Below, in pieces: positions 1 through 64,000 of a stretch of 64,000 bases of DNA; the first letter of the stretch is position 1, and every line of letters starts with the position of its first letter. Origin of the DNA: an uncultured Desulfobacteraceae bacterium (GTDB lineage Bacteria; Desulfobacterota; Desulfobacteria; Desulfobacterales; UBA5852); NCBI GenBank assembly GCA_913060875.1, contig CAJXSL010000001.1, forward strand, positions 764,464 to 828,463. The letters are read 5' to 3'. A program made the position numbers and the translations under genes. The notes under the pieces were generated by a model. It was not told the DNA's origin. It worked only from the letters and a program-made list of their open reading frames with translations, and ran no database searches.

Positions 1-2
1 CC

Positions 3-98
3 GGCCAGCGTTTGTCCAACCAGTTCGGCGCATGGGTTCAGCTTCTGTTGAAGAAAAAACAGATCGACAAATTGCGCAACCTGCGCAAATCAGAGTAA
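3..98 (+). CDS. C-terminal end of an unidentified protein (partial)
   Basis: The window opens inside a gene; the last 31 codons remain and end at TAA 96-98. The tail reads as a basic, Gln/Leu/Lys-rich helix ending LRNLRKSE. I chose this frame because frame 1 stops within 51 bases and this one gives a natural amphipathic C-terminus. No motif identifies the family. A GEMM riboswitch starts 34 bp downstream, so this gene and the next are probably separate transcription units. The frame is an inference from a short stretch. Confidence 0.4.
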   Translation, partial: GQRLSNQFGAWVQLLLKKKQIDKLRNLRKSE

Positions 99-132
99 AG
101 GCTACCGGCCGGCATGCGTTATTTGATTCGAA

Positions 133-212
133 AAGGGCAAATCCGTTGAAAGACGGAGACGCAAAACCACGGGTCTAAAGCCGACAGGTTAGGACAGCCG
201 GGTTGCCGAAGG
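133..212 (+). promoter_or_regulatory. GEMM-I (c-di-GMP-I type) riboswitch aptamer
   Basis: The segment carries the landmarks of the GEMM aptamer in order. They are AGGGCAAA at 134-141, a P2 hairpin CCGTT-GAAA-GACGG with a GNRA tetraloop, then GACGCAAAACC. The tetraloop-receptor-like TCTAAA follows at 174-179, then AGCCGGGTTGCCGAAGG closing P1. By eye, the base aligned with the specificity nucleotide (position 20 of the Vibrio Vc2 aptamer) is G, as in c-di-GMP binders; cGAMP-sensing variants carry A there. A hairpin at 226-265 could be its expression platform for the gene at 291. Confidence 0.85.
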
Positions 213-225
213 TCAAACCGCGGAG

Positions 226-265
226 AAAGCCCTTGGTCATGGATGGCCGGGGCTTTATGCTTTTG
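226..265 (+). terminator. Candidate expression-platform terminator of the riboswitch
   Basis: AAAGCCC at 226-232 pairs with GGGGCTTT at 249-256, with further weaker pairing inside, and is followed by ATGCTTTT. The U-tract is short and interrupted, so terminator strength is uncertain. Its place between the aptamer and the Shine-Dalgarno of the next gene suggests transcriptional control. Confidence 0.5.
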
Positions 266-290
266 GATTCCGCTGAGGATCAGAATTGCG

Positions 291-683
291 ATGGAAATGT
301 ATGTCGTTCAGGAAAAAAAGGAAGACTGCGGCAGCAGTGTTTTCTATAAAGGGCAGATCGCCTATGCGGTTATGCCCAATGGGCGCAAGGTTGCCCTCCA
401 GGCCTGCGGCGACGTCAAGTTCGTTCTTCCGAATCCCGACCGCAAATTCGACGTCTACAGTCACAATGCCGCCAGCGGCGGACTTGAGAAAATGGAAATC
501 GCCGGACTGACCGACGATGATCTTCCCCGCGATGCCAATCGCTGGCTAAACCGTAACCATTTCGAAATTGTCAAACTTTCGCGCTATGGCGACGTGGTCG
601 GTGATGGGATTCTGGCCGGCGAAGACTATGACGAGGCCATGAACCGGTTTCTGGAGTATTGTGTAACCATGGGCGGGCACTAA
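291..683 (+). CDS. Conserved-looking small protein of unknown function under a GEMM riboswitch
   Basis: This 130-residue protein matches no family I know. I place the start at ATG 291 because GAGGAT at 275-280 lies at good distance; an in-frame ATG at 243 falls inside the candidate terminator and is unlikely. No signal peptide or membrane segment is visible, so it is probably cytoplasmic. It is acidic in its second half and has Cys residues near both ends (EDCGSS and EYCVTM). Its distinguishing feature is the riboswitch directly upstream, which ties it to cyclic-dinucleotide signalling (motility, surface or extracellular functions in other bacteria). A perfect 26-bp palindrome starts one base after its stop codon and may end its transcript. 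Confidence 0.7.
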   Translation: MEMYVVQEKKEDCGSSVFYKGQIAYAVMPNGRKVALQACGDVKFVLPNPDRKFDVYSHNAASGGLEKMEIAGLTDDDLPRDANRWLNRNHFEIVKLSRYGDVVGDGILAGEDYDEAMNRFLEYCVTMGGH

Positions 684-709
684 CCCGGATATTTCATGAA
701 ATATCCGGG
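684..709. repeat. 26-bp perfect palindrome, minimal copy of the MITE family
   Basis: CCCGGATATTTCA is joined directly to its own reverse complement, immediately after the TAA of the preceding gene. The same 13 bases form one end of the 255-bp elements at 32331 and 60589 and of the 96-bp element at 5102. This looks like a self-joined terminus and could also act as a weak terminator hairpin. The following 198 bases to position 907 hold nothing I recognise. Confidence 0.75.
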
Positions 710-907
710 GCCGCCGCCAGTCGAACGCGCTCACCGGGTTGGCGTCAGCCACCTTCTTCAACACCGTTTGCAAGTCTTCTTCGAGGAACTTTCCTGAAGC
801 CGTCTTCTTTAACGGGGGCGGCACACCTAAAGATTATGATCGATTGTTGCTGCACAGAGTCCGGGGTTTTTTTGCTGACATGCCAAGTGCAGGTTGATTA
901 GGGCGCT

Positions 908-2035
908 ATGCCATATCCTGTAACCCAATCCAAAAATCGTTTCCGAGTCGCTGCTGTTTGTCTCCTGCTGTTTTTTTTGTCCCTGTCGGCGGCTTGCCGC
1001 CCCCCGGCGGGATCTTTGCCTTTACCGGCGGGAAAAGTCCGGCCGGATGCCGATTTCAATCGGCTGTTCACGCGTCATGGCGGCGGGTGGACCGGAGGGG
1101 ATGGCACCCTTTCCATCCCCCTGCCGGATGGGCGCTCCCTGTGGCTGTTCGGCGACACGTTTCTGGGACGGGTCCGACCGGACGGCACCCGGCCGGAAGA
1201 AAGCCCCCTGATTCGCAATTGCCTGGTGGTCCAGGATGGCCGGAAGCTGACCACGCGCTACGGCGGCACCACGGGCGCGCCGGAAGCCTTTTTGGTGCCG
1301 GAAGAACCGGACACCTGGTACTGGCCCGGCGACGGAACCCTACAGCCGGACCGGCTGCAGGTCTTCTTTCATCGGTTCCGGCAGGTGGCGCCGGGCATGT
1401 GGGGGTGGGCCTGGGACGGCACCGTAATCGCAACCGTCCGGCTGCCGCATCTGACCCTGGAGCGCGTGACCCGCCGGGATGATGCCAACGGGATCGCCTA
1501 CGGGGCCTCCTTGCTGGAAACAGGACCGTGGATCTATATTCTTGGCACCAAGCAGGTAGGCGCGATCAAGCACCTGCATCTTGCGCGGGCTGGACGTGGA
1601 GGCCTGGAGGGCCAATGGGACTACTGGGACGGGCAATCATGGTCGCCGAAGGCGGCCGCCTCCCGCGCGATCTTGTCGGGTGTGGGCAGCCAGTTCAGCG
1701 TGGTCATGATTAAAAAAGGCGTCGCACTGGTCACCGTGGATGGGCGGCAGCCGTTTACCGGGCGGATCGTGGCCTATTGGGCCGAAGACCCTACCGGCCC
1801 CTGGCGGGGACCGGTGGATATCTACCAGGCCCCGGAAGCCAATGATCAGGTCGCGGCCTACAATCCTTTCGTGCACCCCCAGTTTCGTTCCCGGAAGGGC
1901 GATTTGATTTCCTACAACATCAACCACCTCCACGATCCGGACCGGTTATACCAGGATGCCGCCCTCTACCGACCCCGTTTTATCCGGGCGGATCTCGACG
2001 GCCTGACGGACCTGATCAGAAAAAAGCATCCCTGA
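908..2035 (+). CDS. Lipoprotein with DUF4185-like beta-propeller fold
   Basis: A hydrophobic signal sequence (about residues 13-29) ends in the lipobox LSAAC, with Cys30 the likely lipidated residue, so the mature protein should be membrane-anchored and periplasmic. The rest reads as repeated beta-strand blocks typical of DUF4185 / glycoside-hydrolase-like five-bladed propellers. It has an early WTGGDGTLSI and LWLFGDTFLG motif (about residues 61-86) and a late NPFVHPQ...DLISYN block. Those families include putative carbohydrate-active enzymes, but I cannot name a substrate or confirm catalytic acids. Length (375 residues) suits a single propeller. The gene stands alone: the palindrome lies upstream, and the AbfD-like gene follows after about 170 bp with its own Shine-Dalgarno. 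Confidence 0.6.
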   Translation: MPYPVTQSKNRFRVAAVCLLLFFLSLSAACRPPAGSLPLPAGKVRPDADFNRLFTRHGGGWTGGDGTLSIPLPDGRSLWLFGDTFLGRVRPDGTRPEESPLIRNCLVVQDGRKLTTRYGGTTGAPEAFLVPEEPDTWYWPGDGTLQPDRLQVFFHRFRQVAPGMWGWAWDGTVIATVRLPHLTLERVTRRDDANGIAYGASLLETGPWIYILGTKQVGAIKHLHLARAGRGGLEGQWDYWDGQSWSPKAAASRAILSGVGSQFSVVMIKKGVALVTVDGRQPFTGRIVAYWAEDPTGPWRGPVDIYQAPEANDQVAAYNPFVHPQFRSRKGDLISYNINHLHDPDRLYQDAALYRPRFIRADLDGLTDLIRKKHP

Positions 2036-2203
2036 AGTCCTCCCCCCGGATCGATACTGTTTTTCCGCCGGGGCGGTTGCCAAACGGTTCCGCCTGGCGT
2101 ACGATGCCCAACGCTGACGGCCCTAGTCGGGGCTCCCGGCATGGAAAGTTATGCGGGAAACATCCTTTCCCCTTGTTTGCGCCGCCTACAGAAAGGTTCT
2201 GCC

Positions 2204-3658
2204 ATGGCATTGAAAAATGGCCGTGAATATCAGCAGTCCATCGCCGATTTAGCGCTCGAGGCCCATATCATGGGCCGGAAGGAAGCGGCGTTGACCGATC
2301 ACGGTCTGGTGCGACCCTCCCTGGCCGCCGTGGCGGTGACCTATGACGGCGCCCATGCGGAGGACCCCGCAACCCGAGCCCTTTTCCGGGTGAACTCACC
2401 CCTGTGCGGGGAGGAAGTCAACCGTTTCACCCATCTGCACCAGAGCACGGACGACCTGGTGAAGAAAGTGACCATGCAACGCTACTGCGGTCATACCACC
2501 GGGTGCTGTTTCCAGCGTTGTGTGGGGATGGATGCGGCCAATGCCGTCTATAGCACCACCTTCGACTGCGATGCGGATTGCGGAACCGACTACCACGCCC
2601 GTTTCAAAGCCTATTGGGCCGGCATTCAGCAAAACGACCTGGTGGTGGACGGTGCCATGACCGACCCCAAGGGCGATCGGGGACGGCGGCCTCGTGATCA
2701 AAAGGATCCCGACCTTTTCCTGCGGGTGGTGGAGCGCAAACGCGACGGTGTGGTGGTGTGCGGCGCCAAGCTTCACCAGACCGGGATGCTGAACGCCCAT
2801 GAAATGCTGGTCATGCCCACCATGGGGATGCGGGAGGGCGAGGAAGATTGGGCCATCTGTTTTGCCGTGCCCACCAATACCGCGGGAATCCGCTACATCT
2901 ACGGCCGCCAGGCCAGTGACACGCGCAAACTGGAATCCCGATCGCTGGATGTGGGCAACCCTCTGTACGGGGGCCAGGAGGTGATGACGGTCTTCGACCA
3001 CGTTTTTGTTCCCCGGGAGCGCATTTTCCTGGATGGCGAACTGCCTTATTCCGGCCGGTTGGTGGAGCGCTTTGCCGCCTACCATCGCCAGAGCTACGGA
3101 GGGTGCAAGGTCGGGGTCGGCGATGTCCTGATCGGTGCCGCGGCCCTGATCGCCCGCATGAACGGGGTGGCCCGGGCATCCCACATCAAGGACAAACTGG
3201 TGGAGATGATCCATCTCAACGAAACCCTTTTTGCCTGCGGCATCGCTTGCTCGACCCTGGGCCATGCCACCCCGGCCGGCAATTACGAAATCGATATGCT
3301 GCTGGCCAACGTCTGCAAGCTGAATGTCACCCGTTTCCCCTACGAACTGGCGCGGCTGGCCACGGATGTGGCCGGCGGGCTGCTGGGCACCATGCCCTCG
3401 GCGCACGATCTGGAAGATCCGGTGGCCGGGCCCTACATCAAAAAATACCTGGCATCCGCCGAAGGCACCGATCCGGTGGATCGCATCAAGGTCCTGCGGC
3501 TGATCGAAAACCTGGTGGCCGGCGCCGGTGCGGTGGCCTACCTGATTGAATCCATGCACGGGGCCGGTCCCCCCATGGCTCAACGGATCATGATCGGGCG
3601 CCAGGGCGGATTGGAGGAGAAAATCCGCCGGGTCAAAGCCATGCTGAATATCCCTTGA
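2204..3658 (+). CDS. 4-hydroxybutyryl-CoA dehydratase / vinylacetyl-CoA isomerase family protein
   Basis: This is a flavin- and [4Fe-4S]-dependent enzyme of the AbfD / 4-hydroxyphenylacetate hydroxylase superfamily. AbfD dehydrates 4-hydroxybutyryl-CoA to crotonyl-CoA. The four AbfD cluster ligands are matched by spacing: Cys102 and Cys106 in CCFQRC, His294 and Cys301 in HRQSYGGC. The 484-residue length fits the family (about 490). The start at ATG 2204 follows GAAAGG; a longer in-frame start at 2141 lacks a Shine-Dalgarno. Family members also act in fermentation of aminobutyrate, aromatic breakdown and autotrophic cycles. No CoA-transferase or succinate-semialdehyde gene is adjacent, so substrate and direction stay open. 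The presence of all four ligands argues for an active dehydratase rather than an oxygen-dependent hydroxylase. Confidence 0.85.
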   Translation: MALKNGREYQQSIADLALEAHIMGRKEAALTDHGLVRPSLAAVAVTYDGAHAEDPATRALFRVNSPLCGEEVNRFTHLHQSTDDLVKKVTMQRYCGHTTGCCFQRCVGMDAANAVYSTTFDCDADCGTDYHARFKAYWAGIQQNDLVVDGAMTDPKGDRGRRPRDQKDPDLFLRVVERKRDGVVVCGAKLHQTGMLNAHEMLVMPTMGMREGEEDWAICFAVPTNTAGIRYIYGRQASDTRKLESRSLDVGNPLYGGQEVMTVFDHVFVPRERIFLDGELPYSGRLVERFAAYHRQSYGGCKVGVGDVLIGAAALIARMNGVARASHIKDKLVEMIHLNETLFACGIACSTLGHATPAGNYEIDMLLANVCKLNVTRFPYELARLATDVAGGLLGTMPSAHDLEDPVAGPYIKKYLASAEGTDPVDRIKVLRLIENLVAGAGAVAYLIESMHGAGPPMAQRIMIGRQGGLEEKIRRVKAMLNIP

Positions 3659-3919
3659 TCAGGGTTCCGAAGCCGGTCCGATGCGCCCGCCGGACGGGGC
3701 CCTGGTATTTTCGCGCCACCTGTGATATGCTTTTTATCAACATGGACCAGCATTTACGGAACCCGTCTTAAATTTTTACCACACGTTCCTCTTTTCATCC
3801 TACCCGCCTTTAGTTCAGGTTCTTGACGCCGATCCATACCGGTCAGGGAGTGTTGCCGCCTTTCAAACCGGCGTGCACACGTGTTGTGAACCCGCAACCC
3901 AAAGCAAAGGAGAACCGCG

Positions 3920-4261
3920 ATGCGTCAGAAATATATCATCAGTCAGGAAGGGACCGACCAGGTTTTTAAAATCAGGGAATATGCCATTATCGATAAAAAT
4001 TTGCGGAATGTGGACTCATCCATGCTGCGGCAGGAGGATTATGAGTTCCTGTGTGAAGAGACCTACAGCCACGCCCGCATCGAAAGGTCCATTTCCCAGG
4101 GGAAGGAAGCCGTGGTCAGCACCCTGCGGACCCCCAACCTCTATCCCATCCGGCCCTATGTCGTGAAAATGGCCGAACAGGTGATGGTGCTGTTCGATTC
4201 ACCCGGGAATGAACCCGTGGAACTCTTTTTTGACGATACCGATCTTGTGACGACGGAATAG
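3920..4261 (+). CDS. Hypothetical 113-residue protein
   Basis: ATG 3920 follows a strong AAAGGAG at about 3904-3910, so this is very likely translated. The product is soluble and mixed-charge with an acidic C-terminus (FFDDTDLVTTE), no signal peptide, no Cys cluster and no motif I recognise. The pattern of short alternating strands (QKYIIS, QVFKIREYAII, VMVLFDSP, VELFFDD) suggests a small alpha/beta protein. It lies 261 bp after the AbfD-like gene on the same strand; that gap shows no clear terminator, so separate transcription is likely but not shown. Function unknown. Confidence 0.7.
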   Translation: MRQKYIISQEGTDQVFKIREYAIIDKNLRNVDSSMLRQEDYEFLCEETYSHARIERSISQGKEAVVSTLRTPNLYPIRPYVVKMAEQVMVLFDSPGNEPVELFFDDTDLVTTE

Positions 4262-4643
4262 ACTTTTTTGGGATCAAAAGCTTCCAACAATTGTGGGGGA
4301 CTCGGATAGGGTTCCCCGGCAAGTTATATTCTTAGCTGTCGAACGTTCATTTTCTTGCACGCGCAAGAAAACGGAACCAAAAGAAAGCGCCCGTGCCCCG
4401 CTTCATCCTGCGCGTCGTCGGTGCGGCCGGAGCGCGCGGAAACTCGCCCGCCTTCGCTTTGGCTACGGCGGATTCAGACAGTCCGCACGCTTTTTCCCGT
4501 CCACCCCGCCGATGCTCGGCGCGGGACAAAGGGAAAACCAAAACCAAAAATTACAAACTGTTTTCAAGGGCTCTCTGAGGAACTATCTGAGGGTTCCCGT
4601 TTTGTGGAAGGGCAAACTTGAGGAAAAAGCCTGCGGCCTACGC
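4262..4643. other. Gene-free GC-rich intergenic segment
   Basis: No supportable gene. The middle part (about 4345-4560) has the look of a dispersed GC-rich intergenic repeat: TTTTCTTGCACGCGCAAGAAAA is a short palindrome, followed by GGCGGATTCAGACAGTCCGC-type sequence. I find no second copy in this window. Overlapping short open frames on both strands show no protein-like composition. Confidence 0.4.
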
Positions 4644-4994
4644 TCATTTATGGTAGCGCATGCGGGTGCCGAATTCCAGTGAGAGGCGGATTTCCTGGGG
4701 GGACAAGGACGGGGGAAAATAGACGCCCGAAATCTTGGCCCCGTGGATGCTGGCGCCCTCGAGACAACAGGTGCTCAGGTCCAGCCCCCGCAGATCGGCC
4801 TGCCGGAAATAGCAGCCGGAAAAATCCACGCCTGCGACGTTGAATTGCCTCAGGTCCTGGCTGCGAAAATCAAGGTTTTTCATTTCACAGATCTTGTCTT
4901 TACAGCGCCGCTGGTTGAAGGCTTCGACATCTTCATCCAGAATCATCTGATACAATTCGTTGCGGTTCTCCCTGCGGGGCGTCGGATCACTCAT
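4644..4994 (-). CDS. Pentapeptide-repeat protein
   Basis: The centre of this 116-residue protein (about residues 38-90) follows the A(D/N)LXX pentapeptide pattern: NLDFRSQDLR, FNVAGVDFSG, CYFRQADLRG, LDLSTCCLEG, ASIHGAKISG. Such repeats form a right-handed quadrilateral beta-helix; known members include DNA mimics that protect gyrase and many proteins of unknown role. The N-terminal 35 residues are charged and helical. I chose the ATG at 4994, preceded by AGGAAAGG; an ATG 12 codons upstream has no Shine-Dalgarno. There is no signal peptide, so it is probably cytoplasmic. Neighbours give no functional hint. Confidence 0.75.
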   Translation of the reverse strand: MSDPTPRRENRNELYQMILDEDVEAFNQRRCKDKICEMKNLDFRSQDLRQFNVAGVDFSGCYFRQADLRGLDLSTCCLEGASIHGAKISGVYFPPSLSPQEIRLSLEFGTRMRYHK

Positions 4995-5101
4995 GCCATA
5001 TCCTTTCCTGTTCGCTTTCTTGCGGGGCATTGGGCGTCCTCAAAGACAGCCCTGTTTTCCCCATGGCGTCTGTTAACGGCCAAATAGCGAAAAAACTTTA
5101 G

Positions 5102-5197
5102 CCCGAAAATTTCACTCTGCGGGCGCGTCTGCGATGCCCATTGGCTGCATTATCAGAGGCTTGCCCATGAACATCGCGAACACGTGAAATATCCGGG
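5102..5197. repeat. 96-bp internally deleted MITE-family copy
   Basis: Ends are CCCGAAAATTTCA at the left and TGAAATATCCGGG at the right, an imperfect terminal inverted repeat. Internal segments (GATGCCCATTG, TTATCAG, ATGAACATC) match parts of the 255-bp element at 60589-60843 in the same orientation, but the middle is missing. It lies between the pentapeptide gene and the ExeA-like gene. Confidence 0.7.
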
Positions 5198-5389
5198 TTT
5201 GGCCTGGTGGCAGGCATGGCGGCGGGAAAGACGGCGCAACCGATCATCGCTGAGGAGGGATACAATGGGGAAAGCCCTGATAACCCGTATTAGAAATCTC
5301 GGTGAGGCCCCAGATGGGTCTGACACCTGCGAATATCCGGGCCATGCATGTTAAACAGGCGCGCGGCACCATGATGGGCAAACAGGTGC

Positions 5390-6958
5390 TTATTCTACAG
5401 GGCGCGGACGGTTGCCTGTTGGCCGTCCGGACGCTTCGCCGTCTTTGTGCTTCTCCCGGATCAACCAGTCGATAATGGCGCCGGGATCGTCGGCGTTGCG
5501 TTTTTCCGTATCGGCGGGGGGCGCAGCGACCTCGGCCTTTATATCGGCTGATAAAGTGTTGGCGTCGTCCTGTTGCGTTGCCACCGCAACCTCCGGCGCG
5601 GTTCCATCCTCGGTGATGGAGGCCTTTTGTACTTCACCGGACGCTTTGCTTGCCGCACCGGCGATGTCCGCCGATGCACTCTCATCTGTGTGATCACCGG
5701 CGGCCCCGGCGGGGAACTCGCTTGCCGCTCCGGCGGTTACCACCCTTGCGGTGGCCGGCGGGGTCCCCTCGGCCGGATCCGTCTGGGTGGGCGGCGATGC
5801 CTTTTGAGGTGTGGATGGTTCGACATCCGGCTGTTTTTCAACCGGGACTGGCGGAGTGGCCGGGGGTTGCGTTTCGTTTACGGCCGTTGACGGTGTCGAT
5901 GCGGAAGGCGCCGGCGGCTGCTTTAAAGGCGGTGATTCCGGTGCCGGGGGCTGCAGCGCAGCCGTTTTGCCCGCCAGCGGGGGATTGCGGTCCTGAATTT
6001 TGGCGAAGAAATAACCGCCGGCAATAATCAGCAGCAGGAAAGGCACGGCCAGCTGAAGGCTTCGCCGGCGGTTGGGCCGGCGGACGTCTTTCAGTTCCAC
6101 CGGTACCGGGGCAATCTCCCGCACGGCCACTTCCGATGGCGCCGTATCCGGTAAACAGGCGATCTGCAAGCGATCCTTGCAGGCGTCCACCGCCGTGGAA
6201 TCGACTTGTTCGGATCCTTTCAGGTGGGCATGCAGCAGCGAAAAATCACACAGCAAATTAATGGCGCGGGGCAGGCCGCGGGAAAGGGTGTGAATGGCGC
6301 TGACCGCACCGGGGCTGAAGGGTGTCCGGGTGGCGCCGGCGATGCGCAGGCGGTGGTCGATGTAGGCCGAGGTCTCAGCCTCGCTCAACGGATGGAGCTT
6401 ACACGTGGCCGATACCTGACGGATGAAAGCCTGGCGCGGGGTATCGGCGAACCATTGGTAGACCTCATTCTGGCCGACCAGGAGAATGTGGAGAAGAGGA
6501 GTCCCCCGGCATTCCTGCCGTGCCAGGTGCAGGACTTCCGCCTGCATTTCGGCCGTCAGCCCCTGGGCTTCATCGATGACCAGCAGCAGGCGATGTCGGG
6601 TCCCCTGGTCGTTGCCGGCCCGGTCGCGAAGGGCCGGGATCAATTCCTCCCGATGACTAAATCCATTCCGTAGACCAAAGCCTTCGGCCATGGATTGGAG
6701 CAGGTCATCCGTGCCCGGACCGGGTTCCGACAACTGGGCCACGAGCACATCGTCCTGGAGGTCTTTGACAAAGGCGTTGACCAGTGTGGTTTTGCCGGTG
6801 CCGAACTCGCCGCCAAGCACGACGATACCCTTGTTTTCTTTGAGGCCGTAGTCCAGGGTGGCCAGCGCCTGGCGCTGGTTGGCGCCAACCCACAGGAAAT
6901 GGGGGTCCGTGCTCAGGGCGAACGGTTTTACGGCGATATTGAAATGTTCGAGATACAT
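5390..6958 (-). CDS. ExeA/GspA-like AAA+ ATPase with membrane anchor
   Basis: Residues 1-280 form an ExeA-type P-loop ATPase: the family opening MYLEHFNI..KPFALSTDP, Walker A GGEFGTGKTTL near residues 49-59, Walker B LLLVIDEAQ near 124-132. A single membrane segment (about 301-320, LAVPFLLLIIAGGYFF) is followed by a long low-complexity Pro/Ala/Thr-rich tail of some 200 residues that is likely periplasmic. In type II secretion, ExeA with ExeB helps assemble the outer-membrane secretin through peptidoglycan. This protein lacks an obvious peptidoglycan-binding domain, and no ExeB or secretin gene is near. It may therefore serve another envelope or pilus machine. Length 522 residues. Confidence 0.8.
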   Translation of the reverse strand: MYLEHFNIAVKPFALSTDPHFLWVGANQRQALATLDYGLKENKGIVVLGGEFGTGKTTLVNAFVKDLQDDVLVAQLSEPGPGTDDLLQSMAEGFGLRNGFSHREELIPALRDRAGNDQGTRHRLLLVIDEAQGLTAEMQAEVLHLARQECRGTPLLHILLVGQNEVYQWFADTPRQAFIRQVSATCKLHPLSEAETSAYIDHRLRIAGATRTPFSPGAVSAIHTLSRGLPRAINLLCDFSLLHAHLKGSEQVDSTAVDACKDRLQIACLPDTAPSEVAVREIAPVPVELKDVRRPNRRRSLQLAVPFLLLIIAGGYFFAKIQDRNPPLAGKTAALQPPAPESPPLKQPPAPSASTPSTAVNETQPPATPPVPVEKQPDVEPSTPQKASPPTQTDPAEGTPPATARVVTAGAASEFPAGAAGDHTDESASADIAGAASKASGEVQKASITEDGTAPEVAVATQQDDANTLSADIKAEVAAPPADTEKRNADDPGAIIDWLIREKHKDGEASGRPTGNRPRPVE

Positions 6959-7118
6959 ATCGGCATTCAGGGCAATGACAGACCGTCAAATCGATAAAGG
7001 CGACAGCCTCCATCAGCCCGCCAAACGGTGAAACCCGTTGAGTGTTGATCAAGACAGCTGCCCGGCCGCCGGTTTCCCTGCGACGTTTCCAAACCGGCGG
7101 TGAATCCATGGCGTTTTT

Positions 7119-8156
7119 CTACTCGGCAAGCATATCCTTCAAGGCATCCAATACCGGATTGAGCTCCTGGGAGCGGGTTTGGGGCGGCCGCCGGGCGCCG
7201 GCCAGGTATTTCCTGACGCAGTCGTATTGCTGCCACCCTTTCAACTGGTAATTCAAGTCCACCGACTGCCATTTGGGGTGCCCATTGGTGATCAGCCAGT
7301 CCGTATTTTCATAGACCAGCTTGGCCACTTTGCCCACCGTCTGGCAGTGGAAGTTGCGGAAGTCATACGCCACCAGGACCGCCTTTACCGCCGCCGTGGT
7401 AACGGTATCGGCTTGCCAGGCATACGTGCCGCCGGGGATTTCCGATTGGGGGTAAAATTCCAGAATGCTCTTGTGGGTGATCGGAATGAGGGCCAGGTCG
7501 TCTTCGGGCAGGACATTTTCGCTGAAAAGTTTGACCGGGTACCCGGCCACATAGAACATGGCGTCGACATCGCCCCGCTTCAGCGCATCCAGCGCTTCGG
7601 TCGTCCCAAGGGCCAGTTTCTCCGACGGCACCACGCCCGATACCTTGAACAGGAGCTCGGCCGTCATGTAAGTGCCGCTGCCCTCTTTGCCGATGGCAAC
7701 CTTGCGGTCGGCCAGATAGTCAAAGCTCAGGATATCTTTTTTGCCCACGAGGTGAATTTCTTCGTTGTAGAGCGGAAACACCATCTTGGTTTTGCGGGCA
7801 ATGCCTTTCAGTACGGGGTTGCTCTGGACGCGTGACACAAATGCCAGAACATCCGATTGCACGATACCCAGCTGGGTTTTGGGGCGTTGGTAGACAGCGT
7901 AGATGTTTTCGATGGAGCCTTTGGAATTGTCCACCCGCAGGTCGATGCCTTCCTGTTTGACCAGCTCCTGCAGGTTAAGGCCGAATTGGTAGTAGGTGCC
8001 GGAGGGGCCGCCGGTAACGATTCCCATGTTGATAGGCTCGGCGCTCCTTACGTTTTGCGGGATGAAACCCATCAGCATTAAAACAATGAACAGCACCGTG
8101 TACGGCCCTGTGGCCGGAATTTTGAAGCGATTGGACCTGCGTATCGTGTTTTCCAT
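7119..8156 (-). CDS. TAXI-family TRAP transporter solute-binding protein
   Basis: This is a 345-residue exported protein. A hydrophobic signal segment (about residues 18-36, VLFIVLMLMGF) ends before SAEPINMGIVTGGPSGTYYQFG, the characteristic opening of TAXI (TRAP-associated extracytoplasmic immunogenic) receptors. Later family features include GSIENI near residue 80 and VAIGKEGSGTYMTAELL. Start at ATG 8156 follows a purine-rich GGAAAGGGGG; a longer in-frame reading runs through a leader hairpin and is unlikely. TAXI receptors feed dicarboxylate or amino-acid-like solutes to a fused DctQM permease, but no permease gene is adjacent, so this may be an orphan receptor. A strong hairpin in its leader may regulate it. 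Confidence 0.85.
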   Translation of the reverse strand: MENTIRRSNRFKIPATGPYTVLFIVLMLMGFIPQNVRSAEPINMGIVTGGPSGTYYQFGLNLQELVKQEGIDLRVDNSKGSIENIYAVYQRPKTQLGIVQSDVLAFVSRVQSNPVLKGIARKTKMVFPLYNEEIHLVGKKDILSFDYLADRKVAIGKEGSGTYMTAELLFKVSGVVPSEKLALGTTEALDALKRGDVDAMFYVAGYPVKLFSENVLPEDDLALIPITHKSILEFYPQSEIPGGTYAWQADTVTTAAVKAVLVAYDFRNFHCQTVGKVAKLVYENTDWLITNGHPKWQSVDLNYQLKGWQQYDCVRKYLAGARRPPQTRSQELNPVLDALKDMLAE

Positions 8157-8184
8157 TTTGTTGCCGCCCCCTTTCCCCAAAATA

Positions 8185-8223
8185 GAAGAGCCAAGGCCCA
8201 CTACGGACGGACCTTGGCTCTTC
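8185..8223 (-). terminator. Leader hairpin upstream of the TAXI gene (attenuator or terminator)
   Basis: Perfect 12-bp arms GAAGAGCCAAGG and CCTTGGCTCTTC enclose a 15-base loop. Read on the minus strand the hairpin is followed by TATTTTGGGG, a weak U-tract, and ends 28 bases before the TAXI start codon. It could be an attenuator in the leader or the terminator of an upstream transcript. No gene lies on this strand between here and tRNA-Met, which favours the leader reading. Confidence 0.55.
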
Positions 8224-8285
8224 GGGTGCCAGAAAATACATACCCCCCCCAACTGAATGCATTTTGCGCCGCGAACAATAACCAC

Positions 8286-8563
8286 TCTAAGTAATGCAAA
8301 TTTTATGCTGAATTGTATGAAATGGTTAACTAATTGAAATTAAATTGAATGCAAAATTGAGTGGGTGTTTTAAGGAACCTGAGTTTATAGGATTAGGGAA
8401 ACCGATTGCAGATGATTGTGAAATCGATTGCTTAATGATTGGGCGATTCTTTGACCAGAAGCAAAGCAAAAACTGTGGGTTAGCTTTTCTGCTACCCTGG
8501 CAGGAGAGGCGTTCCAAATCTAACGTTTTCTTGTGGAGGTGGGTTAAGGACGCCAAATTAGAA
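8286..8563. other. Gene-free AT-rich stretch next to the tRNA-Met 3' side
   Basis: This stretch is more AT-rich than its surroundings and carries no open frame with convincing composition or Shine-Dalgarno. It lies directly beyond the terminator of the initiator tRNA, a typical place for integrated-element remnants, but no integrase, direct repeat of the tRNA end or protein homology is visible. Confidence 0.35.
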
Positions 8564-8608
8564 CAATAAAAAAGGGACCTACAAATTATTGTAAGTCCCT
8601 GCTTTTTT
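8564..8608 (-). terminator. Rho-independent terminator of tRNA-Met
   Basis: On the minus strand GGGACTTACAA pairs with TTGTAGGTCCC (one mismatch in 11 bp), followed by TTTTTT. It sits just downstream of the tRNA 3' end and fits a classical intrinsic terminator. Confidence 0.85.
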
Positions 8609-8610
8609 GA

Positions 8611-8687
<77 letters not shown>

Positions 8688-8704
8688 TCAATTTGTAAAA
8701 AGGG

Positions 8705-8733
8705 AACATACTCCTGACGGCGATCGTTGTCAA
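8705..8733 (-). promoter_or_regulatory. Sigma70-type promoter of tRNA-fMet
   Basis: On the minus strand TTGACA (8733-8728) and TATGTT (8710-8705) are separated by exactly 17 bases. The -10 ends 17 bases before the tRNA 5' end. Confidence 0.75.
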
Positions 8734-8746
8734 GCTTTTATCGATT

Positions 8747-9055
8747 TTAAATCGTTTGATTTAAAATTTTTTTCATGGCTTCACGGCGGCCGGCGAAGTC
8801 GTCGTCCTTGTGGATGTGCACCAGGAGGCGCTTGTTGCGGTTGGACGCGCCGGATACGATTTCCACCGACGATTTGGGGCAGTGGAGCAGTTTGGCGATC
8901 AGTTGGATCAGGGCCTTGTTGGCTTTCCCCTCCACGGGCGGTGCATTGAGTTTGACCTTGAAGGCGTCGCCGTGAATGCCCACAAGGGCATTTTGCGAGG
9001 ACTTGGGCTGCACGCGTACGTCGATCAGAAGGCCGTCGGGATGATCGCTCAGCAT
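8747..9055 (-). CDS. YggU / DUF167 family protein
   Basis: A 102-residue protein with the DUF167 signature: DVRVQPKSSQNALVG near the start, then FKVKLNAPPVEGKANKALIQLIAKLL, and VEIVSGASNRNKRLLV. The family is a small alpha/beta fold found across bacteria and eukaryotes, with no established biochemical role. It starts 28 bp after hldE on the same strand, so it is probably the last gene of that operon. The cloverleaf promoter of tRNA-Met follows. Confidence 0.9.
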   Translation of the reverse strand: MLSDHPDGLLIDVRVQPKSSQNALVGIHGDAFKVKLNAPPVEGKANKALIQLIAKLLHCPKSSVEIVSGASNRNKRLLVHIHKDDDFAGRREAMKKILNQTI

Positions 9056-9083
9056 GGGGAGCGCCTTTTCAGGGTTGGCACCG

Positions 9084-10532
9084 TCATTGGCCGTTCTTGA
9101 TGGTCCGGATGATTTGCGACGATGAGATGGCTTCGCTGATGGGAATCAGCGCCACCCGGCCGCCCTGGCGGGCAACGAGATCGCCTCCGCGCACCTGGGC
9201 GGATTGGTAGTTGCTGCCCTTGACGAGCACATCGGGTTGCACGGCTTCCAGCAGGGTTTCCAGTTCGTCGGAAGCAAAGACCACCACGGCATCCACACTG
9301 TCCAGGGCACTCAGGATGCGGATGCGTTCGGCCGCACCGATCACCGGGCGGCCGTTGCCCTTGAGGGCCCTTACCGAGGCATCGTCGTCGATGGCCACGA
9401 TCAGGAAATCCCCCAGTTCCTTGGCCGCCGCGAAAAGCTGCACATGGCCGGCATGGAGCAGGTCAAAGCAGCCGTTGGTGAGAACAATTTTTTTGTTGCG
9501 GCGTTTGAGGTCGCTGACCAGGGCCGACAGTTCCTCCAGGGGGTGGTGCTTGGAGGGGAAGCGCCGGCCGGTGCTGGTGAGGGCCGACGTCAGCTCGTCG
9601 ATGCCCACCGGGGCCGTGCCCACTTTGCCGACCACGATGCCGGCGGCGGCATTGGCCATGACGATGCTGTCCTGGAACGAGGCGCCCAGGCCCAACGCCA
9701 GGCCGAGGACGGAGAGAACCGTGTCGCCGGCGCCGGAAACATCATATACCTGGCGCGCCCGTGTGGCGATTTGGTAGACCGGGTGCCCGGATTCGAAAAG
9801 CGCCATCCCGTCCTTGCCCAGGGTAATCAGCAGGTTTGCGCACCCGGCGGCAGCCATGATGCGCCGGGCCGCTTCCGCCAGGCTGTCACTGTCTACAATG
9901 TCGATTCCCGCCGCCAGGGAAGCTTCCTTGCGGTTGGGGGTGAGCAGCGTGGCGCCCTGGTATTTGGAATAGTCCAGGCCTTTGGGGTCCACGATGACAA
10001 ACTTGCCGTTTTGCCGTGCCGCCGCAGTGATCCGCTCCATGAGGTCCCGGGTGACCAGTCCCTTGTTGTAGTCGGAAACCAGAACGGCTTCGATTTCGGG
10101 CATAATGTCTTCCACAAAGGACACCAGCCGCTCGAAGGAGGTTTCCGAAATATCCCGTTTGGTTTCACGATCCACCCGCAGGACATGCTGGTTGGAGGCG
10201 ATGATGCGGGTCTTGCGGGTGGTGGGGCGTTCGGCTTCCTGGATCACGCCCCGGCAGTCCGCGTCCAGGTGGGTGAACATGGCGATCAGGCGCTCCCCGT
10301 CGGCCGCCGTGCCGACCACACCGGCCACGGCAACCTGGGCCCCCAGGGCCCGCAGGTTGTTGACCACGTTGCCGGCGCCGCCCAGGGTCAGGTCCTCCCG
10401 GACCACGGAAACCACCTGCACCGGGGCTTCCGGCGATATGCGGTCCACGTCGCCCCAGACGTATTCGTCGATCATCAGGTCGCCGATGACGAGGAGCCGG
10501 CAGTCACGGAAGCGTTGGATGATGTCGCGCAT
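9084..10532 (-). CDS. hldE: Bifunctional heptose-7-phosphate kinase / heptose-1-phosphate adenylyltransferase
   Basis: HldE makes ADP-heptose for the LPS inner core. The N-terminal half (about 1-315) is a PfkB/ribokinase-fold kinase for D-glycero-beta-D-manno-heptose 7-phosphate, with GGAGNVVNNL near residue 51 and the PfkB catalytic motif DVSGAGDTV. The C-terminal half (about 345-482) is a cytidylyltransferase-fold adenylyltransferase, with the nucleotide-binding TNGCFDLLHAGHV. Length 482 matches the bifunctional enzyme (about 477). ATG 10532 has AAGGA upstream. It lies in a minus-strand run with yggU downstream and thrH upstream (73-bp gap). It implies a Gram-negative envelope with heptosylated LPS. 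Confidence 0.95.
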   Translation of the reverse strand: MRDIIQRFRDCRLLVIGDLMIDEYVWGDVDRISPEAPVQVVSVVREDLTLGGAGNVVNNLRALGAQVAVAGVVGTAADGERLIAMFTHLDADCRGVIQEAERPTTRKTRIIASNQHVLRVDRETKRDISETSFERLVSFVEDIMPEIEAVLVSDYNKGLVTRDLMERITAAARQNGKFVIVDPKGLDYSKYQGATLLTPNRKEASLAAGIDIVDSDSLAEAARRIMAAAGCANLLITLGKDGMALFESGHPVYQIATRARQVYDVSGAGDTVLSVLGLALGLGASFQDSIVMANAAAGIVVGKVGTAPVGIDELTSALTSTGRRFPSKHHPLEELSALVSDLKRRNKKIVLTNGCFDLLHAGHVQLFAAAKELGDFLIVAIDDDASVRALKGNGRPVIGAAERIRILSALDSVDAVVVFASDELETLLEAVQPDVLVKGSNYQSAQVRGGDLVARQGGRVALIPISEAISSSQIIRTIKNGQ

Positions 10533-10605
10533 GCGGCTATGTCCTTGAAAGGGGCGGTCTTGCGTCCGGCAGCCGTGAAGATTCGGCCCCTTTGTGGGGT
10601 TGGAA

Positions 10606-11223
10606 TTAGTTTTGGTCGAGACTTGTCAGCGCCTCGTCCAGAATGGTTTTCAAGTCGTCAAAGTCGGTGGTCACCGGGAATTCCGGGAACTCGGCCACCA
10701 CGTTTTCCGGCGGCCGGAAGAGAATGCCTTTTTCCGCGGTTTGCAGCATGGTGATGTCATTGTAGGAGTCCCCCATGGCAACCACCTTGAAATTCATGCT
10801 CTGCAGCCCCGCCGCCACCTTGCGCTTGCCATCCTGCTGGCGAAGGTTGTAGCCCGTGATCCGGCCGTTGGGGTCCACGCTCAGGGAATTGCAGAAGAGG
10901 GTGGGGCGCTTGAGCTTGGCGATGAGGGGATCGGCAAATTCCACAAAGGTGTCCGAAACGATGATCACCCGCGTGCGGGTGCGCAGCCAGTCCAGAAATT
11001 CGACAGCCCCCTCCAGCGGTTCCATGGTGGCGATGACCTTCTGGATATCCGCCAGGGTCAGGCCGTGTTCGTCCAAAATGCCGAGCCGCTTGCGCATCAG
11101 GACATTGTAGTCGGAAATATCGCGGGTGGTGAGCCGCAATTCATCGATGCCGGTGATCTGGGCCACGTTGATCCAGATTTCCGGTACGAAGACACCTTCC
11201 ATATCAGAACAGACAATATGCAT
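10606..11223 (-). CDS. thrH: ThrH: phosphoserine phosphatase / homoserine phosphotransferase
   Basis: A HAD-superfamily enzyme of 205 residues. Motif I is SDMEGVFVPEIW (nucleophile Asp7), where an ordinary SerB would have DxDST. Motif II is the Ser in VIIVSDTF, and the final motif is MGDSYNDITML. This combination and length are characteristic of ThrH, which in Pseudomonas transfers phosphate from phosphoserine to homoserine and so can replace homoserine kinase. The gene sits 225 bp downstream of homoserine dehydrogenase on the same strand, which supports a role in threonine synthesis here. ATG 11223 follows GAGGATCG. Confidence 0.9.
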   Translation of the reverse strand: MHIVCSDMEGVFVPEIWINVAQITGIDELRLTTRDISDYNVLMRKRLGILDEHGLTLADIQKVIATMEPLEGAVEFLDWLRTRTRVIIVSDTFVEFADPLIAKLKRPTLFCNSLSVDPNGRITGYNLRQQDGKRKVAAGLQSMNFKVVAMGDSYNDITMLQTAEKGILFRPPENVVAEFPEFPVTTDFDDLKTILDEALTSLDQN

Positions 11224-11288
11224 CGATCCTCACAAATTTTGTTTGTTTTCGTTCAGAAACGGCATCTTTTGACACAATTATGATAGAG

Positions 11289-11309
11289 ATTCCGGATCAA
11301 GTCCGGAAT
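11289..11309. repeat. Short palindrome between hom and thrH
   Basis: ATTCCGGA and TCCGGAAT flank five bases (TCAAG) in the 225-bp gap between hom and thrH. It resembles small REP-like palindromes scattered in GC-rich genomes and might weaken read-through from hom to thrH; it has no U-tract. Confidence 0.5.
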
Positions 11310-11448
11310 GACGTCTTAACAGAAAAGTCCGTTTTTCACTCGACCCCTCGACCCCTTGAATCCCTGGACCCTGGGATCCTTCCGGTTATGGCGAAAAAGA
11401 CCTCTTCTTAACCTTTCAGCTTTCAGCTTTGAGCTTGGCGCTTGCAAC

Positions 11449-12765
11449 TCAGTCCAGCCCGTTGGGCTCCTCGAGGCGGATCAGCATGGGCTTTTCGTCC
11501 ACCACGTCCAGGGCTTCTATTCGCCGGAAGGCTTCCTGCACGTCGGCTTCCCGGGCCCGATGGGTCAGCATCACCACCGGCACGGCCCCCACGGATTTGC
11601 GGCCCTTCTGCTGGACGGACTGGATGCTGATGCCGTATTCGCCCAGAATGCCGCTGATGGTGGACAGGACGCCCGGCTGGTCTTTGACCGTGAAGCGGAA
11701 ATAGTAGTGGGTCACCAGGTCGTCCATAGGCACGATGGGAATGCGCCCGATACGGCCGGGCTGGAACGCGCGCAGGGGCACTCGCCCGGCCCCGCCGCTG
11801 GCCAGGTTGCGGGCAATGTCCACCACGTCGCCGACAACGGCGCTGGCCGTCGGCATCATCCCGGCCCCGTGGCCGTAGAGCATGACATCTTCCACCGCAT
11901 CGCCGGAAATGTTGAGGGCATTCAGCGATCCGCTGATGGTGGACAGGAGGTTGTCTTCCGGGATCATGGTGGGATGCACCCGGGCCTCCACCCGGTCATC
12001 GTGGTTTTTGCTGATGGCCAGCAGTTTGATCCGGTACCCGAACTGGCGGGCGAAGTCGATGTCCAGGGGGGTGATCTGGGTGATGCCCTCGATGTAGATA
12101 TCGTCGAAATTCACTTCGGTGCCGTAGGCCAGCATGGTGAGAATGGCCAGCTTGTGGGCCGTGTCGAAACCCTCCACGTCCAGGGTGGGGTCGGCTTCGG
12201 CATAGCCGGCCTCGGTGGCCAGGGCCAGGGCTTCCTGGAAGTCGATGCCTTCGTTTGTAATACGGCTCAAAATATAGTTGCAGGTGCCGTTCAGGATGCC
12301 GCTCATGCCGTTGATGCGGTTGCCCACCAGCGATTCCCGTATGGTTTTGATCACCGGCATGCAGCCGCCCACACTGGCTTCATAGGCCAGATCGACCCCC
12401 TTGGCCTCGGCCGCCTGGAAAATTTCCGTGCCGTGTTTGGCCAGCAGCGCCTTGTTGGCGGTGACCACGGCTTTACCGTTTTCGATGGCGTTCAGGATCA
12501 GGGTCTTGGCAATGCCTTCGCCCCCGATCATTTCGATCACGATGTCCACCTCGGGGTCGTCGACCACCCGGTGGGCGTCGCCGATCAATACCCCCTCGTC
12601 CAGGCGGATACCCCGGTCGGTTTCCGTGTCGATGTCGGCCACGTATTTCAGGTGCAGATCCATACCCAGCCGGGCCCGGATACGGTCGGCGCTTTCGATC
12701 AGCAGCCGGGCGACACCGGCGCCCACCGTTCCGAAACCCAGCAAACCCACTTGCAGTGTCGTCAT
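11449..12765 (-). CDS. hom: Homoserine dehydrogenase
   Basis: This enzyme reduces aspartate semialdehyde to homoserine, the branch point to threonine and methionine. The 438-residue protein has an N-terminal NAD(P)-binding Rossmann motif (VGLLGFGTVGAGV, residues 6-18). The central dehydrogenase domain has GGCMPVIKTIRESL and NGTCNYIL, the latter ending in TEAGYAEADPTLDVEG with the catalytic Asp/Lys region. A C-terminal ACT domain follows (YYFRFTVKDQPGVLSTISGILG), which usually gives feedback inhibition by threonine. Start ATG 12765 follows GAGGAG; an upstream in-frame start adds 33 residues with no family match. It lies between an aminotransferase and thrH on the same strand. Confidence 0.95.
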   Translation of the reverse strand: MTTLQVGLLGFGTVGAGVARLLIESADRIRARLGMDLHLKYVADIDTETDRGIRLDEGVLIGDAHRVVDDPEVDIVIEMIGGEGIAKTLILNAIENGKAVVTANKALLAKHGTEIFQAAEAKGVDLAYEASVGGCMPVIKTIRESLVGNRINGMSGILNGTCNYILSRITNEGIDFQEALALATEAGYAEADPTLDVEGFDTAHKLAILTMLAYGTEVNFDDIYIEGITQITPLDIDFARQFGYRIKLLAISKNHDDRVEARVHPTMIPEDNLLSTISGSLNALNISGDAVEDVMLYGHGAGMMPTASAVVGDVVDIARNLASGGAGRVPLRAFQPGRIGRIPIVPMDDLVTHYYFRFTVKDQPGVLSTISGILGEYGISIQSVQQKGRKSVGAVPVVMLTHRAREADVQEAFRRIEALDVVDEKPMLIRLEEPNGLD

Positions 12766-12938
12766 TGTCTGTTGCTCCTCTCTGTCGTGCCGCTCACCGT
12801 TCGGAGAGACCGGACGAACGCTGTCGGTATGGCTGTAGCGCCCGGAAAGGGCCGGGGCGGACAACCAAAACGGATCTCCTTTAGCAGATTTCCGCCAACG
12901 GGGAAACCCGCAAAAATCGGTTGCGGGGGGCAGGCGCC

Positions 12939-14108
12939 CTATTTCAGGACGTTGCGAATGCCCCGCACCGCCTGGTTGATGCGCATGGTGTTTTCGATCA
13001 GGGCGAAACGGACGAAGTCGTCGCCATAGTTGCCGAAGCCCAGGCCCGGGGATACGGCCACTTTGGCCTCCCGGATCAGGAATTTGGAGAAATCCACCGA
13101 CCCCATGTGGCGGAACTGTTCCGGAATGCGGGCCCAGACGAACATGGTGCCCTTGGGGGCGGGGACGTCCCAGCCGGCCCGTTCCAGGCCCGTAATCAGG
13201 GCGTCCCGTCGGTCGCGGTAGGTATCCCGGATGTCCGCCACACAGCTCTGGTCCTCGTTCAGGGCGATGATGGAGGCGATCTGGATGGGCTGGAAAATGC
13301 CGTAATCCAGATAGCTCTTGATGCGTTTAAGGGCGAAGATGATTTCTTCGTTGCCCACGCAGAAGCCCACCCGCCAGCCGGCCATGCTGTAGCTTTTGGA
13401 CATGGAAAAAAATTCCACGCCCACGTCCCGGGCCCCTTTGGCCTGCAGGAAACTGGGGGCCTGGTAGCCGTCGAAGGTCAGGTCGGCATAGGCAAAATCA
13501 TGGATGACCATGATGCCGTGCTCTTTGGCAAAAGCTACGATTTTTTCGAAGAACTCCAGGTCCACCACTTCGGTGGTGGGGTTGTGGGGGTAGCTGATGA
13601 TCAGTACCTTGGGCTTCGGCCAGGTCTGGCGCGTGGCCTCCACCAGGTTGGTAAAAAAATCGTTGCCGGGCCCCACCGGAATGCCCCGCACGTCGCCGCC
13701 GGAGATGATGGCCGAATAGGGATGGATCGGGTAGGTGGGGGTGGGGGTGAAGACCACATCCCCGGGACGGATGGTGACGAGAATCAGGTGGGACATGCCC
13801 TCCTTGACCCCGATGGTCACGATGGCTTCCCGGTCCGGGTCGATGTCCACGTCGTACCGGCGGCCGTACCAGTCGGCAATGGCGCTCCGCAGGCGGGTAA
13901 TCCCCATGGAGGCCGAGTAGCGATGGTTATGGGATTTGCCGGCGGCCTCCACCATTTTGTCCACGATGTGGGGCGGGGTGGCCAGATCGGGATTGCCCAT
14001 GCCCATGTCGATGATGTCTTCGCCAGCGCGGCGGCATTCCATTTTCAGTTCGTTGACGGTGGCGAATACATACGGCGGCAGGCGGTCCAGGCGGGCAAAT
14101 CGTGTCAT
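12939..14108 (-). CDS. Class I aminotransferase (AlaC / LL-DAP-aminotransferase-like)
   Basis: A 389-residue PLP enzyme of fold type I. Landmarks are [14 protein letters not shown] near residue 36, YPHNPTTE (the substrate/PLP-contact Asn motif), the Schiff-base Lys in [15 protein letters not shown], and a C-terminal Arg in FVRFALIEN. The overall pattern is closest to AlaC/YfdZ-type glutamate-pyruvate aminotransferases and LL-diaminopimelate aminotransferases. It stands 173 bp upstream of hom on the same strand and has GAGGAA before ATG 14108. The context with hom and thrH suggests an aspartate-family amino-acid role, but the substrate cannot be read from sequence alone. Confidence 0.85.
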
Positions 14109-14382
14109 TTGGATTCCTCGTAGGGGTTCGCCTGATCTCAGATCAGGGCCCGATGCGGGTTAGGTTTACGTCGCGTATTCCGGAAACGCCATGAAACGGT
14201 TGGCGGTTTCACATCGGTGGCGACTTTTTTTGACGGTTGGGGAAAAAGGTCGCGCGCAAGCTTTGCGAATCCCGAGGGGGCGGCGCGCGGATCGTACGCC
14301 GCAGTGACGCGGGATACGCCCAACACCGCTGTCGGGCTTTTGAAAAACCGCCATGGAAGTGAGTTACAATAACACCGGGGGC
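14109..14382. other. Intergenic region between divergent genes
   Basis: This separates the minus-strand aminotransferase from plus-strand purM. It is GC-rich with several short hairpin-prone stretches, but I find no gene and no recognised RNA. The promoter of purM begins at its right edge. Confidence 0.3.
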
Positions 14383-14411
14383 TTGTCAAAAAATTTGTTT
14401 TGGCATATCAG
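14383..14411 (+). promoter_or_regulatory. Candidate sigma70 promoter of purM
   Basis: TTGTCA (14383-14388), 17 bases, TATCAG (14406-14411), about 100 bases before the purM start codon. Moderate match to consensus. Confidence 0.5.
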
Positions 14412-14509
14412 GTAGGGAAATCGAACGGTTGGCGTGTGCATGCGCCAACGGGATGTCCGTGAACGCCCCAAGTTTTCCTAAACATTTGCCGGAACCAGGA
14501 GATCGTACC

Positions 14510-15577
14510 ATGACAGAGGAATTGACCTACGCCGCGGCCGGCGTCGATATCGATAAAGCCAACCGCCTGGTGGACCGGATCAAGGCCATCGCCAAATCCA
14601 CTTCCCGCCCGGGCGTCATGGGCGACATCGGCGGTTTCGGCGGCCTGTTTTCGCTGAACGTGGCCCATATGGAAAAACCGGTCCTGGTCAGTTCCACGGA
14701 CGGCGTCGGCACCAAGCTCAAGATCGCTTTCCTGACCGGCAAGCACGACACGGTGGGCATCGACCTGGTGGCCATGTGCGTCAACGATATTCTCGTCCAG
14801 GGGGCCCGGCCGCTGTTCTTCCTGGACTACTTCTCCACGGGGCGCCTGGACGAAGGGCTGGCCGAAGCGGTGATCAGCGGCATCGGTGAAGGCTGCCGCC
14901 AGGCCGGCTGTGCCCTGATCGGCGGCGAAACAGCTGAAATGCCGGGCTTCTATGCGGATAACGAATACGACCTGGCCGGTTTTGCGGTGGGCCTGGTGGA
15001 CAACGCCAAGATCATCGACGGCAGTGAAATCCGTCGGGGGGACAACCTGGTGGGCATCGCCTCCAGCGGGCTGCACAGCAACGGGTATTCCCTGGTGCGC
15101 AAAATCGTCTTCGACGTTCTCAACATGGACGTCGCCACCCATGTTCCGGAACTGGGGCGCACCATCGGCGAAGAGCTGCTGGAGCCCACCCGGATTTATG
15201 CCACCGCCATCGAGAGCCTGGCCCGGGACCTGCCCCTGCGCGGCCTGGCCCATATTACCGGGGGCGGCATTTCGGAGAACGTGGTGCGGGTCATCCCGGA
15301 TTCCTGCGGCATTCGCATGTTCGAGGGCAGCTGGTCCGTTCCGCCCGTTTTCCCATTCCTGCAGAAGGCCGGCCGGGTGGCCGACAGCGAAATGAAACGC
15401 ACCTTCAACAACGGCATCGGCATGATCGCCGTGGTGCCGGAACAGGCCACGGCCGACGTGGTCGAACGCCTGCGGGGCATGGACGAAACCGTGTTTGTCG
15501 TGGGCGAAGTCATCAAACGGCCGGAAACCGGCCCCCGTATCGAGTGGGTGGAAAACGATGCCTGCCGTGAACGATAA
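14510..15577 (+). CDS. purM: Phosphoribosylformylglycinamidine cyclo-ligase (AIR synthetase)
   Basis: PurM closes the imidazole ring in purine synthesis: FGAM plus ATP gives AIR. The 355-residue protein has the family opening (TYAAAGVDIDKANRLVDRIK), the nucleotide-binding STDGVGTKLKIA, DLVAMCVNDILVQGA, GGETAEMPGFY and the late AHITGGGISEN. Length matches the enzyme (about 345). ATG 14510 follows CAGGAG; a start 27 codons earlier has no Shine-Dalgarno. It is monocistronic here, followed by 450 bp without genes. Confidence 0.95.
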   Translation: MTEELTYAAAGVDIDKANRLVDRIKAIAKSTSRPGVMGDIGGFGGLFSLNVAHMEKPVLVSSTDGVGTKLKIAFLTGKHDTVGIDLVAMCVNDILVQGARPLFFLDYFSTGRLDEGLAEAVISGIGEGCRQAGCALIGGETAEMPGFYADNEYDLAGFAVGLVDNAKIIDGSEIRRGDNLVGIASSGLHSNGYSLVRKIVFDVLNMDVATHVPELGRTIGEELLEPTRIYATAIESLARDLPLRGLAHITGGGISENVVRVIPDSCGIRMFEGSWSVPPVFPFLQKAGRVADSEMKRTFNNGIGMIAVVPEQATADVVERLRGMDETVFVVGEVIKRPETGPRIEWVENDACRER

Positions 15578-16030
15578 ATCGAAGGTTCATGAAAAAGCTG
15601 CCGGACCTGCGTGGCTGAGGCGACTGCTGCAATGGGTTGCGAAAGGATCCCGACAGGTCCCGCTATGCAGTCAATGAGGTCCGTCCTCAAGGCATCCCGG
15701 TCGGGAGAACCGCAAGGCTTGACCTGAGACGGATGGATCTGCCTGCCGCCGGAAACGACCCAGGCCCCTATCGGAATGCGCCGACATCGGCTGGCGTATT
15801 CCGAAGGCCGGCCCCTCTTCGTTGATAATTTATCGATACCGAAAGAAACGTAAAAAGCGTTACCGCCTTTCGGTTGTCCCGCCTGTTTTTAAACCCCCCT
15901 CTTGAGGGTGCGACCAAATCCGAATCCATAGGGTTATAAAGATTGATAATCTCGAAATATAAGGTATGATTTGATAATTTCGTCGCAGACAGTCCGTCTC
16001 CAGTTGATCCGTAGATGAAGGAGATACATG
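15578..16030. other. Gene-free interval between purM and the NfeD-like gene
   Basis: No open frame with a ribosome site or protein-like composition. The GC content falls toward the right, and the last 100 bases (about 15930-16010) are AT-rich with TATAAGGTATGATTT-type sequence. These bases probably contain the promoter of the NfeD-flotillin pair, though no clean -35/-10 can be named. Confidence 0.35.
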
Positions 16031-16612
16031 ATGGCAGCCTATTTTTCCCAATTTAACGGTGTCGAGATTTTTTTCCTGGTCTGTGCGGTTATCGGCGGTG
16101 CCTTCGTCATCATTCGTTTTGTCATGCTGCTGGTCGGTCTCGACCACGACGCCGGCGGGGATGCGCCCGTTGGAGGGCACGACGTGGATGGCCATCATGC
16201 GGATTCCGATGTCGGATTTAAATTGTTGTCCCTTCAGGGGATTACCTCTTTTCTCATGATGTTCGGCCTCGTGGGCATGGCCTTTTATCATCAGAGCCGG
16301 ATGGGAATTCTCATTTCGATGCTGGGGGGGCTGGCGGCCGGTCTGGCATCGGTCTGGATTATCGCCAAGATGTTTTCACTTGTCGTTCGCCTGCAATCCA
16401 GCGGGACGATTTCCATCGAAAGCACCGTTGGCTCCCAGGGCAAAGTCTATCTGACAATACCGGAAAACGGCACCGGAAGGGTATTGATCAATGTGCGCAA
16501 CAGTCTTCGCGAATACGATGCCAGTTCCCAGGACAACCGCCGGATCGAGACAGGGGCACCCGTTCGTGTGGTCTGGGTGGACGGCAACATTCTGGTTGTT
16601 GAAACATTGTAA
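16031..16612 (+). CDS. NfeD-like membrane protein, partner of flotillin
   Basis: A 193-residue protein with about three membrane helices: one near residues 10-35, then two from about 72 to 118. Between them lies a His/Asp-rich loop, and a C-terminal beta-rich domain (about 125-193: GSQGKVYLTIPENGTGRVLI...GAPVRVVWVDGNILVVE) fits the NfeD OB fold. NfeD proteins are encoded beside flotillins or stomatins and take part in membrane-microdomain organisation. The flotillin gene follows 225 bp downstream, the classical pairing (YuaF-YuaG in Bacillus). AAGGAG lies 7 bases before ATG 16031; ATG 16028 is an equally plausible start. The acidic/His loop could bind metal, which is a guess. Confidence 0.85.
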   Translation: MAAYFSQFNGVEIFFLVCAVIGGAFVIIRFVMLLVGLDHDAGGDAPVGGHDVDGHHADSDVGFKLLSLQGITSFLMMFGLVGMAFYHQSRMGILISMLGGLAAGLASVWIIAKMFSLVVRLQSSGTISIESTVGSQGKVYLTIPENGTGRVLINVRNSLREYDASSQDNRRIETGAPVRVVWVDGNILVVETL

Positions 16613-16837
16613 GTGAATTCAGCGGCAAACGCTGCCGACAGCCGCCACGGGGACCCGATCCTCAGTTCGCGGTGGCCATCACTATCCGTAACCTGTCCAA
16701 TACCTGTCCGTATTAAAAAAATGATCCCCGACGAGCGATCGAATATCTGACGTCATCTGGATTCGGGGGGGGGGACGGGTGTTAACTTGCCACCTGCGCT
16801 GATCTTCTGCGCATGGCACCAAAAAAGGGGAAGACCA

Positions 16838-18403
16838 ATGGAAGCACTCGGATTCTGGGCTATTGTCATCATTGCATTTGTTTTGCTCATGACCATGACG
16901 CTGGTTTTTTTGGCATCGCGCTATAAACGCTGTCCGTCCGATCAGATCCTTGTCATTTTTGGTAAAGTGGGCGCCGGGCAATCGGCCGACTGCATCCATG
17001 GCGGCGGTGCCCTGGTCTGGCCGTTGATCCAGGACTACGCTTTTATGGATCTTACCCCGATGACCATCAATATCCCGCTGCAGAATGCCCTTTCCCAGCA
17101 GAATATTCGTATCAATGTGCCCAGCACGTTCACTGTGGGTATCAGCACGGAACCAGGGATCATGAACAATGCGGCTGAGCGTCTCCTGAATCTGCCCCAG
17201 GAAGAAATCGAAGAAATGGCCAAGGAAATTATCTTCGGCCAACTGCGGCTTACGGTAGCCTCGCTGACCATCGAACAGATCAACCAGGATCGTGAGCGCT
17301 TTCTGGAAGAGATCCGTAAGAATGTCGCCCCGGAGTTGAATAAAATCGGTCTTTACCTGATCAACGTGAACATTACCGATATCACCGACTCGTCGGACTA
17401 CATTGAAAGCATTGGCAAGAAGGCCGCCGCCGAGGCCATCAACCAGGCCAAGATCGATGTGGCCGAGCAGGAAAAGCATGGTGAAATCGGTCAGGCCCAG
17501 GCGTCCAAGGAGAAGGAAATCAAGGTGGCCGAAAATGTGGCCGAAGCCGAAAAAGGCAAAAAGAGGGCCGAGGCGGATCAACGTATTTTTGTCCAGCAGC
17601 AGGAAACGGCCGCGACCATCGGCGAGGCTTCCGCCGACAGGGAGAAAGAAATAAAAGTGGCCGAGAACCTGGCCGAGGCGGAGAAGGGGCGCAAACATGC
17701 CGACGCCGACAAGCGCGTTTATGTTCAGGAACAGGAAGCCACCGCCGTTGCGGGCGAAAACAAGGCCAAGGCCGATATCGCCAACGCCGAAGCCGAACTG
17801 GCCGTCAAGCGGGCCGAAGCTGAGCAACGGGGCGAAGTGGCCAAACGCGAAGCCCTGGTTGAAATCCAGAAGGCCCAGTATCGTGCCGAGCAGGAACGGC
17901 TTAACGCGGAGGAGATCGTCAAACGGGAAATTGAAAAACGCGAAATCGAGATCGCGGCCGAAGCCGAGGCGGAAAAGCGGCGCCGGGAGGCCCGGGGCGA
18001 GGCGGATGCCACCTTGATGAAATACGAAGCCGAAGCCCGGGGCATCAAGCAGGTTCTGGAAAGCAAGGCTTCGGGTTACGCTGAGCTGGTCCAAAGTTGT
18101 GATGGCGATGCGCGTTCGGCAGCGACCCTGTTGATGATCGAGAAAATTGAGGAAATCGTCAACATGCAGGTCGAAGCCATCAAAAATCTCAAAATCGATA
18201 AGATTACGGTCTGGGATTCGGGCACAAGCAACAACGGCGACACGACTACGGCCAATTTTCTTTCGGGTTTTGTGAAAAGCCTGCCGCCCCTCCATGACAT
18301 TGCTGAAATGGCGGGTCTGGACCTGCCGAAATATCTGGGGCGCATGGCCGTGACGGAAACACCGGAAACCTCTGAGGACCAGCCTAAAACACCAGCATCT
18401 TGA
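16838..18403 (+). CDS. floT: Flotillin (SPFH-domain scaffold protein)
   Basis: Flotillins scaffold ordered membrane microdomains. Residues 5-27 form a hydrophobic anchor, residues 30-200 the SPFH/prohibitin domain (YKRCPSDQILVIFGKVG...LINVNITDITDSSDYI), and residues 205-440 a long coiled coil rich in AEAEK/KVAEN heptads with an internal near-duplication. The C-terminal part (RSAATLLMIEKIEEIVNMQVEAIKNLKIDKITVWD) is the conserved oligomerisation tail. Length 521 matches FloT (about 510). ATG 16838 follows AGGGGAAG. A run of ten G lies in the leader at 16765-16774. It forms a two-gene unit with the NfeD-like gene. Confidence 0.95.
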   Translation: MEALGFWAIVIIAFVLLMTMTLVFLASRYKRCPSDQILVIFGKVGAGQSADCIHGGGALVWPLIQDYAFMDLTPMTINIPLQNALSQQNIRINVPSTFTVGISTEPGIMNNAAERLLNLPQEEIEEMAKEIIFGQLRLTVASLTIEQINQDRERFLEEIRKNVAPELNKIGLYLINVNITDITDSSDYIESIGKKAAAEAINQAKIDVAEQEKHGEIGQAQASKEKEIKVAENVAEAEKGKKRAEADQRIFVQQQETAATIGEASADREKEIKVAENLAEAEKGRKHADADKRVYVQEQEATAVAGENKAKADIANAEAELAVKRAEAEQRGEVAKREALVEIQKAQYRAEQERLNAEEIVKREIEKREIEIAAEAEAEKRRREARGEADATLMKYEAEARGIKQVLESKASGYAELVQSCDGDARSAATLLMIEKIEEIVNMQVEAIKNLKIDKITVWDSGTSNNGDTTTANFLSGFVKSLPPLHDIAEMAGLDLPKYLGRMAVTETPETSEDQPKTPAS

Positions 18404-18477
18404 CGGCGATGTGTGTGGCTGATACTGAGCAACGCCTGAGATCGGTAGGATAGACACATAAAAGGAGTTGAAACAGG

Positions 18478-19476
18478 ATGTTGATCTTAGGCATTGAATC
18501 CTCGTGCGACGAGACCGCGGCGGCGGTGGTCGAAGACGGTCGGCGCCTGCTGTCGTCGGTGGTGGCGTCCCAGGTGGACATTCACCACCGGTTTGGCGGC
18601 GTGGTGCCGGAACTGGCGTCCCGCAAACATATCGAAGCGGTTTCGCCGGTGGTGCAGGAGGCCCTGGCGACGGCCGGCATTACCCGGGAAGCCCTGGACG
18701 CCGTGGCGGTCACCCAGGGGCCCGGCCTGGTGGGGTCGCTGCTCGTGGGCTATTCTTTTGCCAAGGCCCTGGCCTTCGGCCTGGACATTCCCTGGGTGGG
18801 GGTCAATCACCTGGAAGGCCACATCCTGTCCGTTTTTCTGGAAGACGATCCGCCCCCATTTCCTTTCTGCGCCCTCCTGGCATCGGGGGGGCACACGGCC
18901 ATCTACCATGTCACCGGCTACACCGCCATCGAACGGATGGGCCAGACCCGCGACGACGCCGCGGGGGAAGCCTACGACAAGGTGGCCAAGGTGCTCGGCC
19001 TGGGCTATCCCGGCGGCAAGGTCATCGATGACCTGGCCCACCAGGGGGACCCCTCCCGGATTCCCTTCAAACGCCCTTTTCTGGACCGCAACGGTTTCGA
19101 TTTCAGTTTCAGCGGCATCAAGTCGGCCGTCCATCGCATGGTTCAGAAGCAGCCCGAAGAAATGACATCCCGGATGAAAGACGTGGCTGCCGGCTTCCAG
19201 GAAGCGGTGGTCGAGGTGCTCACCTTCAAGTTGATGCACGCTGTGCGGGAGAAAAACTGCCGCCATGCGGTGGTCGCAGGCGGCGTCGCCGCCAACCGCC
19301 GCCTGCGGGAAAGCGTCCGCCAGGCCGGCCGCGAACAGGGGGTCGCCGTCCATATCCCCGGTCTGGAGCTCTGCGGGGACAATGCCGCCATGATCGCGGC
19401 GGCGGGGTATCATTACCTGCAGGAGGGGCGGCGGGGGAAATTGGACGATGATGTGTACTCGCGAGTGCCCCTTTAG
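18478..19476 (+). CDS. tsaD: tRNA N6-adenosine threonylcarbamoyltransferase
   Basis: TsaD transfers the threonylcarbamoyl group to A37 of ANN-decoding tRNAs (t6A) together with TsaB and TsaE. The 332-residue protein has the ASKHA-fold opening LILGIESSCDETAAAVVE. Its metal-binding HLEGH motif is at His111/His115, and it has SGGHT and a C-terminal GGVAANRRLRE and GDNAAMIA. All are invariant features of the family. ATG 18478 follows AAGGAG. The genes tsaB, tsaC and tsaE are not adjacent. Its last bases lie inside the left arm of a long hairpin repeat. Confidence 0.97.
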   Translation: MLILGIESSCDETAAAVVEDGRRLLSSVVASQVDIHHRFGGVVPELASRKHIEAVSPVVQEALATAGITREALDAVAVTQGPGLVGSLLVGYSFAKALAFGLDIPWVGVNHLEGHILSVFLEDDPPPFPFCALLASGGHTAIYHVTGYTAIERMGQTRDDAAGEAYDKVAKVLGLGYPGGKVIDDLAHQGDPSRIPFKRPFLDRNGFDFSFSGIKSAVHRMVQKQPEEMTSRMKDVAAGFQEAVVEVLTFKLMHAVREKNCRHAVVAGGVAANRRLRESVRQAGREQGVAVHIPGLELCGDNAAMIAAAGYHYLQEGRRGKLDDDVYSRVPL

Positions 19477-19615
19477 TGCCCATCAGGAAAGGCCTTTTTT
19501 GTCCTGAGCGGCGTTCTCCGCGGGTTTTTCGGCTGCGGCGTACTTCAGTACGCCTCACCGCAAACCTTTGTGCGGCCTTGCTCAGAACAAAAAATCCTCA
19601 TTCCTGACCGGGCAC
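19468..19615. repeat. Long imperfect hairpin repeat (GTAC-core family)
   Basis: GTGCCCATCAGGAA at 19478-19491 pairs imperfectly with TTCCTGACCGGGCAC near 19601-19615, and CCTGAGC pairs with GCTCAGA. The centre is GGCGTACttcaGTACGCC flanked by TGC and TC. The core and its flanks recur in other hairpins of this window while the arms differ. It follows the tsaD stop and may serve as its terminator. The remaining bases to 19775 hold no gene. Confidence 0.65.
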
Positions 19616-19775
19616 TTTTCAGCTTTCATGCCCAGTGGGCAAACTTCCTGCGGTGAAAATTTCTCTACATTCTGACTTCTGACTCCAGACTTCTGACTTC
19701 TCAGTTCAACTATTTACTGCAGGAGATAGCCCCTTCCAGGAGCAATCCCAAGCCGGGTCCGCTGGACCCGGATTT

Positions 19776-20780
19776 TTACCTTTGAGCACCTAGATAGTTT
19801 TGCTTCAGATCCAGGATACGCTGGACCGCGGCGCGGGCCAGGTCGGGGAATTGGTGCGTCTGGCGCAGCATTTCGTCCCAACCCTCCCGGATGCGGGGAC
19901 CCTTGTGGCAGATCAGGGCGAAATCGACTTCGGCGGCCACCACCTGGCGGATTACGGTCCGGATATCGAAATGCTGCACGATGGCGCCCATGTCGAGATC
20001 GTCCGTCAGGGTGACGCCCTGGTAGCCCATTTGGCGGCGCAGGAGATCCCGGGCGATGACCGGCGACAGGCTGGCCGGCCAGGCGGGGTCGATTTGCGCA
20101 TACAGGATGTGGGACAGCATGACGCCGGCCACCTTTTGATCGATGGCGGCCTGGAAGGGGGGCAGGTCGATGGGGGCCATGGCGTCGAGGTCTTCCCCGA
20201 AGGTGGGCAGATCCAGGTGGGAGTCCAGGGTGGTGCGCCCGATGCCGGGGAAGTGTTTGGCCACCGCCATCACGCCGTCGGCCTGCAGGGTTTCGATCAG
20301 GGCCGTGCCCATGCGGGCCACATACCCGGGATCGCTTCCGAACACCCGGTCGGCCATGATGCCGGAAAGGTCGGCGGGGGCCACGTCCATGACCGGGGCC
20401 ATGTCCATGTTGATGCCGGCCGCGGCAAGCTCCCGGGCCGTTGTGCGGGCAAAGGCCCGGGCGTCCTCTTCATCCCGCATGGAGGGGTTGCCGGCGAATT
20501 CGGTAAAGTGGGGGGCTTTCAGACGGGCCACCGGCCCGCCTTCCTGGTCCACGGCAATGATCAGGGGCGGCTGGCCGCACCGGGCGGCAAAGGCCTGGCA
20601 GTCGCGGCAGAGCAGTTGCAGCTGGTCCGGGTCGGCAATATTCGGCTTGAACAGGATCAGGCCCCCGACACACAGGTCGGCGATCAGCTCCTGCAGATCG
20701 GCATTGAAGGCCTGGCCCTCGAAGCCCACCATCAGGCGCTGTCCGGCCAGTTGCTCAGGGGTTAACGGTTCGATGGTCAT
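19776..20780 (-). CDS. nagZ: Beta-N-acetylhexosaminidase (GH3, NagZ-type)
   Basis: NagZ removes GlcNAc from muropeptides during peptidoglycan recycling in the cytoplasm. The 334-residue GH3 protein has the NagZ signature KHFPGIGRTTLDSH (residues 175-188), which supplies the unusual His/Asp general acid-base pair, and the nucleophile region TDDLDMGAI (Asp260). An early VDQEGGPVARL motif binds substrate. No signal peptide is present, as expected. mltG lies 65 bp upstream on the same strand, making a small peptidoglycan-processing operon: MltG cuts glycan strands and NagZ trims recycled fragments. Confidence 0.93.
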   Translation of the reverse strand: MTIEPLTPEQLAGQRLMVGFEGQAFNADLQELIADLCVGGLILFKPNIADPDQLQLLCRDCQAFAARCGQPPLIIAVDQEGGPVARLKAPHFTEFAGNPSMRDEEDARAFARTTARELAAAGINMDMAPVMDVAPADLSGIMADRVFGSDPGYVARMGTALIETLQADGVMAVAKHFPGIGRTTLDSHLDLPTFGEDLDAMAPIDLPPFQAAIDQKVAGVMLSHILYAQIDPAWPASLSPVIARDLLRRQMGYQGVTLTDDLDMGAIVQHFDIRTVIRQVVAAEVDFALICHKGPRIREGWDEMLRQTHQFPDLARAAVQRILDLKQNYLGAQR

Positions 20781-20845
20781 GGCATGATGCTCAACTTTCC
20801 AATGGGGATTCCAGCGGCGTTCGTTTGCCGCCGGTGGGTGCTCCC

Positions 20846-21862
20846 TTACGACGATTTCCGCCGCCGGCGCAACTGGTATTTGCGCACCGCTTCCTGGTGG
20901 TCTTTGAGGTTGCTGGAAAACTGATGGGTGCGGTCCTTGCGGGAGACGAAGAACAGGTAATCGGTCTCGGCCGGGTAGAGAGCCGCCTCCAGGGCGGCAT
21001 GCCCCGGGCTGGCAATGGGGCCGGGGGGAAGGCCTTTGATGACGTACGTGTTGTAGGGGGTCGGCGTGCGCAGGTGTTTGCGGGTCAGGTTGCCGTCGAA
21101 GTCTTCGATTCCATAGATCACCGTGGGGTCGGTTTCCAGGCGCATGCCTTTTTTCAGGCGGTTGTGAAACACGGATGCGATCAGCGGCCGTTCGGCCGGA
21201 TCGCCGGTTTCTTTCTCGATGATGGAGGCCAGGGTGACCACCTGGTGCAGGGTCAGGCCGAGGGCTTCGGCCCGGCTTTGCCAGCTGTCGCTGATGGCGT
21301 CCCGGAAACGCTGGGTCATGGCGGCAATGATCTTCTCCTGGGAAAACCCCCGGGGAAAATGGTAGGTGTCCGGAAACAGGTAGCCCTCCAGGGTTTGGGC
21401 CGGCACCTGTTGTTCCGTTGCAACCGCCGGGTCGGTGGCCAGGTTAAAAAAGGCATCGGTATCCCCGAATCCGGCCCGGGAAACGGTTTGCGCAATCTGG
21501 CGCAGGGTAAACCCCTCCGGTATGGTGACCCGGTAGAGACGGACTTTGCCCGCCACCAGCGTATCGAGAATCTGGCGGGGGGTCATGGTGCCGTATAGTT
21601 GGAATTCGCCGGCCTGGATCTGGCGGTGGCTGCCGTTGATGCGGGCAAACAGGCGGAATTTGCGGGGCGATTGGATCAGGCCGAGGGCCTGCAGCTTGCG
21701 GGCGGTGGCGCTGAACCCTTCCCCGGGTGCGATGATCACGGTGTGGGCCTTGTCGTGGGCCGCGTCCACCGTGTCGGGATACCGGGTCATCTCATAGATG
21801 GCGAAGGCCGCCCCTGCCAGGACGACGAGCAGGATCGGCACTGTTATTTTCAGCCATTTCAA
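20846..21862 (-). CDS. mltG: Endolytic peptidoglycan transglycosylase MltG
   Basis: MltG is an inner-membrane lytic transglycosylase that cleaves nascent glycan strands and sets their length. The 338-residue protein has an N-terminal membrane anchor (about residues 5-22). It then has a LysM-like segment (IIAPGEGFSATARKLQALGLI...) and the YceG catalytic domain with LEGYLFPDTY (158-167) and the catalytic-Glu motif LASIIEKETG (211-220), followed by VFHNRLKKGMRLETDPTVIYG. A GGAGG lies some 15 bases before ATG 21862, a little far. It is co-directional with nagZ. Confidence 0.95.
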   Translation of the reverse strand: MKWLKITVPILLVVLAGAAFAIYEMTRYPDTVDAAHDKAHTVIIAPGEGFSATARKLQALGLIQSPRKFRLFARINGSHRQIQAGEFQLYGTMTPRQILDTLVAGKVRLYRVTIPEGFTLRQIAQTVSRAGFGDTDAFFNLATDPAVATEQQVPAQTLEGYLFPDTYHFPRGFSQEKIIAAMTQRFRDAISDSWQSRAEALGLTLHQVVTLASIIEKETGDPAERPLIASVFHNRLKKGMRLETDPTVIYGIEDFDGNLTRKHLRTPTPYNTYVIKGLPPGPIASPGHAALEAALYPAETDYLFFVSRKDRTHQFSSNLKDHQEAVRKYQLRRRRKSS

Positions 21863-22124
21863 AACCGCTGGTTGCCTCCCTCATGCGATGGCCCGGTCGG
21901 CCCGGATCTCCTCCGGCCGAACCGGAAATTAACAGTCTATGTGAAAGGGGCGTGACTGTCAAAGGGATTGTCTGACCGTGATGGTTGACAGCGCCGCCAA
22001 TAAGTGCCAATTTCTTGGTTACTTTTCCAGATCTTATGGGGCGTCGCCGGCCTTGCCGGGGCCGGGCGGCATTCCTCTCCCGAATGGATCCACCTTAATC
22101 ATTTGAATGTCTGCCTGTTGAAAC

Positions 22125-23294
22125 ATGTTGATGCCATCGAAGCAGAACCTAAACGACTATCAGGGCTTTGAGCAGGGCCCCATTCGACCGCCCAGCGAAG
22201 CCAACAGCCTGCTGATCCGGGTCACCCGCAACTGCCCCTGGAACCGCTGCCGGTTTTGCCCGGTTTACAAAGGGCGGAAATTTTCGCTGCGTCCCCGGGA
22301 GCACGTGCTCGAAGACATCGACCGGGTCCACCGTTACGTCACGGCCATTCGCGATGCCGACCAGGGCCCCGGGCGCCTGACGCCGGAGGACGTGCGCCGC
22401 ATCGGCGCGGCCGTGGCCCCCCTGGACGAGGGGGCTTTCCAGGCGGCTTTGCACTGGCGCGCCGGGGGCATGCAATCCATTTTTATTCAGGATGCCAACA
22501 GCCTGGTGATCAAGCCGGACGATCTGAAAGCCGTGCTGGCCCGCTTGCGGGCATGCTTTCCCTGGGTGGCCCGGATTACCTCCTACGCCCGCTCCCACAC
22601 CGTGGCCCGCATCGCCGATGCCGATCTCGAGGCCTTTGCCGCCGCCGGCCTGAACCGCATCCATATCGGGCTGGAGTCGGGGTCGGACCAGGTGCTGGCC
22701 CGCATGAAAAAGGGCATCACCAAGGCGGGGCACATCAAGGCCGGCCGCAAAATCAAGCGGGCCGGCATGGAACTCTCCGAATACGTCATGCCCGGCCTGG
22801 GCGGGCGGGATCTTTCCCGGGAGCACGCCCTCGAGACCGCCGACTGCCTCAACCGGATCGATCCGGATTTCATCCGCCTGCGCACCCTGGCCATCCCCAA
22901 CCATACCGAACTTTTCCAGGACTTCGAGGCCGGGCGCTTTGAAAAACTGACGGACCGGGAGATGGCCGCGGAAACCCTGCTCTTCCTGGGGACCCTGGAC
23001 GGGATCGGCAGCACCGTTAAAAGCGACCACATTCTCAACCTCTTCCAGGAAGTCGAAGGCCGCCTGCCCGAAGACAAAGCCGCCATGACGGCCGTCATCC
23101 GGCAGTTCCTGGACCTGGCACCGGAAGACCAGGTGATCTACCAGGTGGGCCGGCGCCTGGGGCTGTTTTCCCGCCTGGCGGACATGGAGCGGCCGAACCG
23201 CCGGGCGCGGGCCGAGCAGGCCTGCCAGCTTTACGGTATCGACGCGGACAACGTGGACCAGGCCATCGACGAACTGATGAAACGGTTCATTTGA
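22125..23294 (+). CDS. Radical SAM protein of unknown substrate
   Basis: A 389-residue radical SAM enzyme. The cluster-binding cysteines occur as NCPWNRCRFCP near residues 35-45, a Cx4Cx2C spacing instead of the standard Cx3Cx2C. The usual TIM-barrel motifs follow: SLVIKPDDL after a SAM-contact strand, LNRIHIGLESGSDQVLARMKKG (the GxE-like and ribose region), and SEYVMPGLGG. The C-terminal 100 residues are helical. The pattern resembles COG1032/HemN-like uncharacterised enzymes. Shine-Dalgarno is poor; ATG 22131 is another possible start. It stands alone upstream of icd, with no partner suggesting a substrate. Confidence 0.8.
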   Translation: MLMPSKQNLNDYQGFEQGPIRPPSEANSLLIRVTRNCPWNRCRFCPVYKGRKFSLRPREHVLEDIDRVHRYVTAIRDADQGPGRLTPEDVRRIGAAVAPLDEGAFQAALHWRAGGMQSIFIQDANSLVIKPDDLKAVLARLRACFPWVARITSYARSHTVARIADADLEAFAAAGLNRIHIGLESGSDQVLARMKKGITKAGHIKAGRKIKRAGMELSEYVMPGLGGRDLSREHALETADCLNRIDPDFIRLRTLAIPNHTELFQDFEAGRFEKLTDREMAAETLLFLGTLDGIGSTVKSDHILNLFQEVEGRLPEDKAAMTAVIRQFLDLAPEDQVIYQVGRRLGLFSRLADMERPNRRARAEQACQLYGIDADNVDQAIDELMKRFI

Positions 23295-23397
23295 CTTGCG
23301 GACATACCGGATACCTGCTTTTTATCTTCGCCAAAGCAAGAGAAATGACCGTCCTGGTGTGACGGCGGACCCTTAACTCGGCATGGAGAATGCGACA

Positions 23398-24624
<1,227 letters not shown>

Positions 24625-24710
24625 TCTTTATCACGGATGGATGGGCCGGAGGTCAGGGGGCGTTCAAGACGCGTTTCAAGACCCGTAATTTTTAAACCGA
24701 TGGGGGATCC

Positions 24711-27455
24711 ATGAAAAAGGAAGATTTCACCGGAACGATCGAGGTCAGTGGCCGACGCTATACGTATTTCGATATCCTCAAACTGGCCGCCGACGGTATG
24801 GCCGATATCCAGCGGTTGCCCTTTTCGATACGCATCCTCACCGAAAACCTGCTGCGCAAGATGGACGGCCGGGTGGTGCGCGAAGACGATCTCCTGAACA
24901 TTGCCCGCTGGCAGAAGACCTATGATGCGCCGGTGGAAATTCCCTATCATCCGGCCCGGGTGCTCATGCAGGACTTCACCGGGGTGCCGGCGGTGGTGGA
25001 TCTGGCCGCCATGCGCGATGCCATGGCCCGCCAGGGAGGGGATCCCGCCAGGATCAACCCCCTGGTGCCGGTGGAACTGGTGATCGATCACTCGGTCCAG
25101 GTGGATTATTTCGGCACCACCAATGCCGTGGTCAAGAATGTTGCCAGGGAATACGAGCGCAACGGCGAGCGCTACGCCTTCCTCAAATGGGCCCAGCAGA
25201 GCTTCGACAATTTCAAGGTGGTGCCCCCCCGTTCGGGCATCTGCCACCAGGTCAACCTGGAACACCTGGGAAGGGTGGTCATCGGCGAGGAAACCCCGGA
25301 CGGCTGGGTGGCCTTTCCCGACACCCTGGTGGGGCTGGACTCCCACACCACCATGATCGACGCCCTGGGGGTGATGGGGTGGGGGGTCGGCGGCATCGAG
25401 GCCGAGGCCGTCATGCTGGGCCAGCCCTATTACATGTCCATCCCCCAGGTCATCGGGGTCAAGTTGACGGGGGCCCTGCGGCCGGGGGTTACCGCCACCG
25501 ACCTGGTGCTGACGGTGACCCAGATGCTGCGGGAATACGGCGTGGTGGAGAAATTCGTGGAGTACTTCGGGCCCGGCCTGAAAGAGCTGTCGATCCCGGA
25601 CCGCGCCACCATTTCCAACATGACCCCGGAATACGGGGCCACCCTGGGTATCTTCCCGGTGGATGAAAAGACCATCGCCTACCTGCGGGCCACCAACCGG
25701 TCGGAACAGGCCGACCTGGTGGACGCCTACACCCGCGCCAACGGCCTGTTTTACACCGGTGCGGAAACCCCCGAATACACCGATGTGCTGACCCTGGACC
25801 TGGCCACCGTGGAACCCTGCTTGTCCGGCCCGGCCCGGCCCCAGGACCGCATCGTGCTGACGGACCTCAAAACCAAATTTGCGGAGATCCTGGGATGCGA
25901 ATACAGCCGCGACGAAGAGATGGCCCGCATTTCCCAGTTTCACGAAGAGTCCGGCACCCGGACGTCGCGCATGCCCATCTGTCGCCCCGTCTCGGATGGG
26001 GCCTGCCATCTCGATCTCCACGGCACGCCCGTTCAACTGCGCAACGGCTCGGTGGTGATCGCGGCCATTACCTCCTGCACGAACACCTCCAACCCCTCCA
26101 TCTTGATCGGAGCCGGCCTGCTGGCCAGGAAAGCGGTCGAACGCGGCCTCAAAGTGCCGGCCTTTGTCAAAACATCCCTGGCCCCGGGCTCCAAAGTGGT
26201 GATCCAGTACCTGGAGGCGGCCGGGCTGATGCCCTACCTGGAGGCGCTCGGCTTTCACCTGGCCGGATTCGGGTGCACCACCTGCATCGGCAACAGCGGG
26301 CCGCTGGATCCGATCATCGAAAAATGTGTGGTGGCCAACGATCTCAATGTGGCTTCGGTGCTTTCCGGCAACCGCAACTTCGAGGCCCGCATCCACCAGA
26401 ATATCAAGTCCAATTTCCTGGCCTCCCCCATGCTGGTGGTGGCCTTTGCCCTGGCCGGCCATATCGATGTGGACCTGACCTACGAGCCGGTGGGGATCGA
26501 TCCCAACGGCGAGCCGGTCTACCTGGACGACATCTGGCCCACCAACGAAGAGATCGAAGCCCTGGTCCAGGCCCATCTCAAGGAAGAATTCTATGCGCTG
26601 GAATACGGCCGCATCTTTGACGGGGACGAGTTCTGGGCCGATCTGCCGAATGTCAAATCCATGACCTACACCTGGGACGACCAGTCCACCTACATCAAAA
26701 ACCCGCCCTATTTCGAGGATTTCAGCGCCGAACCGGCGGCTTCCGCGAATATCGAGAGGGCCAGGGCCCTGGCGGTTCTGGGCGACACCGTGACCACCGA
26801 TCACATCTCCCCGGCCGGCGCCATCCCCGAGGCTTATCCGGCCGGCCAGTACCTGGTTTCCAAGGGCGTGGCCGTGGAACAGTTCAATTCCTACGGGTCC
26901 CGGCGGGGCAACCACGAGGTCATGATGCGGGGCACCTTCGGCAACATCCGGCTCAAGAACCAGCTCGTGGGGGGCAAGGAGGGCAGCTATACCCGTAAGT
27001 TTCCCCAGGGCGAGGAAGGCTTCGTGTACGAGGCGGCCATGGCCTACAAAGCGGAAGAAACGCCCCTGGTGGTGCTGGGGGGCAAGGAATACGGCACCGG
27101 TTCCTCGCGCGACTGGGCGGCCAAGGGCTCCAATCTGCTCGGCGTGCGGGCGGTGATCAGCCAGTCCTTCGAGCGCATTCATCGCAGCAATCTCGTGGGT
27201 ATGGGGGTGCTGCCCCTGGTGTTCCAGGAAGGCGACAGCGTTGCCGGCCTGGGGCTTACCGGCGAAGAAGTTTTCACCATCACCGGCATCGACACCATGG
27301 CGCCCCGCAAGGTCCTGCAGGTCAAGGCGGAGAAGGCGGATGGCACGGCGGTCACCTTCGACGTGCTGGCCCGGCTCGACTCCGAGGTGGAGGTGGATTA
27401 TTTCCGCCATGGCGGCATTCTGCCCTTTGTGCTGCGCAAACTGATGACCGCCTGA
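24711..27455 (+). CDS. acnA: Aconitate hydratase A
   Basis: Aconitase interconverts citrate and isocitrate through a [4Fe-4S] cluster. The 914-residue length and domain order (catalytic domains, then the swivelling domain 4 after a linker) fit AcnA. Cluster ligands are visible: the Cys in ITSCTNTSNPSI (about residue 456) and both Cys in GCTTCIGNSG (about 522 and 525). Other motifs are DSHTTMIDALGVMGWGVGGIE, DHISPAGAIP and GGKEYGTGSSRDWAAKG with the catalytic Ser loop. It follows icd on the same strand and precedes the korDABC promoter by about 110 bp. Confidence 0.96.
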   Translation: MKKEDFTGTIEVSGRRYTYFDILKLAADGMADIQRLPFSIRILTENLLRKMDGRVVREDDLLNIARWQKTYDAPVEIPYHPARVLMQDFTGVPAVVDLAAMRDAMARQGGDPARINPLVPVELVIDHSVQVDYFGTTNAVVKNVAREYERNGERYAFLKWAQQSFDNFKVVPPRSGICHQVNLEHLGRVVIGEETPDGWVAFPDTLVGLDSHTTMIDALGVMGWGVGGIEAEAVMLGQPYYMSIPQVIGVKLTGALRPGVTATDLVLTVTQMLREYGVVEKFVEYFGPGLKELSIPDRATISNMTPEYGATLGIFPVDEKTIAYLRATNRSEQADLVDAYTRANGLFYTGAETPEYTDVLTLDLATVEPCLSGPARPQDRIVLTDLKTKFAEILGCEYSRDEEMARISQFHEESGTRTSRMPICRPVSDGACHLDLHGTPVQLRNGSVVIAAITSCTNTSNPSILIGAGLLARKAVERGLKVPAFVKTSLAPGSKVVIQYLEAAGLMPYLEALGFHLAGFGCTTCIGNSGPLDPIIEKCVVANDLNVASVLSGNRNFEARIHQNIKSNFLASPMLVVAFALAGHIDVDLTYEPVGIDPNGEPVYLDDIWPTNEEIEALVQAHLKEEFYALEYGRIFDGDEFWADLPNVKSMTYTWDDQSTYIKNPPYFEDFSAEPAASANIERARALAVLGDTVTTDHISPAGAIPEAYPAGQYLVSKGVAVEQFNSYGSRRGNHEVMMRGTFGNIRLKNQLVGGKEGSYTRKFPQGEEGFVYEAAMAYKAEETPLVVLGGKEYGTGSSRDWAAKGSNLLGVRAVISQSFERIHRSNLVGMGVLPLVFQEGDSVAGLGLTGEEVFTITGIDTMAPRKVLQVKAEKADGTAVTFDVLARLDSEVEVDYFRHGGILPFVLRKLMTA

Positions 27456-27565
27456 TACTGGCCGCGGCAAGCCAGGATCCGGCCGGCGACGGTGTGAAAA
27501 ATGCAAGACCGATCAAGCCTTTGGGGGAAACGTGGCGTGAATTTGTCTATCCGGACCGGTTTTGC

Positions 27566-27594
27566 TTGACAAAGGCAATGGGACTCAATAATAG
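27566..27594 (+). promoter_or_regulatory. Sigma70-type promoter of the kor operon
   Basis: TTGACA (27566-27571), 17 bases, TAATAG (27589-27594), about 80 bases before korD. The match to consensus is strong and shows that kor can be transcribed apart from icd-acnA. Confidence 0.7.
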
Positions 27595-27673
27595 GGGCGA
27601 TTTGGCGGCCGCCCTAAACGGCCGCAACGCAATACGATCTGGTTACGCTACGTACGCTCGAGGAGAACGGCGG

Positions 27674-27877
27674 ATGGCCAAGAAGAAGCTCAAGCAACAT
27701 CACATCGACAGGGACTGGTGCAAAGGGTGCGGTATCTGCGTTCATTTCTGCCCCAAGAATGTCCTGGAACTGGATGACATGGACAAGGTTTTTGCAGCCC
27801 GGCCGGAAGACTGCATTGCCTGTAAACTTTGCGAGATCCGCTGTCCGGACCTTGCCATCGAAATCGAAACCGAATAG
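27674..27877 (+). CDS. korD: 2-oxoglutarate:ferredoxin oxidoreductase, delta (ferredoxin) subunit
   Basis: A 67-residue ferredoxin with two [4Fe-4S] motifs: CKGCGICVHFCPKN (about residues 16-29) and CIACKLCEIRCPDL (about 47-60). It ends in an acidic tail. Such a subunit passes electrons from the catalytic subunits to free ferredoxin. ATG 27674 follows AGGAG; a longer in-frame reading begins upstream of the promoter and is excluded. It is the first gene of korDABC, 11 bp before korA. Confidence 0.92.
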   Translation: MAKKKLKQHHIDRDWCKGCGICVHFCPKNVLELDDMDKVFAARPEDCIACKLCEIRCPDLAIEIETE

Positions 27878-27888
27878 GGCGTGGGATC

Positions 27889-29037
27889 ATGAGCACTCAG
27901 GTTAAATTCGTACAGGGCAACGAGGCGTGTGTGGAAGCCGCACTGTATGCCGGGCTGGACTTTTTTGCCGGCTACCCCATCACCCCGTCTACGGAAATTG
28001 CGGAACTCCTGTCCCGGCGCCTGCCCATGGCCGGCGGCAAGTTCATCCAGATGGAAGACGAACTGGCCTCCATCTGCGCCATCATCGGGGCCTCTTTGAC
28101 CGGCCACAAGGTGATGACGGCCACCAGCGGACCGGGCTTTTCCCTGATGCAGGAGGCCCTGGGCTACGCCATCATGGCCGAGATTCCCTGCGTGATCGTG
28201 GATGTCCAGCGCGGGGGGCCTTCCACCGGCATTCCCACCCACGGCAGCCAGGGGGACATCATGCAGGCCCGCTGGGGCACCCATGGGGATCACGCCATCA
28301 TCGCGCTGACGGCCTCCAACCACCAGGATGTCTTTGCCATGACCATCGAGGCCTTCAACATGGCCGAGACCTACCGCACGCCGGTGATCCTGCTGTTTGA
28401 CGAAATCGTGGGACACATGCGGGAGAAGCTGGTGCTGCCCGAGCCCGGTGAAATGCCGCTGGTGGAGCGCCTGCGGACTTCGGTCCAGGGCGGGGTCAAC
28501 TATCATCCCTACCTGCCCCGGGAAGACGGGCGTCTGCCCATGAGTGATTTCGGCGGGGTGCACCGCTACAACGTGACCGGCCTCTATCATGACATGTGGG
28601 GTTTCCCTTCGGCCGATCCGGGGGTGGCCCACGGGCTCATCCGCCACCTGGTGGACAAGATCGAAAACCGCACCAACCAGCTGGCCCGCTACAAGGAGTA
28701 TTTCCTGGAGGATGCGGAGATCGTCATGGTCTCTTACGGCTCGGCGGCCCGCTCGGCCCTGCACGTGGTCAAGAACCGCCGCAACCGGGGCGAGCGTCTG
28801 GGACTGCTGGAGTTGCAGACCCTGTGGCCCTTTCCCCGCGACATCGTGCGCGAAAAATGCGCCCAGGCCGAGGCCGTTCTGGTGGTGGAGCTGAACATGG
28901 GCCAGGTGATGCAGGAAGTCAAAAAGGCGTTGGATCATCCCGAAAAGGTTTTTCTGGCCAACCGCATCGACGGTGTTTTCATTACCCCGACGGATATCCG
29001 CAAGATCCTGCGGCTCATCCAGGGGAAGGGGGTATAG
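27889..29037 (+). CDS. korA: 2-oxoglutarate:ferredoxin oxidoreductase, alpha subunit
   Basis: KorA with KorB oxidatively decarboxylates 2-oxoglutarate and CoA to succinyl-CoA, reducing ferredoxin; the reaction can run in reverse. The 382-residue protein shows the alpha-subunit motifs GNEACVEAALYAG, FAGYPITPSTEIAE, QMEDELASI, ATSGPGFSLMQE and GGPSTGIPT, then the C-terminal transketolase-like domain (LLELQTLWPFP). Related enzymes act on pyruvate or branched 2-oxoacids; the neighbouring icd and acnA favour 2-oxoglutarate. ATG 27889 overlaps nothing and lies 11 bp after korD. korB starts one base after its stop. Confidence 0.92.
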   Translation: MSTQVKFVQGNEACVEAALYAGLDFFAGYPITPSTEIAELLSRRLPMAGGKFIQMEDELASICAIIGASLTGHKVMTATSGPGFSLMQEALGYAIMAEIPCVIVDVQRGGPSTGIPTHGSQGDIMQARWGTHGDHAIIALTASNHQDVFAMTIEAFNMAETYRTPVILLFDEIVGHMREKLVLPEPGEMPLVERLRTSVQGGVNYHPYLPREDGRLPMSDFGGVHRYNVTGLYHDMWGFPSADPGVAHGLIRHLVDKIENRTNQLARYKEYFLEDAEIVMVSYGSAARSALHVVKNRRNRGERLGLLELQTLWPFPRDIVREKCAQAEAVLVVELNMGQVMQEVKKALDHPEKVFLANRIDGVFITPTDIRKILRLIQGKGV

Positions 29038-29038
29038 C

Positions 29039-29839
29039 ATGGCGTTAAAAGACTATCTCCGGCAGCGGTTTTTTCCGCACATGTGGTGCCCGGGCTGCGG
29101 CCACGGCACGGTGTTGAACAGCCTGCTGCGGGCGGTGGAACAGCTGGGGCTTTCCAAGAACGAAATCGTGATGGCGTCGGGCATCGGGTGTTCGTCGCGC
29201 ATTTCCGGGTACGTGGATTTCCACACCCTGCACACCCTGCACGGCCGCGCGCTGGCTTTTGCCACCGGGGTCAAACTCTCCCAGCCGGAACTGAACGTGA
29301 TCGTGCCCATGGGTGACGGCGACGCCCTGGCCATCGGCGGCAACCACTTCATCCACGCCTGTCGGCGCAACATCGACATCACGGCCATCGTGATGAACAA
29401 CCGCATCTACGGGATGACCGGGGGGCAGTTCTCCCCCATGAGCGGGGTGGGCATCAACGCCACCACGGCGCCCTTCCAGAACATCGACCGGGATTTTGAC
29501 GTGGTAAAAATGGCCACCGCGGCCGGGGCCACCTTCGTGGCGCGCAGCACCACCTACCACGCCCAGCAGGCCGCCGATCTGATCAAGCAGGCCATCCTGC
29601 ACGAGGGCTTCAGCGTGGTGGAGATTCTTTCCCAGTGTCCGACCCATTTCGGCCGCAAGAACAAGCAGGGGGCCGCGGCCGACATGATGGAACGCTACAA
29701 GGATATCACCGTGCCGGTGGGTTCCAAGAAGAAAGCGGAAAATCCGGATCTCATCGAGCGGGGCATTTTCGTTCAGGAGGAAGCGCCGGAATACTGTCGC
29801 GAGTACGATAAAATTATTGCCAAGGCGATGAAAGGTTAG
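29039..29839 (+). CDS. korB: 2-oxoglutarate:ferredoxin oxidoreductase, beta subunit
   Basis: The thiamine-pyrophosphate-binding subunit, 266 residues. HMWCPGCGHGTVLN near residue 13 and GIGCSSRI near 53 are typical of beta subunits, as is the TPP/Mg motif GDGDALAIGGNHFIHACRRN, ending in NNRIYGMTGGQ. It has SQCPTHFGRKN near the C-terminus, as in KorB rather than pyruvate-specific PorB. It follows korA by one base and precedes korC by five, so translation is coupled. Confidence 0.93.
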   Translation: MALKDYLRQRFFPHMWCPGCGHGTVLNSLLRAVEQLGLSKNEIVMASGIGCSSRISGYVDFHTLHTLHGRALAFATGVKLSQPELNVIVPMGDGDALAIGGNHFIHACRRNIDITAIVMNNRIYGMTGGQFSPMSGVGINATTAPFQNIDRDFDVVKMATAAGATFVARSTTYHAQQAADLIKQAILHEGFSVVEILSQCPTHFGRKNKQGAAADMMERYKDITVPVGSKKKAENPDLIERGIFVQEEAPEYCREYDKIIAKAMKG

Positions 29840-29844
29840 CGCAC

Positions 29845-30390
29845 ATGGAAAGAATGCGGATGGTCTTCACCGGCTCCGGCGGTCAGGGAGTTATCACCGC
29901 CGCCATCATTTTAGCGGAAGCCGCCGTGATCCACGAGGGGCTCAATGCCACCCAGTCCCAGGCCTATGGGGCGGCAGCCCGGGGTGGATCCACCCGTTCC
30001 GATATCATCATTTCCGATGAAGAGATCAACTTTCCCAAGGTGATTCAGCCCAACATGCTGGTGTGCCTGACCCAGGAGTCCTACAATTCCTTTGCGCCCA
30101 TCATCCGCCCCGGGGGACTGCTGTTGACGGACAGCCGTTTCGTCAAACAGGAGCGCAAGGTGGATGCCTGGCAGGTGGAGCTGCCCATGTACAAGGCGGT
30201 GATGGACGAGATCGGCAAGCCCATCGTGTTCAACATCTGCATGCTGGGGGCTGTGGTGGCCCTGACCGAGCTGGTGCAGCCGGATTCTATCATGGCCGTC
30301 CTGAAAAAGCGTATCCCGTCCGGTTTTGTGGAGATGAACCAGAAGGCGCTGGATCTCGGCATCACCATGGGAGCCCCCCATAAACGCTAG
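29845..30390 (+). CDS. korC: 2-oxoglutarate:ferredoxin oxidoreductase, gamma subunit
   Basis: A 181-residue gamma subunit with the defining opening MVFTGSGGQGVITAAIILAEAA and SQAYGAAARGGSTRSDIIIS, which bind at the CoA side of the enzyme. It closes the korDABC operon, so the complete four-subunit enzyme is encoded here. hemW begins 124 bp further on the same strand, after a GC-rich gap with modest hairpin potential. Confidence 0.92.
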   Translation: MERMRMVFTGSGGQGVITAAIILAEAAVIHEGLNATQSQAYGAAARGGSTRSDIIISDEEINFPKVIQPNMLVCLTQESYNSFAPIIRPGGLLLTDSRFVKQERKVDAWQVELPMYKAVMDEIGKPIVFNICMLGAVVALTELVQPDSIMAVLKKRIPSGFVEMNQKALDLGITMGAPHKR

Positions 30391-30514
30391 CCTGTCGCCC
30401 TGTCGCACATGCTATCGCCCGGGGCGATGCCATAAACCATGAAGGCGCATCGCCCCTGGCAGCCGCCATGTGAAGCGCCTTCCCGGATGCCGGCCCGGGG
30501 CAAGGATGGAAACC

Positions 30515-31651
30515 ATGGCGCCTGCCGGACTCTACTTCCACATCCCTTTCTGCAAGCAAAAATGTCCCTATTGCGATTTCTACTCCGTCACCCGACAGGA
30601 TCGTCTGCCGGCGTTTCTCGCGGCCCTGCAGCAGGAGATCCGGCGGCGTGCCGACCGCGCCATGGCCGTGGACACGGTCTATTTCGGCGGGGGTACGCCT
30701 TCCCTGTGCCCGCCCGATGCCGTTGCCGATCTGCTGGCCCTCGTACGAACCCATTTCCACCTGCGCGCTGACGCTGAGATCACCCTGGAGGCCAATCCCG
30801 GCGCGGTTTCGGCCGAGGATCTGGAACGCCTGCGGGCGGCCGGGGTGAACCGCCTCAATATCGGCGTCCAGTCCTTCCGGGACGCGGCCCTGCGGTTCCT
30901 GGGGCGCATCCACGACCGGGCCGAAGCCCTTGCGGTGATTGAAGAGGCCCGGGCGGCCGGCTTCGACAACATCGGCCTGGACCTGATCTACGGTCTGCCC
31001 GCACAGAAGGCATCCGACTGGCGGGCCGATCTTGAGCAGGCCCTGTCCTGGACGCCCGAACATCTTTCCTGCTACATCCTGACCTTCGAGACCGGAACCC
31101 CCATGACGCGTGCGCTCCAGGCGGGCCGCTTCCAGCCGCTGGAAGAAGAACGCGTGGCGGAACTGTTCGAAGCCACAGCCCTGTTTCTGGCCGGGCAGGG
31201 CTACGACCACTACGAGATCTCCAATTTTGCCCGCACACCGGATTATCGTTCGCGCCACAATCTGAAATACTGGCACTTCGAGCCCTACCTGGGCTTCGGC
31301 CCCGCCGCCCATTCCTACCGGCAGGGGACGCGCTGGTGGAACCTGGCCGACCTGGACATCTATTGCCGGAGCCTGGCGCAGGATCGCCTGCCCGAGGGGG
31401 GACGGGAAGAACTCTCCCGGGAGCAGCAGGTGCTGGAGGCGCTGCTGCTGGGCCTGCGCTTGAAGGCGGGCTTTGCCATCGCTTCCTTCGAGCAGCGTTT
31501 CGACCTGTCGGTCCAGGACACCTTCGGCCGCCTGCTGAACCAGCTGGCCGAGGAAGGCTGCCTGGCCGAGATCCCCGGCCGCTGCGCCTTGACGGTGAGG
31601 GGGATGCGGTATCATGACAGTATCAGCGCCCGGTTTGCGGCCGAACTCTGA
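30515..31651 (+). CDS. hemW: HemW, radical SAM heme chaperone
   Basis: A radical SAM protein of the HemN family, 378 residues. The cluster motif CKQKCPYCDFY near residues 14-24 is Cx3Cx2C followed by Phe at +2 and no fourth Cys, which marks HemW rather than coproporphyrinogen oxidase HemN. Other HemN-family blocks are VYFGGGTPSL, EANPGAVS, NRLNIGVQSF, IGLDLIYGLP and YEISNFARTP. HemW binds heme and delivers it to proteins such as respiratory cytochromes. AAGGATGG precedes ATG 30515. Its TGA stop lies inside the left arm of the first hairpin of the downstream tandem repeat. Confidence 0.92.
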   Translation: MAPAGLYFHIPFCKQKCPYCDFYSVTRQDRLPAFLAALQQEIRRRADRAMAVDTVYFGGGTPSLCPPDAVADLLALVRTHFHLRADAEITLEANPGAVSAEDLERLRAAGVNRLNIGVQSFRDAALRFLGRIHDRAEALAVIEEARAAGFDNIGLDLIYGLPAQKASDWRADLEQALSWTPEHLSCYILTFETGTPMTRALQAGRFQPLEEERVAELFEATALFLAGQGYDHYEISNFARTPDYRSRHNLKYWHFEPYLGFGPAAHSYRQGTRWWNLADLDIYCRSLAQDRLPEGGREELSREQQVLEALLLGLRLKAGFAIASFEQRFDLSVQDTFGRLLNQLAEEGCLAEIPGRCALTVRGMRYHDSISARFAAEL

Positions 31652-32330
31652 GGATGTGTTAAACGTCCAATATCGGCGTTGCCCGGCGCTCCTCGTCACT
31701 GCGGCGTACCTGGTGTACGCCTCGCTCCTCGTCGCTTGGGCGCCTTGATCTTGAACGTTTACCACATCCTCAGTGCGTTTAGGTTTGGCTTAGGCTTGCG
31801 TTGATTTTGATTGGACGGAAATTGCTCGTTGGGCGATATCGGCGTTGCAAGGCCTTCCTCGTCACTGCGGCGTACCTGGTGTACGCCTCATTCCTCGTCG
31901 CTTGGGCGCCGTATCTTGAACGTTTACCACATCCTCAGTGCGTTTAGGTTTGGCTTAGGCTTGAGTTAATTTTGATTGGACGGGGATGGCGCGTCGGGTC
32001 AATATCGGCGTTGCCCGGCGCTCCTCGTCACTGCGGCGTACCTGGTGTACGCCTCGTTCCTCGTCGCTTGGGCGCCTTGATCTTGAACGTTTACCACATC
32101 CTCAGTGCGTTTAGGTTTGGCTTAGGCTTGAGTTGATTTTGATTGGACGGGGATGGCTCGTCGGGGCAATATCGGCGTTGCCCGGCGCTTCTCGTCACTG
32201 CGGCGTACCCGGTGTACGCCTCGTTCCTCGTCGCTTGTGCGCCGTATCTTGAACGTTTACCACATCCTCAGGGCGTTTAGGTTTGGCTTAGGCTTGCGTT
32301 GATTTTGATTGGACGGGAATGGCGCGTCGG
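31646..32330. repeat. Four tandem 166-bp units of a GTAC-core hairpin repeat
   Basis: TATCGGCGTTG recurs at 31671, 31837, 32003 and 32170, a period of 166-167 bp. Each unit holds TGCGGCGTACCTGGTGTACGCCTC or a near copy, then GAACGTTTACCACATCCTCAG, then a spacer with GTTTAGGTTTGGCTTAGGCTT. The first unit is closed by CTGAGGATGTGTTAAACGT overlapping the hemW stop, which pairs with ACGTTTACCACATCCTCAG to make a long hairpin. The array abuts the MITE at 32331. There is no protein-coding signal. Confidence 0.9.
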
Positions 32331-32586
32331 CCCGGATATTTCACGCGTTCGCGATGTTCATTGTCAAGGCATCAGGGGCGCCGCTGTACTTCTGCTACCG
32401 CAAGACCCTGATAACGCGGTCAAGGGGCATCTCGGGCGCGCCCGCCGGGTGAAATTTTTTCGATGATTCTGGCAATCGGCGAAGGGTACAACGTGTTGCC
32501 TGAAAAGTATTCCCCGAATAGCTTTGATACCCCTGACTATTTACATAAATTTTATTGCGTAGAAAAAATTTCATGAAATGTTCGGG
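32331..32586. mobile_element. 256-bp MITE-like element (copy A)
   Basis: The ends are CCCGGATATTTCA (left) and TGAAATGTTCGGG (right), imperfect terminal inverted repeats. The whole element matches, in reverse orientation, the 255-bp element at 60589-60843, including the AGTCAGGGGTAT and GCGGCGCCCCTGATGCC internal blocks on that strand. No coding potential. No target duplication is obvious. Confidence 0.8.
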
Positions 32587-32778
32587 TTGGGGCAATATCG
32601 GCGTTTTCTTCCCAAGTGAAAGAAAACGAAGAATGAAATAAAGCACCTCAGGACGGAAGAATATCTCCGAGCCCGCAACTATAAATGGATGGCTTATATT
32701 CAACCTCACTGCCCGGTATCCTTTTGCTGCGTGGCTGGATCGGTAATGGTAATACAAGAAGCCATCTAAAAATTAGGA

Positions 32779-32879
32779 TTTTCGTTCGAGATCAAGGCGT
32801 GCCCGAGTATTAAACCGCAGTCATACTCAAGTATGTCGAGGATTTGAGATGAGGGCACAACGCCGATATCGGGCGAAAA
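32779..32879. repeat. 101-bp hairpin repeat (GTAC-core family)
   Basis: TTTTCGTTCGAGATCAAGGCGTGCCC pairs imperfectly with GGGCACAACGCCGATATCGGGCGAAAA. The core is CATACTCAAGTATG between CCGCAGT and TCGAGG. It sits convergently past the end of the sensor-kinase gene. The bases 32587-32778 between it and the MITE hold no gene. Confidence 0.7.
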
Positions 32880-32898
32880 GACTTTTTTGAGGTAGCTT

Positions 32899-34890
32899 CT
32901 ACTGGGTTGGCCTGTCCAGACACCGCCGGACCTTGTCCGTCAGGGCCTGCATGGAGAAGGGCTTCTGGATGAAGTCGATGCCGTCTTCCAGCACCCCGTG
33001 GTGCAGGATGACGTTGTCGGTGTAGCCCGACATGTAGATCACCTTCAAGTCCGCACGCTGGTCGGCTAAACGGGTATACAGCTCCCGTCCGTTCATGCCG
33101 GGCATGACCACGTCGGTGAGCAGCAGGTGCACCGGCGCGTTGTGGGTCGCCAGGACCTGCAGGCAGGCATCACCGCTGCCGGCGACCAGGACGGTGTAGC
33201 CGTGCCGTCGGAGAATTTGCTCCGTCATGTCGCGCAGCATGGCGTTGTCTTCCACCACCATGATGGTCTCCTGGCCCCTCTTGGGAGCGGGGGCTTTGCC
33301 TGCCGCGGTCTGCGGTGCGACCTGTCCGCGCACTGCCGGGAAAAAGACCTTGAACGTGGTGCCATGGTCCGGTTCGCTGTAAAGCCAGATATTCCCCTTG
33401 TGCTGCTTGACGATGCCGTAAACCGTGGCCAGTCCCAATCCCGTGCCCTTGCCCTGTTCCTTGGTCGTGAAAAAGGGATCGAAAATGCGTTCCCGGTAGC
33501 TCTCGGGAATGCCCGGGCCCGTGTCGCTCAGGGACATCATGACGTGGGGTCCCGGTGTGACGCCGGGATGCTCCTTGGCATAGGCCTCGTCGAGCTGTAT
33601 GGCGGCTGTTTCCAGTGTCAGGCGGCCGCCCTCCGGCATGGCGTCCTGGGCGTTGACGGCCAGGTTCATGAGGACCTGTTCGATCTGGCCCGCATCGGCG
33701 CGGGTCAGGGTGGGATTCTCGCACAGGTGGATGTCGATCGAGATATCTTCGCGGATCGACCGGCGCAGCAGGTCTTCAAACCGGACAATCACCTGGTTGA
33801 GATCGACAGTGGTAATGCTCAGGGGTTGTTTGCGGGCGAAAGCCAGGAGCTGCTGGACCAGGTCGCGGGCTTTCAGGCCGGCATCATGAATGGATTGGAC
33901 CCCCTGCCGGGTAAAGCCCCCGTCGTCGAGATCCTCCAGCAGAAGTTCCGCGTAGCCCAGGATGGGGCTGAGCAGGTTGTTGAGGTCGTGGGCCACCCCG
34001 CCGGCCAGTTGTCCGACGGCTTCCATCTTCTGGGCCATGTTGAGGCGCGCTTCCAGGTTTTTAAAATCCGTCTGGTCGATGGCAATTCCCCTGACACCGA
34101 CAATGGCGTCATCCCTTTGAATGAAGCTCGTGTAGGCCGCTATGGGGAACCGGTGGCCTTCACGGTGTTGTGCTGTGTACTCCATTGGCGTGCGCCGTTT
34201 GTGCGTGTATGTCCGGGCCATGTCAGCCCTGACCCGGGCATGATCCTCGGGGACCAGCAAGTCCCAGATGGTCATTCCGGCATCGACATCCTCCGCCGTG
34301 TAGCCGAAAACCTTCAGACCACTTTTATTGGTAAAAAGGATGCGGCCATCGAGGGCGAATTCAAAGATGGACTGGGGCAGGAGGTCCACAAGCTCGCGGA
34401 ATCGCTGTTCACTCTCGTACAGGGCGCGCTCGGCCTGTTTGCGCTCGGAAATATCCCAGAAGACTCCCAGCATGCCGGTGACCTCGCCGTGGTGACTGTA
34501 TAGGGGGGCTTTGATGACACTGACATCCATGGACGCGCCGGTGGTGGAGCGGTGTTCTTCTTCGAGGGTGGCAACGGTGCCGCCGGCCATGATGGCGAGG
34601 TCGTCTTCGCGATATTTGCGGGCCAGTTCCGGAGGATGGAAATCATGGTCCGTGCACCCTAAAATGGCTTCAGCCGGCTTGCCGATGGTCCGGCAATATT
34701 GGCGGTTGGCCAGGATGAAACGACCCTCCTTGTCTTTGCTGAAGACGTTGAGCGGCAGGGATTCGATCATGGACAGAAAGAGATTGTGGGCGGCGGCCTG
34801 TTCTTCACAGCTTTGGCGCTGGCAATCGAGATCGTGTTTCAATTGCGCCACTTGCTGCATGAGTTCGTCGTAGGTTGGCTGCTGCTCCAT
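32899..34890 (-). CDS. Hybrid sensor histidine kinase with PAS domains and receiver
   Basis: A 663-residue soluble hybrid kinase. An N-terminal coiled-coil segment (about 5-35) is followed by a PAS domain (about 40-150, ESLPLNVFSKDKEGRFILANRQYC), a second PAS (about 160-285, ending VGVRGIAIDQTDFK), and a HisKA domain with the phospho-His in GGVAHDLNNLLSPI. The HATPase domain follows (NLAVNAQDAMPEGG, DTGPGIP, GKGTGLGLATVYGIVKQH). A C-terminal receiver domain has the phospho-acceptor Asp in LLLTDVVMPGMNG and Lys in FIQKPF. There are no membrane segments, so it senses a cytoplasmic signal. I start at ATG 34890 after GGGAGC; a TTG nine codons earlier is the alternative. No cognate regulator or target gene adjoins it. 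Confidence 0.92.
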   Translation of the reverse strand: MEQQPTYDELMQQVAQLKHDLDCQRQSCEEQAAAHNLFLSMIESLPLNVFSKDKEGRFILANRQYCRTIGKPAEAILGCTDHDFHPPELARKYREDDLAIMAGGTVATLEEEHRSTTGASMDVSVIKAPLYSHHGEVTGMLGVFWDISERKQAERALYESEQRFRELVDLLPQSIFEFALDGRILFTNKSGLKVFGYTAEDVDAGMTIWDLLVPEDHARVRADMARTYTHKRRTPMEYTAQHREGHRFPIAAYTSFIQRDDAIVGVRGIAIDQTDFKNLEARLNMAQKMEAVGQLAGGVAHDLNNLLSPILGYAELLLEDLDDGGFTRQGVQSIHDAGLKARDLVQQLLAFARKQPLSITTVDLNQVIVRFEDLLRRSIREDISIDIHLCENPTLTRADAGQIEQVLMNLAVNAQDAMPEGGRLTLETAAIQLDEAYAKEHPGVTPGPHVMMSLSDTGPGIPESYRERIFDPFFTTKEQGKGTGLGLATVYGIVKQHKGNIWLYSEPDHGTTFKVFFPAVRGQVAPQTAAGKAPAPKRGQETIMVVEDNAMLRDMTEQILRRHGYTVLVAGSGDACLQVLATHNAPVHLLLTDVVMPGMNGRELYTRLADQRADLKVIYMSGYTDNVILHHGVLEDGIDFIQKPFSMQALTDKVRRCLDRPTQ

Positions 34891-35017
34891 AAATTCTGCT
34901 CCCGAAGGTGACGTCAACCGGCTTGTGGCCTGACCCTAGCGGCCCGCCCTGGTTTGCCAGGGCGGGGCTGAACGTTATCCGTACCGCACGGACCGGTGTA
35001 ACCGGCCGCAGGTGATG

Positions 35018-36217
35018 TCAGGTGGAAAGGGTTTCGATGAGCAGCCCGATATAGAAACGGGCGTGGCTGATGGGGCCGGCCATGTTGGCCCGGTGGTTGG
35101 CCAGAATCCCGTCCGGGGGGCTGTCAAAAATCAGGATGGGGTCGATATGCATGGCATGCTCCAGGGCTTCCAGGGCATGGTGGAGCACTTCGGTGCCGCG
35201 GCGGGTTTCGATGGTTTTGGCAAAGTCCACGGCCACCGCTTCCAGGATGGAGTGCATGGCATGGGCCACGCCGCTGGCGTAGAAGAAGTAATCGTCGGCC
35301 CGAAACCAGCTGACCTCGGTGCCGTCGTCCTCGTGGGCTTTGACCAGGTTGTCGTCGCAGCTGCCCAGGAGATTTTCAAAGGCCCGCAAAAGGGGAATCA
35401 GGTTGTCGGTACGCGTATAAAAAAGGGCGGAGCCGTTTTCCAGTTTGGTCTTGTAGCGCTCGAGGGATTCCAGGGCTTCCTTGTAACTGGTTTCGGCCGA
35501 AGGCAGCATGTAGTCGTCAGCGTTGATCATGAAGTTGCTGCGGGCGTTTTCAAGATCCTTCTCGAAGGCCTGGGTGCTGCCGGTGCGGGAAATCCGTTCC
35601 GCCAGGACTTCCGCCGTGCGCCGGGTGACCTCCAGGACGCCGAGCTGGTAATTGTTCACGTTGTCCGTGAAGTCGAGGATGTCGTTGGGGCGCCAGCCAT
35701 AGAACCGCTCCTCCAGTTCATGGTGCATGGGCGCGATCATGGCCTCCATGAAGGCCACCCCTTTGACGCCCGAGGCGGTGAAGGCGGCGTGCCCGGCCGG
35801 GGCGTGGGCATCGGCCTTGTCCGCGGTGGAAGTTCCGTGGCCGGCGGCGGGCGCATGGGCGTCGGATGGTTTCGCTGCGGGGGCCGCGCCGTGGCTGTCG
35901 GCGACATGCGGGGTTTCCGGGGCGGCATGGGCATCGGTTTCGGGCGCGGCTTCATCATGGGTGTCCGCCGGGTCGTGTCCGGCCGGGGTGGCGGCCTCAT
36001 CATGGGCGGCTGTGTCGGTGCTTGTGGGCATGTCGGCCACATGCGGGGTGTGGCCGTCGGTTTCCGAGGGCGGGCTGTCGAAGAAACTCAGGGCAAAACT
36101 CACCAGCCAGAGCAGGAGTACGATCCCCACCGCACCCAGCAGGATGCGCTTGGCGGCAAACAGTTTGAATTCTTTGCTTCCTTTTTCACCGGAATCCGTG
36201 TTCGGTGTGGTTCCCAT
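35018..36217 (-). CDS. DUF2333 family membrane protein with His/Asp/Ala-rich linker
   Basis: A 399-residue protein with one membrane helix (about residues 27-46, ILLGAVGIVLLLWLVSFAL). A low-complexity linker follows (about 50-148) built from short His-, Asp-, Ala- and Pro-rich blocks such as HVAD, DAHAP and AGHD. The conserved C-terminal domain (about 150-399) matches the DUF2333 pattern: RFYGWRPNDILDFTDNVNNYQ, ISRTGSTQAFEKDLENARSNFMINADDYMLPSAE. DUF2333 proteins are of unknown function. The domain should lie in the periplasm. The gene starts 32 bp after selB ends, so they are probably cotranscribed; the linkage to selenocysteine decoding may be accidental. Confidence 0.85.
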   Translation of the reverse strand: MGTTPNTDSGEKGSKEFKLFAAKRILLGAVGIVLLLWLVSFALSFFDSPPSETDGHTPHVADMPTSTDTAAHDEAATPAGHDPADTHDEAAPETDAHAAPETPHVADSHGAAPAAKPSDAHAPAAGHGTSTADKADAHAPAGHAAFTASGVKGVAFMEAMIAPMHHELEERFYGWRPNDILDFTDNVNNYQLGVLEVTRRTAEVLAERISRTGSTQAFEKDLENARSNFMINADDYMLPSAETSYKEALESLERYKTKLENGSALFYTRTDNLIPLLRAFENLLGSCDDNLVKAHEDDGTEVSWFRADDYFFYASGVAHAMHSILEAVAVDFAKTIETRRGTEVLHHALEALEHAMHIDPILIFDSPPDGILANHRANMAGPISHARFYIGLLIETLST

Positions 36218-36249
36218 AATGACTCCTGGATGGTAGCAGATCGGAGGAT

Positions 36250-38160
36250 TCAGCCTTTTCGCAACTGGCGGGTGTCGCCCACGCGAATGGTAACGTTGCG
36301 GGCGTCGAAAAACTCGGCCAAAGGTATCACATATTTGCGCGATGCACCAGTCATATCCTTGAATTCGGGCGTGGTGATGACGCCCTTGTCCCGCAGGTGC
36401 GCCACCAGTCGCGCCTGGAGATCGTCGATGACGTCGCGCTGGAAGTAGAGTTCTTCCTTGACTTTGACGAGACGATTTTCTTCCACCAGCAATTGCAGCA
36501 CATCCCGCGCATCCCGGGCCTCGACCTTCAGGGTCTGGCAGATTTCCTTGAAATAGGGCGGCGTGATGCCGCCCCGGGTATAGGCTTGGAGAATCTTGTC
36601 CTTGAGCTGGCTCTGGTCCCCGGCCAGGGAGACCCGGTGGCCGGCCAGGCGAATGGTATCTTCTTCGGCGGCCAGTTCCTTGGCTTTCAGCATCTGGTTC
36701 AGCACCTGGGGCGCCAGCTTGGGGTGGATGTGCGCGGGAAATTTACTGCGCAGCTCCTCCCGGGGCATGCCGGCCTTGAGCGGGTGGGCGGCATGATAGC
36801 GGCCGAGCTGGTCGAGCACCAGCTGACGCAGGCGGGCATAGGTGTCGGCATGCACGTACAGACGCCGGTCGCGGTCCACCATGATCAGGTCCCGGCGCGA
36901 GAGCATGGCGCTGACGGCTGCATCCAGTTTCTTGTCCGGCAGGTTGGTGACCAGGCGCAGTTCGTTGTGTTCCGTCCCGCCAAAGCCGGCTTGGCGGGCG
37001 TGAAAGCCAATCACTTCTTCCGGGGGCATGTCCGCCAGGGCGTTCAGGGTGTCGGCGATATCGCTGCGGAAGCGTTTGTGCTTGGCCGGGATGGGGTCGA
37101 GGACCTGGCCGCCGCCGATGGTGCGTACCGGTGAATAGCTGCGGATCACGTAGCGGTCTTCCTTCACCAGGGCCGTTGGGGTATCCAGGCGCACCTGCAC
37201 CGCGGCCGATTCGCCCGGGGCCAGCTCTTCCCGGTCCAGCAGGATCAGGTTGCCCATGATCTCGCTGGTGCCGGTGTGAAAGCGGATGCGGGTGCGGTTT
37301 TTCAGCGGCTTGGCTGTGCTGGCCAGGTACTGGAAGGCGATGTCGGCCATGTAGCTGGGGCTCAGGGTGTCCGGCCGGGCCAGGACGTTGCCCCGCTCCA
37401 CGGCGGCCATGTCCAGCCCCTGGAAGTTGATGGCCGTCCGCTGGCCGGCCAGGGCTTCGTTGACGCTCTGGTTGTGGACCTGGAGGCCCCGGACCTTGGA
37501 TTTGATGCCGGAGGGGTAGATCATGATGGTCTCGCCCACGGCAATCTTGCCGGAGACCAGCGATCCGGTGATCACGGTGCCGAAGCCCTTCATGGTGAAG
37601 ACCCGGTCCACGGGCAGGCGAAAGAGGCCCGTCTGCTTGCGCTCGGGCACTTCTTTGCAGATGGTCTGCAGGGTGGCGATAAACTCGGGGATCCCGTCGC
37701 CCGTGATCGAAGAGACCGGCACGATGGGCTGCCCGTCCAGGAAGGTGTCCCGGGTGAAGGACTGGATGTCGTCCATGGCCAGTTCCAGCCACTCTTCGTC
37801 CACCATGTCGGTCTTGGTCAGGGCCACGAAACCGTGCCGCACCCCCAAAAGGGTGCAGATCTCCATGTGCTCCCGGGTCTGGGGCATGACCCCCTCGTCC
37901 GCCGCAATGACCATGACCACGATATCGATGCCGGTGGCCCCGGCCACCATGTTCTTCACGAATTTTTCGTGCCCGGGCACGTCCACGATGCCCACGTGCT
38001 GGCCGTCGGGCAGGTCCAGGGAGGCAAAACCCAGTTCGATGGTGATGCCGCGTTTTTTTTCTTCCTTCAGGCGATCCGTGTCGATCCCGCTGACGGCTTT
38101 GATAAGGCTTGTCTTGCCGTGGTCGATGTGGCCGGCCGTGCCGAGAATGATCTGTTTCAA
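36250..38160 (-). CDS. selB: Selenocysteine-specific elongation factor SelB
   Basis: SelB delivers Sec-tRNA to UGA codons marked by a SECIS hairpin. The 636-residue protein has the GTPase motifs G1 GHIDHGKTS (10-18), G3 DVPGHE (60-65) and G4 TKTD (115-118), followed by beta-barrel domains 2 and 3. A C-terminal series of winged helices binds the SECIS element (about 380-636, ending in [27 protein letters not shown]). Length matches E. coli SelB (614). It proves the organism decodes selenocysteine, although selA, selD and selC are not in the window. A short membrane-protein gene lies 27 bp upstream and DUF2333 32 bp downstream, all on the minus strand. Confidence 0.95.
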
Positions 38161-38187
38161 GGTGGGCTGCTCCCTAAGGTGTGATCG

Positions 38188-38358
38188 TCAGCGTTTTTTG
38201 CGCTTGCGCAGGTATTCCATGGCGTAGGCCAGGCCCACCAGGATGGTGGCCAGCCCGATGACGTAGACCGGGTCGCTGTGGCCCCGAAACATGCGGGTCA
38301 GCACCACAGCCATGCCCAGGCCCATTACGGCCCTAATAATAAACGTCTGGAATGACAT
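38188..38358 (-). CDS. Small predicted membrane protein (56 residues)
   Basis: Starts at ATG 38358 after AAAGGCGAT. The sequence has two hydrophobic stretches ([19 protein letters not shown] and [20 protein letters not shown]) and ends in the basic cluster LRKRKKR, so two membrane helices with a cytoplasmic tail are likely. No family recognised. It leads the selB-DUF2333 operon with a 27-bp gap. Confidence 0.6.
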
Positions 38359-38495
38359 GGTTTTTATCGCCTTTCGTTTTGCTGGACAGGTGGCCGGTAT
38401 CCTATAGCAGATGGGAATTTGGGTCAATACTGCAATCGGGCGCCCGACCGGGGGACGGGGCCGGTTAAGCCGGGTGGCACTAGCCGATTTTGTGC

Positions 38496-38524
38496 TTGCA
38501 TTTTGAGGGGGCTTTTGCTAATTA
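38496..38524 (+). promoter_or_regulatory. Sigma70-type promoter of tRNA-His
   Basis: TTGCAT (38496-38501), 17 bases, TAATTA (38519-38524), 15 bases before the tRNA. It also marks the boundary with the divergent selB operon. Confidence 0.6.
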
Positions 38525-38539
38525 CACCCGTTCATTGCG

Positions 38540-38615
38540 GTGGGTGTAGCTCAGTTGGCAGAGCATCAGGTTGTGGCCCTGAGGGTCGTGGGTTCAAGTC
38601 CCATCACTCACCCCA
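38540..38615 (+). tRNA. tRNA-His (anticodon GTG)
   Basis: Cloverleaf GTGGGTG...CACTCAC with discriminator C73 and encoded CCA. The anticodon loop is TTGTGGC. A G precedes position 1 at 38539 and can pair with C73, the G-1:C73 identity element of tRNA-His. T-arm GGTTCAAGT is standard. Confidence 0.95.
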
Positions 38616-38629
38616 TTTTGTCTTCACCG

Positions 38630-38772
38630 AAAGCCCCTGAGAAAGGTTCATTTTCGTTCCAGGTCCAGGAAGGCGAGAATTTTAACCGCAGGAATACTTC
38701 ATCGTATTTCGAGGATTGAAATTTGAGCATGACGCCGAGATGGGACGAAAGGGGGCTTTTCTCAGGGGCTTT
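38630..38772. repeat. 143-bp hairpin repeat between two tRNA genes (GTAC-core family)
   Basis: Arms AAAGCCCCTGAGAAA (38630-38644) and TTTCTCAGGGGCTTT (38758-38772) are a perfect 15-bp inverted repeat. Inside, TTTCGTTCC/GGGACGAAA and GGCG/CGCC also pair. The core is AATACTTCATCGTATT between CCGCAGG and TCGAGG. A second core, GGCGTACatgcgGTACGCC, follows at 38800-38818 with poorly matched arms. Placed between tRNA-His and tRNA-Arg, it could end tRNA-His transcription. Confidence 0.75.
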
Positions 38773-38874
38773 CTAATGCGCCGGAGTTTTAATGCCTGAG
38801 GCGTACATGCGGTACGCCGCAGCGAATCTAAACGAACGGCAACGCAGAAGGTGGCCTTTTGGGGCATCGCTAAT

Positions 38875-38951
<77 letters not shown>

Positions 38952-39042
38952 GTTTCATCTGAAGGGAATCAGGGGGTTATCCTTGGTTCCCTTTTCAGTT
39001 CCTGCAGCCACCTTGGTGGGAGTGCACTGGGGTGCATGTTGA

Positions 39043-39384
39043 TACCTACCTGGCGTACGACAGACACCCGACGGCGAGACTTTCGGGTTCGCCGGACTGT
39101 GGGAGGTCTGGGACAACAAGGGCAAGGCGGAGGATCCGCTCTACACCTGCACGATCCTCACGACGGATGCCAGCCCATCGATTCAAGACATCCACCACAG
39201 AATACCGGTGATCCTTAAGCTGGAGGCCTATGAGGCCTGGATCGACGAGGAAACACAGGGCAAGGCGCTCATGGAAATCCTGCGGGACAAGGTGATGAAG
39301 GACTTTGCCGTCAGACCCGTGTCAAAACCCGTGAACGCAGACCGGAATAACGCACCGGATTTGATCATGGAGGTGCAGGCAATC
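39043..39384 (+). pseudogene. C-terminal fragment of an SRAP (YedK/HMCES-like) protein
   Basis: The open frame from 39043 encodes the second half of an SRAP domain: PDGETFGFAGLWEVWDNKG, then CTILTTDASPSIQDIHHRIPVIL with the conserved active-site His, then the PVSKPVNADRNNAPDLI ending. SRAP proteins cross-link abasic sites through an N-terminal Cys2, and that half is entirely missing: a stop lies just upstream and the preceding bases belong to the tRNA-Arg flank. After PDLIMEVQ the homology ends and the frame runs through a tract of 13 G (39409-39421) to a stop at 39570. It is therefore a 5'-deleted remnant, probably left by a recombination event near tRNA-Arg. Confidence 0.8.
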
Positions 39385-39547
39385 CACCCGGGGAAAACGG
39401 TGCCGGCCGGGGGGGGGGGGGCCTCTCCGGCGTTCCGGGACGCCTGCCTCACACATTTCCATAAGAGGGAAAACAGGCGGGTAGCCCCGGTCATGAGATG
39501 GCGCCGGGGCTGTTTTTTTGCGATCCTGGGTTGTTTGCAGGCAAAAC

Positions 39548-39844
39548 TCAGAAGCCGAATGTCTCCTTGAACTTCTCGTCCGTCTTCTTGATCTTTCTGA
39601 CCGCTTTTGTACCCCCTGTCACGGCCCCCACGGCTGTTCCGGCAGCACTCCATGCGGCTACTGTCGTGCCGCTGACGGCGACTGTCCCGCCGACCAAAGG
39701 CACCCACGCGGGGGCTGTTACAATGATAGCCGCACCCGTTGCAACAGATGCCGCCGCACCCAAAAGCCCACCTTTCGATGCCCCTTTCAGGATTCCGGTA
39801 ACACCCGCAACCTTTCGCTCGCTCAAATTAAGCCATCGCTTCAT
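39548..39844 (-). CDS. Small Gly/Ala-rich hydrophobic protein
   Basis: A 98-residue protein: a basic N-terminus (MKRWLNLSERK), then Gly/Ala/Val-rich hydrophobic stretches with GxxxG-type spacing (GGLLGAAASVATGAAIIV, GTAVGAVTGGTKAV), then a charged C-terminus. The pattern suggests glycine-zipper membrane helices, seen in some small stress or toxin-like membrane proteins. It overlaps the end of the upstream gene by 17 bp, so the two are translationally coupled. No family can be named. Confidence 0.55.
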   Translation of the reverse strand: MKRWLNLSERKVAGVTGILKGASKGGLLGAAASVATGAAIIVTAPAWVPLVGGTVAVSGTTVAAWSAAGTAVGAVTGGTKAVRKIKKTDEKFKETFGF

Positions 39845-40148
39845 TCATGCTCTCCATGATGTACTGTTGAATCTTCTCCCGCTCTTTGCGTTCTTGGTTA
39901 TCCTTTGCAAGACCCACCCAGGCGCCCATGGCAGACCCAATTTCAACCCAGTCATCGGTAATAAACCCGGTACCGGGGATGGCATCGATAAATGCGCCCA
40001 CAGCGGCACCCACCAAGGTGTAACCACCGACTTTGGTGTAATTGACATCGCTGAGCCTTGCTTTGATGGCGCGAGCGAACTTGTCGCGGCGCTCCGGCGG
40101 TATTCTCCCATGCAATTTCAGCAGGTTTTCTTTGAGATCGGTTGGCAT
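39828..40148 (-). CDS. Hypothetical protein with central Gly-rich hydrophobic segment
   Basis: About 106 residues from ATG 40148 (GTG 40154 is closer to an AAGGGGGGAAG ribosome site and is a good alternative). The N-terminal half is helical and charged (DLKENLLKLHGRIPPERRDKFARAIKARL). A Gly-rich hydrophobic stretch (VGGYTLVGAAVGAFIDAIPGTGFI) follows, and the protein ends in a charged helix. It overlaps the next small gene (39548-39844), which has similar Gly-rich character, so the pair may form a membrane complex. The family is unknown to me. Confidence 0.55.
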   Translation of the reverse strand: MPTDLKENLLKLHGRIPPERRDKFARAIKARLSDVNYTKVGGYTLVGAAVGAFIDAIPGTGFITDDWVEIGSAMGAWVGLAKDNQERKEREKIQQYIMESMNEAMA

Positions 40149-40261
40149 CGACACAGATCTTCCCCCCTTTTCGTTGATAGATTCAGCAAACAATTGATAC
40201 CCACTGGTTCTCACTAATCAGTGTTATCGCCTTTGCAAGCGGAATCTTTAGGGCTATTAGG

Positions 40262-40720
40262 CGGTTTACTGAAATAAGATCGCCACAGATCCACACAGAT
40301 CCTCACAGATATAAGTCATCCACAAGTGCGATGATGCAATACATGTGTTTCCCGGCCAGCAGCCGGTAAAAAACTTGTCCTGCTTTTTGGAGATCAATCT
40401 GTGTTCACCAGTGTCCATCCGTGTCCCAAAACGGTTTTCCGCTGTTACGCCGTTTCGCGAAGCGCCAAACACTCGCCGTTAAATCTGCGTTTACCCGTGT
40501 TAATCCGTGTCCTATTATGTTTTCCGCCCTTGCGCGCGAAGCGCTTAAACACTCTCTGTGGAAAATCAGTGTCCATCTGTGAAAATCCGTGGCCAATTGA
40601 ATTTTTAAGGTTTTTCGTCTTTTCGCGAAGCGAATATACCATTATTAGGCTGTTTTTTGTGGGTGACTCCTGCACCATTATCCCTTCCATTTCCAAGAAT
40701 ATATAACGTTGGCTTGATGC
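40262..40720. repeat. Dispersed intergenic repeats (AATCAGTGTCCATCAGTG / GCGAAGCG type)
   Basis: The interval is built from short blocks on either strand: AATCTGTGTTCACC, CATCTGTGAAAATCCGTGGCC, GTGTTAATCCGTGTCC, and the palindromic GCGAAGCGC. Near copies occur at 41720-41915, 42935-43440, 45870-45920, 46500-46850, 48130-48170 and 60140-60180. No open frame has protein-like composition. Confidence 0.75.
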
Positions 40721-40734
40721 TGGCCTTTATTAAC

Positions 40735-40790
40735 TTGACAGTTTTTGGATTTTAAGTCATTCTTTGTTCGCGATTCGCGAATAAAGAATG
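40735..40790 (+). promoter_or_regulatory. Promoter with 33-bp palindromic operator
   Basis: TTGACA at 40735-40740 is a consensus -35; the -10 (CATTCT) falls in the operator. The palindrome consists of CATTCTTTGTTCGCG (40758-40772), ATT, and CGCGAATAAAGAATG (40776-40790), with a single mismatch in 15 bp. It ends exactly on the ATG of the next gene, so a bound repressor would block both the -10 and the start codon region. Typical of autoregulated toxin-antitoxin operons. Confidence 0.75.
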
Positions 40791-41342
40791 GAAAATGCCG
40801 TGATACTAAAACCCCAGGATGTTGTCATTTTGCTTAAACTGGTTGCGATTGGAAAAGCACCCTGGTCTTACAGTCGTTTGGCAGGATCTTTGTGGATGAG
40901 CCCATCCGAAGTTCACGCTGGCGTAAAGCGGACCATTGCCGCGCGGTTGGCGTCCATATGCAAGGATCGGGCCATACCAAATGCGCGGAATCTCGAAGAG
41001 TTTATCGTACATGGCCTGCCATACGTTTTCGTACCCGAGTTGGGCGAAGTGACCCGCGGAATGCCCACGGGTTATGCCGGTCCGCTATTGTCGTCTTTTT
41101 TTCCAGCCTCCGGCGATCTGCCCCCGGTATGGCCGGACGCGAATGGTGAAGTCCGAGGGCAAACTTTTTCGCCCCTATACAAATCGGTCCCGCAAGCCGC
41201 CCGGGAAGACGACCACCTTTATGCCCTGCTAACCTTGGTTGATGCAATCCGGGGGGGCAGGGTACGCGAAAGAGAATTCGCCATCCAGGAAACACGGAAA
41301 CGGTTGAATCGCTATGCCAATGATCAGAAATCCGAACCTTGA
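40788..41342 (+). CDS. Putative winged-helix regulator/antitoxin paired with a nucleotidyltransferase
   Basis: A 184-residue protein. Its N-terminus (about 8-60: LKPQDVVILLKLVAIGKAPWSYSRLAGSLWMSPSEVHAGVKRTIAARL) reads as a winged helix-turn-helix. The middle carries the HGLPYVFVPELGEVTRGMPTGYAGP block typical of small regulators encoded before MNT/AbiEii-like nucleotidyltransferases. The C-terminus is basic and helical. It overlaps the downstream gene by 29 bp. The palindromic operator at its start codon suggests it binds its own promoter. By analogy this is the antitoxin partner; no family name is certain. Confidence 0.6.
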   Translation: MENAVILKPQDVVILLKLVAIGKAPWSYSRLAGSLWMSPSEVHAGVKRTIAARLASICKDRAIPNARNLEEFIVHGLPYVFVPELGEVTRGMPTGYAGPLLSSFFPASGDLPPVWPDANGEVRGQTFSPLYKSVPQAAREDDHLYALLTLVDAIRGGRVREREFAIQETRKRLNRYANDQKSEP

Positions 41343-41712
41343 GTTACTCGAAGCCGCGGTCGAACGGCTTGGTCCTCTTGTAGATGAGCTCGTGTTCATA
41401 GGGGGATGTGCAACGGGGTTGCTGCTCAGTGACCCTGCCGCACCGCCTTTACGCGTGACTATGGATGTTGATGTGATGGTGGAAGTCGCGACGCTTTCGC
41501 GCTACCACAAGTTCACGGAAAAGCTTCGTAAACAGGGATTTGTTGAAGATAAATCTCCGGAAGCACCTATATGTCGATGGCACTCGGGAACTATTATTCT
41601 CGATGTCATGCCGACCAATCCGGAGTTGCTTGGCTTCGGAAACATATGGTTCAAAGAGGCCTTTCAAGCGGCAAAGCAGTTAATGTTGCCATCGGGTACG
41701 CGAAGCGACTAA
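41314..41712 (+). pseudogene. Truncated nucleotidyltransferase (toxin-like)
   Basis: The 132-residue product has a nucleotidyltransferase beginning: ELVFIGGCATGLLL and TMDVDVMVE, matching the GGxA...DxD pattern of Pol-beta-fold transferases such as MNT and AbiEii. It then shows LDVMPTNPELLGFGNIWF. It stops after LPSGTRSD, where family members normally continue for some 80-120 residues. The last codons already belong to the dispersed repeat GCGAAGCGACTAACATTGG, which recurs at 43097 and 43280. So the repeat has replaced the 3' end and the protein is probably inactive. Confidence 0.65.
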
Positions 41713-42132
41713 CATTGGTAGTGCAAATCAGTGTATATCAGTGAAAATCTGTGGCTGAAAATTGGTTTTGCCCCTTTGAAGTTAGGCTGTTGCGCGAAGC
41801 GCCAAAACACTCGCCGTTAAATCTGTGTTCACCCGTGTTAATCAGTGTCCCGACAAGGTTTCCCGCCGTTAGGATTCGTGCCCATCAGTGAAAATCAGAG
41901 GCCAATTAGAGGTGTTCCGCCATAGCCCTTGTCCCCCAGACATTTTTTTATCTATTCCCAGCCCGCCGACATGGGTTCGATGGGGTAATTCGTTATAAAG
42001 ACGGCCAAATTCGATGGTTAGCCATGGGGTTTATGTGGGTTGCCTGTGGGTTGACGTGGGGTGATTAGGGCGGTATGAATTTTTAAACACCGGAGGTAGC
42101 ATAGGACGAAATTCCAATAAAAATAATCCTGG
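41698..42132. repeat. Dispersed intergenic repeats
   Basis: Begins with GCGAAGCGACTAACATTGGTAGTGCAAATCAGTG inside the end of the truncated transferase gene. It continues with AATCTGTGGCTGAAAATTGG, GCGAAGCGCC and further ATCAGTG blocks to about 41915. The rest to 42132 is unremarkable, with no gene. Confidence 0.7.
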
Positions 42133-42252
42133 CGGTTTCGTAGAAGCTTCAAGATCAAGGCGCGCAAGTTCAGAGGCATGAGGCGTACTTACCGTACGCC
42201 GCAATAACGATGAAGGCCGCGCAACACAGATATTGAAGGTTATACGGAACCG
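42133..42252. repeat. 120-bp hairpin repeat (GTAC-core family) just upstream of a riboswitch
   Basis: CGGTTTCGTA (42133-42142) pairs with TACGGAACCG (42243-42252). Inside, AGCTTCAAGATCAAGGCGCGC pairs loosely with GCGCAACACAGATATTGAAGG. The core is GGCGTACTTACCGTACGCC between GAG and GCA. It ends six bases before the GEMM aptamer and may separate that transcript from upstream sequence. Confidence 0.65.
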
Positions 42253-42257
42253 TCCAA

Positions 42258-42325
42258 ATTGCCAAACTTGTCGTGAGACAAGGACGGAAAGCCACGGACC
42301 TTTAGGAGGCAGCCGGGTTGCAACA
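42258..42325 (+). promoter_or_regulatory. GEMM-I-like riboswitch aptamer
   Basis: Ordered landmarks: TTGCCAAAC (42259-42267), P2 hairpin CTTGTC-GTGA-GACAAG with GNRA loop, GGACGGAAAGCC, ACGGACCTTTAGGAGGCAGCCGGG, and GGTTGCAA closing P1 with TTGC. It is more compact in P3 than the copy at 133-212. The base at the ligand-specificity position cannot be fixed with confidence by eye. An intrinsic terminator follows at once, giving a complete transcriptional switch. Confidence 0.75.
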
Positions 42326-42333
42326 TAATATTG

Positions 42334-42368
42334 AAACCGGGTTGCCCTTCGAGGCTTCCCGGTTTTTT
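42334..42368 (+). terminator. Riboswitch-controlled intrinsic terminator
   Basis: AAACCGGG (42334-42341) pairs with CCCGGTTT (42358-42365) and runs into TTTTTT. The left arm ACCGGGTTGC nearly repeats GCCGGGTTGC of the aptamer P3/P1 strand, so alternative pairing between aptamer and terminator is plausible. The lipoprotein gene starts 22 bases on. Confidence 0.8.
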
Positions 42369-42389
42369 AATTGACCAGAGGGAGGGATA

Positions 42390-42914
42390 ATGCGTCATCT
42401 GCTAATCGCGGCATGCCTGGTGCTGGCGGTCGGCTGCGCCGACTCGCACCACCTGATCCAGGATAATAAATACGCCCAGGAAAAGGTTTCCCCCGACGGG
42501 ACCGCCTACATCGCCCGGCCGGCCGACGGGTACTACGGCAAAATCCACTACGAGGGCTCCGGTGCCATGGTGGCCCAGATGCTCCAGGCCGCCTTGCTGG
42601 ACTACATGATGCAGGTGGATATCAGCGCCGGCTGGGAAAAATATCCCGCGGCCCTCAAAGCCGCCCGCAGGGATGGCTACACCTATCTATTTTTCCCGAC
42701 CATTACACACTGGGAGGACCGCGCCACCGAGTGGTCGGGCATACCGGACAAGGCCGCCGTCAGGCTCGTGGTCATCGATACCGCCTCTGGCCGCACACTG
42801 TCCGTGGCCACGGTGGAAGGCACCAGTGGTTTGACCACGTTTGGCGGGGATCATCCCCAGGACCTGCTGCCCGAGCCCCTCAAGGAATATGTGGATCAAC
42901 TATTTCAGAACTAG
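42390..42914 (+). CDS. DUF4823-type lipoprotein under riboswitch control
   Basis: A 174-residue lipoprotein: short signal (LLIAACLVLAVGC) with lipobox AVGC, Cys16 lipidated. The mature domain follows the DUF4823 pattern: AYIARPADGYYGKIHYEGSGAMVAQMLQAALLDYM, then GYTYLFFPTITHWEDRATEWSGIPDKAAVRLVVID, then the C-terminal DLLPEPLKEYVDQLF. The function of the family is unknown; the second half resembles TolB-like or DUF799-type outer-membrane assembly helpers. GAGGGAGG precedes ATG 42390. The upstream GEMM aptamer and terminator suggest that a cyclic dinucleotide sets its level, fitting a cell-surface role. A single-gene unit. Confidence 0.8.
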   Translation: MRHLLIAACLVLAVGCADSHHLIQDNKYAQEKVSPDGTAYIARPADGYYGKIHYEGSGAMVAQMLQAALLDYMMQVDISAGWEKYPAALKAARRDGYTYLFFPTITHWEDRATEWSGIPDKAAVRLVVIDTASGRTLSVATVEGTSGLTTFGGDHPQDLLPEPLKEYVDQLFQN

Positions 42915-42934
42915 GGCAAAGGCTACTGAATTTT

Positions 42935-43790
42935 GGCCACTGATCAACACAGATTAACACTGATACAGACCATCCAGAGTTGCTTGCATGTATTGTATGT
43001 GTTCCCCGGGCAATGGCCGGAAAAACTTGTACGAATTTATTGATCAATCGGTGTTCACCCGTGTTTATCAGTGTCCTATTAGGTTTTTGGCCGTTCCGCG
43101 AAGCGACTAACATTGGTAGTGCAAATCAGTGTCCCTCAGTGCAAATCTGTGGCTGAAAATTGGTTTTAAGCTGGTAAGCTGGTGAGCTGATAAGCGAGCC
43201 CTAAACTCATAGGCCTTTTGTTTTATCCGTGTTCACCAGCGTTCATCTGTGTCCCATTAGCTTTCTCGCGGTTATGCTGTTACGCGAAGCGACTAACATT
43301 GGTAGTGCAAATCAGTGTCCATCAGTGAAAATCTGTGGCAGAAAATAGGTTTTGCCCCTTTGAAGTTGAGCTGTTGCGCGAAGCGCCGAAACACACGCCG
43401 TTAAAATCCGTGTTTACCAGCGTTCATCTGTGTCCCATTAGGGTCTTTTGGTTTTCGCGTGTAGGATTGATTTTATTATGAATTTCATTTGACAGTTTTG
43501 CGAGTGGGGACTAAAAAGTTTTAAGAATTTGCTAATTTCCCCAGGCATGGGCAAAACCAACAGAAAATTTTCACGCAAAGACGCAAAGAACGCAAAGGAA
43601 ACCGAAAGAATAGGTTTTTCCTCGGCCGCTGGCCGATGCAACCCGTTTCAATTTTTGGATTCATATTGAATCAGAAATTGAAACAGGTTTTCTTAATGCA
43701 TTTCTTGGCGACTTAGCGGCTTTGCGTGAGGCTATGCAGTCAGCAGTTCTTAGAGGACTTAGCGGCTTAGCGTGAGATAGAAATGTTTGA
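42935..43790. repeat. Long intergenic tract of dispersed repeats
   Basis: From 42935 to 43440: ATCAACACAGATTAACACTGATA, GTGTTCACCCGTGTTTATCAGTGTCC, and repeated GCGAAGCGACTAACATTGGTAGTGCAAATCAGTGTCC (at 43097 and 43280). From 43570 to 43780 a second type: ACGCAAAGACGCAAAGAACGCAAAGG and inverse GGCGACTTAGCGGCTTTGCGTGAGG. Both types recur at 45600-45910, 46500-46880, 48090-48165 and 60170-60535. No gene is supportable in the tract. Confidence 0.7.
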
Positions 43791-43804
43791 AAAACATATC
43801 TAAA

Positions 43805-43823
43805 TGTAAACCTATAGTTTACA
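43805..43823. promoter_or_regulatory. AbiE operator 1 (TGTAAAC-N5-GTTTACA)
   Basis: A perfect 7-bp inverted repeat with a 5-base centre, about 100 bp upstream of abiEi. An identical half-site pair overlaps the abiEi start codon, and a -10-like TATAAT (43896-43901) lies between the two. Confidence 0.75.
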
Positions 43824-43911
43824 AAATAGCCTCTTTGCATACACATTTTATGTAAATCAGTCTTTCTTCAAACCAATTTTAGAGTTGCTTATATTTATAA
43901 TACTCCTTATA

Positions 43912-43930
43912 TGTAAACCATGAGTTTACA
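43912..43930. promoter_or_regulatory. AbiE operator 2, overlapping the abiEi start codon
   Basis: TGTAAAC (43912-43918), CATGA, GTTTACA (43924-43930); the ATG of abiEi (43920) is inside. In the streptococcal AbiE system the antitoxin AbiEi represses its operon by binding two inverted repeats in the promoter; this arrangement fits that model. Confidence 0.75.
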
Positions 43931-44708
43931 AAACGGTTCAGGAATAAAACAATTAACCCGCCTTCTGCCCGAGGGAGTGGTGGCCCCTTCTATCTGGTTG
44001 ACCACCAATGGTTATTCCCGGCAATTGGTTCGAAAATATGTGCTCAGTGGTTGGTTGAAAAGCTTGGGCCATGGGGTCTTTGCACGTTCCGGCCAGGCGG
44101 TGGGCTGGGAAGGCGTGCTGCTGGGGTTGCATCGGTTGGCAGACCGGCCGTGTCATGTGGGCGGACTGTCGGCTCTGAACCGTCAGGGCCTGGCGCATTT
44201 CCTGCCGCTTGGGGGCGAGCAGAAAATCCATGTAATGAGCATCCGCAAACCGCCGGCCTGGGTCAAATCGCTTGCGTTGACCCCGGGGCTGAATTTTGAC
44301 ACTCGGCGGCTTTTTCCTGAAGAGGCGCGTGATACGGGCTTGGTTCAACTGCCCACTGGAATCCGCGATTGGATGCTACCCATGGCCGGACCGGAACGAG
44401 CGGTGATGGAGTTGCTCAACGATGTCGGGCCCCATGGTCACAGTTTCGACCATGCGGCCCACCTTTTCGAGGGACTCACGGTGCTGCGGCCCGGTGTGGT
44501 CAACGATCTGCTGGCGGCTTGCCGGAGTATCAAGGTCAGGCGGATCTTTCTCTTTTTAGCCGACCATTTCAACTATCCCTGGGGCAGACGACTGGAAACC
44601 GCCGCATTGGATCTGGGGCGCGGCAATCGCCAAGTCGTCAAAGGCGGTCGTTTGGACAAACGCTATCGGATAACGGTTCCGGAGAGTTTTGGTGCTGAAT
44701 CGCTCTAA
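43920..44708 (+). CDS. abiEi: AbiEi-type antitoxin (type IV toxin-antitoxin)
   Basis: A 262-residue AbiEi-family protein. The N-terminal winged helix-turn-helix (about 5-60: IKQLTRLLPEGVVAPSIWLTTNGYSRQLVRKYVLSGWLKSLGHGVFAR) recognises DNA, and the AbiEi_1/C-terminal antitoxin domain follows (GGLSALNRQGLAHFLPLG...). AbiEi neutralises AbiEii without binding it directly and represses the operon. Two identical inverted repeats flank the promoter, one on the start codon, so autoregulation is likely. No Shine-Dalgarno is seen, and the message may start very close to the ATG. It overlaps abiEii by 17 bp. Confidence 0.88.
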   Translation: MSLQNGSGIKQLTRLLPEGVVAPSIWLTTNGYSRQLVRKYVLSGWLKSLGHGVFARSGQAVGWEGVLLGLHRLADRPCHVGGLSALNRQGLAHFLPLGGEQKIHVMSIRKPPAWVKSLALTPGLNFDTRRLFPEEARDTGLVQLPTGIRDWMLPMAGPERAVMELLNDVGPHGHSFDHAAHLFEGLTVLRPGVVNDLLAACRSIKVRRIFLFLADHFNYPWGRRLETAALDLGRGNRQVVKGGRLDKRYRITVPESFGAESL

Positions 44709-45609
44709 CCCATATTACATGCAGGTTGAACTGCTTGTGGCCCTGATGCCTCTGGTCGGCCAGGAGAAATGCTATGCCCTAAAGGGCGGGTCGGCCATCA
44801 ACCTTTTTGTACGAAACCTGCCCAGGCTTTCCGTTGATCTGGATTTGACCTTTCTACCGATCAAGGATCGTGCCAAAAGCCTTGCGGAAATCGATGATGC
44901 CCTGGGGCGAATTCGTGTGGCCGTCACCAGGGCAATGCCAGGTGTAGAAGTCCAACAGGCCGGTGGCCGACAGGGCGAGCGCACCAAGCTTTTCATCCTC
45001 CGCAACGGTGTGAGGGTAAAGGTGGAAGCGTCACCCGTGCTGCGCGGCGCTGTAGGGCGGCCTGCGGTAAGTGGGGTCTGCAAGGCGGTCGAAAATCAAT
45101 TCGGGTATACGGAGATGCCGCTCCTGCATTCCAATGATTTGTATGCCGGTAAGATCTGTGCGGCACTGGATCGACAGCATCCAAGGGATCTTTTCGATGT
45201 GAAACTGCTCCTTGAAAACGAAGGCATAGGGGATGAGTTGCTGCAGGTGTTTGTGGTTTACCTCATCAGCGGAAACCGCCCCCTGGCGGAGATGCTTGCG
45301 CCGCGGTTTCAGCCTTTGGATGATGTGTTTGAAACCCAGTTCAAGGGGATGACCGCTCAACCGGTTCGTATGGAAGAGTTGGAAGATGCCCGCCACCGAC
45401 TGGTTAGAATGATCCGGGATAGAATGAGTGACGACCAGCGCAAATTTCTTATGTCATTTAAGTCGGGCGTTCCGGATTGGTCGCTGCTGCCGTTTCCGGA
45501 TGTAGCCCAACTGCCTGCGGTAAAATGGAAGCTGTTCAACCTAGCGCGCATGAATGCTGACAAACGTCGGCAGGCAACAGAAAAGTTGGGGAAAATATTG
45601 TTTGCTTAG
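44692..45609 (+). CDS. abiEii: AbiEii-type nucleotidyltransferase toxin
   Basis: A 305-residue Pol-beta-fold nucleotidyltransferase. Catalytic motifs are KGGSAINLF and LSVDLDLTF (the Asp pair), followed by MPLLHSNDLYAGKICAALDRQHPRDLFDVKLLL, the conserved Lys/Asp block of the AbiEii family. Such toxins nucleotidylate RNA or proteins and cause abortive infection or growth arrest. GTG 44692 is preferred: GGAGAG lies five bases before it, whereas TTG 44689 is too close. It overlaps abiEi, forming one transcription unit. Length fits AbiEii (about 300), so this copy looks intact, unlike the truncated transferase at 41314. Confidence 0.9.
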   Translation: MLNRSNPYYMQVELLVALMPLVGQEKCYALKGGSAINLFVRNLPRLSVDLDLTFLPIKDRAKSLAEIDDALGRIRVAVTRAMPGVEVQQAGGRQGERTKLFILRNGVRVKVEASPVLRGAVGRPAVSGVCKAVENQFGYTEMPLLHSNDLYAGKICAALDRQHPRDLFDVKLLLENEGIGDELLQVFVVYLISGNRPLAEMLAPRFQPLDDVFETQFKGMTAQPVRMEELEDARHRLVRMIRDRMSDDQRKFLMSFKSGVPDWSLLPFPDVAQLPAVKWKLFNLARMNADKRRQATEKLGKILFA

Positions 45610-45965
45610 CGAGCTTAGCGGCTTAGCGTGAGATATGGATTGTTTTTCGTCGTTTATATGAAAACTCAAAACGGCAGCATCACGCCAAGCCGCAAAGTAC
45701 GCAAAGAAAGGCAAAACACATGAATTTATTTGGCCTTCGGCCAACGCAACCGTTCCCATTTTTGGATTCATTCGAATCAGAAATGGGAACCCGCAGTTCA
45801 AAGCAGTTCTTGGCGTCTTCGCGGCTTTGCGTGAGGTATGCTGTTTTTGGTTTTCAGTATCGTGAGCCATGCTCTATCTGTGCAAATCAGCGTCGATCTG
45901 TGTCCCATTTTTTGTTTTTTGCATGAGATAATTTGCAGTTACAGCGCATTAGAAGAGGGGGATTG
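45610..45965. repeat. Intergenic repeats; right part duplicated at 48090-48223
   Basis: Contains TTAGCGGCTTAGCGTGAG, CGCCAAGCCGCAAAGTACGCAAAG and TTGGCGTCTTCGCGGCTTTGCGTGAGG. Then comes the 90-base leader of the RhuM gene (GTCCCATTTTTTGTTTTTTGCATGAG, TAATTTGCAGTTACAGCGC), which is repeated almost exactly before the second RhuM copy. No gene. Confidence 0.7.
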
Positions 45966-46439
45966 ATGACCACCGCTTACCCCGTTGAAATATTCCAGAC
46001 CGAAGACGGTCAAATTCGGCTTGAGGTTCAGCTTAGTGACGAGACGGTGTGGTTGTCCCAAGCTCAAATGGTAGCGCTTTTTGCCCGTGACCAGTCGGTG
46101 ATATCCCGTCACGTCCGTAATATTTTCAAAGAGGGGGAATTGGTTAAAGAAAGCAATATGCAAAAAATGCATATTGCCGGCTCAGACAAACCCGTAACTT
46201 TTTACAATTTGGACGTCATCATCTCGGTGGGCTACCGCGTCAAATCCCAACGCGGCGTACAGTTTCGCCAATGGGCCACCCAAACCCTCAAACAGCACCT
46301 GATCCAAGGGTACACGCTCAACCGTAAGCGGTTGGCCCAACTCGGCACGGACGTGGATCAGCTCATGGGGTTGATGCATAAAACCCTCTCTCAAAACAAT
46401 CTGGCCTTACCTGAGGGCGTGGCCATGGAGGGGACATGA
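45966..46439 (+). CDS. RhuM-family protein, short form (copy 1)
   Basis: A 157-residue protein with the N-terminal RhuM domain: FQTEDGQIRLEVQLSDETVWLSQAQMVALFARDQSVISRHVRNIFKEGEL, then FYNLDVIISVGYRVKSQRGVQFRQWATQTLKQHLIQGY. RhuM proteins occur on pathogenicity islands and beside toxin-antitoxin genes; many have a C-terminal Fic-like or extended domain of about 150 residues, which is missing here. The reading frame ends in ALPEGVAMEGT, and the following 65 bases are nearly identical to those after the broken second copy. So the short form probably arose by deletion. GAGGGGG precedes ATG 45966. Activity uncertain. Confidence 0.7.
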   Translation: MTTAYPVEIFQTEDGQIRLEVQLSDETVWLSQAQMVALFARDQSVISRHVRNIFKEGELVKESNMQKMHIAGSDKPVTFYNLDVIISVGYRVKSQRGVQFRQWATQTLKQHLIQGYTLNRKRLAQLGTDVDQLMGLMHKTLSQNNLALPEGVAMEGT

Positions 46440-46905
46440 TGATTACTGAATGACGATGGATGGAAAGGGGAGATTGACATAAAAACATAGACGTCCCACT
46501 TCTGTCCCGTCCCACTTCTGTCCGTTGCGCGGAGCGCCTACTCGCGTGCGGTGTAAATCAGTGCTCGTCAGTGGAAATCTGTGGCCAATTAGGGGTTTTA
46601 GGTTGTTAGATTTTTACGCGAAGCGCCTAAAAACTTGCAGTTAAAATCCGCGGGCATCAGCGTTCATCTGTGTCCTATTTGGTTTATAGCTGTTACGCGG
46701 AGCGCCTACACACGTGCAGTGCAAATCAGTGTCCATCAGTGGAAATCTGTGGCTAAACAATGGTTTTTGTCGTTATGTCTTTACGCGAAGCGCCTAAAAA
46801 CTTGCAGTTAAAATCTGCGTCCATCAGCGTTCATCTGTGTCCCATTCGTCGTTCTTGGCGACTTGGCGGCTTTGCGTGAGGAAAGATTTTTTAAAGGTAG
46901 ATCGC
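46434..46905. repeat. Duplicated RhuM tail and dispersed repeats
   Basis: Positions 46434-46498 (CATGATGATTACTGAATGA ... GATTGACATAAAAACATAGACGTCCC) match 48758-48820 closely. From 46500 to 46850 the GCGAAGCGCC / AATCAGTGTCCATCAGTG family recurs at least three times, and 46850-46882 is the GGCGACTTGGCGGCTTTGCGTGAGG type. No gene. Confidence 0.7.
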
Positions 46906-48060
46906 ATGCCCGTATACGATTTCATCATTATCGGTTTAGGGACAGCCGGTGCGGCCACCTGCATGACATTGGCCCGCAGGGGGTTCCGCGTCCTGGGTAT
47001 CGATCGGCACCGTCCCCCCCACGCCTTGGGCAGTCATCACGGCGTCTCACGGAGTGTGCGCCGGGCCTATCTGGAAGGCACCGCCTATGTGCCGATGGCG
47101 ATGGAATCCTGGGAGCTGTGGAGAAAACTGGAAAGCGATTCAGGGCGGGATCTGCTCGTCGAAACCGGCAACCTCACCATTGGCCCTCCGGACAGCCCGG
47201 CGGTTACGGGATTTATGGCCAGTGCGCAGACCTATGATATTCCGCACGCTCTCCTCAGCGCATCCGAAGTACGGAAAAAATGGCCGCAACTGGTCCTGCC
47301 CGATACATTTGTGGCCGGGCTGGAAAAGTCGGCCGGCATCGTGTTTCCGGAATTGAGCATCGAGGCTTTCCTGGCCGAGGCTGAAAAGGCGGGGGCCGAT
47401 CTGGCGTTCGATGAACCGGTGAACCGGTGGTCGGAAGACCATGGTCATGTGCACGTTCACACGGCGCGCAATACGTATGAAGCCGGTCGGGTGCTTGTAG
47501 CGGCCGGTGCCTGGACCAACGGGCTCCTCGATTTGCCTGTAAATCCGCTGCAGCCCAAACGGGTTCCTGTGCATTGGATCGAAGTTACGGATGATCCAGG
47601 CCTTCACCTGGGTCATCTCCCGGTCGCGTTCTGGCAGGTACCCGACCGTGAGCCATTGGCGTCCGCGGAAAATCATACCGAGTTCTATATCCTGCCGGTG
47701 GTTGGTCCTGCACCTAAAATGAAGATCGCCTTTCACAACAAACTTGTCGATTGTGATCCGATGACACTTGATCGAACGGTTTGGCCGGATGAGGTCGATG
47801 GCATAAAAGAAATGATGGAACGGTTCCTGCCGGGCTTTCAGCATTACCCGATGACTTCGGACGTGTGCATGTACACCATGACATCCGACGGCCATTTCTA
47901 TCTCGGGAAAACGCCTGGATCGGAAAACGTGTATGCGGTCGCGCTTGCCGGCCACGGTTTCAAGTTCGCCCCCGTGCTTGGCGAAATACTCGCGGATCTG
48001 ATGACGGACCAAGCCCCTGGTGTCGACATTGAAATGTTTTCACCGGAAAGGTTCGGTTGA
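46906..48060 (+). CDS. FAD-dependent N-methyl amino-acid oxidase (SolA / monomeric sarcosine oxidase family)
   Basis: A 384-residue DAO-family flavoenzyme. The FAD-binding GxGxxG motif is GLGTAGAA (about residues 10-17), ending with Asp in GIDRH. The second family block is GSHHGVSRSVRRAYLEG. Cys321 in SDVCMYTMTSDGHF aligns with the Cys that covalently binds FAD in sarcosine oxidase and N-methyltryptophan oxidase. The C-terminal VALAGHGFKFAPVLGE completes the FAD site. It oxidises a secondary amine to an imine with H2O2 release in homologues, unexpected for a strict anaerobe. AAAGG precedes ATG 46906. It sits between the two RhuM copies in a repeat-rich region, so probably horizontally acquired. 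Confidence 0.85.
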   Translation: MPVYDFIIIGLGTAGAATCMTLARRGFRVLGIDRHRPPHALGSHHGVSRSVRRAYLEGTAYVPMAMESWELWRKLESDSGRDLLVETGNLTIGPPDSPAVTGFMASAQTYDIPHALLSASEVRKKWPQLVLPDTFVAGLEKSAGIVFPELSIEAFLAEAEKAGADLAFDEPVNRWSEDHGHVHVHTARNTYEAGRVLVAAGAWTNGLLDLPVNPLQPKRVPVHWIEVTDDPGLHLGHLPVAFWQVPDREPLASAENHTEFYILPVVGPAPKMKIAFHNKLVDCDPMTLDRTVWPDEVDGIKEMMERFLPGFQHYPMTSDVCMYTMTSDGHFYLGKTPGSENVYAVALAGHGFKFAPVLGEILADLMTDQAPGVDIEMFSPERFG

Positions 48061-48223
48061 TGACCGGCAGCGGTCAATGCAGGCTGTTTTAATCAGTTCT
48101 TGGCGTCTTTGCGGCTTTGCGTGAGCCATGCTGTATCTGTGAAAATCAGCGTTGATCTGTGTCCCATTTTTTGTTTTTTGCATGAGGTAATTTGCAGTTA
48201 CAGCGCATTAGAAGAGGGGATCG
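48061..48223. repeat. Duplicated leader of the RhuM genes
   Basis: Bases from about 48095 (TTGGCGTCTTTGCGGCTTTGCGTGAG) to 48223 repeat 45810-45965 with few changes, including the Shine-Dalgarno of the RhuM gene. Confidence 0.7.
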
Positions 48224-48762
48224 ATGACCACCGCTTACCCTGTTGAAATATTTAAAACTGAAGACGGTCAAATCAAATTTGAGGTGCAACTCAAGGACGA
48301 AACCGTATGGCTCAGCCAGAAGCTGATGGCTGAACTGTTCCAAAAAGATGTTCGCACAATCAATGAACACCTCAAAAAAATCTATTCCGAAGGTGAATTG
48401 GAAATAGGGGCAACTATCCGGAAATTCCGGATTGTTCAGACGGAGGGCAAACGGCAGGTAGCTAGGCAAGTTGACTGCTACAATCTAGACGTGATTATCT
48501 CGGTGGGCTACCGCGTCAAATCACAACGCGGCGTGCAATTTCGCCAATGGGCCACCCAAACCCACAAACAACACCTGATCCATAGATACCCGAGTTCCTG
48601 TTATACCTCCAATCCCATGATCTGGAGCGTACCCCAGAGGGGCGTCAGCGTTTTGCGGACAATGCGCTGGTCGCATTAGCTTTGCTGGTGGCCGAAAGCG
48701 AGCCTTGGCAGAAAGCATTTATGATTAGGCTGATTCAGCACCTGATAAGGGAGGATGCATGA
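48224..48762 (+). pseudogene. RhuM-family gene, broken by internal deletion and frameshift (copy 2)
   Basis: The first 120 codons encode a RhuM N-terminal domain (FKTEDGQIKFEVQLKDETVWLSQKLMAELFQKDVRTINEHLKKI ... YNLDVIISVGYRVKSQRGVQFRQWATQTHKQHLI). After HLIHR the frame turns into non-family sequence and stops at 48679. In another frame, from about 48592 to TGA 48762, a typical family C-terminus is readable: FLLYLQSHDLERTPEGRQ, ADNALVALALLVAESEPW, FMIRLIQHLIRED. So the middle of the gene is deleted and the ends are out of frame. Compared with copy 1, this copy keeps the original 3' end. Confidence 0.75.
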
Positions 48763-48809
48763 TGATTACTGAATGATGATGGGTGAAAAGGGGAGATTGA
48801 CATAAAAAC

Positions 48810-48820
48810 ATAGACGTCCC
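48810..48820. repeat. Left boundary motif ATAGACGTCCC of the AT-rich island
   Basis: ATAGACGTCCC here is the reverse complement of GGGACGTCTAT at 59491-59501. A third copy lies at 46487-46497 after RhuM copy 1. The two island copies face each other across the methyltransferase-Vsr-Dpt block. Confidence 0.55.
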
Positions 48821-48942
48821 CTATCTGTCTGTCCTGTGCCGTATTCGTAACTGGTTTTTTGACGAGGGATTGATGAGTGTTGGCAAGGAGTACGAAGTCT
48901 TGGTATCCATATCCAAACAGGTTCAATCAGATCGCAACATGC

Positions 48943-48971
48943 CCGGTCACGTTTTGACTTTACGTGACCGG
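48943..48971. promoter_or_regulatory. 10-bp perfect inverted repeat upstream of the methyltransferase
   Basis: CCGGTCACGT (48943-48952), nine bases, ACGTGACCGG (48962-48971). There is no U-tract, so an operator is more likely than a terminator. About 120 bp before the methyltransferase gene; the surrounding 48763-49091 holds no supportable gene. Confidence 0.5.
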
Positions 48972-49043
48972 CCAAAATTAAGGCCGAAAAAGGATATTGG
49001 GTGGCCCTCCCAAGATAATTTTGTGCGGCATAGAAAATATATT

Positions 49044-49072
49044 TTGACTAAATAATCCATTCTAATTCGATA
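49044..49072 (+). promoter_or_regulatory. Candidate promoter of the methyltransferase
   Basis: TTGACT (49044-49049), 17 bases, TCGATA (49067-49072), 19 bases before the ATG. Good -35, weak -10. Confidence 0.35.
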
Positions 49073-49091
49073 AAGTGAAACTGATAAATTT

Positions 49092-50663
49092 ATGAATAAA
49101 GAAATCCCTGTAATTGATCTATTCGCAGGCCCAGGTGGACTTGGAGAAGGATTTAGCTCTTTTGAAGTAAAGGGAAGAAATCCATTTAATATCAGCCTTT
49201 CAATTGAAAAAGACTACTCTGCATACCGTACATTAAGGTTGCGCAGTTTTTTCAGAAAAATTCCATTTGAGGAATTGAGACAGGCATATATACAATTTGC
49301 GAAATCTGAGCGAAGCGAAAAAGATGAACATATTTTATATTCACAATTTCCATGGGCAGATTATGAGGTTAAGAATGAGGTTTTTTGTAAAGAGCTTGGC
49401 GGGGCGAATTTCCATCAATCTAATTTGGACAAGATTATCTCTGATAAAGTAAGTGATTCGAAGATGTGGGTACTTATTGGTGGACCACCATGTCAGGCAT
49501 ACTCTCTTGCTGGTAGATCAAGGTTAAGCAATCTTCGAAAAAATAATCCAGAACAATATGAGAATGACGAAAGGCATTACCTTTATAGGCATTATTTGAA
49601 AATCTTAGCTAATCATAAACCACCAGTTTTTGTAATGGAAAATGTTAAGGGGCTTTTATCTTCGAAAGTAAATGGATGCAGGATAATAGATAAAATTTTA
49701 CAAGATCTTTCTCAACCGAAACCTGATGGTAGCCTGAAGTATAATTTATATTCATTTGTAAAAAATAGGCAACAAAAATCATTGTTTCATACTGAATTAA
49801 AAAAGGTAAGTGATTATATAATTGAAGCTGAGCGATACGGTATCCCGCAGACACGCCACAGAGTAATAATATTTGGTGTAAGAAATGATATTAATATAAA
49901 ACCTGCCACTTTAAAAGAGGCTGATAGGGTGTGTTTGAGAGATATACTTAGTGATTTACCACGAATAAGAAGCGAAGTATCAATACGAGGTGACTCAAAT
50001 TTATCGTGGTCACAAACTATTAAAACAATAACGGAAAAATTAGGACGACATGAAAAGGACCACTGGCTTGTACCGATACTATTCATGAATTTGAATGATC
50101 TCGATGATACTCTGCCAACTGGAGGAAATTTCCTTAATTATTCTAAAGGAAGGCCACACAAAATAGTAAAAAAATGGTATCGAAAAGAGAACCTGCCGGG
50201 CGTATGTAATCACGAAGCAAAGTCTCATATGCCATCAGATCTACATAGGTATTTTTACAGCGCAAGTTTCATAAGTATGCATAAAAGTGTTGCTGATAAA
50301 AAATCTCCAAACCTTTCGGATTTTCCAAAGACATTACTTCCAAAACATAAGAATATCGATAAAGAAAGAGTTGAAAAAACAATATTTATCGATAGATTTC
50401 GAGTTCAACCATGGGACGATCCTGCAACTACTATTACCTCGCATATTTCGAAGGATGGCCATTATTATATTCACCCCGATTATCGTCAATGCAGAAGCCT
50501 GACAGTTCGCGAGGCTGCCAGAATACAAACATTCCCAGATAGTTATATTTTTCTTGGGAGCAGAACATCTCAATATTCCCAAGTTGGTAATGCAGTCCCT
50601 CCTATTCTTGCAGAGAAGCTAGCTTGTGTTGTTGCTGATCTCTTGGAGAGGTGGTGTGGATAA
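49092..50663 (+). CDS. dcm: DNA cytosine-5 methyltransferase
   Basis: A 523-residue C5-methyltransferase. Motif I DLFAGPGGLGEGF (8-20) binds AdoMet; motif IV GGPPCQAYSLAGRS (130-143) holds the catalytic Cys134. ENVKG near 182 is motif VI, QTRHRVIIFG near 256 motif VIII, and SLTVREAARIQTFPD with YSQVGNAVPP at the C-terminus are motifs IX and X. The long region between VIII and IX is the target-recognition domain; its target cannot be read. Extra residues between motifs I and IV make it longer than Dcm of E. coli (472). The gene is strongly AT-rich, unlike the backbone. Vsr follows after six bases, then the dptFGH genes, so its modification may be linked with either repair or restriction. Confidence 0.95.
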   Translation: MNKEIPVIDLFAGPGGLGEGFSSFEVKGRNPFNISLSIEKDYSAYRTLRLRSFFRKIPFEELRQAYIQFAKSERSEKDEHILYSQFPWADYEVKNEVFCKELGGANFHQSNLDKIISDKVSDSKMWVLIGGPPCQAYSLAGRSRLSNLRKNNPEQYENDERHYLYRHYLKILANHKPPVFVMENVKGLLSSKVNGCRIIDKILQDLSQPKPDGSLKYNLYSFVKNRQQKSLFHTELKKVSDYIIEAERYGIPQTRHRVIIFGVRNDINIKPATLKEADRVCLRDILSDLPRIRSEVSIRGDSNLSWSQTIKTITEKLGRHEKDHWLVPILFMNLNDLDDTLPTGGNFLNYSKGRPHKIVKKWYRKENLPGVCNHEAKSHMPSDLHRYFYSASFISMHKSVADKKSPNLSDFPKTLLPKHKNIDKERVEKTIFIDRFRVQPWDDPATTITSHISKDGHYYIHPDYRQCRSLTVREAARIQTFPDSYIFLGSRTSQYSQVGNAVPPILAEKLACVVADLLERWCG

Positions 50664-50669
50664 CAACTT

Positions 50670-51077
50670 ATGGCGGATAATCTATCAGTTGAGAAACGTA
50701 GCTGGAATATGTCCCGCATCAAAAGCAGGGACACTAAACCTGAAATCCTAGTCAGATCTATGCTGCATAGACTTGGTTACCGGTTCCGTCTAAACAGGAA
50801 AGACTTGCCTGGCTCGCCAGATATAGTATTGACTAAATATAAAATGGTGATTTTTGTTCATGGCTGTTATTGGCATCGTCATGAAGGATGTAAGTACACA
50901 TATAGTCCTAAAAGTAGGGTAAAATTTTGGGAAGAAAAATTCCGGAATAATGTCGAAAGGGACAGAAAGGTTATACATGCATTGGAGCAACTTGGTTGGC
51001 AGGTGCATGTTATTTGGGAATGCCAGACTAAAGATGTAGAAAATTTGGCTTTAAGGATAGCAAAGCTTTTCAGGTAG
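50670..51077 (+). CDS. vsr: Very short patch repair endonuclease
   Basis: Vsr nicks beside T:G mismatches that arise when 5-methylcytosine deaminates. The 135-residue protein shows the family pattern: WNMSRIKSRDTKPEILVRSMLHRLGYRFR, DLPGSPDIVLTKYKMVIFVHGCYWHRHEGC (catalytic Asp and zinc-binding Cys/His), and KFRNNVERDRKVIHALEQLGWQVHVIWEC. It follows the methyltransferase by six bases, the standard coupling of a C5-methylase with its repair enzyme. It is AT-rich, of the same origin as its neighbours. Confidence 0.95.
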   Translation: MADNLSVEKRSWNMSRIKSRDTKPEILVRSMLHRLGYRFRLNRKDLPGSPDIVLTKYKMVIFVHGCYWHRHEGCKYTYSPKSRVKFWEEKFRNNVERDRKVIHALEQLGWQVHVIWECQTKDVENLALRIAKLFR

Positions 51078-51227
51078 AAATATTAATTTTAGAAGATCAA
51101 TATTCGAATATATTATATTTTGTTTAAAAAAGATAGAGATAACATTTTTAGTATAAAAAGTGAAATAATGTATCAACTGTAAAGCGAGACAATTTAGAAT
51201 AATATTAACAAATAGAGGTATTAAAAT

Positions 51228-53066
51228 ATGATAAATCAGATTAATTCTCACGTAGAAAGGATGCACAATTATTTGCCATTTGATCCATCACATGATCAGA
51301 TCTATGAAGAGTATCAGGAATCTAAAGACTCACTTGAACTTACTACACAGGCGTTATTGTATTTGCGTGACATTCTGGAGTCCGATCCTCCTTCTGCAAT
51401 TATATTAACAGGTGATGCCGGTCACGGGAAAACGCATCTCTGTCGACGTCTAATCCAAGATTATTTAAAATATGATGATAAAGAGGCCAGAAAGCTCTTA
51501 GCTGGATCATGCCAAGGTGCTAAACCAATTCCATTTTGTAAAGATGTTAATTTTAGAAAACCACTGAGAATCTTTAAGGATTTTTCGGAATTTCCTGTCG
51601 AAGTCGCTGCCGACTACCTTGAAAGAGCACTTGATGACGAAAATGATATAACACTTGTTTGTGTTAATGAAGGACGATTAAGAGCAATTCTTGAAACTGA
51701 CAGCGGGCCTCACTCTATTAAATTTAAAAATGATTTTCATTCATCCTTTGAAAGCGGGCTCGCGTCATCAGATGGAAAAAACCATATAATAAACTTGAAT
51801 TATCAATCGGTTGCATCTGAAAAAAACAGCCTTGTAAAAAGAGCTCTACGTGAATGGCTTAAAGGTACTAGATGGCGAGTATGTAAAAAATGTGATTCTT
51901 CAAGTATCTGCCCAATATTTAAAAATAGAAAAATGCTTGTAGATGAAGCAGAACGGCAGAATCGTATAGAAGTGATATACTCAACAATAGAAAGATTGGG
52001 CACAGTTATAACTATTAGAGAACTGTTGATGAGTTTGGCTTATTTATTAACTGGAAATCTAAGATGCACTGATGTTCATAGGAACGTTAGAAAGAAAGGC
52101 TGGCAGAATGAATATGCTTATTATTCTCTTATGTTCTCTTCGCCTAGAAATATTTCGTCAGATAGAATAAGAAGGATACAGGTTCTTGCTGCATTTAAAA
52201 AGCTTGATCCTGGAAAGCATGCGATCCGAACAATTGATGATGTTCTTATAAATTTTCAGAATATTTTTCCACCTAGTGAAATCGACCTGTGCTTCAAGGG
52301 GAAAATAGATAAATCTGAAATCATAATTGATGCTGGAAATGGTATTGATGAAATTATTGGTAACGCTCGAAGCAGAAAAGAGCGTACACATGAATCCATA
52401 CTGATCCAAAATGTTGTACGTTCATTACGACGTAGATATCTGTTTGATAGACCAAATGGAGAAAAAACTTCATTCAGAAATCTGGGATTCGAGTATGCAC
52501 ATGAGTTTCTTTGGCTTGTCTCCAACAAGATAGACCATGCACGTAAAACGCGTATAAAAAGTATTCTTATAGGAGGCTTTCATACAATACAAGGACTTAA
52601 TGTAGGCTCCGACACAACACGTCTATTTCTTGTGGACCCTGCATACGGAAAAACAACAAACAGGGCTGCTATAATTGCTTACAAATTTCCAAGTAACAAA
52701 ATAAGTATTTTGACTCAAACAGAGAATTGGAAAGTCTCTGAGGAGGGTGAGAAATACACAATTCCATATTCCGTAGATTGGCTTGATCGTGAAGTTGTGT
52801 TGAATTTCAACCTACCTGATGGAGATTCTGAATATTTTCATCTGAATCTGATGACTTTTGACTACCTAATGCAGGCTGGATCAGGTTATGTGGCCCAGGA
52901 ATTCTACGCACACGATATAAGAAAGGCACTAAACTTTCTCGGAAGACTAGCAGAGAAATGCAGTGTAGTTTCTGAGAGCAGTATCGAGGCAGTGATTGAA
53001 GGATATACACATAACGTTCTTATAGAAGAGGGGAATGTTATTCAATCAAATAAGAAAGGTATGTAA
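51228..53066 (+). CDS. dptF: DptF-like protein (DNA phosphorothioation-dependent restriction, ATPase)
   Basis: A 612-residue P-loop protein: Walker A TGDAGHGKTHLCRRL (61-75) and a later acidic LVCVNEGR strand. A Cys cluster CKKCDSSSIC near residues 222-231 may bind zinc. Length, the early P-loop and the gene order with a 425- and a 1678-residue partner match DptF of dptFGH, the restriction arm that cuts DNA lacking Dnd phosphorothioate marks. It starts 150 bp after vsr with its own AT-rich upstream region, and DptG begins three bases after its stop. I identify it from pattern and synteny, not by alignment, so the family call is probable, not certain. Confidence 0.75.
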   Translation: MINQINSHVERMHNYLPFDPSHDQIYEEYQESKDSLELTTQALLYLRDILESDPPSAIILTGDAGHGKTHLCRRLIQDYLKYDDKEARKLLAGSCQGAKPIPFCKDVNFRKPLRIFKDFSEFPVEVAADYLERALDDENDITLVCVNEGRLRAILETDSGPHSIKFKNDFHSSFESGLASSDGKNHIINLNYQSVASEKNSLVKRALREWLKGTRWRVCKKCDSSSICPIFKNRKMLVDEAERQNRIEVIYSTIERLGTVITIRELLMSLAYLLTGNLRCTDVHRNVRKKGWQNEYAYYSLMFSSPRNISSDRIRRIQVLAAFKKLDPGKHAIRTIDDVLINFQNIFPPSEIDLCFKGKIDKSEIIIDAGNGIDEIIGNARSRKERTHESILIQNVVRSLRRRYLFDRPNGEKTSFRNLGFEYAHEFLWLVSNKIDHARKTRIKSILIGGFHTIQGLNVGSDTTRLFLVDPAYGKTTNRAAIIAYKFPSNKISILTQTENWKVSEEGEKYTIPYSVDWLDREVVLNFNLPDGDSEYFHLNLMTFDYLMQAGSGYVAQEFYAHDIRKALNFLGRLAEKCSVVSESSIEAVIEGYTHNVLIEEGNVIQSNKKGM

Positions 53067-53068
53067 TT

Positions 53069-54346
53069 TTGAAGGCACCTGAAGTTTCACATGAAATTTT
53101 TGGCGGCATATTCGATTATGATGGTGGCGGAATGTACCCAGGCCTTGAACTTTTGAGCCTTGTGTTTGGAGCTAATTCTAAAGGTATATTACCCCTTGAA
53201 GAAGAAATAGAGTTTATAAAACAATCTCAGCATTTTGCTAGACGGCTGGTCTGGGATTATGAAAGGCTAAAGCAAGAATCTGACTATAAAAATACTTTTG
53301 TCGAAGAGCATACAGGGGAGGTTGTGAGAAATCTTCTATCATGCTTACAGGTTCCAATACCAAACATTTCAAAAGCACCTTCATGGGAAAGAGCACATTT
53401 TTTTCCTTACTGTCAAGCTTTAATTCATTGGGATGCAAGAAAGAGAGGTGCAAAGTATAATATCGAGAGGCGGTATTACAGAGGAGGAGGGGCTTTAGCA
53501 CATAAAGTGCTCCGCTTAGATAAAGACCACGAAAGGCTGCAGGAGATAAGAAAGGGGCTTGAAAACCTATATAAAACTAATGATTATTCAGCACTTCAGA
53601 AATTAGCAGGTGTAATGAGGGAACAAGGCTTAGAATCTCCTCCATTGAAAGACACAAAAGAAGTGCAAAGTCAATTAAGAGATTCAGAGACTGATGATAT
53701 TTTAAGAGAAGGTGTACGAAACATCACAAGTCATACTGAACTTTCTTGCGCAACAAGAATAAAGGCATTGCTGAATTGGACAGCATTTTGGCTAGTTATT
53801 GTCCAAACAAAACGATCGGCATCCTATCTTGGGAAAGAAGCACTTCCAATTATAGTCGACTGTGGATCAACTCCTGGGCAGTTAAGGCGTGCTTCTACAA
53901 GGAGACATAATGAAATTAGAGCTATGATAGGTAATGCTGTTGATAAATGTACTAAAAATTATGAAAAAGACAAACTTTCTCGAAAAAAATGGCATAAGAT
54001 CCAGGGATTTTTAACGGTAAACTGTGCTACCATAGGGCTGCTAAATGCTTTCAAAGGAAAAAGACATTTTACATTGGGAATTGGTTTGCTGGAAACACTT
54101 GTACTGGCAGCTACTTATCGTAATAATGAAATCTCGTTTGATAGGTTTTCAAATGATTTATTGTACAAAAAGTGGAATCTTGTTGTTGGAAGACCAAGTG
54201 CTGAATTGGCAGGATTACTAATAATGTTCGATGCCAGTATATTTGAAGACAATGAAGAACAACTATCAAATCAAATGAAAGCTGCTGGATTAATAACGGA
54301 TTATTCAGATGCAACAAGAATGGTTAGTACAAAGGGGCTGACGTGA
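53069..54346 (+). CDS. dptG: DptG-like protein (phosphorothioation-dependent restriction)
   Basis: A 425-residue protein without known catalytic motif. It has FDYDGGGMYPGLELLSLVFGANSKG at the start, a basic helical middle (ERRYYRGGGALAHKVLRLDKDHERLQEIRKGLENLY), and a C-terminal helical domain. Position two in the operon and length fit DptG, which forms the restriction complex with DptF and DptH. The start is TTG 53069, with AAAGG about ten bases upstream, three bases after dptF. Its last bases overlap the GTG of dptH (GTGA). No homologous motif outside the Dpt system is visible to me. Confidence 0.7.
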   Translation: MKAPEVSHEIFGGIFDYDGGGMYPGLELLSLVFGANSKGILPLEEEIEFIKQSQHFARRLVWDYERLKQESDYKNTFVEEHTGEVVRNLLSCLQVPIPNISKAPSWERAHFFPYCQALIHWDARKRGAKYNIERRYYRGGGALAHKVLRLDKDHERLQEIRKGLENLYKTNDYSALQKLAGVMREQGLESPPLKDTKEVQSQLRDSETDDILREGVRNITSHTELSCATRIKALLNWTAFWLVIVQTKRSASYLGKEALPIIVDCGSTPGQLRRASTRRHNEIRAMIGNAVDKCTKNYEKDKLSRKKWHKIQGFLTVNCATIGLLNAFKGKRHFTLGIGLLETLVLAATYRNNEISFDRFSNDLLYKKWNLVVGRPSAELAGLLIMFDASIFEDNEEQLSNQMKAAGLITDYSDATRMVSTKGLT

Positions 54347-57300
54347 AAAATATCAATAGAATATTAGCAAAAACGATTTTTCGAATCGTTAGGAAAGAAC
54401 TATCAACAGAACAGTGCCTTGAGATTAGAAGGCCTAGTGTAAGATTGAAAGATTTAAGATATGGTGAAGTCATTGCTTTTCTAGAAGAGTGGGAAAATAG
54501 AAAAGCAGCTAGTGGATTAAGCGATGTGCAAGTCGTCATTGCTAGGGGCGGAGAAGCGTCATATCCTAAAATGTTTCTTGCAAAAAAAGATTGTTCCGTA
54601 ACCTATTACCGTAACAATAATGCAAATGGACTCATTTATATACAGACAAAGACAGAAAGTGACGAACAGGGACTGCAGTCCATGTTTACTGTAAGAGACA
54701 GAAATTTTCTTGATGGAACCTTCGATGATGAAAACTTCGACGTAAAACAAGAGCTTGTCAAAGCGTCTTGGGAATGCTCTGCAGAGGCAGACATAAAAAT
54801 ACCTGATGAATTAAAAAAAATGCTTATTTTTGTACTGGATGCATTGCACCCCGATCCTTTTTCTGTACCTGTTAGATCTTACTGCGGATTTTTAGATTAT
54901 GTAATAAAGCAAATAATTGCTCCACCTTATAAAGCTTTAGACTTTAATGAATTAGCAGAAATAATAGGCAAATCTCTTTGTAAATTAGGTCTTTTCCCAG
55001 ATGTATTCTGGGAAAAAAACCGAAGCTTTCATGCAATAAAAAGGCGTCTTGCTACTAATTTTTATTATTCTGAAATGCTTAACCCTAGCGGTAACGAAAT
55101 TAATCAGAATGATTTGAATGATACAATAGAAAAGAAAAATGATTTTAGAAACTATAACGAAGAACTGTTTGAACCCCAAGAACAAGAATATTGGCGAGAG
55201 CTTTGTTTAAAATTCTGCCAAGATCATAATATAATTGATGTCAGGGAAAAAATACCATTTTATATATATGAACAACTTTTTAAAAAAAAGGCATCGGGAA
55301 GACCGTTAGGAGAACGAGTTGAAACGGAGATAGGGAATTATTCACATGATCGACTATATGAATTTAATTTACTAGATGTTAAAGAGGGTTTGTCGAGGAA
55401 TGTTGCTGAGGATGCACAAAAGTTTCTTGAAGCAGAACCAACAGATCCGAATGAAAATAATTTACTCAGAGATATTCTTTCAAAAACGACCCTAAGAATG
55501 GTTAAAAGGATTGCTTTCCCTGCTGCAAAGCCTTTCAGTAATCCACTTATTCAGCTTATAGAAATAATACGCGAATTTTATACCATTATAAATGATGATC
55601 ACTCAAATTATGTCCTTAAAATGGAGCTTGGAAAAGGTCCTAATGATATTTCTGCATCTATAGGTCTTTTTACCTTTTTATTTGGTAAAACGTTAAGGAC
55701 ATTAGTAGAGATCAATCGTGATGACGTAACAGGTCTTCAAATTGAAATCTCTAAAGAATTATTAGAGATACAGCACCTTGATACTATCAGAAATATGAAA
55801 GAAGATGATTATGAATCAGAGGCAATAGAAAAAACGCAATGGAATCCATTGCCAATTGATTTTAGCCTAATAAAAAATGATAAAGAAATCATTAACACTG
55901 TGAACAATTGCGTATGGAAGCCGGAAAATATTGAGTATTTATCACTATTGTGGGTAATAATTGCATCTCCGGAATTCACAGACAATCGAAATGACCTTAT
56001 AGAGCATTTTTGGGAGATCCCTATTGATCAGACACTTGATGAATGGGTTGAAGCTGTCTCCTCAAGATTATCACCGACGCACAATATTAGACTTAAATCA
56101 TTTTCCCAAGAAGCGATGAAAAGTAATATAATTATAGAAATGATAGAAAATAAAAAACAATTTTTTTCTAACGTTTGTAATTACGGTCTATCAATTGAAG
56201 CTATATCAGAATATGCAGAAAAATGGGAAAGTCTTTTGTATGATGCTAAAAGAGATTACATTCCTAAAGGTATTATAGAAAAAAGACTTGAAACGTTTCT
56301 TTCATATGACACTATTTATGATAGAAACCAGAACAAATTGTTGTTATTAGCCACTCACCCCTTTAGATTAAAATGGTTTGCAGAGTATCTCAATGAAATC
56401 CTTAATGTATTAATTAAGGTCATTTCTTGTGAGCTTGTACTTAACAAAGAGAATGAAGACTTCTATCTATCTCATTTAAAGAACCTCTCACCTCACAAAT
56501 ATCCACCTGTAATTTCAAACAATCGCAGAGAAACTCTAATTGCAACTAAGGAAACAGGACTGCATGAGCATTTTTCACCTATTAAATCAGAAAACAGGAC
56601 AAGCAGCCGTTGGACTGAAACTGTGGATAAAGCCTCTGTTGAAGAAATTGCTAATCTAATAAAAACATACTTGGAAAGCCATCCACATAAAAAAGATGGT
56701 CTTGCCCTTTTAACTGTTCTTCCAAGTGGAGGTAGTTTTCCTTTAAATCTTGTAAGTGCTGTTAGAAAAGGAGAATGGAAAGATCTCTCAATTAATTTTC
56801 ACGTTATAGCGCCGAGACATACTTGGCCAAATATCATCAGTGATTTTGAAAAAATAGAATCGGGTAACAGAATGACAATGCCTGATAGAATCTTCCCTCC
56901 TTTACAGTTAAAAATGTATGATTTACATGAATCATTAGAAAATTCTGTAGCATTAGAAAAAATAACATGTGATTTAGCAATTGTGCCTAATTTTTTTGGC
57001 AACAGTACTGAAATTACGGAACGGACAATAGAAGAGACCTCTAGATCAGGAAGTTATAATTTGCTCTGGGACAGAACTACTCATATCGAAAAAGGATCTT
57101 CAGGTGGTACTGTCTCAATCGCTCTTAGGCCATATGAAGCTGATAACACACTTGACTGTTGGTCATCCATAAACGTTAGAATGATGAGATGTAAACTTAT
57201 AGCCGCTGATAACCCAGAAATTACGGAATTTTTCGAAATAGCCGTGATTTTCGAAAATGCAGTGGATCTTTTTAATATTCTCCATAAACGCTCTCATTGG

Positions 57301-59379
57301 GTTATAACACTCGATCAGTTTATTGGGAGAGAACAGATTGAAAGTTTGCCTGAAAAGCCGGATGTTCTTACCATCAAGGAAGGTATTGGTGGAAATGGTT
57401 TATACACCTTAATAGTGTCTTCCAATGTCGGTAGGAAGTATATTCAAGATCGCCTTGACCGAAAAATAAAAAATATTGATTCTGATGCGATTGCAGAATG
57501 TAACACAAAAGCTTTGTCTGAAAAAATATATAACGAAATACGTAATATTGCACCGAGCCTTGTACTACGAGCGATGGGCCTTTCCCGGATAACTGAAGAA
57601 ATTTTAGGCCTTATGATTGCTAAAAATATAGCAAGTCGTTTTTTTCCTGAAAACTTTAGAGATGGAATTACAGCATGGTTATCATTGGATGATTATCCAG
57701 AGTGGTTTGAAAGTGGAGATTCAGCGACAAGAGCGGATCTCTGTAGAATCACTTTCTTTAGAGAAAAAAAGCGATTAAAAGTTGATATATTAGTTGTTGA
57801 AGGTAAGCTTAGGCAGATTTTTGATAGTCATGGAGTTAGACAGGTTTCGAGAACAATGAGGCTTTTTGAAGAAATATTCAATCCTATCGAAAATGATAAG
57901 CTAGCCCATGATTCCAAACTATGGAGAAAAACAATAATATCGGCTATAGAGAATACAAGTAGCAACGCACGAAAAATTATCGGTTTAAAAGATTTTAATA
58001 ATGATATTTTTAGGATACCAGATGATATAAGAAATGATTTTCGCGCTGGTGAATTCGAAGTACACTCTATTAATGGGATTTATTCAATATGCCTTTACAA
58101 CAAAAAAGGCAAAGTTTCACAAGAACAAAAAAATTGCGTTAATGTATTCACTTCGTATGGAAATGAAGTACTTGAATTAATCGAGCAAAAAAAGAGAATT
58201 CTTGTTGACGAACAAAATGAAATATTTCATGAAAGTGAATATCTTAAAAAATCCAAAAAAGATAAAGAAGTCTTAATAAATAATGATATGGAAAAAGGCA
58301 ATGAAGTATTTAATGACAAACCTAATGGCCTTCCTAAAATTGTTCTTGAAAACAAATATCAGACAGTTCTTGATACTTTTAGTGAATTCAACATTAAAGT
58401 CAATAAACCAGTCGATTCTATAGAAAACTATGTCGAGGGACCGGCTTCGATACTTTTCCGCGTAACTCCGGATACCGGGATTAAACCAGATCATCTATCT
58501 ACTTGCAAAGATGCCCTAAAATTAAAATTATCGCTACCTGAAGAAGCCGATATAAGATTCTCCATAGGAGATGGTACTGTAAATATTGATATTCCGAAAG
58601 ATGAAAAAGAAAGATATTTTATAGATGCTATGTCAATGTGGGAAAAATGGAAAGGGTTTTATTCCGACCAATTAAGTGTCCCTTTGGGAGAAGACAGGTA
58701 TGGAAAGATAGTTGCTATCAACTTCTCATCCTCCAATTCACCACATCTTTTAATAGGTGGTACTACTGGTAGTGGAAAGTCAGAAGCGCTGAATACAATT
58801 CTTCAAGGTATGATAAGGTATTATAGTGAGACCTCTTTAAGATTGCACTTAGTTGATCCAAAAGGAACTGAACTATTGGAATTTGAGAATTGCCCACATC
58901 TTGTAGGAGATATTGGCTGGGACAGTGATGATGCAATTTTAATTTTGCAAAATGCTGTTGATGAAATGCAAAAAAGATATAGGGCTTTTAAAAATAGTAA
59001 AACTAGAACTCTTAAAGACTTTAACTCTAAAGTGAATAAGGGACTTCCTTGGTGGGTAATTGTTTTAGATGAATATGCAGACCTAACATCCGAACTTGAA
59101 GAAAAAAAGAAAATTGAGATGAGCCTAAAGCGATTAGCTCAGAAGGGGAGGGCTTGCGGGATACATGTCATCATAGCTACTCAGAAACCAAGTGCCGAAG
59201 TGATAAGCACAAATCTCAGGTCAAACCTTCCAGCTCAGATTGCCTTGCGTGTGAAAAGCAGTATTGAGAGCGGTGTCATCATAAGCATGAAAGGAGCCGA
59301 GACTCTTAATGGGAAAGGAGATGCCTTTTTTCATGCAGAAGGGAAATTAACTAGGGTACAATGCGCTATAGTACGTTAG
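54343..59379 (+). CDS. dptH: DptH-like protein with C-terminal FtsK/HerA translocase domain
   Basis: A 1678-residue protein. The first 1400 residues are helical/beta with no motif I can assign; a charged Lys/Glu-rich linker lies about 1290-1330. The C-terminus is an FtsK/SpoIIIE-type DNA-pumping ATPase: Walker A GGTTGSGKSEALN (about 1472), LVDPKGTELL, Walker B WWVIVLDEYADL (about 1570), GIHVIIATQKPS and GVIISMKGAETLNGKGDAF. This giant FtsK-tailed protein as third gene is the hallmark of DptH. It presumably translocates and cleaves unmodified DNA in complex with DptF and DptG. GTG 54343 overlaps the dptG stop by four bases. Highly AT-rich. No dndBCDE modification genes are in the window. Confidence 0.8.
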   Translation: MKNINRILAKTIFRIVRKELSTEQCLEIRRPSVRLKDLRYGEVIAFLEEWENRKAASGLSDVQVVIARGGEASYPKMFLAKKDCSVTYYRNNNANGLIYIQTKTESDEQGLQSMFTVRDRNFLDGTFDDENFDVKQELVKASWECSAEADIKIPDELKKMLIFVLDALHPDPFSVPVRSYCGFLDYVIKQIIAPPYKALDFNELAEIIGKSLCKLGLFPDVFWEKNRSFHAIKRRLATNFYYSEMLNPSGNEINQNDLNDTIEKKNDFRNYNEELFEPQEQEYWRELCLKFCQDHNIIDVREKIPFYIYEQLFKKKASGRPLGERVETEIGNYSHDRLYEFNLLDVKEGLSRNVAEDAQKFLEAEPTDPNENNLLRDILSKTTLRMVKRIAFPAAKPFSNPLIQLIEIIREFYTIINDDHSNYVLKMELGKGPNDISASIGLFTFLFGKTLRTLVEINRDDVTGLQIEISKELLEIQHLDTIRNMKEDDYESEAIEKTQWNPLPIDFSLIKNDKEIINTVNNCVWKPENIEYLSLLWVIIASPEFTDNRNDLIEHFWEIPIDQTLDEWVEAVSSRLSPTHNIRLKSFSQEAMKSNIIIEMIENKKQFFSNVCNYGLSIEAISEYAEKWESLLYDAKRDYIPKGIIEKRLETFLSYDTIYDRNQNKLLLLATHPFRLKWFAEYLNEILNVLIKVISCELVLNKENEDFYLSHLKNLSPHKYPPVISNNRRETLIATKETGLHEHFSPIKSENRTSSRWTETVDKASVEEIANLIKTYLESHPHKKDGLALLTVLPSGGSFPLNLVSAVRKGEWKDLSINFHVIAPRHTWPNIISDFEKIESGNRMTMPDRIFPPLQLKMYDLHESLENSVALEKITCDLAIVPNFFGNSTEITERTIEETSRSGSYNLLWDRTTHIEKGSSGGTVSIALRPYEADNTLDCWSSINVRMMRCKLIAADNPEITEFFEIAVIFENAVDLFNILHKRSHWVITLDQFIGREQIESLPEKPDVLTIKEGIGGNGLYTLIVSSNVGRKYIQDRLDRKIKNIDSDAIAECNTKALSEKIYNEIRNIAPSLVLRAMGLSRITEEILGLMIAKNIASRFFPENFRDGITAWLSLDDYPEWFESGDSATRADLCRITFFREKKRLKVDILVVEGKLRQIFDSHGVRQVSRTMRLFEEIFNPIENDKLAHDSKLWRKTIISAIENTSSNARKIIGLKDFNNDIFRIPDDIRNDFRAGEFEVHSINGIYSICLYNKKGKVSQEQKNCVNVFTSYGNEVLELIEQKKRILVDEQNEIFHESEYLKKSKKDKEVLINNDMEKGNEVFNDKPNGLPKIVLENKYQTVLDTFSEFNIKVNKPVDSIENYVEGPASILFRVTPDTGIKPDHLSTCKDALKLKLSLPEEADIRFSIGDGTVNIDIPKDEKERYFIDAMSMWEKWKGFYSDQLSVPLGEDRYGKIVAINFSSSNSPHLLIGGTTGSGKSEALNTILQGMIRYYSETSLRLHLVDPKGTELLEFENCPHLVGDIGWDSDDAILILQNAVDEMQKRYRAFKNSKTRTLKDFNSKVNKGLPWWVIVLDEYADLTSELEEKKKIEMSLKRLAQKGRACGIHVIIATQKPSAEVISTNLRSNLPAQIALRVKSSIESGVIISMKGAETLNGKGDAFFHAEGKLTRVQCAIVR

Positions 59380-59490
59380 AGGCACTCAACGGGATCGCTC
59401 ATTAAAGGGGCCGTCAAAGGGAAAAACACTCCATTGTCCGAAAGAAGCAGTTGCGTTTTTACAGTTTACATTGACAACAGGCGGAGAGAT

Positions 59491-59501
59491 GGGACGTCTA
59501 T
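59491..59501. repeat. Right boundary motif GGGACGTCTAT of the AT-rich island
   Basis: Reverse complement of the motif at 48810-48820. It stands 46 bases before a REP-associated transposase fragment, where such sequences usually flank the transposase gene. Confidence 0.55.
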
Positions 59502-59546
59502 CTTATTATGCTTTACTAACCCTCATTGCCTTGCTATCCTTCCATA

Positions 59547-59828
59547 ATGCCACGTCAAGCCCGCATCGATGCACCGGGAGCGGTGCATCACATCATTGTT
59601 AGAGGGATCGAGGGTCGTAAGATCTTCCGCACCGATGAGGACCGTAAGGGATTTGTCGAAAGGTTCGAAAGCCTCATAACCGAAACCGGTACCCAGTGCT
59701 TGTCCTGGGCATTGATTTCCAATCACCTGCACTTGTTGCTGGGATCGAGCGACGTGCCGATCGCAAGCGTCATGCAGCGCCTGCTTACCGGGTATCCGAA
59801 CAGCTTAACGGCTATAATGGGACACTGA
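59547..59828 (+). pseudogene. Truncated REP-associated tyrosine transposase (RAYT, IS200-like)
   Basis: The frame opens with MPRQARIDAPGAVHHIIVRGIEGRKIF and continues to ISNHLHLLLGSSDVPIASVMQRLLTGY, the Y1 transposase/RAYT pattern with the metal-binding HxH. Normal RAYTs have 200-300 residues with a catalytic Tyr further on; here the frame derails after LLTGY and stops. A shifted frame (GYNGTLKAG) vaguely recalls the next conserved block (RHxGHLFQ). So the gene is a remnant, unable to act by itself. Confidence 0.8.
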
Positions 59829-60588
59829 AGGCTGGGGTCGGAGCAAGGTAACTTCCAATTATCACAACAACACCATACAAAATCACCGCATTTTCGTGTC
59901 TTAAACGATCAGTTTTAGTGGCGAAGTCTGCCGCTTAAGGTGACATCTATCTTATTCGCCTGCAGTGGCCTCAGAGTGAATTGACCTGATCGGCTGTAGC
60001 CTCGCTGGGGGCGTGAAACCCAACTGGGGTATATACATTGGGCAAAACCCAAACCGGCAATTACTGGTTGCGGAAATCTGATGAACCCGCACCCTGATGG
60101 GTAAATGCACCTGTCAATGGCAGGATAACAGCTTATATCGGGACACGGATGAACACGGGTGGACACAGATAAACCATTACTCACGCCAAGCCGCTAAGCT
60201 CGCGAAGAAGGGCATGTCCCCTTTTCTGAATCATCTGATTCCAGAAAAGGGAACGTTCGCATCGGCCCCAGGCCGAGGGAAACCGGCCGTGCGCCAAGAG
60301 CGGCGAAAACACATTGTTCTCAAGCAAAGCCGCGAAGACGCAAACAACTACATTAAGAGACCTGTTTCAATTTATGATTCGGCTGAATTCAGAAATTGAA
60401 ACGGCTTGCATCGGCCGGGGGCCGAAATACAGGCTGTTTTTTGGGGTTCCCTTTGCGTGCTTTGCGGCTTGGCGTGAAACTTTTTGGTTTGGATTTGCCC
60501 TTCTTTGCGTCCTTGGCGGTTTTGCGTGAGATTCGCTGTCGGGGAGGATTGGGCCTATGGTTATATGTTTTCCTAACGCATGCGTTAA
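59829..60588. other. Intergenic segment with repeats, no gene
   Basis: From 59829 to 60130 I recognise nothing: short hairpin-prone stretches such as AAACCCAACTGGGG but no RNA family. From 60130 to 60535 the dispersed repeats reappear (GGACACGGATGAACACGGGTGGACACAG, CGCCAAGCCGCTAAGCTCGCGAAG, GCGTGCTTTGCGGCTTGGCGTG). Short open frames here show repeat composition only. Confidence 0.5.
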
Positions 60589-60843
60589 CCCGAACATTTC
60601 ATGAAATTTTTTCTACACAATAAATTTTATGCAAATAGTCAGGGGTATAAAAGCTATTCGGGGTATGATTTCCAGGTGACACTATGTACCCTTCGCCGAT
60701 TTCCAAAATCATCGATAAAATTTCACCCTGCGAGCGCGCCCGAGATGCCCATTGACCGCGTTATCAGGAGCTTGCGGTACAGGCGTACAGCGGCGCCCCT
60801 GATGCCTTGTCAATGAACATCTCGTACGCGTGAAATATCCGGG
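60589..60843. mobile_element. 255-bp MITE-like element (copy B)
   Basis: Ends CCCGAACATTTCA and TGAAATATCCGGG; near-identical to the element at 32331-32586 in opposite orientation. Non-coding. Its right end lies nine bases from the stop of the next minus-strand gene. Confidence 0.8.
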
Positions 60844-60851
60844 TTAATCTT

Positions 60852-61835
60852 TCAGCTGAGGTTTATGACCGGGTCCGAAAACACGGATGCATTTTCCGGC
60901 AGCGGGTTGTCGCCCTTTTCGATACCCTTCTCCGTGACGCTTTTGAGCCCGTTCAATTTTTTCGAACCATCGAGAGCACCGGCGCCATCAGTGTAATATT
61001 CGAACCAGGGCAAGCCGTGGTCGGCATACTCCCTGGCCGTCATGGGAACCGTGGGCGGATTGTCGCCGGTGACGGCCCGCCAGACCAATGAGTTGGCCAG
61101 GTGGACAAAACACCTGCTTTTGTGACCCATCTCCCAGTCGTCCATGTCGTAGGGATCCTCATAGATTTCCTGGCGCATGCGACCGCCGGGCGCCAATCCC
61201 ATATCCATGCAGGGCTCAGCCAGACTGTACATCACGTGATCGTCCAACCTGCGGCGATATACCTGTTTGGGAAAGAGGCGTTCAAATGACGCGCGTTTCA
61301 TCGGGTAAACCATGACCTGGAGCCCGCCGAATTCACCGCTGCCGGTCAACTGCTCCTCGGCACTGTAGCCGGAGCCCAACGGCATGGCCACGAACTGGCG
61401 GATGAAGCCCTTCTCCACGCTGAAACCGTCCAGCCAGGGCTGGTCCGGTGCAACCATGTAGTCCTGAGGATTGCCCTGCAGCCAGTCCGTCCAATTGTCG
61501 CCGGTCACCGCATTGATCTTGCCGGTGGCCACCTTGATGGCAAACGGATAATCCGTACCGTGACCGGGAATGTGATCCGAGCTGAAATTCAGCCAGAGCG
61601 CTTCCGACTGGTACATGGGGAGCATCACGCCGCCGTGCCGTTCCCACTGTTTGGGCAGGTTTGCCCTGAAATCGTCGATGTGTCTGACGGGGAACCGCCC
61701 CAGCCCCGGGGGCAGGGGATAGTCCTTGCCGTCATCCGGTATCCGGAGGGTCCTCTGGAAATCGATGGTCAATTTTGCTTTGGGATGAACCTCGGGGAAT
61801 GTGAACACGAGGGAGTCGTTTTTCAGCTCAATCAC
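60852..61835 (-). CDS. Conserved-looking protein of unknown function, partner of an XRE regulator
   Basis: A 327-residue soluble protein without a family I can name. It begins with a beta-rich LVFTFPEVHPKAKLTIDFQRTLRIPDD. It has several motifs that look conserved: GGVMLPMYQSEALWLNFSS, YPFAIKVATGKINAVTGDNW, QPWLDGFSVEKGFIRQFVAMPLGSGYSAEEQLTG and GGLQVMVYPM. Trp, Tyr and Gly are frequent, and a CFVHLANSLVWRAVTG block follows. The start is GTG 61835, seven bases after AAGGAGG. It lies 15 bp after the XRE gene, in one operon. The XRE-plus-effector layout resembles toxin-antitoxin or stress modules, but nothing shows toxicity. Confidence 0.7.
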   Translation of the reverse strand: MIELKNDSLVFTFPEVHPKAKLTIDFQRTLRIPDDGKDYPLPPGLGRFPVRHIDDFRANLPKQWERHGGVMLPMYQSEALWLNFSSDHIPGHGTDYPFAIKVATGKINAVTGDNWTDWLQGNPQDYMVAPDQPWLDGFSVEKGFIRQFVAMPLGSGYSAEEQLTGSGEFGGLQVMVYPMKRASFERLFPKQVYRRRLDDHVMYSLAEPCMDMGLAPGGRMRQEIYEDPYDMDDWEMGHKSRCFVHLANSLVWRAVTGDNPPTVPMTAREYADHGLPWFEYYTDGAGALDGSKKLNGLKSVTEKGIEKGDNPLPENASVFSDPVINLS

Positions 61836-61850
61836 GGTTTGTCCTCCTTG

Positions 61851-62210
61851 TTACCAATCGCCGTCGCGCACCTCACGCACAATCCGGAGCACGGCGTGGT
61901 CGGGCATGTCTTTCAGTTCACGGATGAGTTGTGCAAACAAAAGCGGCCGCTTGCGGATGATCTCCTGGACGTCCTGGGAAATTTTTCCGCTCAGGGCCAG
62001 CAGGACATCCGGATCCTCGCCCAGGTCCTCGGCCAGAGCCCGTATCTTGTCCTCGGTGAGGTAGGCTTTCAGATCGCCCCGCTCGATCTTGCTGAGATAG
62101 GACGGCTCGACCCCCATCCGCATGGCGACCTGTCTCACGGAATAGCTGCGGTCCTGGGCTTTGAGCCGCTCGCGCTTGTCACGAATATATTGACCGAATG
62201 TGTTTTTCAT
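61851..62210 (-). CDS. XRE-family transcriptional regulator
   Basis: A 119-residue DNA-binding protein. A Cro/C1-type helix-turn-helix covers about residues 6-60, with recognition region SVRQVAMRMGVEPSYLSKIERG and the follow-on ALAEDLGEDPDVLLALSGKI. The C-terminal 40 residues are helical. ATG 62210 lies only three bases from a TGTGTA-N8-TACACA palindrome and about eight bases from a consensus -10, so the message is nearly leaderless and no Shine-Dalgarno exists. It likely represses its own promoter and that of the partner gene 15 bp downstream. Confidence 0.88.
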   Translation of the reverse strand: MKNTFGQYIRDKRERLKAQDRSYSVRQVAMRMGVEPSYLSKIERGDLKAYLTEDKIRALAEDLGEDPDVLLALSGKISQDVQEIIRKRPLLFAQLIRELKDMPDHAVLRIVREVRDGDW

Positions 62211-62212
62211 AC

Positions 62213-62246
62213 TGTGTAGTATATAGTACACAAAATAAGCTGTCAA
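62213..62246 (-). promoter_or_regulatory. Consensus promoter overlapping a palindromic operator
   Basis: On the minus strand TTGACA (62246-62241), 17 bases, TATACT (62223-62218). The palindrome TGTGTA-N8-TACACA (62213-62232) covers the -10 and the predicted start site. Expected transcripts begin within a few bases of the XRE start codon. Confidence 0.8.
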
Positions 62247-62282
62247 CAACCATTCAGAGTTTTTTTCCCGATTTGCTGAAAC

Positions 62283-63923
62283 TTATTGATATTTTGTTTT
62301 CTCGGATAACTGAACCCATTCACGAAGGGTTTTTACTGTCACATCCACGAGAGATCCAGCTGACACGCCTCTCATTCTGGCAACACGTCGTACTTCTGAT
62401 CCGATCCAAGACTGAAACACTTGTTGAACGGCTTTGGTCGTAAGTGGTTTGGCTGAGTCAAGCAAGTCGTCCAATGGGGAGTTGTTTACAAAACGAAAGG
62501 CTACTTCCCTTGCCATATCGCTATTGATGGGTTTGGTTACGGAATCAAACGATGTCGGTAACCATTTTTTCAATTCAGATTCGTCGGGCGGAGTTGAGGT
62601 GTGCCAATGGGCTAAAATGCGCCATCCAATAGCATACAGATTGCGCAAATTACCAGGCAAAGGGTGATTTCGAAGGAATTGCACCACTGTCTCGTGTCCG
62701 ACTTCGGGCAGAGCAAAGTCGACACCGGCTTCGTTACATACTGATTCAAAAACGTCACGCCACAACCATGACAAATCCTCGGGTATCTCTCGGAGGGAAG
62801 GGGCACGCATTCGAATGAGGGCGATGCGGTCAAAGAAATCCTGGTCTAAACGGTCCCGGAGGTTCTCCAGGGGGATATTGGTAGCGGTGATCAAACGGAA
62901 CTGACTTTGTTTCCATCGGGTCTCACCGAGGGGCTGATAGCGTCCCTCTTCAATAGCCTTGATGAGCAGGCGTTGCATTTCTCGCGAAATATCCCCCACC
63001 TCATCAAGGAACAGAGTGTCGCCGTTGGCATTTGCCAGGAGCCCTTGTTTGGTTTCGGAAGCCCCTGTGAAAGCTCCCTTTACATAGCCGAAAAGCTCGG
63101 CACGCATTGTTGCCGGCTGGTACTGGCCACAGGCGATGGCAGGCCAGCCCTCGTCGAGATCCGCTTTGCGAAAGGGGCTGTTGAAACGGATCCAGTTGGC
63201 AAGGGTCGTTTTGCCGGTTCCTCTTTCCCCGAGAATCATTACAGGGACTCGGAGGCTCGCTACCTTTTCTGCCTCCGAATAGAATCGCTTTAGCACGTCA
63301 CTTCGGAATTGAGCCGGATCCCAGGAAATTTTTTCTGAACTGACAGATGTCTCCTTGGGGCGGGTTTTTCGGTATTTTTTGTAAAATGTTTCGATTCCGA
63401 TTTGGATTTGCTTTACCGCCGAGCGGTCCATGCGGTCTCCGGGGCGAATGGATTTCAGGAGTTGGAACGGTTCCCGAATAAAACCGGTTTCACCCATCAA
63501 TACCCAGATCGTTTGCATGGACGGGGTACCCGGGCTCGTGTGGATGAGGAGTTCTCTGTTTGGAAACCGGTTTCGGATATGCGGTATTTCTTTGCGCAGA
63601 AAATCGAATATCGATGTATGGTCAGTGGGGTCGGAACCATTCCAGACTATTTTTTCGCAAGTGATGGTGGGGTCCTGCTCCAGGATTTCACTAAAGGTGG
63701 CATTCACTCGCTCAAGGGAGGCGCTTTCGTTACGACAGAGCATCACCACATGATCTACCTTTCCTTTATATCGGGAATCCGCATCGAAAAGAAACGCAAG
63801 GGTGGGGCCGGGAATGGGACGTCCCGCAGAGTCGATTCGGTACTTTCCCGTTTTTCGATTTCGTTCATAGGGGTCATTGTTGAATGCGACCCAGCTTACA
63901 AGCACACCGCTGCGATTTTTCAT
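62283..63923 (-). CDS. RtcR-like regulator: CARF-like sensor plus sigma54 AAA+ domain
   Basis: A 546-residue bacterial enhancer-binding protein. Residues 1-190 look like an RtcR/CARF-type Rossmann sensor: opening VLVSWVAFNNDPY, strand VDHVVMLCR, and LLIHTSPGTPSMQTIWVLMGE, comparable to the HITTGTHVAQ segment of RtcR. Residues 215-440 are the sigma54 AAA+ domain: Walker A GERGTGKTTL (about 233), GYVKGAFTGA (about 280) with the intact sigma54-contact loop, and DTLFLDEVGDI as Walker B. A helix-turn-helix lies at about 505-540. RtcR senses cyclic-phosphate-ended RNA and switches on rtcBA; no rtc gene is here. The ATG at 63923 overlaps the stop of an upstream gene (ATGA), so I prefer it to an ATG 12 codons earlier. 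Confidence 0.8.
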   Translation of the reverse strand: MKNRSGVLVSWVAFNNDPYERNRKTGKYRIDSAGRPIPGPTLAFLFDADSRYKGKVDHVVMLCRNESASLERVNATFSEILEQDPTITCEKIVWNGSDPTDHTSIFDFLRKEIPHIRNRFPNRELLIHTSPGTPSMQTIWVLMGETGFIREPFQLLKSIRPGDRMDRSAVKQIQIGIETFYKKYRKTRPKETSVSSEKISWDPAQFRSDVLKRFYSEAEKVASLRVPVMILGERGTGKTTLANWIRFNSPFRKADLDEGWPAIACGQYQPATMRAELFGYVKGAFTGASETKQGLLANANGDTLFLDEVGDISREMQRLLIKAIEEGRYQPLGETRWKQSQFRLITATNIPLENLRDRLDQDFFDRIALIRMRAPSLREIPEDLSWLWRDVFESVCNEAGVDFALPEVGHETVVQFLRNHPLPGNLRNLYAIGWRILAHWHTSTPPDESELKKWLPTSFDSVTKPINSDMAREVAFRFVNNSPLDDLLDSAKPLTTKAVQQVFQSWIGSEVRRVARMRGVSAGSLVDVTVKTLREWVQLSEKTKYQ

Positions 63924-64000
63924 GAAGTCAGCTCTCCATTTGTTTCCTGATTGCCGCAATGAGGACAGAGGAAACGGTTTTTACCCAGCGGAAGAGCCAG
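63920..64000 (-). CDS. C-terminal end of a zinc-ribbon-like protein (partial)
   Basis: The minus-strand frame entering from the right edge ends at TGA 63922-63920 and overlaps the ATG of the RtcR-like gene by four bases. The 26 visible residues include GKNRFLCPHCGNQETNG, a CxxC knuckle typical of zinc ribbons. The overlap means the two genes are cotranscribed, so this unseen protein is probably functionally tied to the regulator. Confidence 0.6.
   Translation of the reverse strand: MALPLGKNRFLCPHCGNQETNGELTS

Follow-up and report, generated by a model that had tools for sequence, protein, structure and literature searches.

How does a set of F-G-H restriction genes tell self from foreign DNA when its neighbours encode a C5-cytosine methyltransferase (MTase) and a Vsr protein in place of a phosphorothioation (PT) machinery? 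The question is raised by an operon in the window, that is, the whole stretch of 64,000 nucleotides that was analysed. The sequence-only reading of this DNA had proposed a hybrid restriction-modification system. This proposal gains support from three observations. Related loci split into those with MTase and Vsr and those with SspB, SspC or SspD, neither a DndC/SspD gene nor the DUF4007 domain was found in the genome of the window (G000), and this genome has a single C5-MTase. We suggest, with a probability of roughly 0.78, that the genes of the operon encode a restriction system coupled to cytosine methylation, with 5-methylcytosine (5mC) replacing PT as the self mark.

The five genes are listed in Table 1 together with motifs and domains of F and H. 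They are co-directional and AT-rich as had been described, with 6 bp between MTase and Vsr, 150 bp between Vsr and F and an overlap of 4 bp between G and H; the gap between F and G had to be corrected from 3 bp to 2 bp. Vsr is the sole gene which separates MTase from F in the window. The gene content given earlier (a C5 methylase, Vsr, a P-loop protein, a protein of 425 residues and an FtsK-tailed protein of 1678 residues) agrees with the Pfam, TIGR and PADLOC matches and with the translations.

Table 1. Genes of the operon and features of the F and H proteins (positions in the window).
Feature	Position	Strand	Remarks
C5 MTase gene	49092..50663	+	523 aa
Vsr gene	50670..51077	+	135 aa
F gene	51228..53066	+	612 aa
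Walker A of F, residues 61-69	51408..51434	+	translation; invariant columns in 8 sequences
G gene	53069..54346	+	425 aa, TTG start
H gene	54343..59379	+	1678 aa, GTG start
Predicted PD-(D/E)XK nuclease region of H, about residues 1050-1290	57490..58212	+	invariant motif residues; modest structural likeness
FtsK/SpoIIIE motor of H, residues 1441-1617	58663..59193	+	PF01580 6.8e-33; FtsK 2iuu 7e-43

The GC content of the five genes is 0.346-0.400 compared with 0.587 over positions 1-48000 of the window; the nearest upstream windows (42-49 kb) have 0.49-0.54. In the other five genomes of the family (six searched including the own) we found no counterpart of F. The low GC content together with the lack of F in these relatives indicates that the AT-rich island was probably acquired. 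A 26-nt inverted repeat (85%) flanks the island on both sides (46478-46503 and 59485-59510) and occurs again near 48801-48826, where repeat D7 has its second copy. At 59526-59828 there is the frame of a truncated IS200-like transposase, below the Pfam cut-off. Repeat and frame are possibly the trace of the element that delivered the island. Part of a RhuM-family gene, flanks included, occurs in two copies (45793-46506 and 48083-48829; blocks D3-D7, 80-96% identical), and a gene which from reading of its frame is FAD-oxidoreductase-like sits between them. At 46524-46855 a 76-nt unit occurs four times in tandem, in imperfect copies with a spacing of 79-89 nt. Upstream of the island PADLOC detects an AbiEi/AbiEii toxin-antitoxin pair (9.9e-80 and 1e-116; 43920-45609). 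The minus strand at 60852-63959 carries an RtcR/PspF-like activator with a CARF domain (3.9e-137) together with a small HTH gene and an uncharacterised 327-aa protein, which could form a second defence-linked module. The window further carries a c-di-GMP-I riboswitch at 126-210 and a c-di-GMP-I-GGC riboswitch at 42252-42326.

The MTase matches PF00145 (1.3e-48, Pfam) and TIGR00675 (above the cut-off), carries the PCQ and ENV motifs and is the only PF00145 match in the whole genome at E<=0.001. It is predicted to be the self-marking enzyme. Its nearest PADLOC model is DrmMII (5.1e-92); the DrmMII of DISARM methylates CCWGG. The matches in the PDB, M.HaeIII and Dnmt-type enzymes, cover only the catalytic parts. 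Vsr matches PF03852 (3.4e-31) and TIGR00632 (154.1 bits, cut-off 97.85) and is predicted to repair the T:G mismatches which deamination of 5mC leaves behind.

In Pfam, neither F nor G has a match that passes the cut-off. In PADLOC, F matches SspF (9.7e-56) and DndF at only 4.7e-07, G matches SspG (1e-14) and H matches SspH (8.5e-83) and mad8 (5.2e-23). F has the invariant residue N147 and zinc-type cysteines (C219, C222, C228; columns invariant across 8 sequences). An asparagine in the Walker B motif of DndF is described in a passage of PMC10853773, and our analysis places N147 at this position. Four F proteins of the same type as that of the window (window-type, see below) score 98-188 bits against the PADLOC SspF models, compared with 475-882 bits for three F proteins of PT-associated loci (PT-type). 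The window F is 18-22% identical to the F proteins of seven PT-type plasmid loci (alignment A1). By these scores, F, G and H belong to a divergent SspFGH-like clade which lacks a strong PADLOC model. A structural model of G (AF2, built from 28 window-type sequences, pLDDT 92.1) has the fold of DndG; it matches the DndG structure 7exx with Z 14.9 over 323 residues (rmsd 5.7), and the next best match has Z 4.5. Thus G and DndG share a fold according to the model, even though SspFGH and DndFGH lack significant sequence identity according to PMC8092258.

H appears to be composed of an N-terminal region, a predicted PD-(D/E)XK-type nuclease region and an FtsK motor with the Walker A motif at residues 1473-1479; the FtsK alpha domain (PF17854) is matched just at the cut-off. 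Five positions, E1086, D1132, E1153, K1155 and Q1167, as well as the core Walker residues are invariant in all 81 aligned sequences (46 window-type and 35 PT-type). A model of residues 930-1330 (pLDDT 80.3) resembles the PD-(D/E)XK nucleases HamA, McrC, MspJI, BsmI, Nt.BspD6I and FokI at Z 3.4-5.7, in a list that also contains short matches to unrelated proteins at Z 4.8-5.2. The best Foldseek E-value for the nuclease region is 0.078. As these structural scores are modest, the conserved motif is the stronger argument for a nuclease. For DndH, a restriction endonuclease domain is known from PMC10853773.

The genes had been called DptFGH-like. This label is appropriate as a statement of distant homology, as the DndG fold of G illustrates, and not as one of family membership, since at E<=1 none of F, G and H has a listed match to TIGR03236, TIGR03237 or TIGR03238; of these three profiles only TIGR03237 is known to be in the library. 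Run over the genome, the TIGR03237 profile gave no match, as was also the case for the positive controls. We therefore rejected F, G and H as Dpt family members; their nearest models are SspF, SspG and SspH, and SspFGH-like is the label to use in its place. It had also been considered that dnd genes lie elsewhere in the genome. The assembly of G000 is 99.7% complete in 30 contigs. In it PF01507 gives one match below the cut-off, in asparagine-synthase/NadE-like frames, and this match was rejected as DndC/SspD; in the control, the FGH-linked SspD exceeded the cut-off in 5/5 PT genomes. DUF4007, the domain of SspB, has no match in G000 and in 26 further window-type genomes (27 tested, of 47 loci) and is present in 5/5 PT genomes. 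With no DndC-type gene and no DUF4007 in G000 and with positive controls, these searches for DndC/SspD and SspB give no sign of PT genes elsewhere in the genome.

We asked which partner genes accompany FGH in other genomes. An SspF alignment, run against 84,980 genomes, gave 372 relatives. The best 80 of the 372 were kept; by F similarity they comprise 46 window-type loci, 31 PT-type loci and three fragments (L122, L124 and L155), which were dropped. Together with the window there are 47 window-type loci; together with seven plasmid loci, which were read among 17 plasmid hits and put on the PT side, there are 38 PT-type loci. The border between the types is a gap in the F E-values from 8e-58 to 3e-39 among the complete loci; it was drawn after the neighbours were visible, and the F tree made afterwards split the same sets. 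Two of the loci, L118 and L119, are near copies in one genome. The window-type F proteins of the survey are 25-47% identical to the F of the window. The 46 window-type survey loci (among the best 80 of 372) are spread over six named phyla, with 25 loci in Actinomycetota and 17 in Pseudomonadota, and over 27 named genera, three loci being without a genus.

The neighbours differ almost completely between the types, the survey part being the best 80 of 372 in each count. A C5-MTase is near FGH in 42/47 window-type and 0/38 PT-type loci, as seen with a profile made from the MTases of the surveyed loci, which could therefore miss an unrelated C5-MTase on either side. Vsr is found in 31/47 and 0/38 loci, and at least one of SspB, SspC and SspD in 0/47 and 35/38. 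The expectation that related loci repeat the combination of a C5-MTase and Vsr with FGH and without dnd genes is thus borne out. Five window-type loci have no linked MTase. Three of them extend only 62-403 bp upstream of F; the other two, from Nocardia (L111 and L114), have full flanks and no C5-MTase within 10 kb upstream and 3.5 kb downstream of FGH. Each of the five genomes has one or more C5-MTases elsewhere, one of which is 57% identical to an FGH-linked MTase. The two Nocardia genomes (G767 and G768) have one unlinked C5-MTase each, which shares about 45% identity with the MTase beside FGH in L096, and the loci of these two MTases share 1,164 nt at 78.6% identity. The unlinked Nocardia MTases may act in trans. 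The PT-type exceptions to SspB/C/D are two loci near an end and one complete locus, L153, with neither SspB/C/D nor a C5-MTase in its stretch; partners can thus be missing on the PT side too.

Further searches added little. In the phylum F was searched in 395 genomes with eight matches including the own, and in the order in 389 with nine including the own; the rest are partial matches of 22-29% identity, so that no second strong F turned up in the group of the window. A scan of genome contigs with SspG alone gave 82 stretches, none of them confirmed. In viral contigs nothing was confirmed with A1, the N-terminal part of SspH or SspF, and 2/33 stretches found with A3 are relatives. SspG gave no tblastn match in plasmids, and a phage collection gave none with the DNA or with F. 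Whole SspH matched ordinary FtsK proteins in six genomes. In the titles and abstract openings of the papers listed no C5-MTase is paired with FGH.

The 47 window-type sequences form one side of a branch of the F tree (SH-aLRT 100), which is a quick tree with long-branch warnings. The nearest MTase of the 42 loci is upstream and divergent in 18, upstream and co-directional in 13, downstream and convergent in ten and downstream and co-directional in one. Mapped on the F tree, the arrangement changes at least 13 times, where four states need a minimum of three changes. Since the MTase re-associates with FGH in all four arrangements, two independent defence modules that happen to lie side by side, which the sequence-only reading had considered, are unlikely. 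The ENV motif is present in 42/42 MTases and a PCQ-type motif in 37/42 by pattern and in L106 and L117 by alignment. In ten actinobacterial loci (L101, L102, L105, L107, L109, L110, L112, L113, L115 and L120) Vsr lies downstream of H and the MTase upstream of F, so Vsr accompanies FGH even away from that MTase. Two C5-MTases are found beside FGH in L098, L101 and L102.

The MTases themselves are variable. At 38% identity they fall into nine clusters, six of them with a single member; the nine cluster changes on the tree carry little weight by themselves, as nine clusters require at least eight. More telling are L106 and L108, with F, G and H 90-91% identical and the MTases 32% identical. At least there, the MTase has been replaced and FGH kept. 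We compared 15 actinobacterial loci (11 with an MTase of cluster 0 and four of cluster 2) in sliding windows of 50 alignment columns and found no strongly divergent FGH segment that matches the MTase cluster. There are mild dips near column 200 of F and columns 700-775 of H and a variable linker near columns 1425-1475 of H, and the lowest scores belong to N-terminal stop-to-stop extensions. The two MTases that were aligned still have residues in common near the expected target-recognition region, so it is possible that the exchanged enzymes keep an unchanged target. As the MTase was swapped within the 5mC clade at about 90% FGH identity, the cue for FGH may be the chemistry or the density of the mark to a larger extent than its sequence.

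MTases of this family are also found away from FGH. A scan of viral contigs with the MTase gave 35 loci. The ten closest (L021-L030) have MTases 40-46% identical to that of the window; from reading of the frames, seven are HATPase-Z1-DUF4420-AIPR-like, two DISARM-like and one ends at the contig edge. In L024 only the start of the former gene set is present. Pfam confirms Z1-AIPR-type domains in L021 and an MZB domain in L022. Of 48 plasmid records with the MTase three were read, and the annotated one has the same Z1-AIPR set. The viral and plasmid loci outside FGH which were read have no match to F or G; in the viral locus L036 there is an FtsK-type match to H. Vsr adjoins the MTase in several Z1-AIPR-type loci. 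The cassette of MTase, HATPase, Z1, DUF4420 and AIPR recurs, often with Vsr, in L018-L021, L024, L025 and L027-L030 (plasmids and viral contigs). Judged by its occurrence in Z1-AIPR and DISARM-like loci, the MTase family is a common marker for several multi-gene restriction systems and is not dedicated to FGH.

We suggest that the system works as follows. The MTase would mark the host genome with 5mC at its target and Vsr would mend the T:G mismatches that arise from deamination of 5mC. F, G and H would form a restriction machine, in analogy to SspFGH and DndFGH, which attacks DNA without the mark, presumably that of phages. G with its DndG fold could bind DNA and F could bind a nucleotide with its P-loop, and both would license H. 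The FtsK motor of H could then translocate on the DNA and the PD-(D/E)XK domain would either cut or nick it. Marked DNA would be spared, with one of the subunits probably serving as reader of the mark.

Several points speak against this explanation. An FGH 90-91% identical beside MTases 32% identical would be surprising in an enzyme that reads sequence, except if the MTases have the same target. Two Nocardia loci have no linked MTase, the MTase family also serves other systems, the structural likeness of the nuclease region is modest, and the PT-type locus L153 is complete and yet has no SspB/C/D. DndFGH has moreover been proposed to be standalone (PMC10853773, in a passage on these proteins). 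One could thus regard FGH as a standalone counter-invader and the MTase-Vsr pair as an independent marker or the remnant of a former restriction-modification system that shares the same defence islands; the close MTase relatives beside HATPase-Z1-DUF4420-AIPR or DISARM-like genes fit this picture. Yet clustering in islands alone is not expected to produce MTase counts of 42/47 against 0/38, nor the SspB/C/D split, and the re-association in four arrangements, with only Vsr between MTase and F in the window, also argues against independence. We consider such a standalone FGH improbable.

A regulatory role of the MTase, as an epigenetic switch or by control of the FGH promoter, would suit the 18/47 loci in which it is divergent from F, a layout permitting promoter control, and the wide variation of MTases next to a hardly changing FGH. 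For the downstream convergent MTases (10/47) promoter control is less natural, the association with Vsr would imply widespread 5mC with a mutational cost, and the PT-type homologues use the modification as self mark (PMC8092258, in the part on these homologues), so that we give regulation without self-marking very little credit. Hardly credible at all is that the operon belongs to MADS or DISARM as a diverged representative instead of being a variant of its own. The mad8 score of H and the DrmMII score of the MTase point in this direction, and F-G-H of MADS are relatives of F-G-H of the window. On the other hand, the operon has no kinase part in F and no N6-MTase, MADS7 reaches an E-value of 0.079, far below the cut-off, and F and H have no listed match to MADS6 and MADS8, whereas locus L070 passes all three NCBIfam cut-offs. 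MADS-type and window-type F are separate on the F tree, and no DrmA, DrmB or DrmC is found among the ten window proteins scanned with PADLOC, which contain the DrmMII-like MTase only.

If 5mC gates FGH as we suggest, in vitro methylation of DNA would be a simple on/off test, and the PT-type and 5mC-type FGH are natural pairs for locating the mark-reading subunit. The findings touch on a dispute between an FGH with a modification partner (argued in a part of PMC8092258) and a standalone FGH (argued in a part of PMC10853773); in the genomic split, every FGH clade is associated with a single chemistry. They also point to a defence family, mostly of Actinomycetota and Pseudomonadota (46 loci among the best 80 of 372), which is weakly matched by the PADLOC SspF models. 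The presence of a cytosine MTase gene beside this DNA-attacking complex in several phyla suggests that the same engine has been refitted to read another self label. Tentatively, and at somewhat less than even odds, FGH could be a modification-agnostic engine re-coupled to at least three marks, namely PT (SspBCD), N6-methyladenine (MADS) and 5mC, with the chemistry or density of the mark possibly being sensed over its sequence.

How does the operon compare with known systems? SspABCD-SspFGH has the same F-G-H order, a Walker A motif in F and an FtsK-like end of H, its PADLOC models match the window proteins, and the E, D, ExK and Q positions of H are invariant in both types. It differs in having SspB/C/D, where the window-type loci have a C5-MTase and often Vsr, and in its longer G (about 509-589 aa compared with 421-480 aa). 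According to a passage of PMC8092258, SspFGH without its PT mark damages DNA and impairs growth, and the mark relieves both. DndFGH/DptFGH shares the fold of G, the order F-G-H and the combination of a P-loop protein with a nuclease-motor protein. It is set apart by the missing TIGR matches, the poor DndF score and the lack of a DndC-type gene in G000, and it has been argued to be standalone, that is, without an inbuilt modification module (PMC10853773, in the passage mentioned above). DISARM with DrmMII and the HATPase-Z1-DUF4420-AIPR loci use the same C5-MTase family with other restriction genes and without a match to F or G.

Closest in concept is MADS, where MAD6-MAD7-MAD8 are FGH relatives with a DNA methyltransferase as partner in place of PT; FGH relatives thus lie beside a DNA methyltransferase as in the window. 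In the same phylum L067, L070 and L073 look MADS-like from reading of the frames, and L070 alone was tested with NCBIfam. Likewise by frame reading, L062-L065, L069, L071 and L072 have F-G-H with a PAPS-reductase-like gene and mostly a long F of kinase size; for L064 the PAPS reductase and DUF4007 are confirmed. L070 with its MADS6, MADS7 and MADS8 has an N6-type MTase, a specificity-type subunit, mad2- and mad5-like proteins and an F bearing NERD/kinase parts, whereas in the window a C5-MTase and Vsr accompany an F that is not fused. FGH relatives coupled to methylation are thus not without precedent. New compared with MADS, as far as the genes tell, are the C5 methylation, the presence of Vsr and the unfused F, in an F clade of its own for which PADLOC has no strong model.
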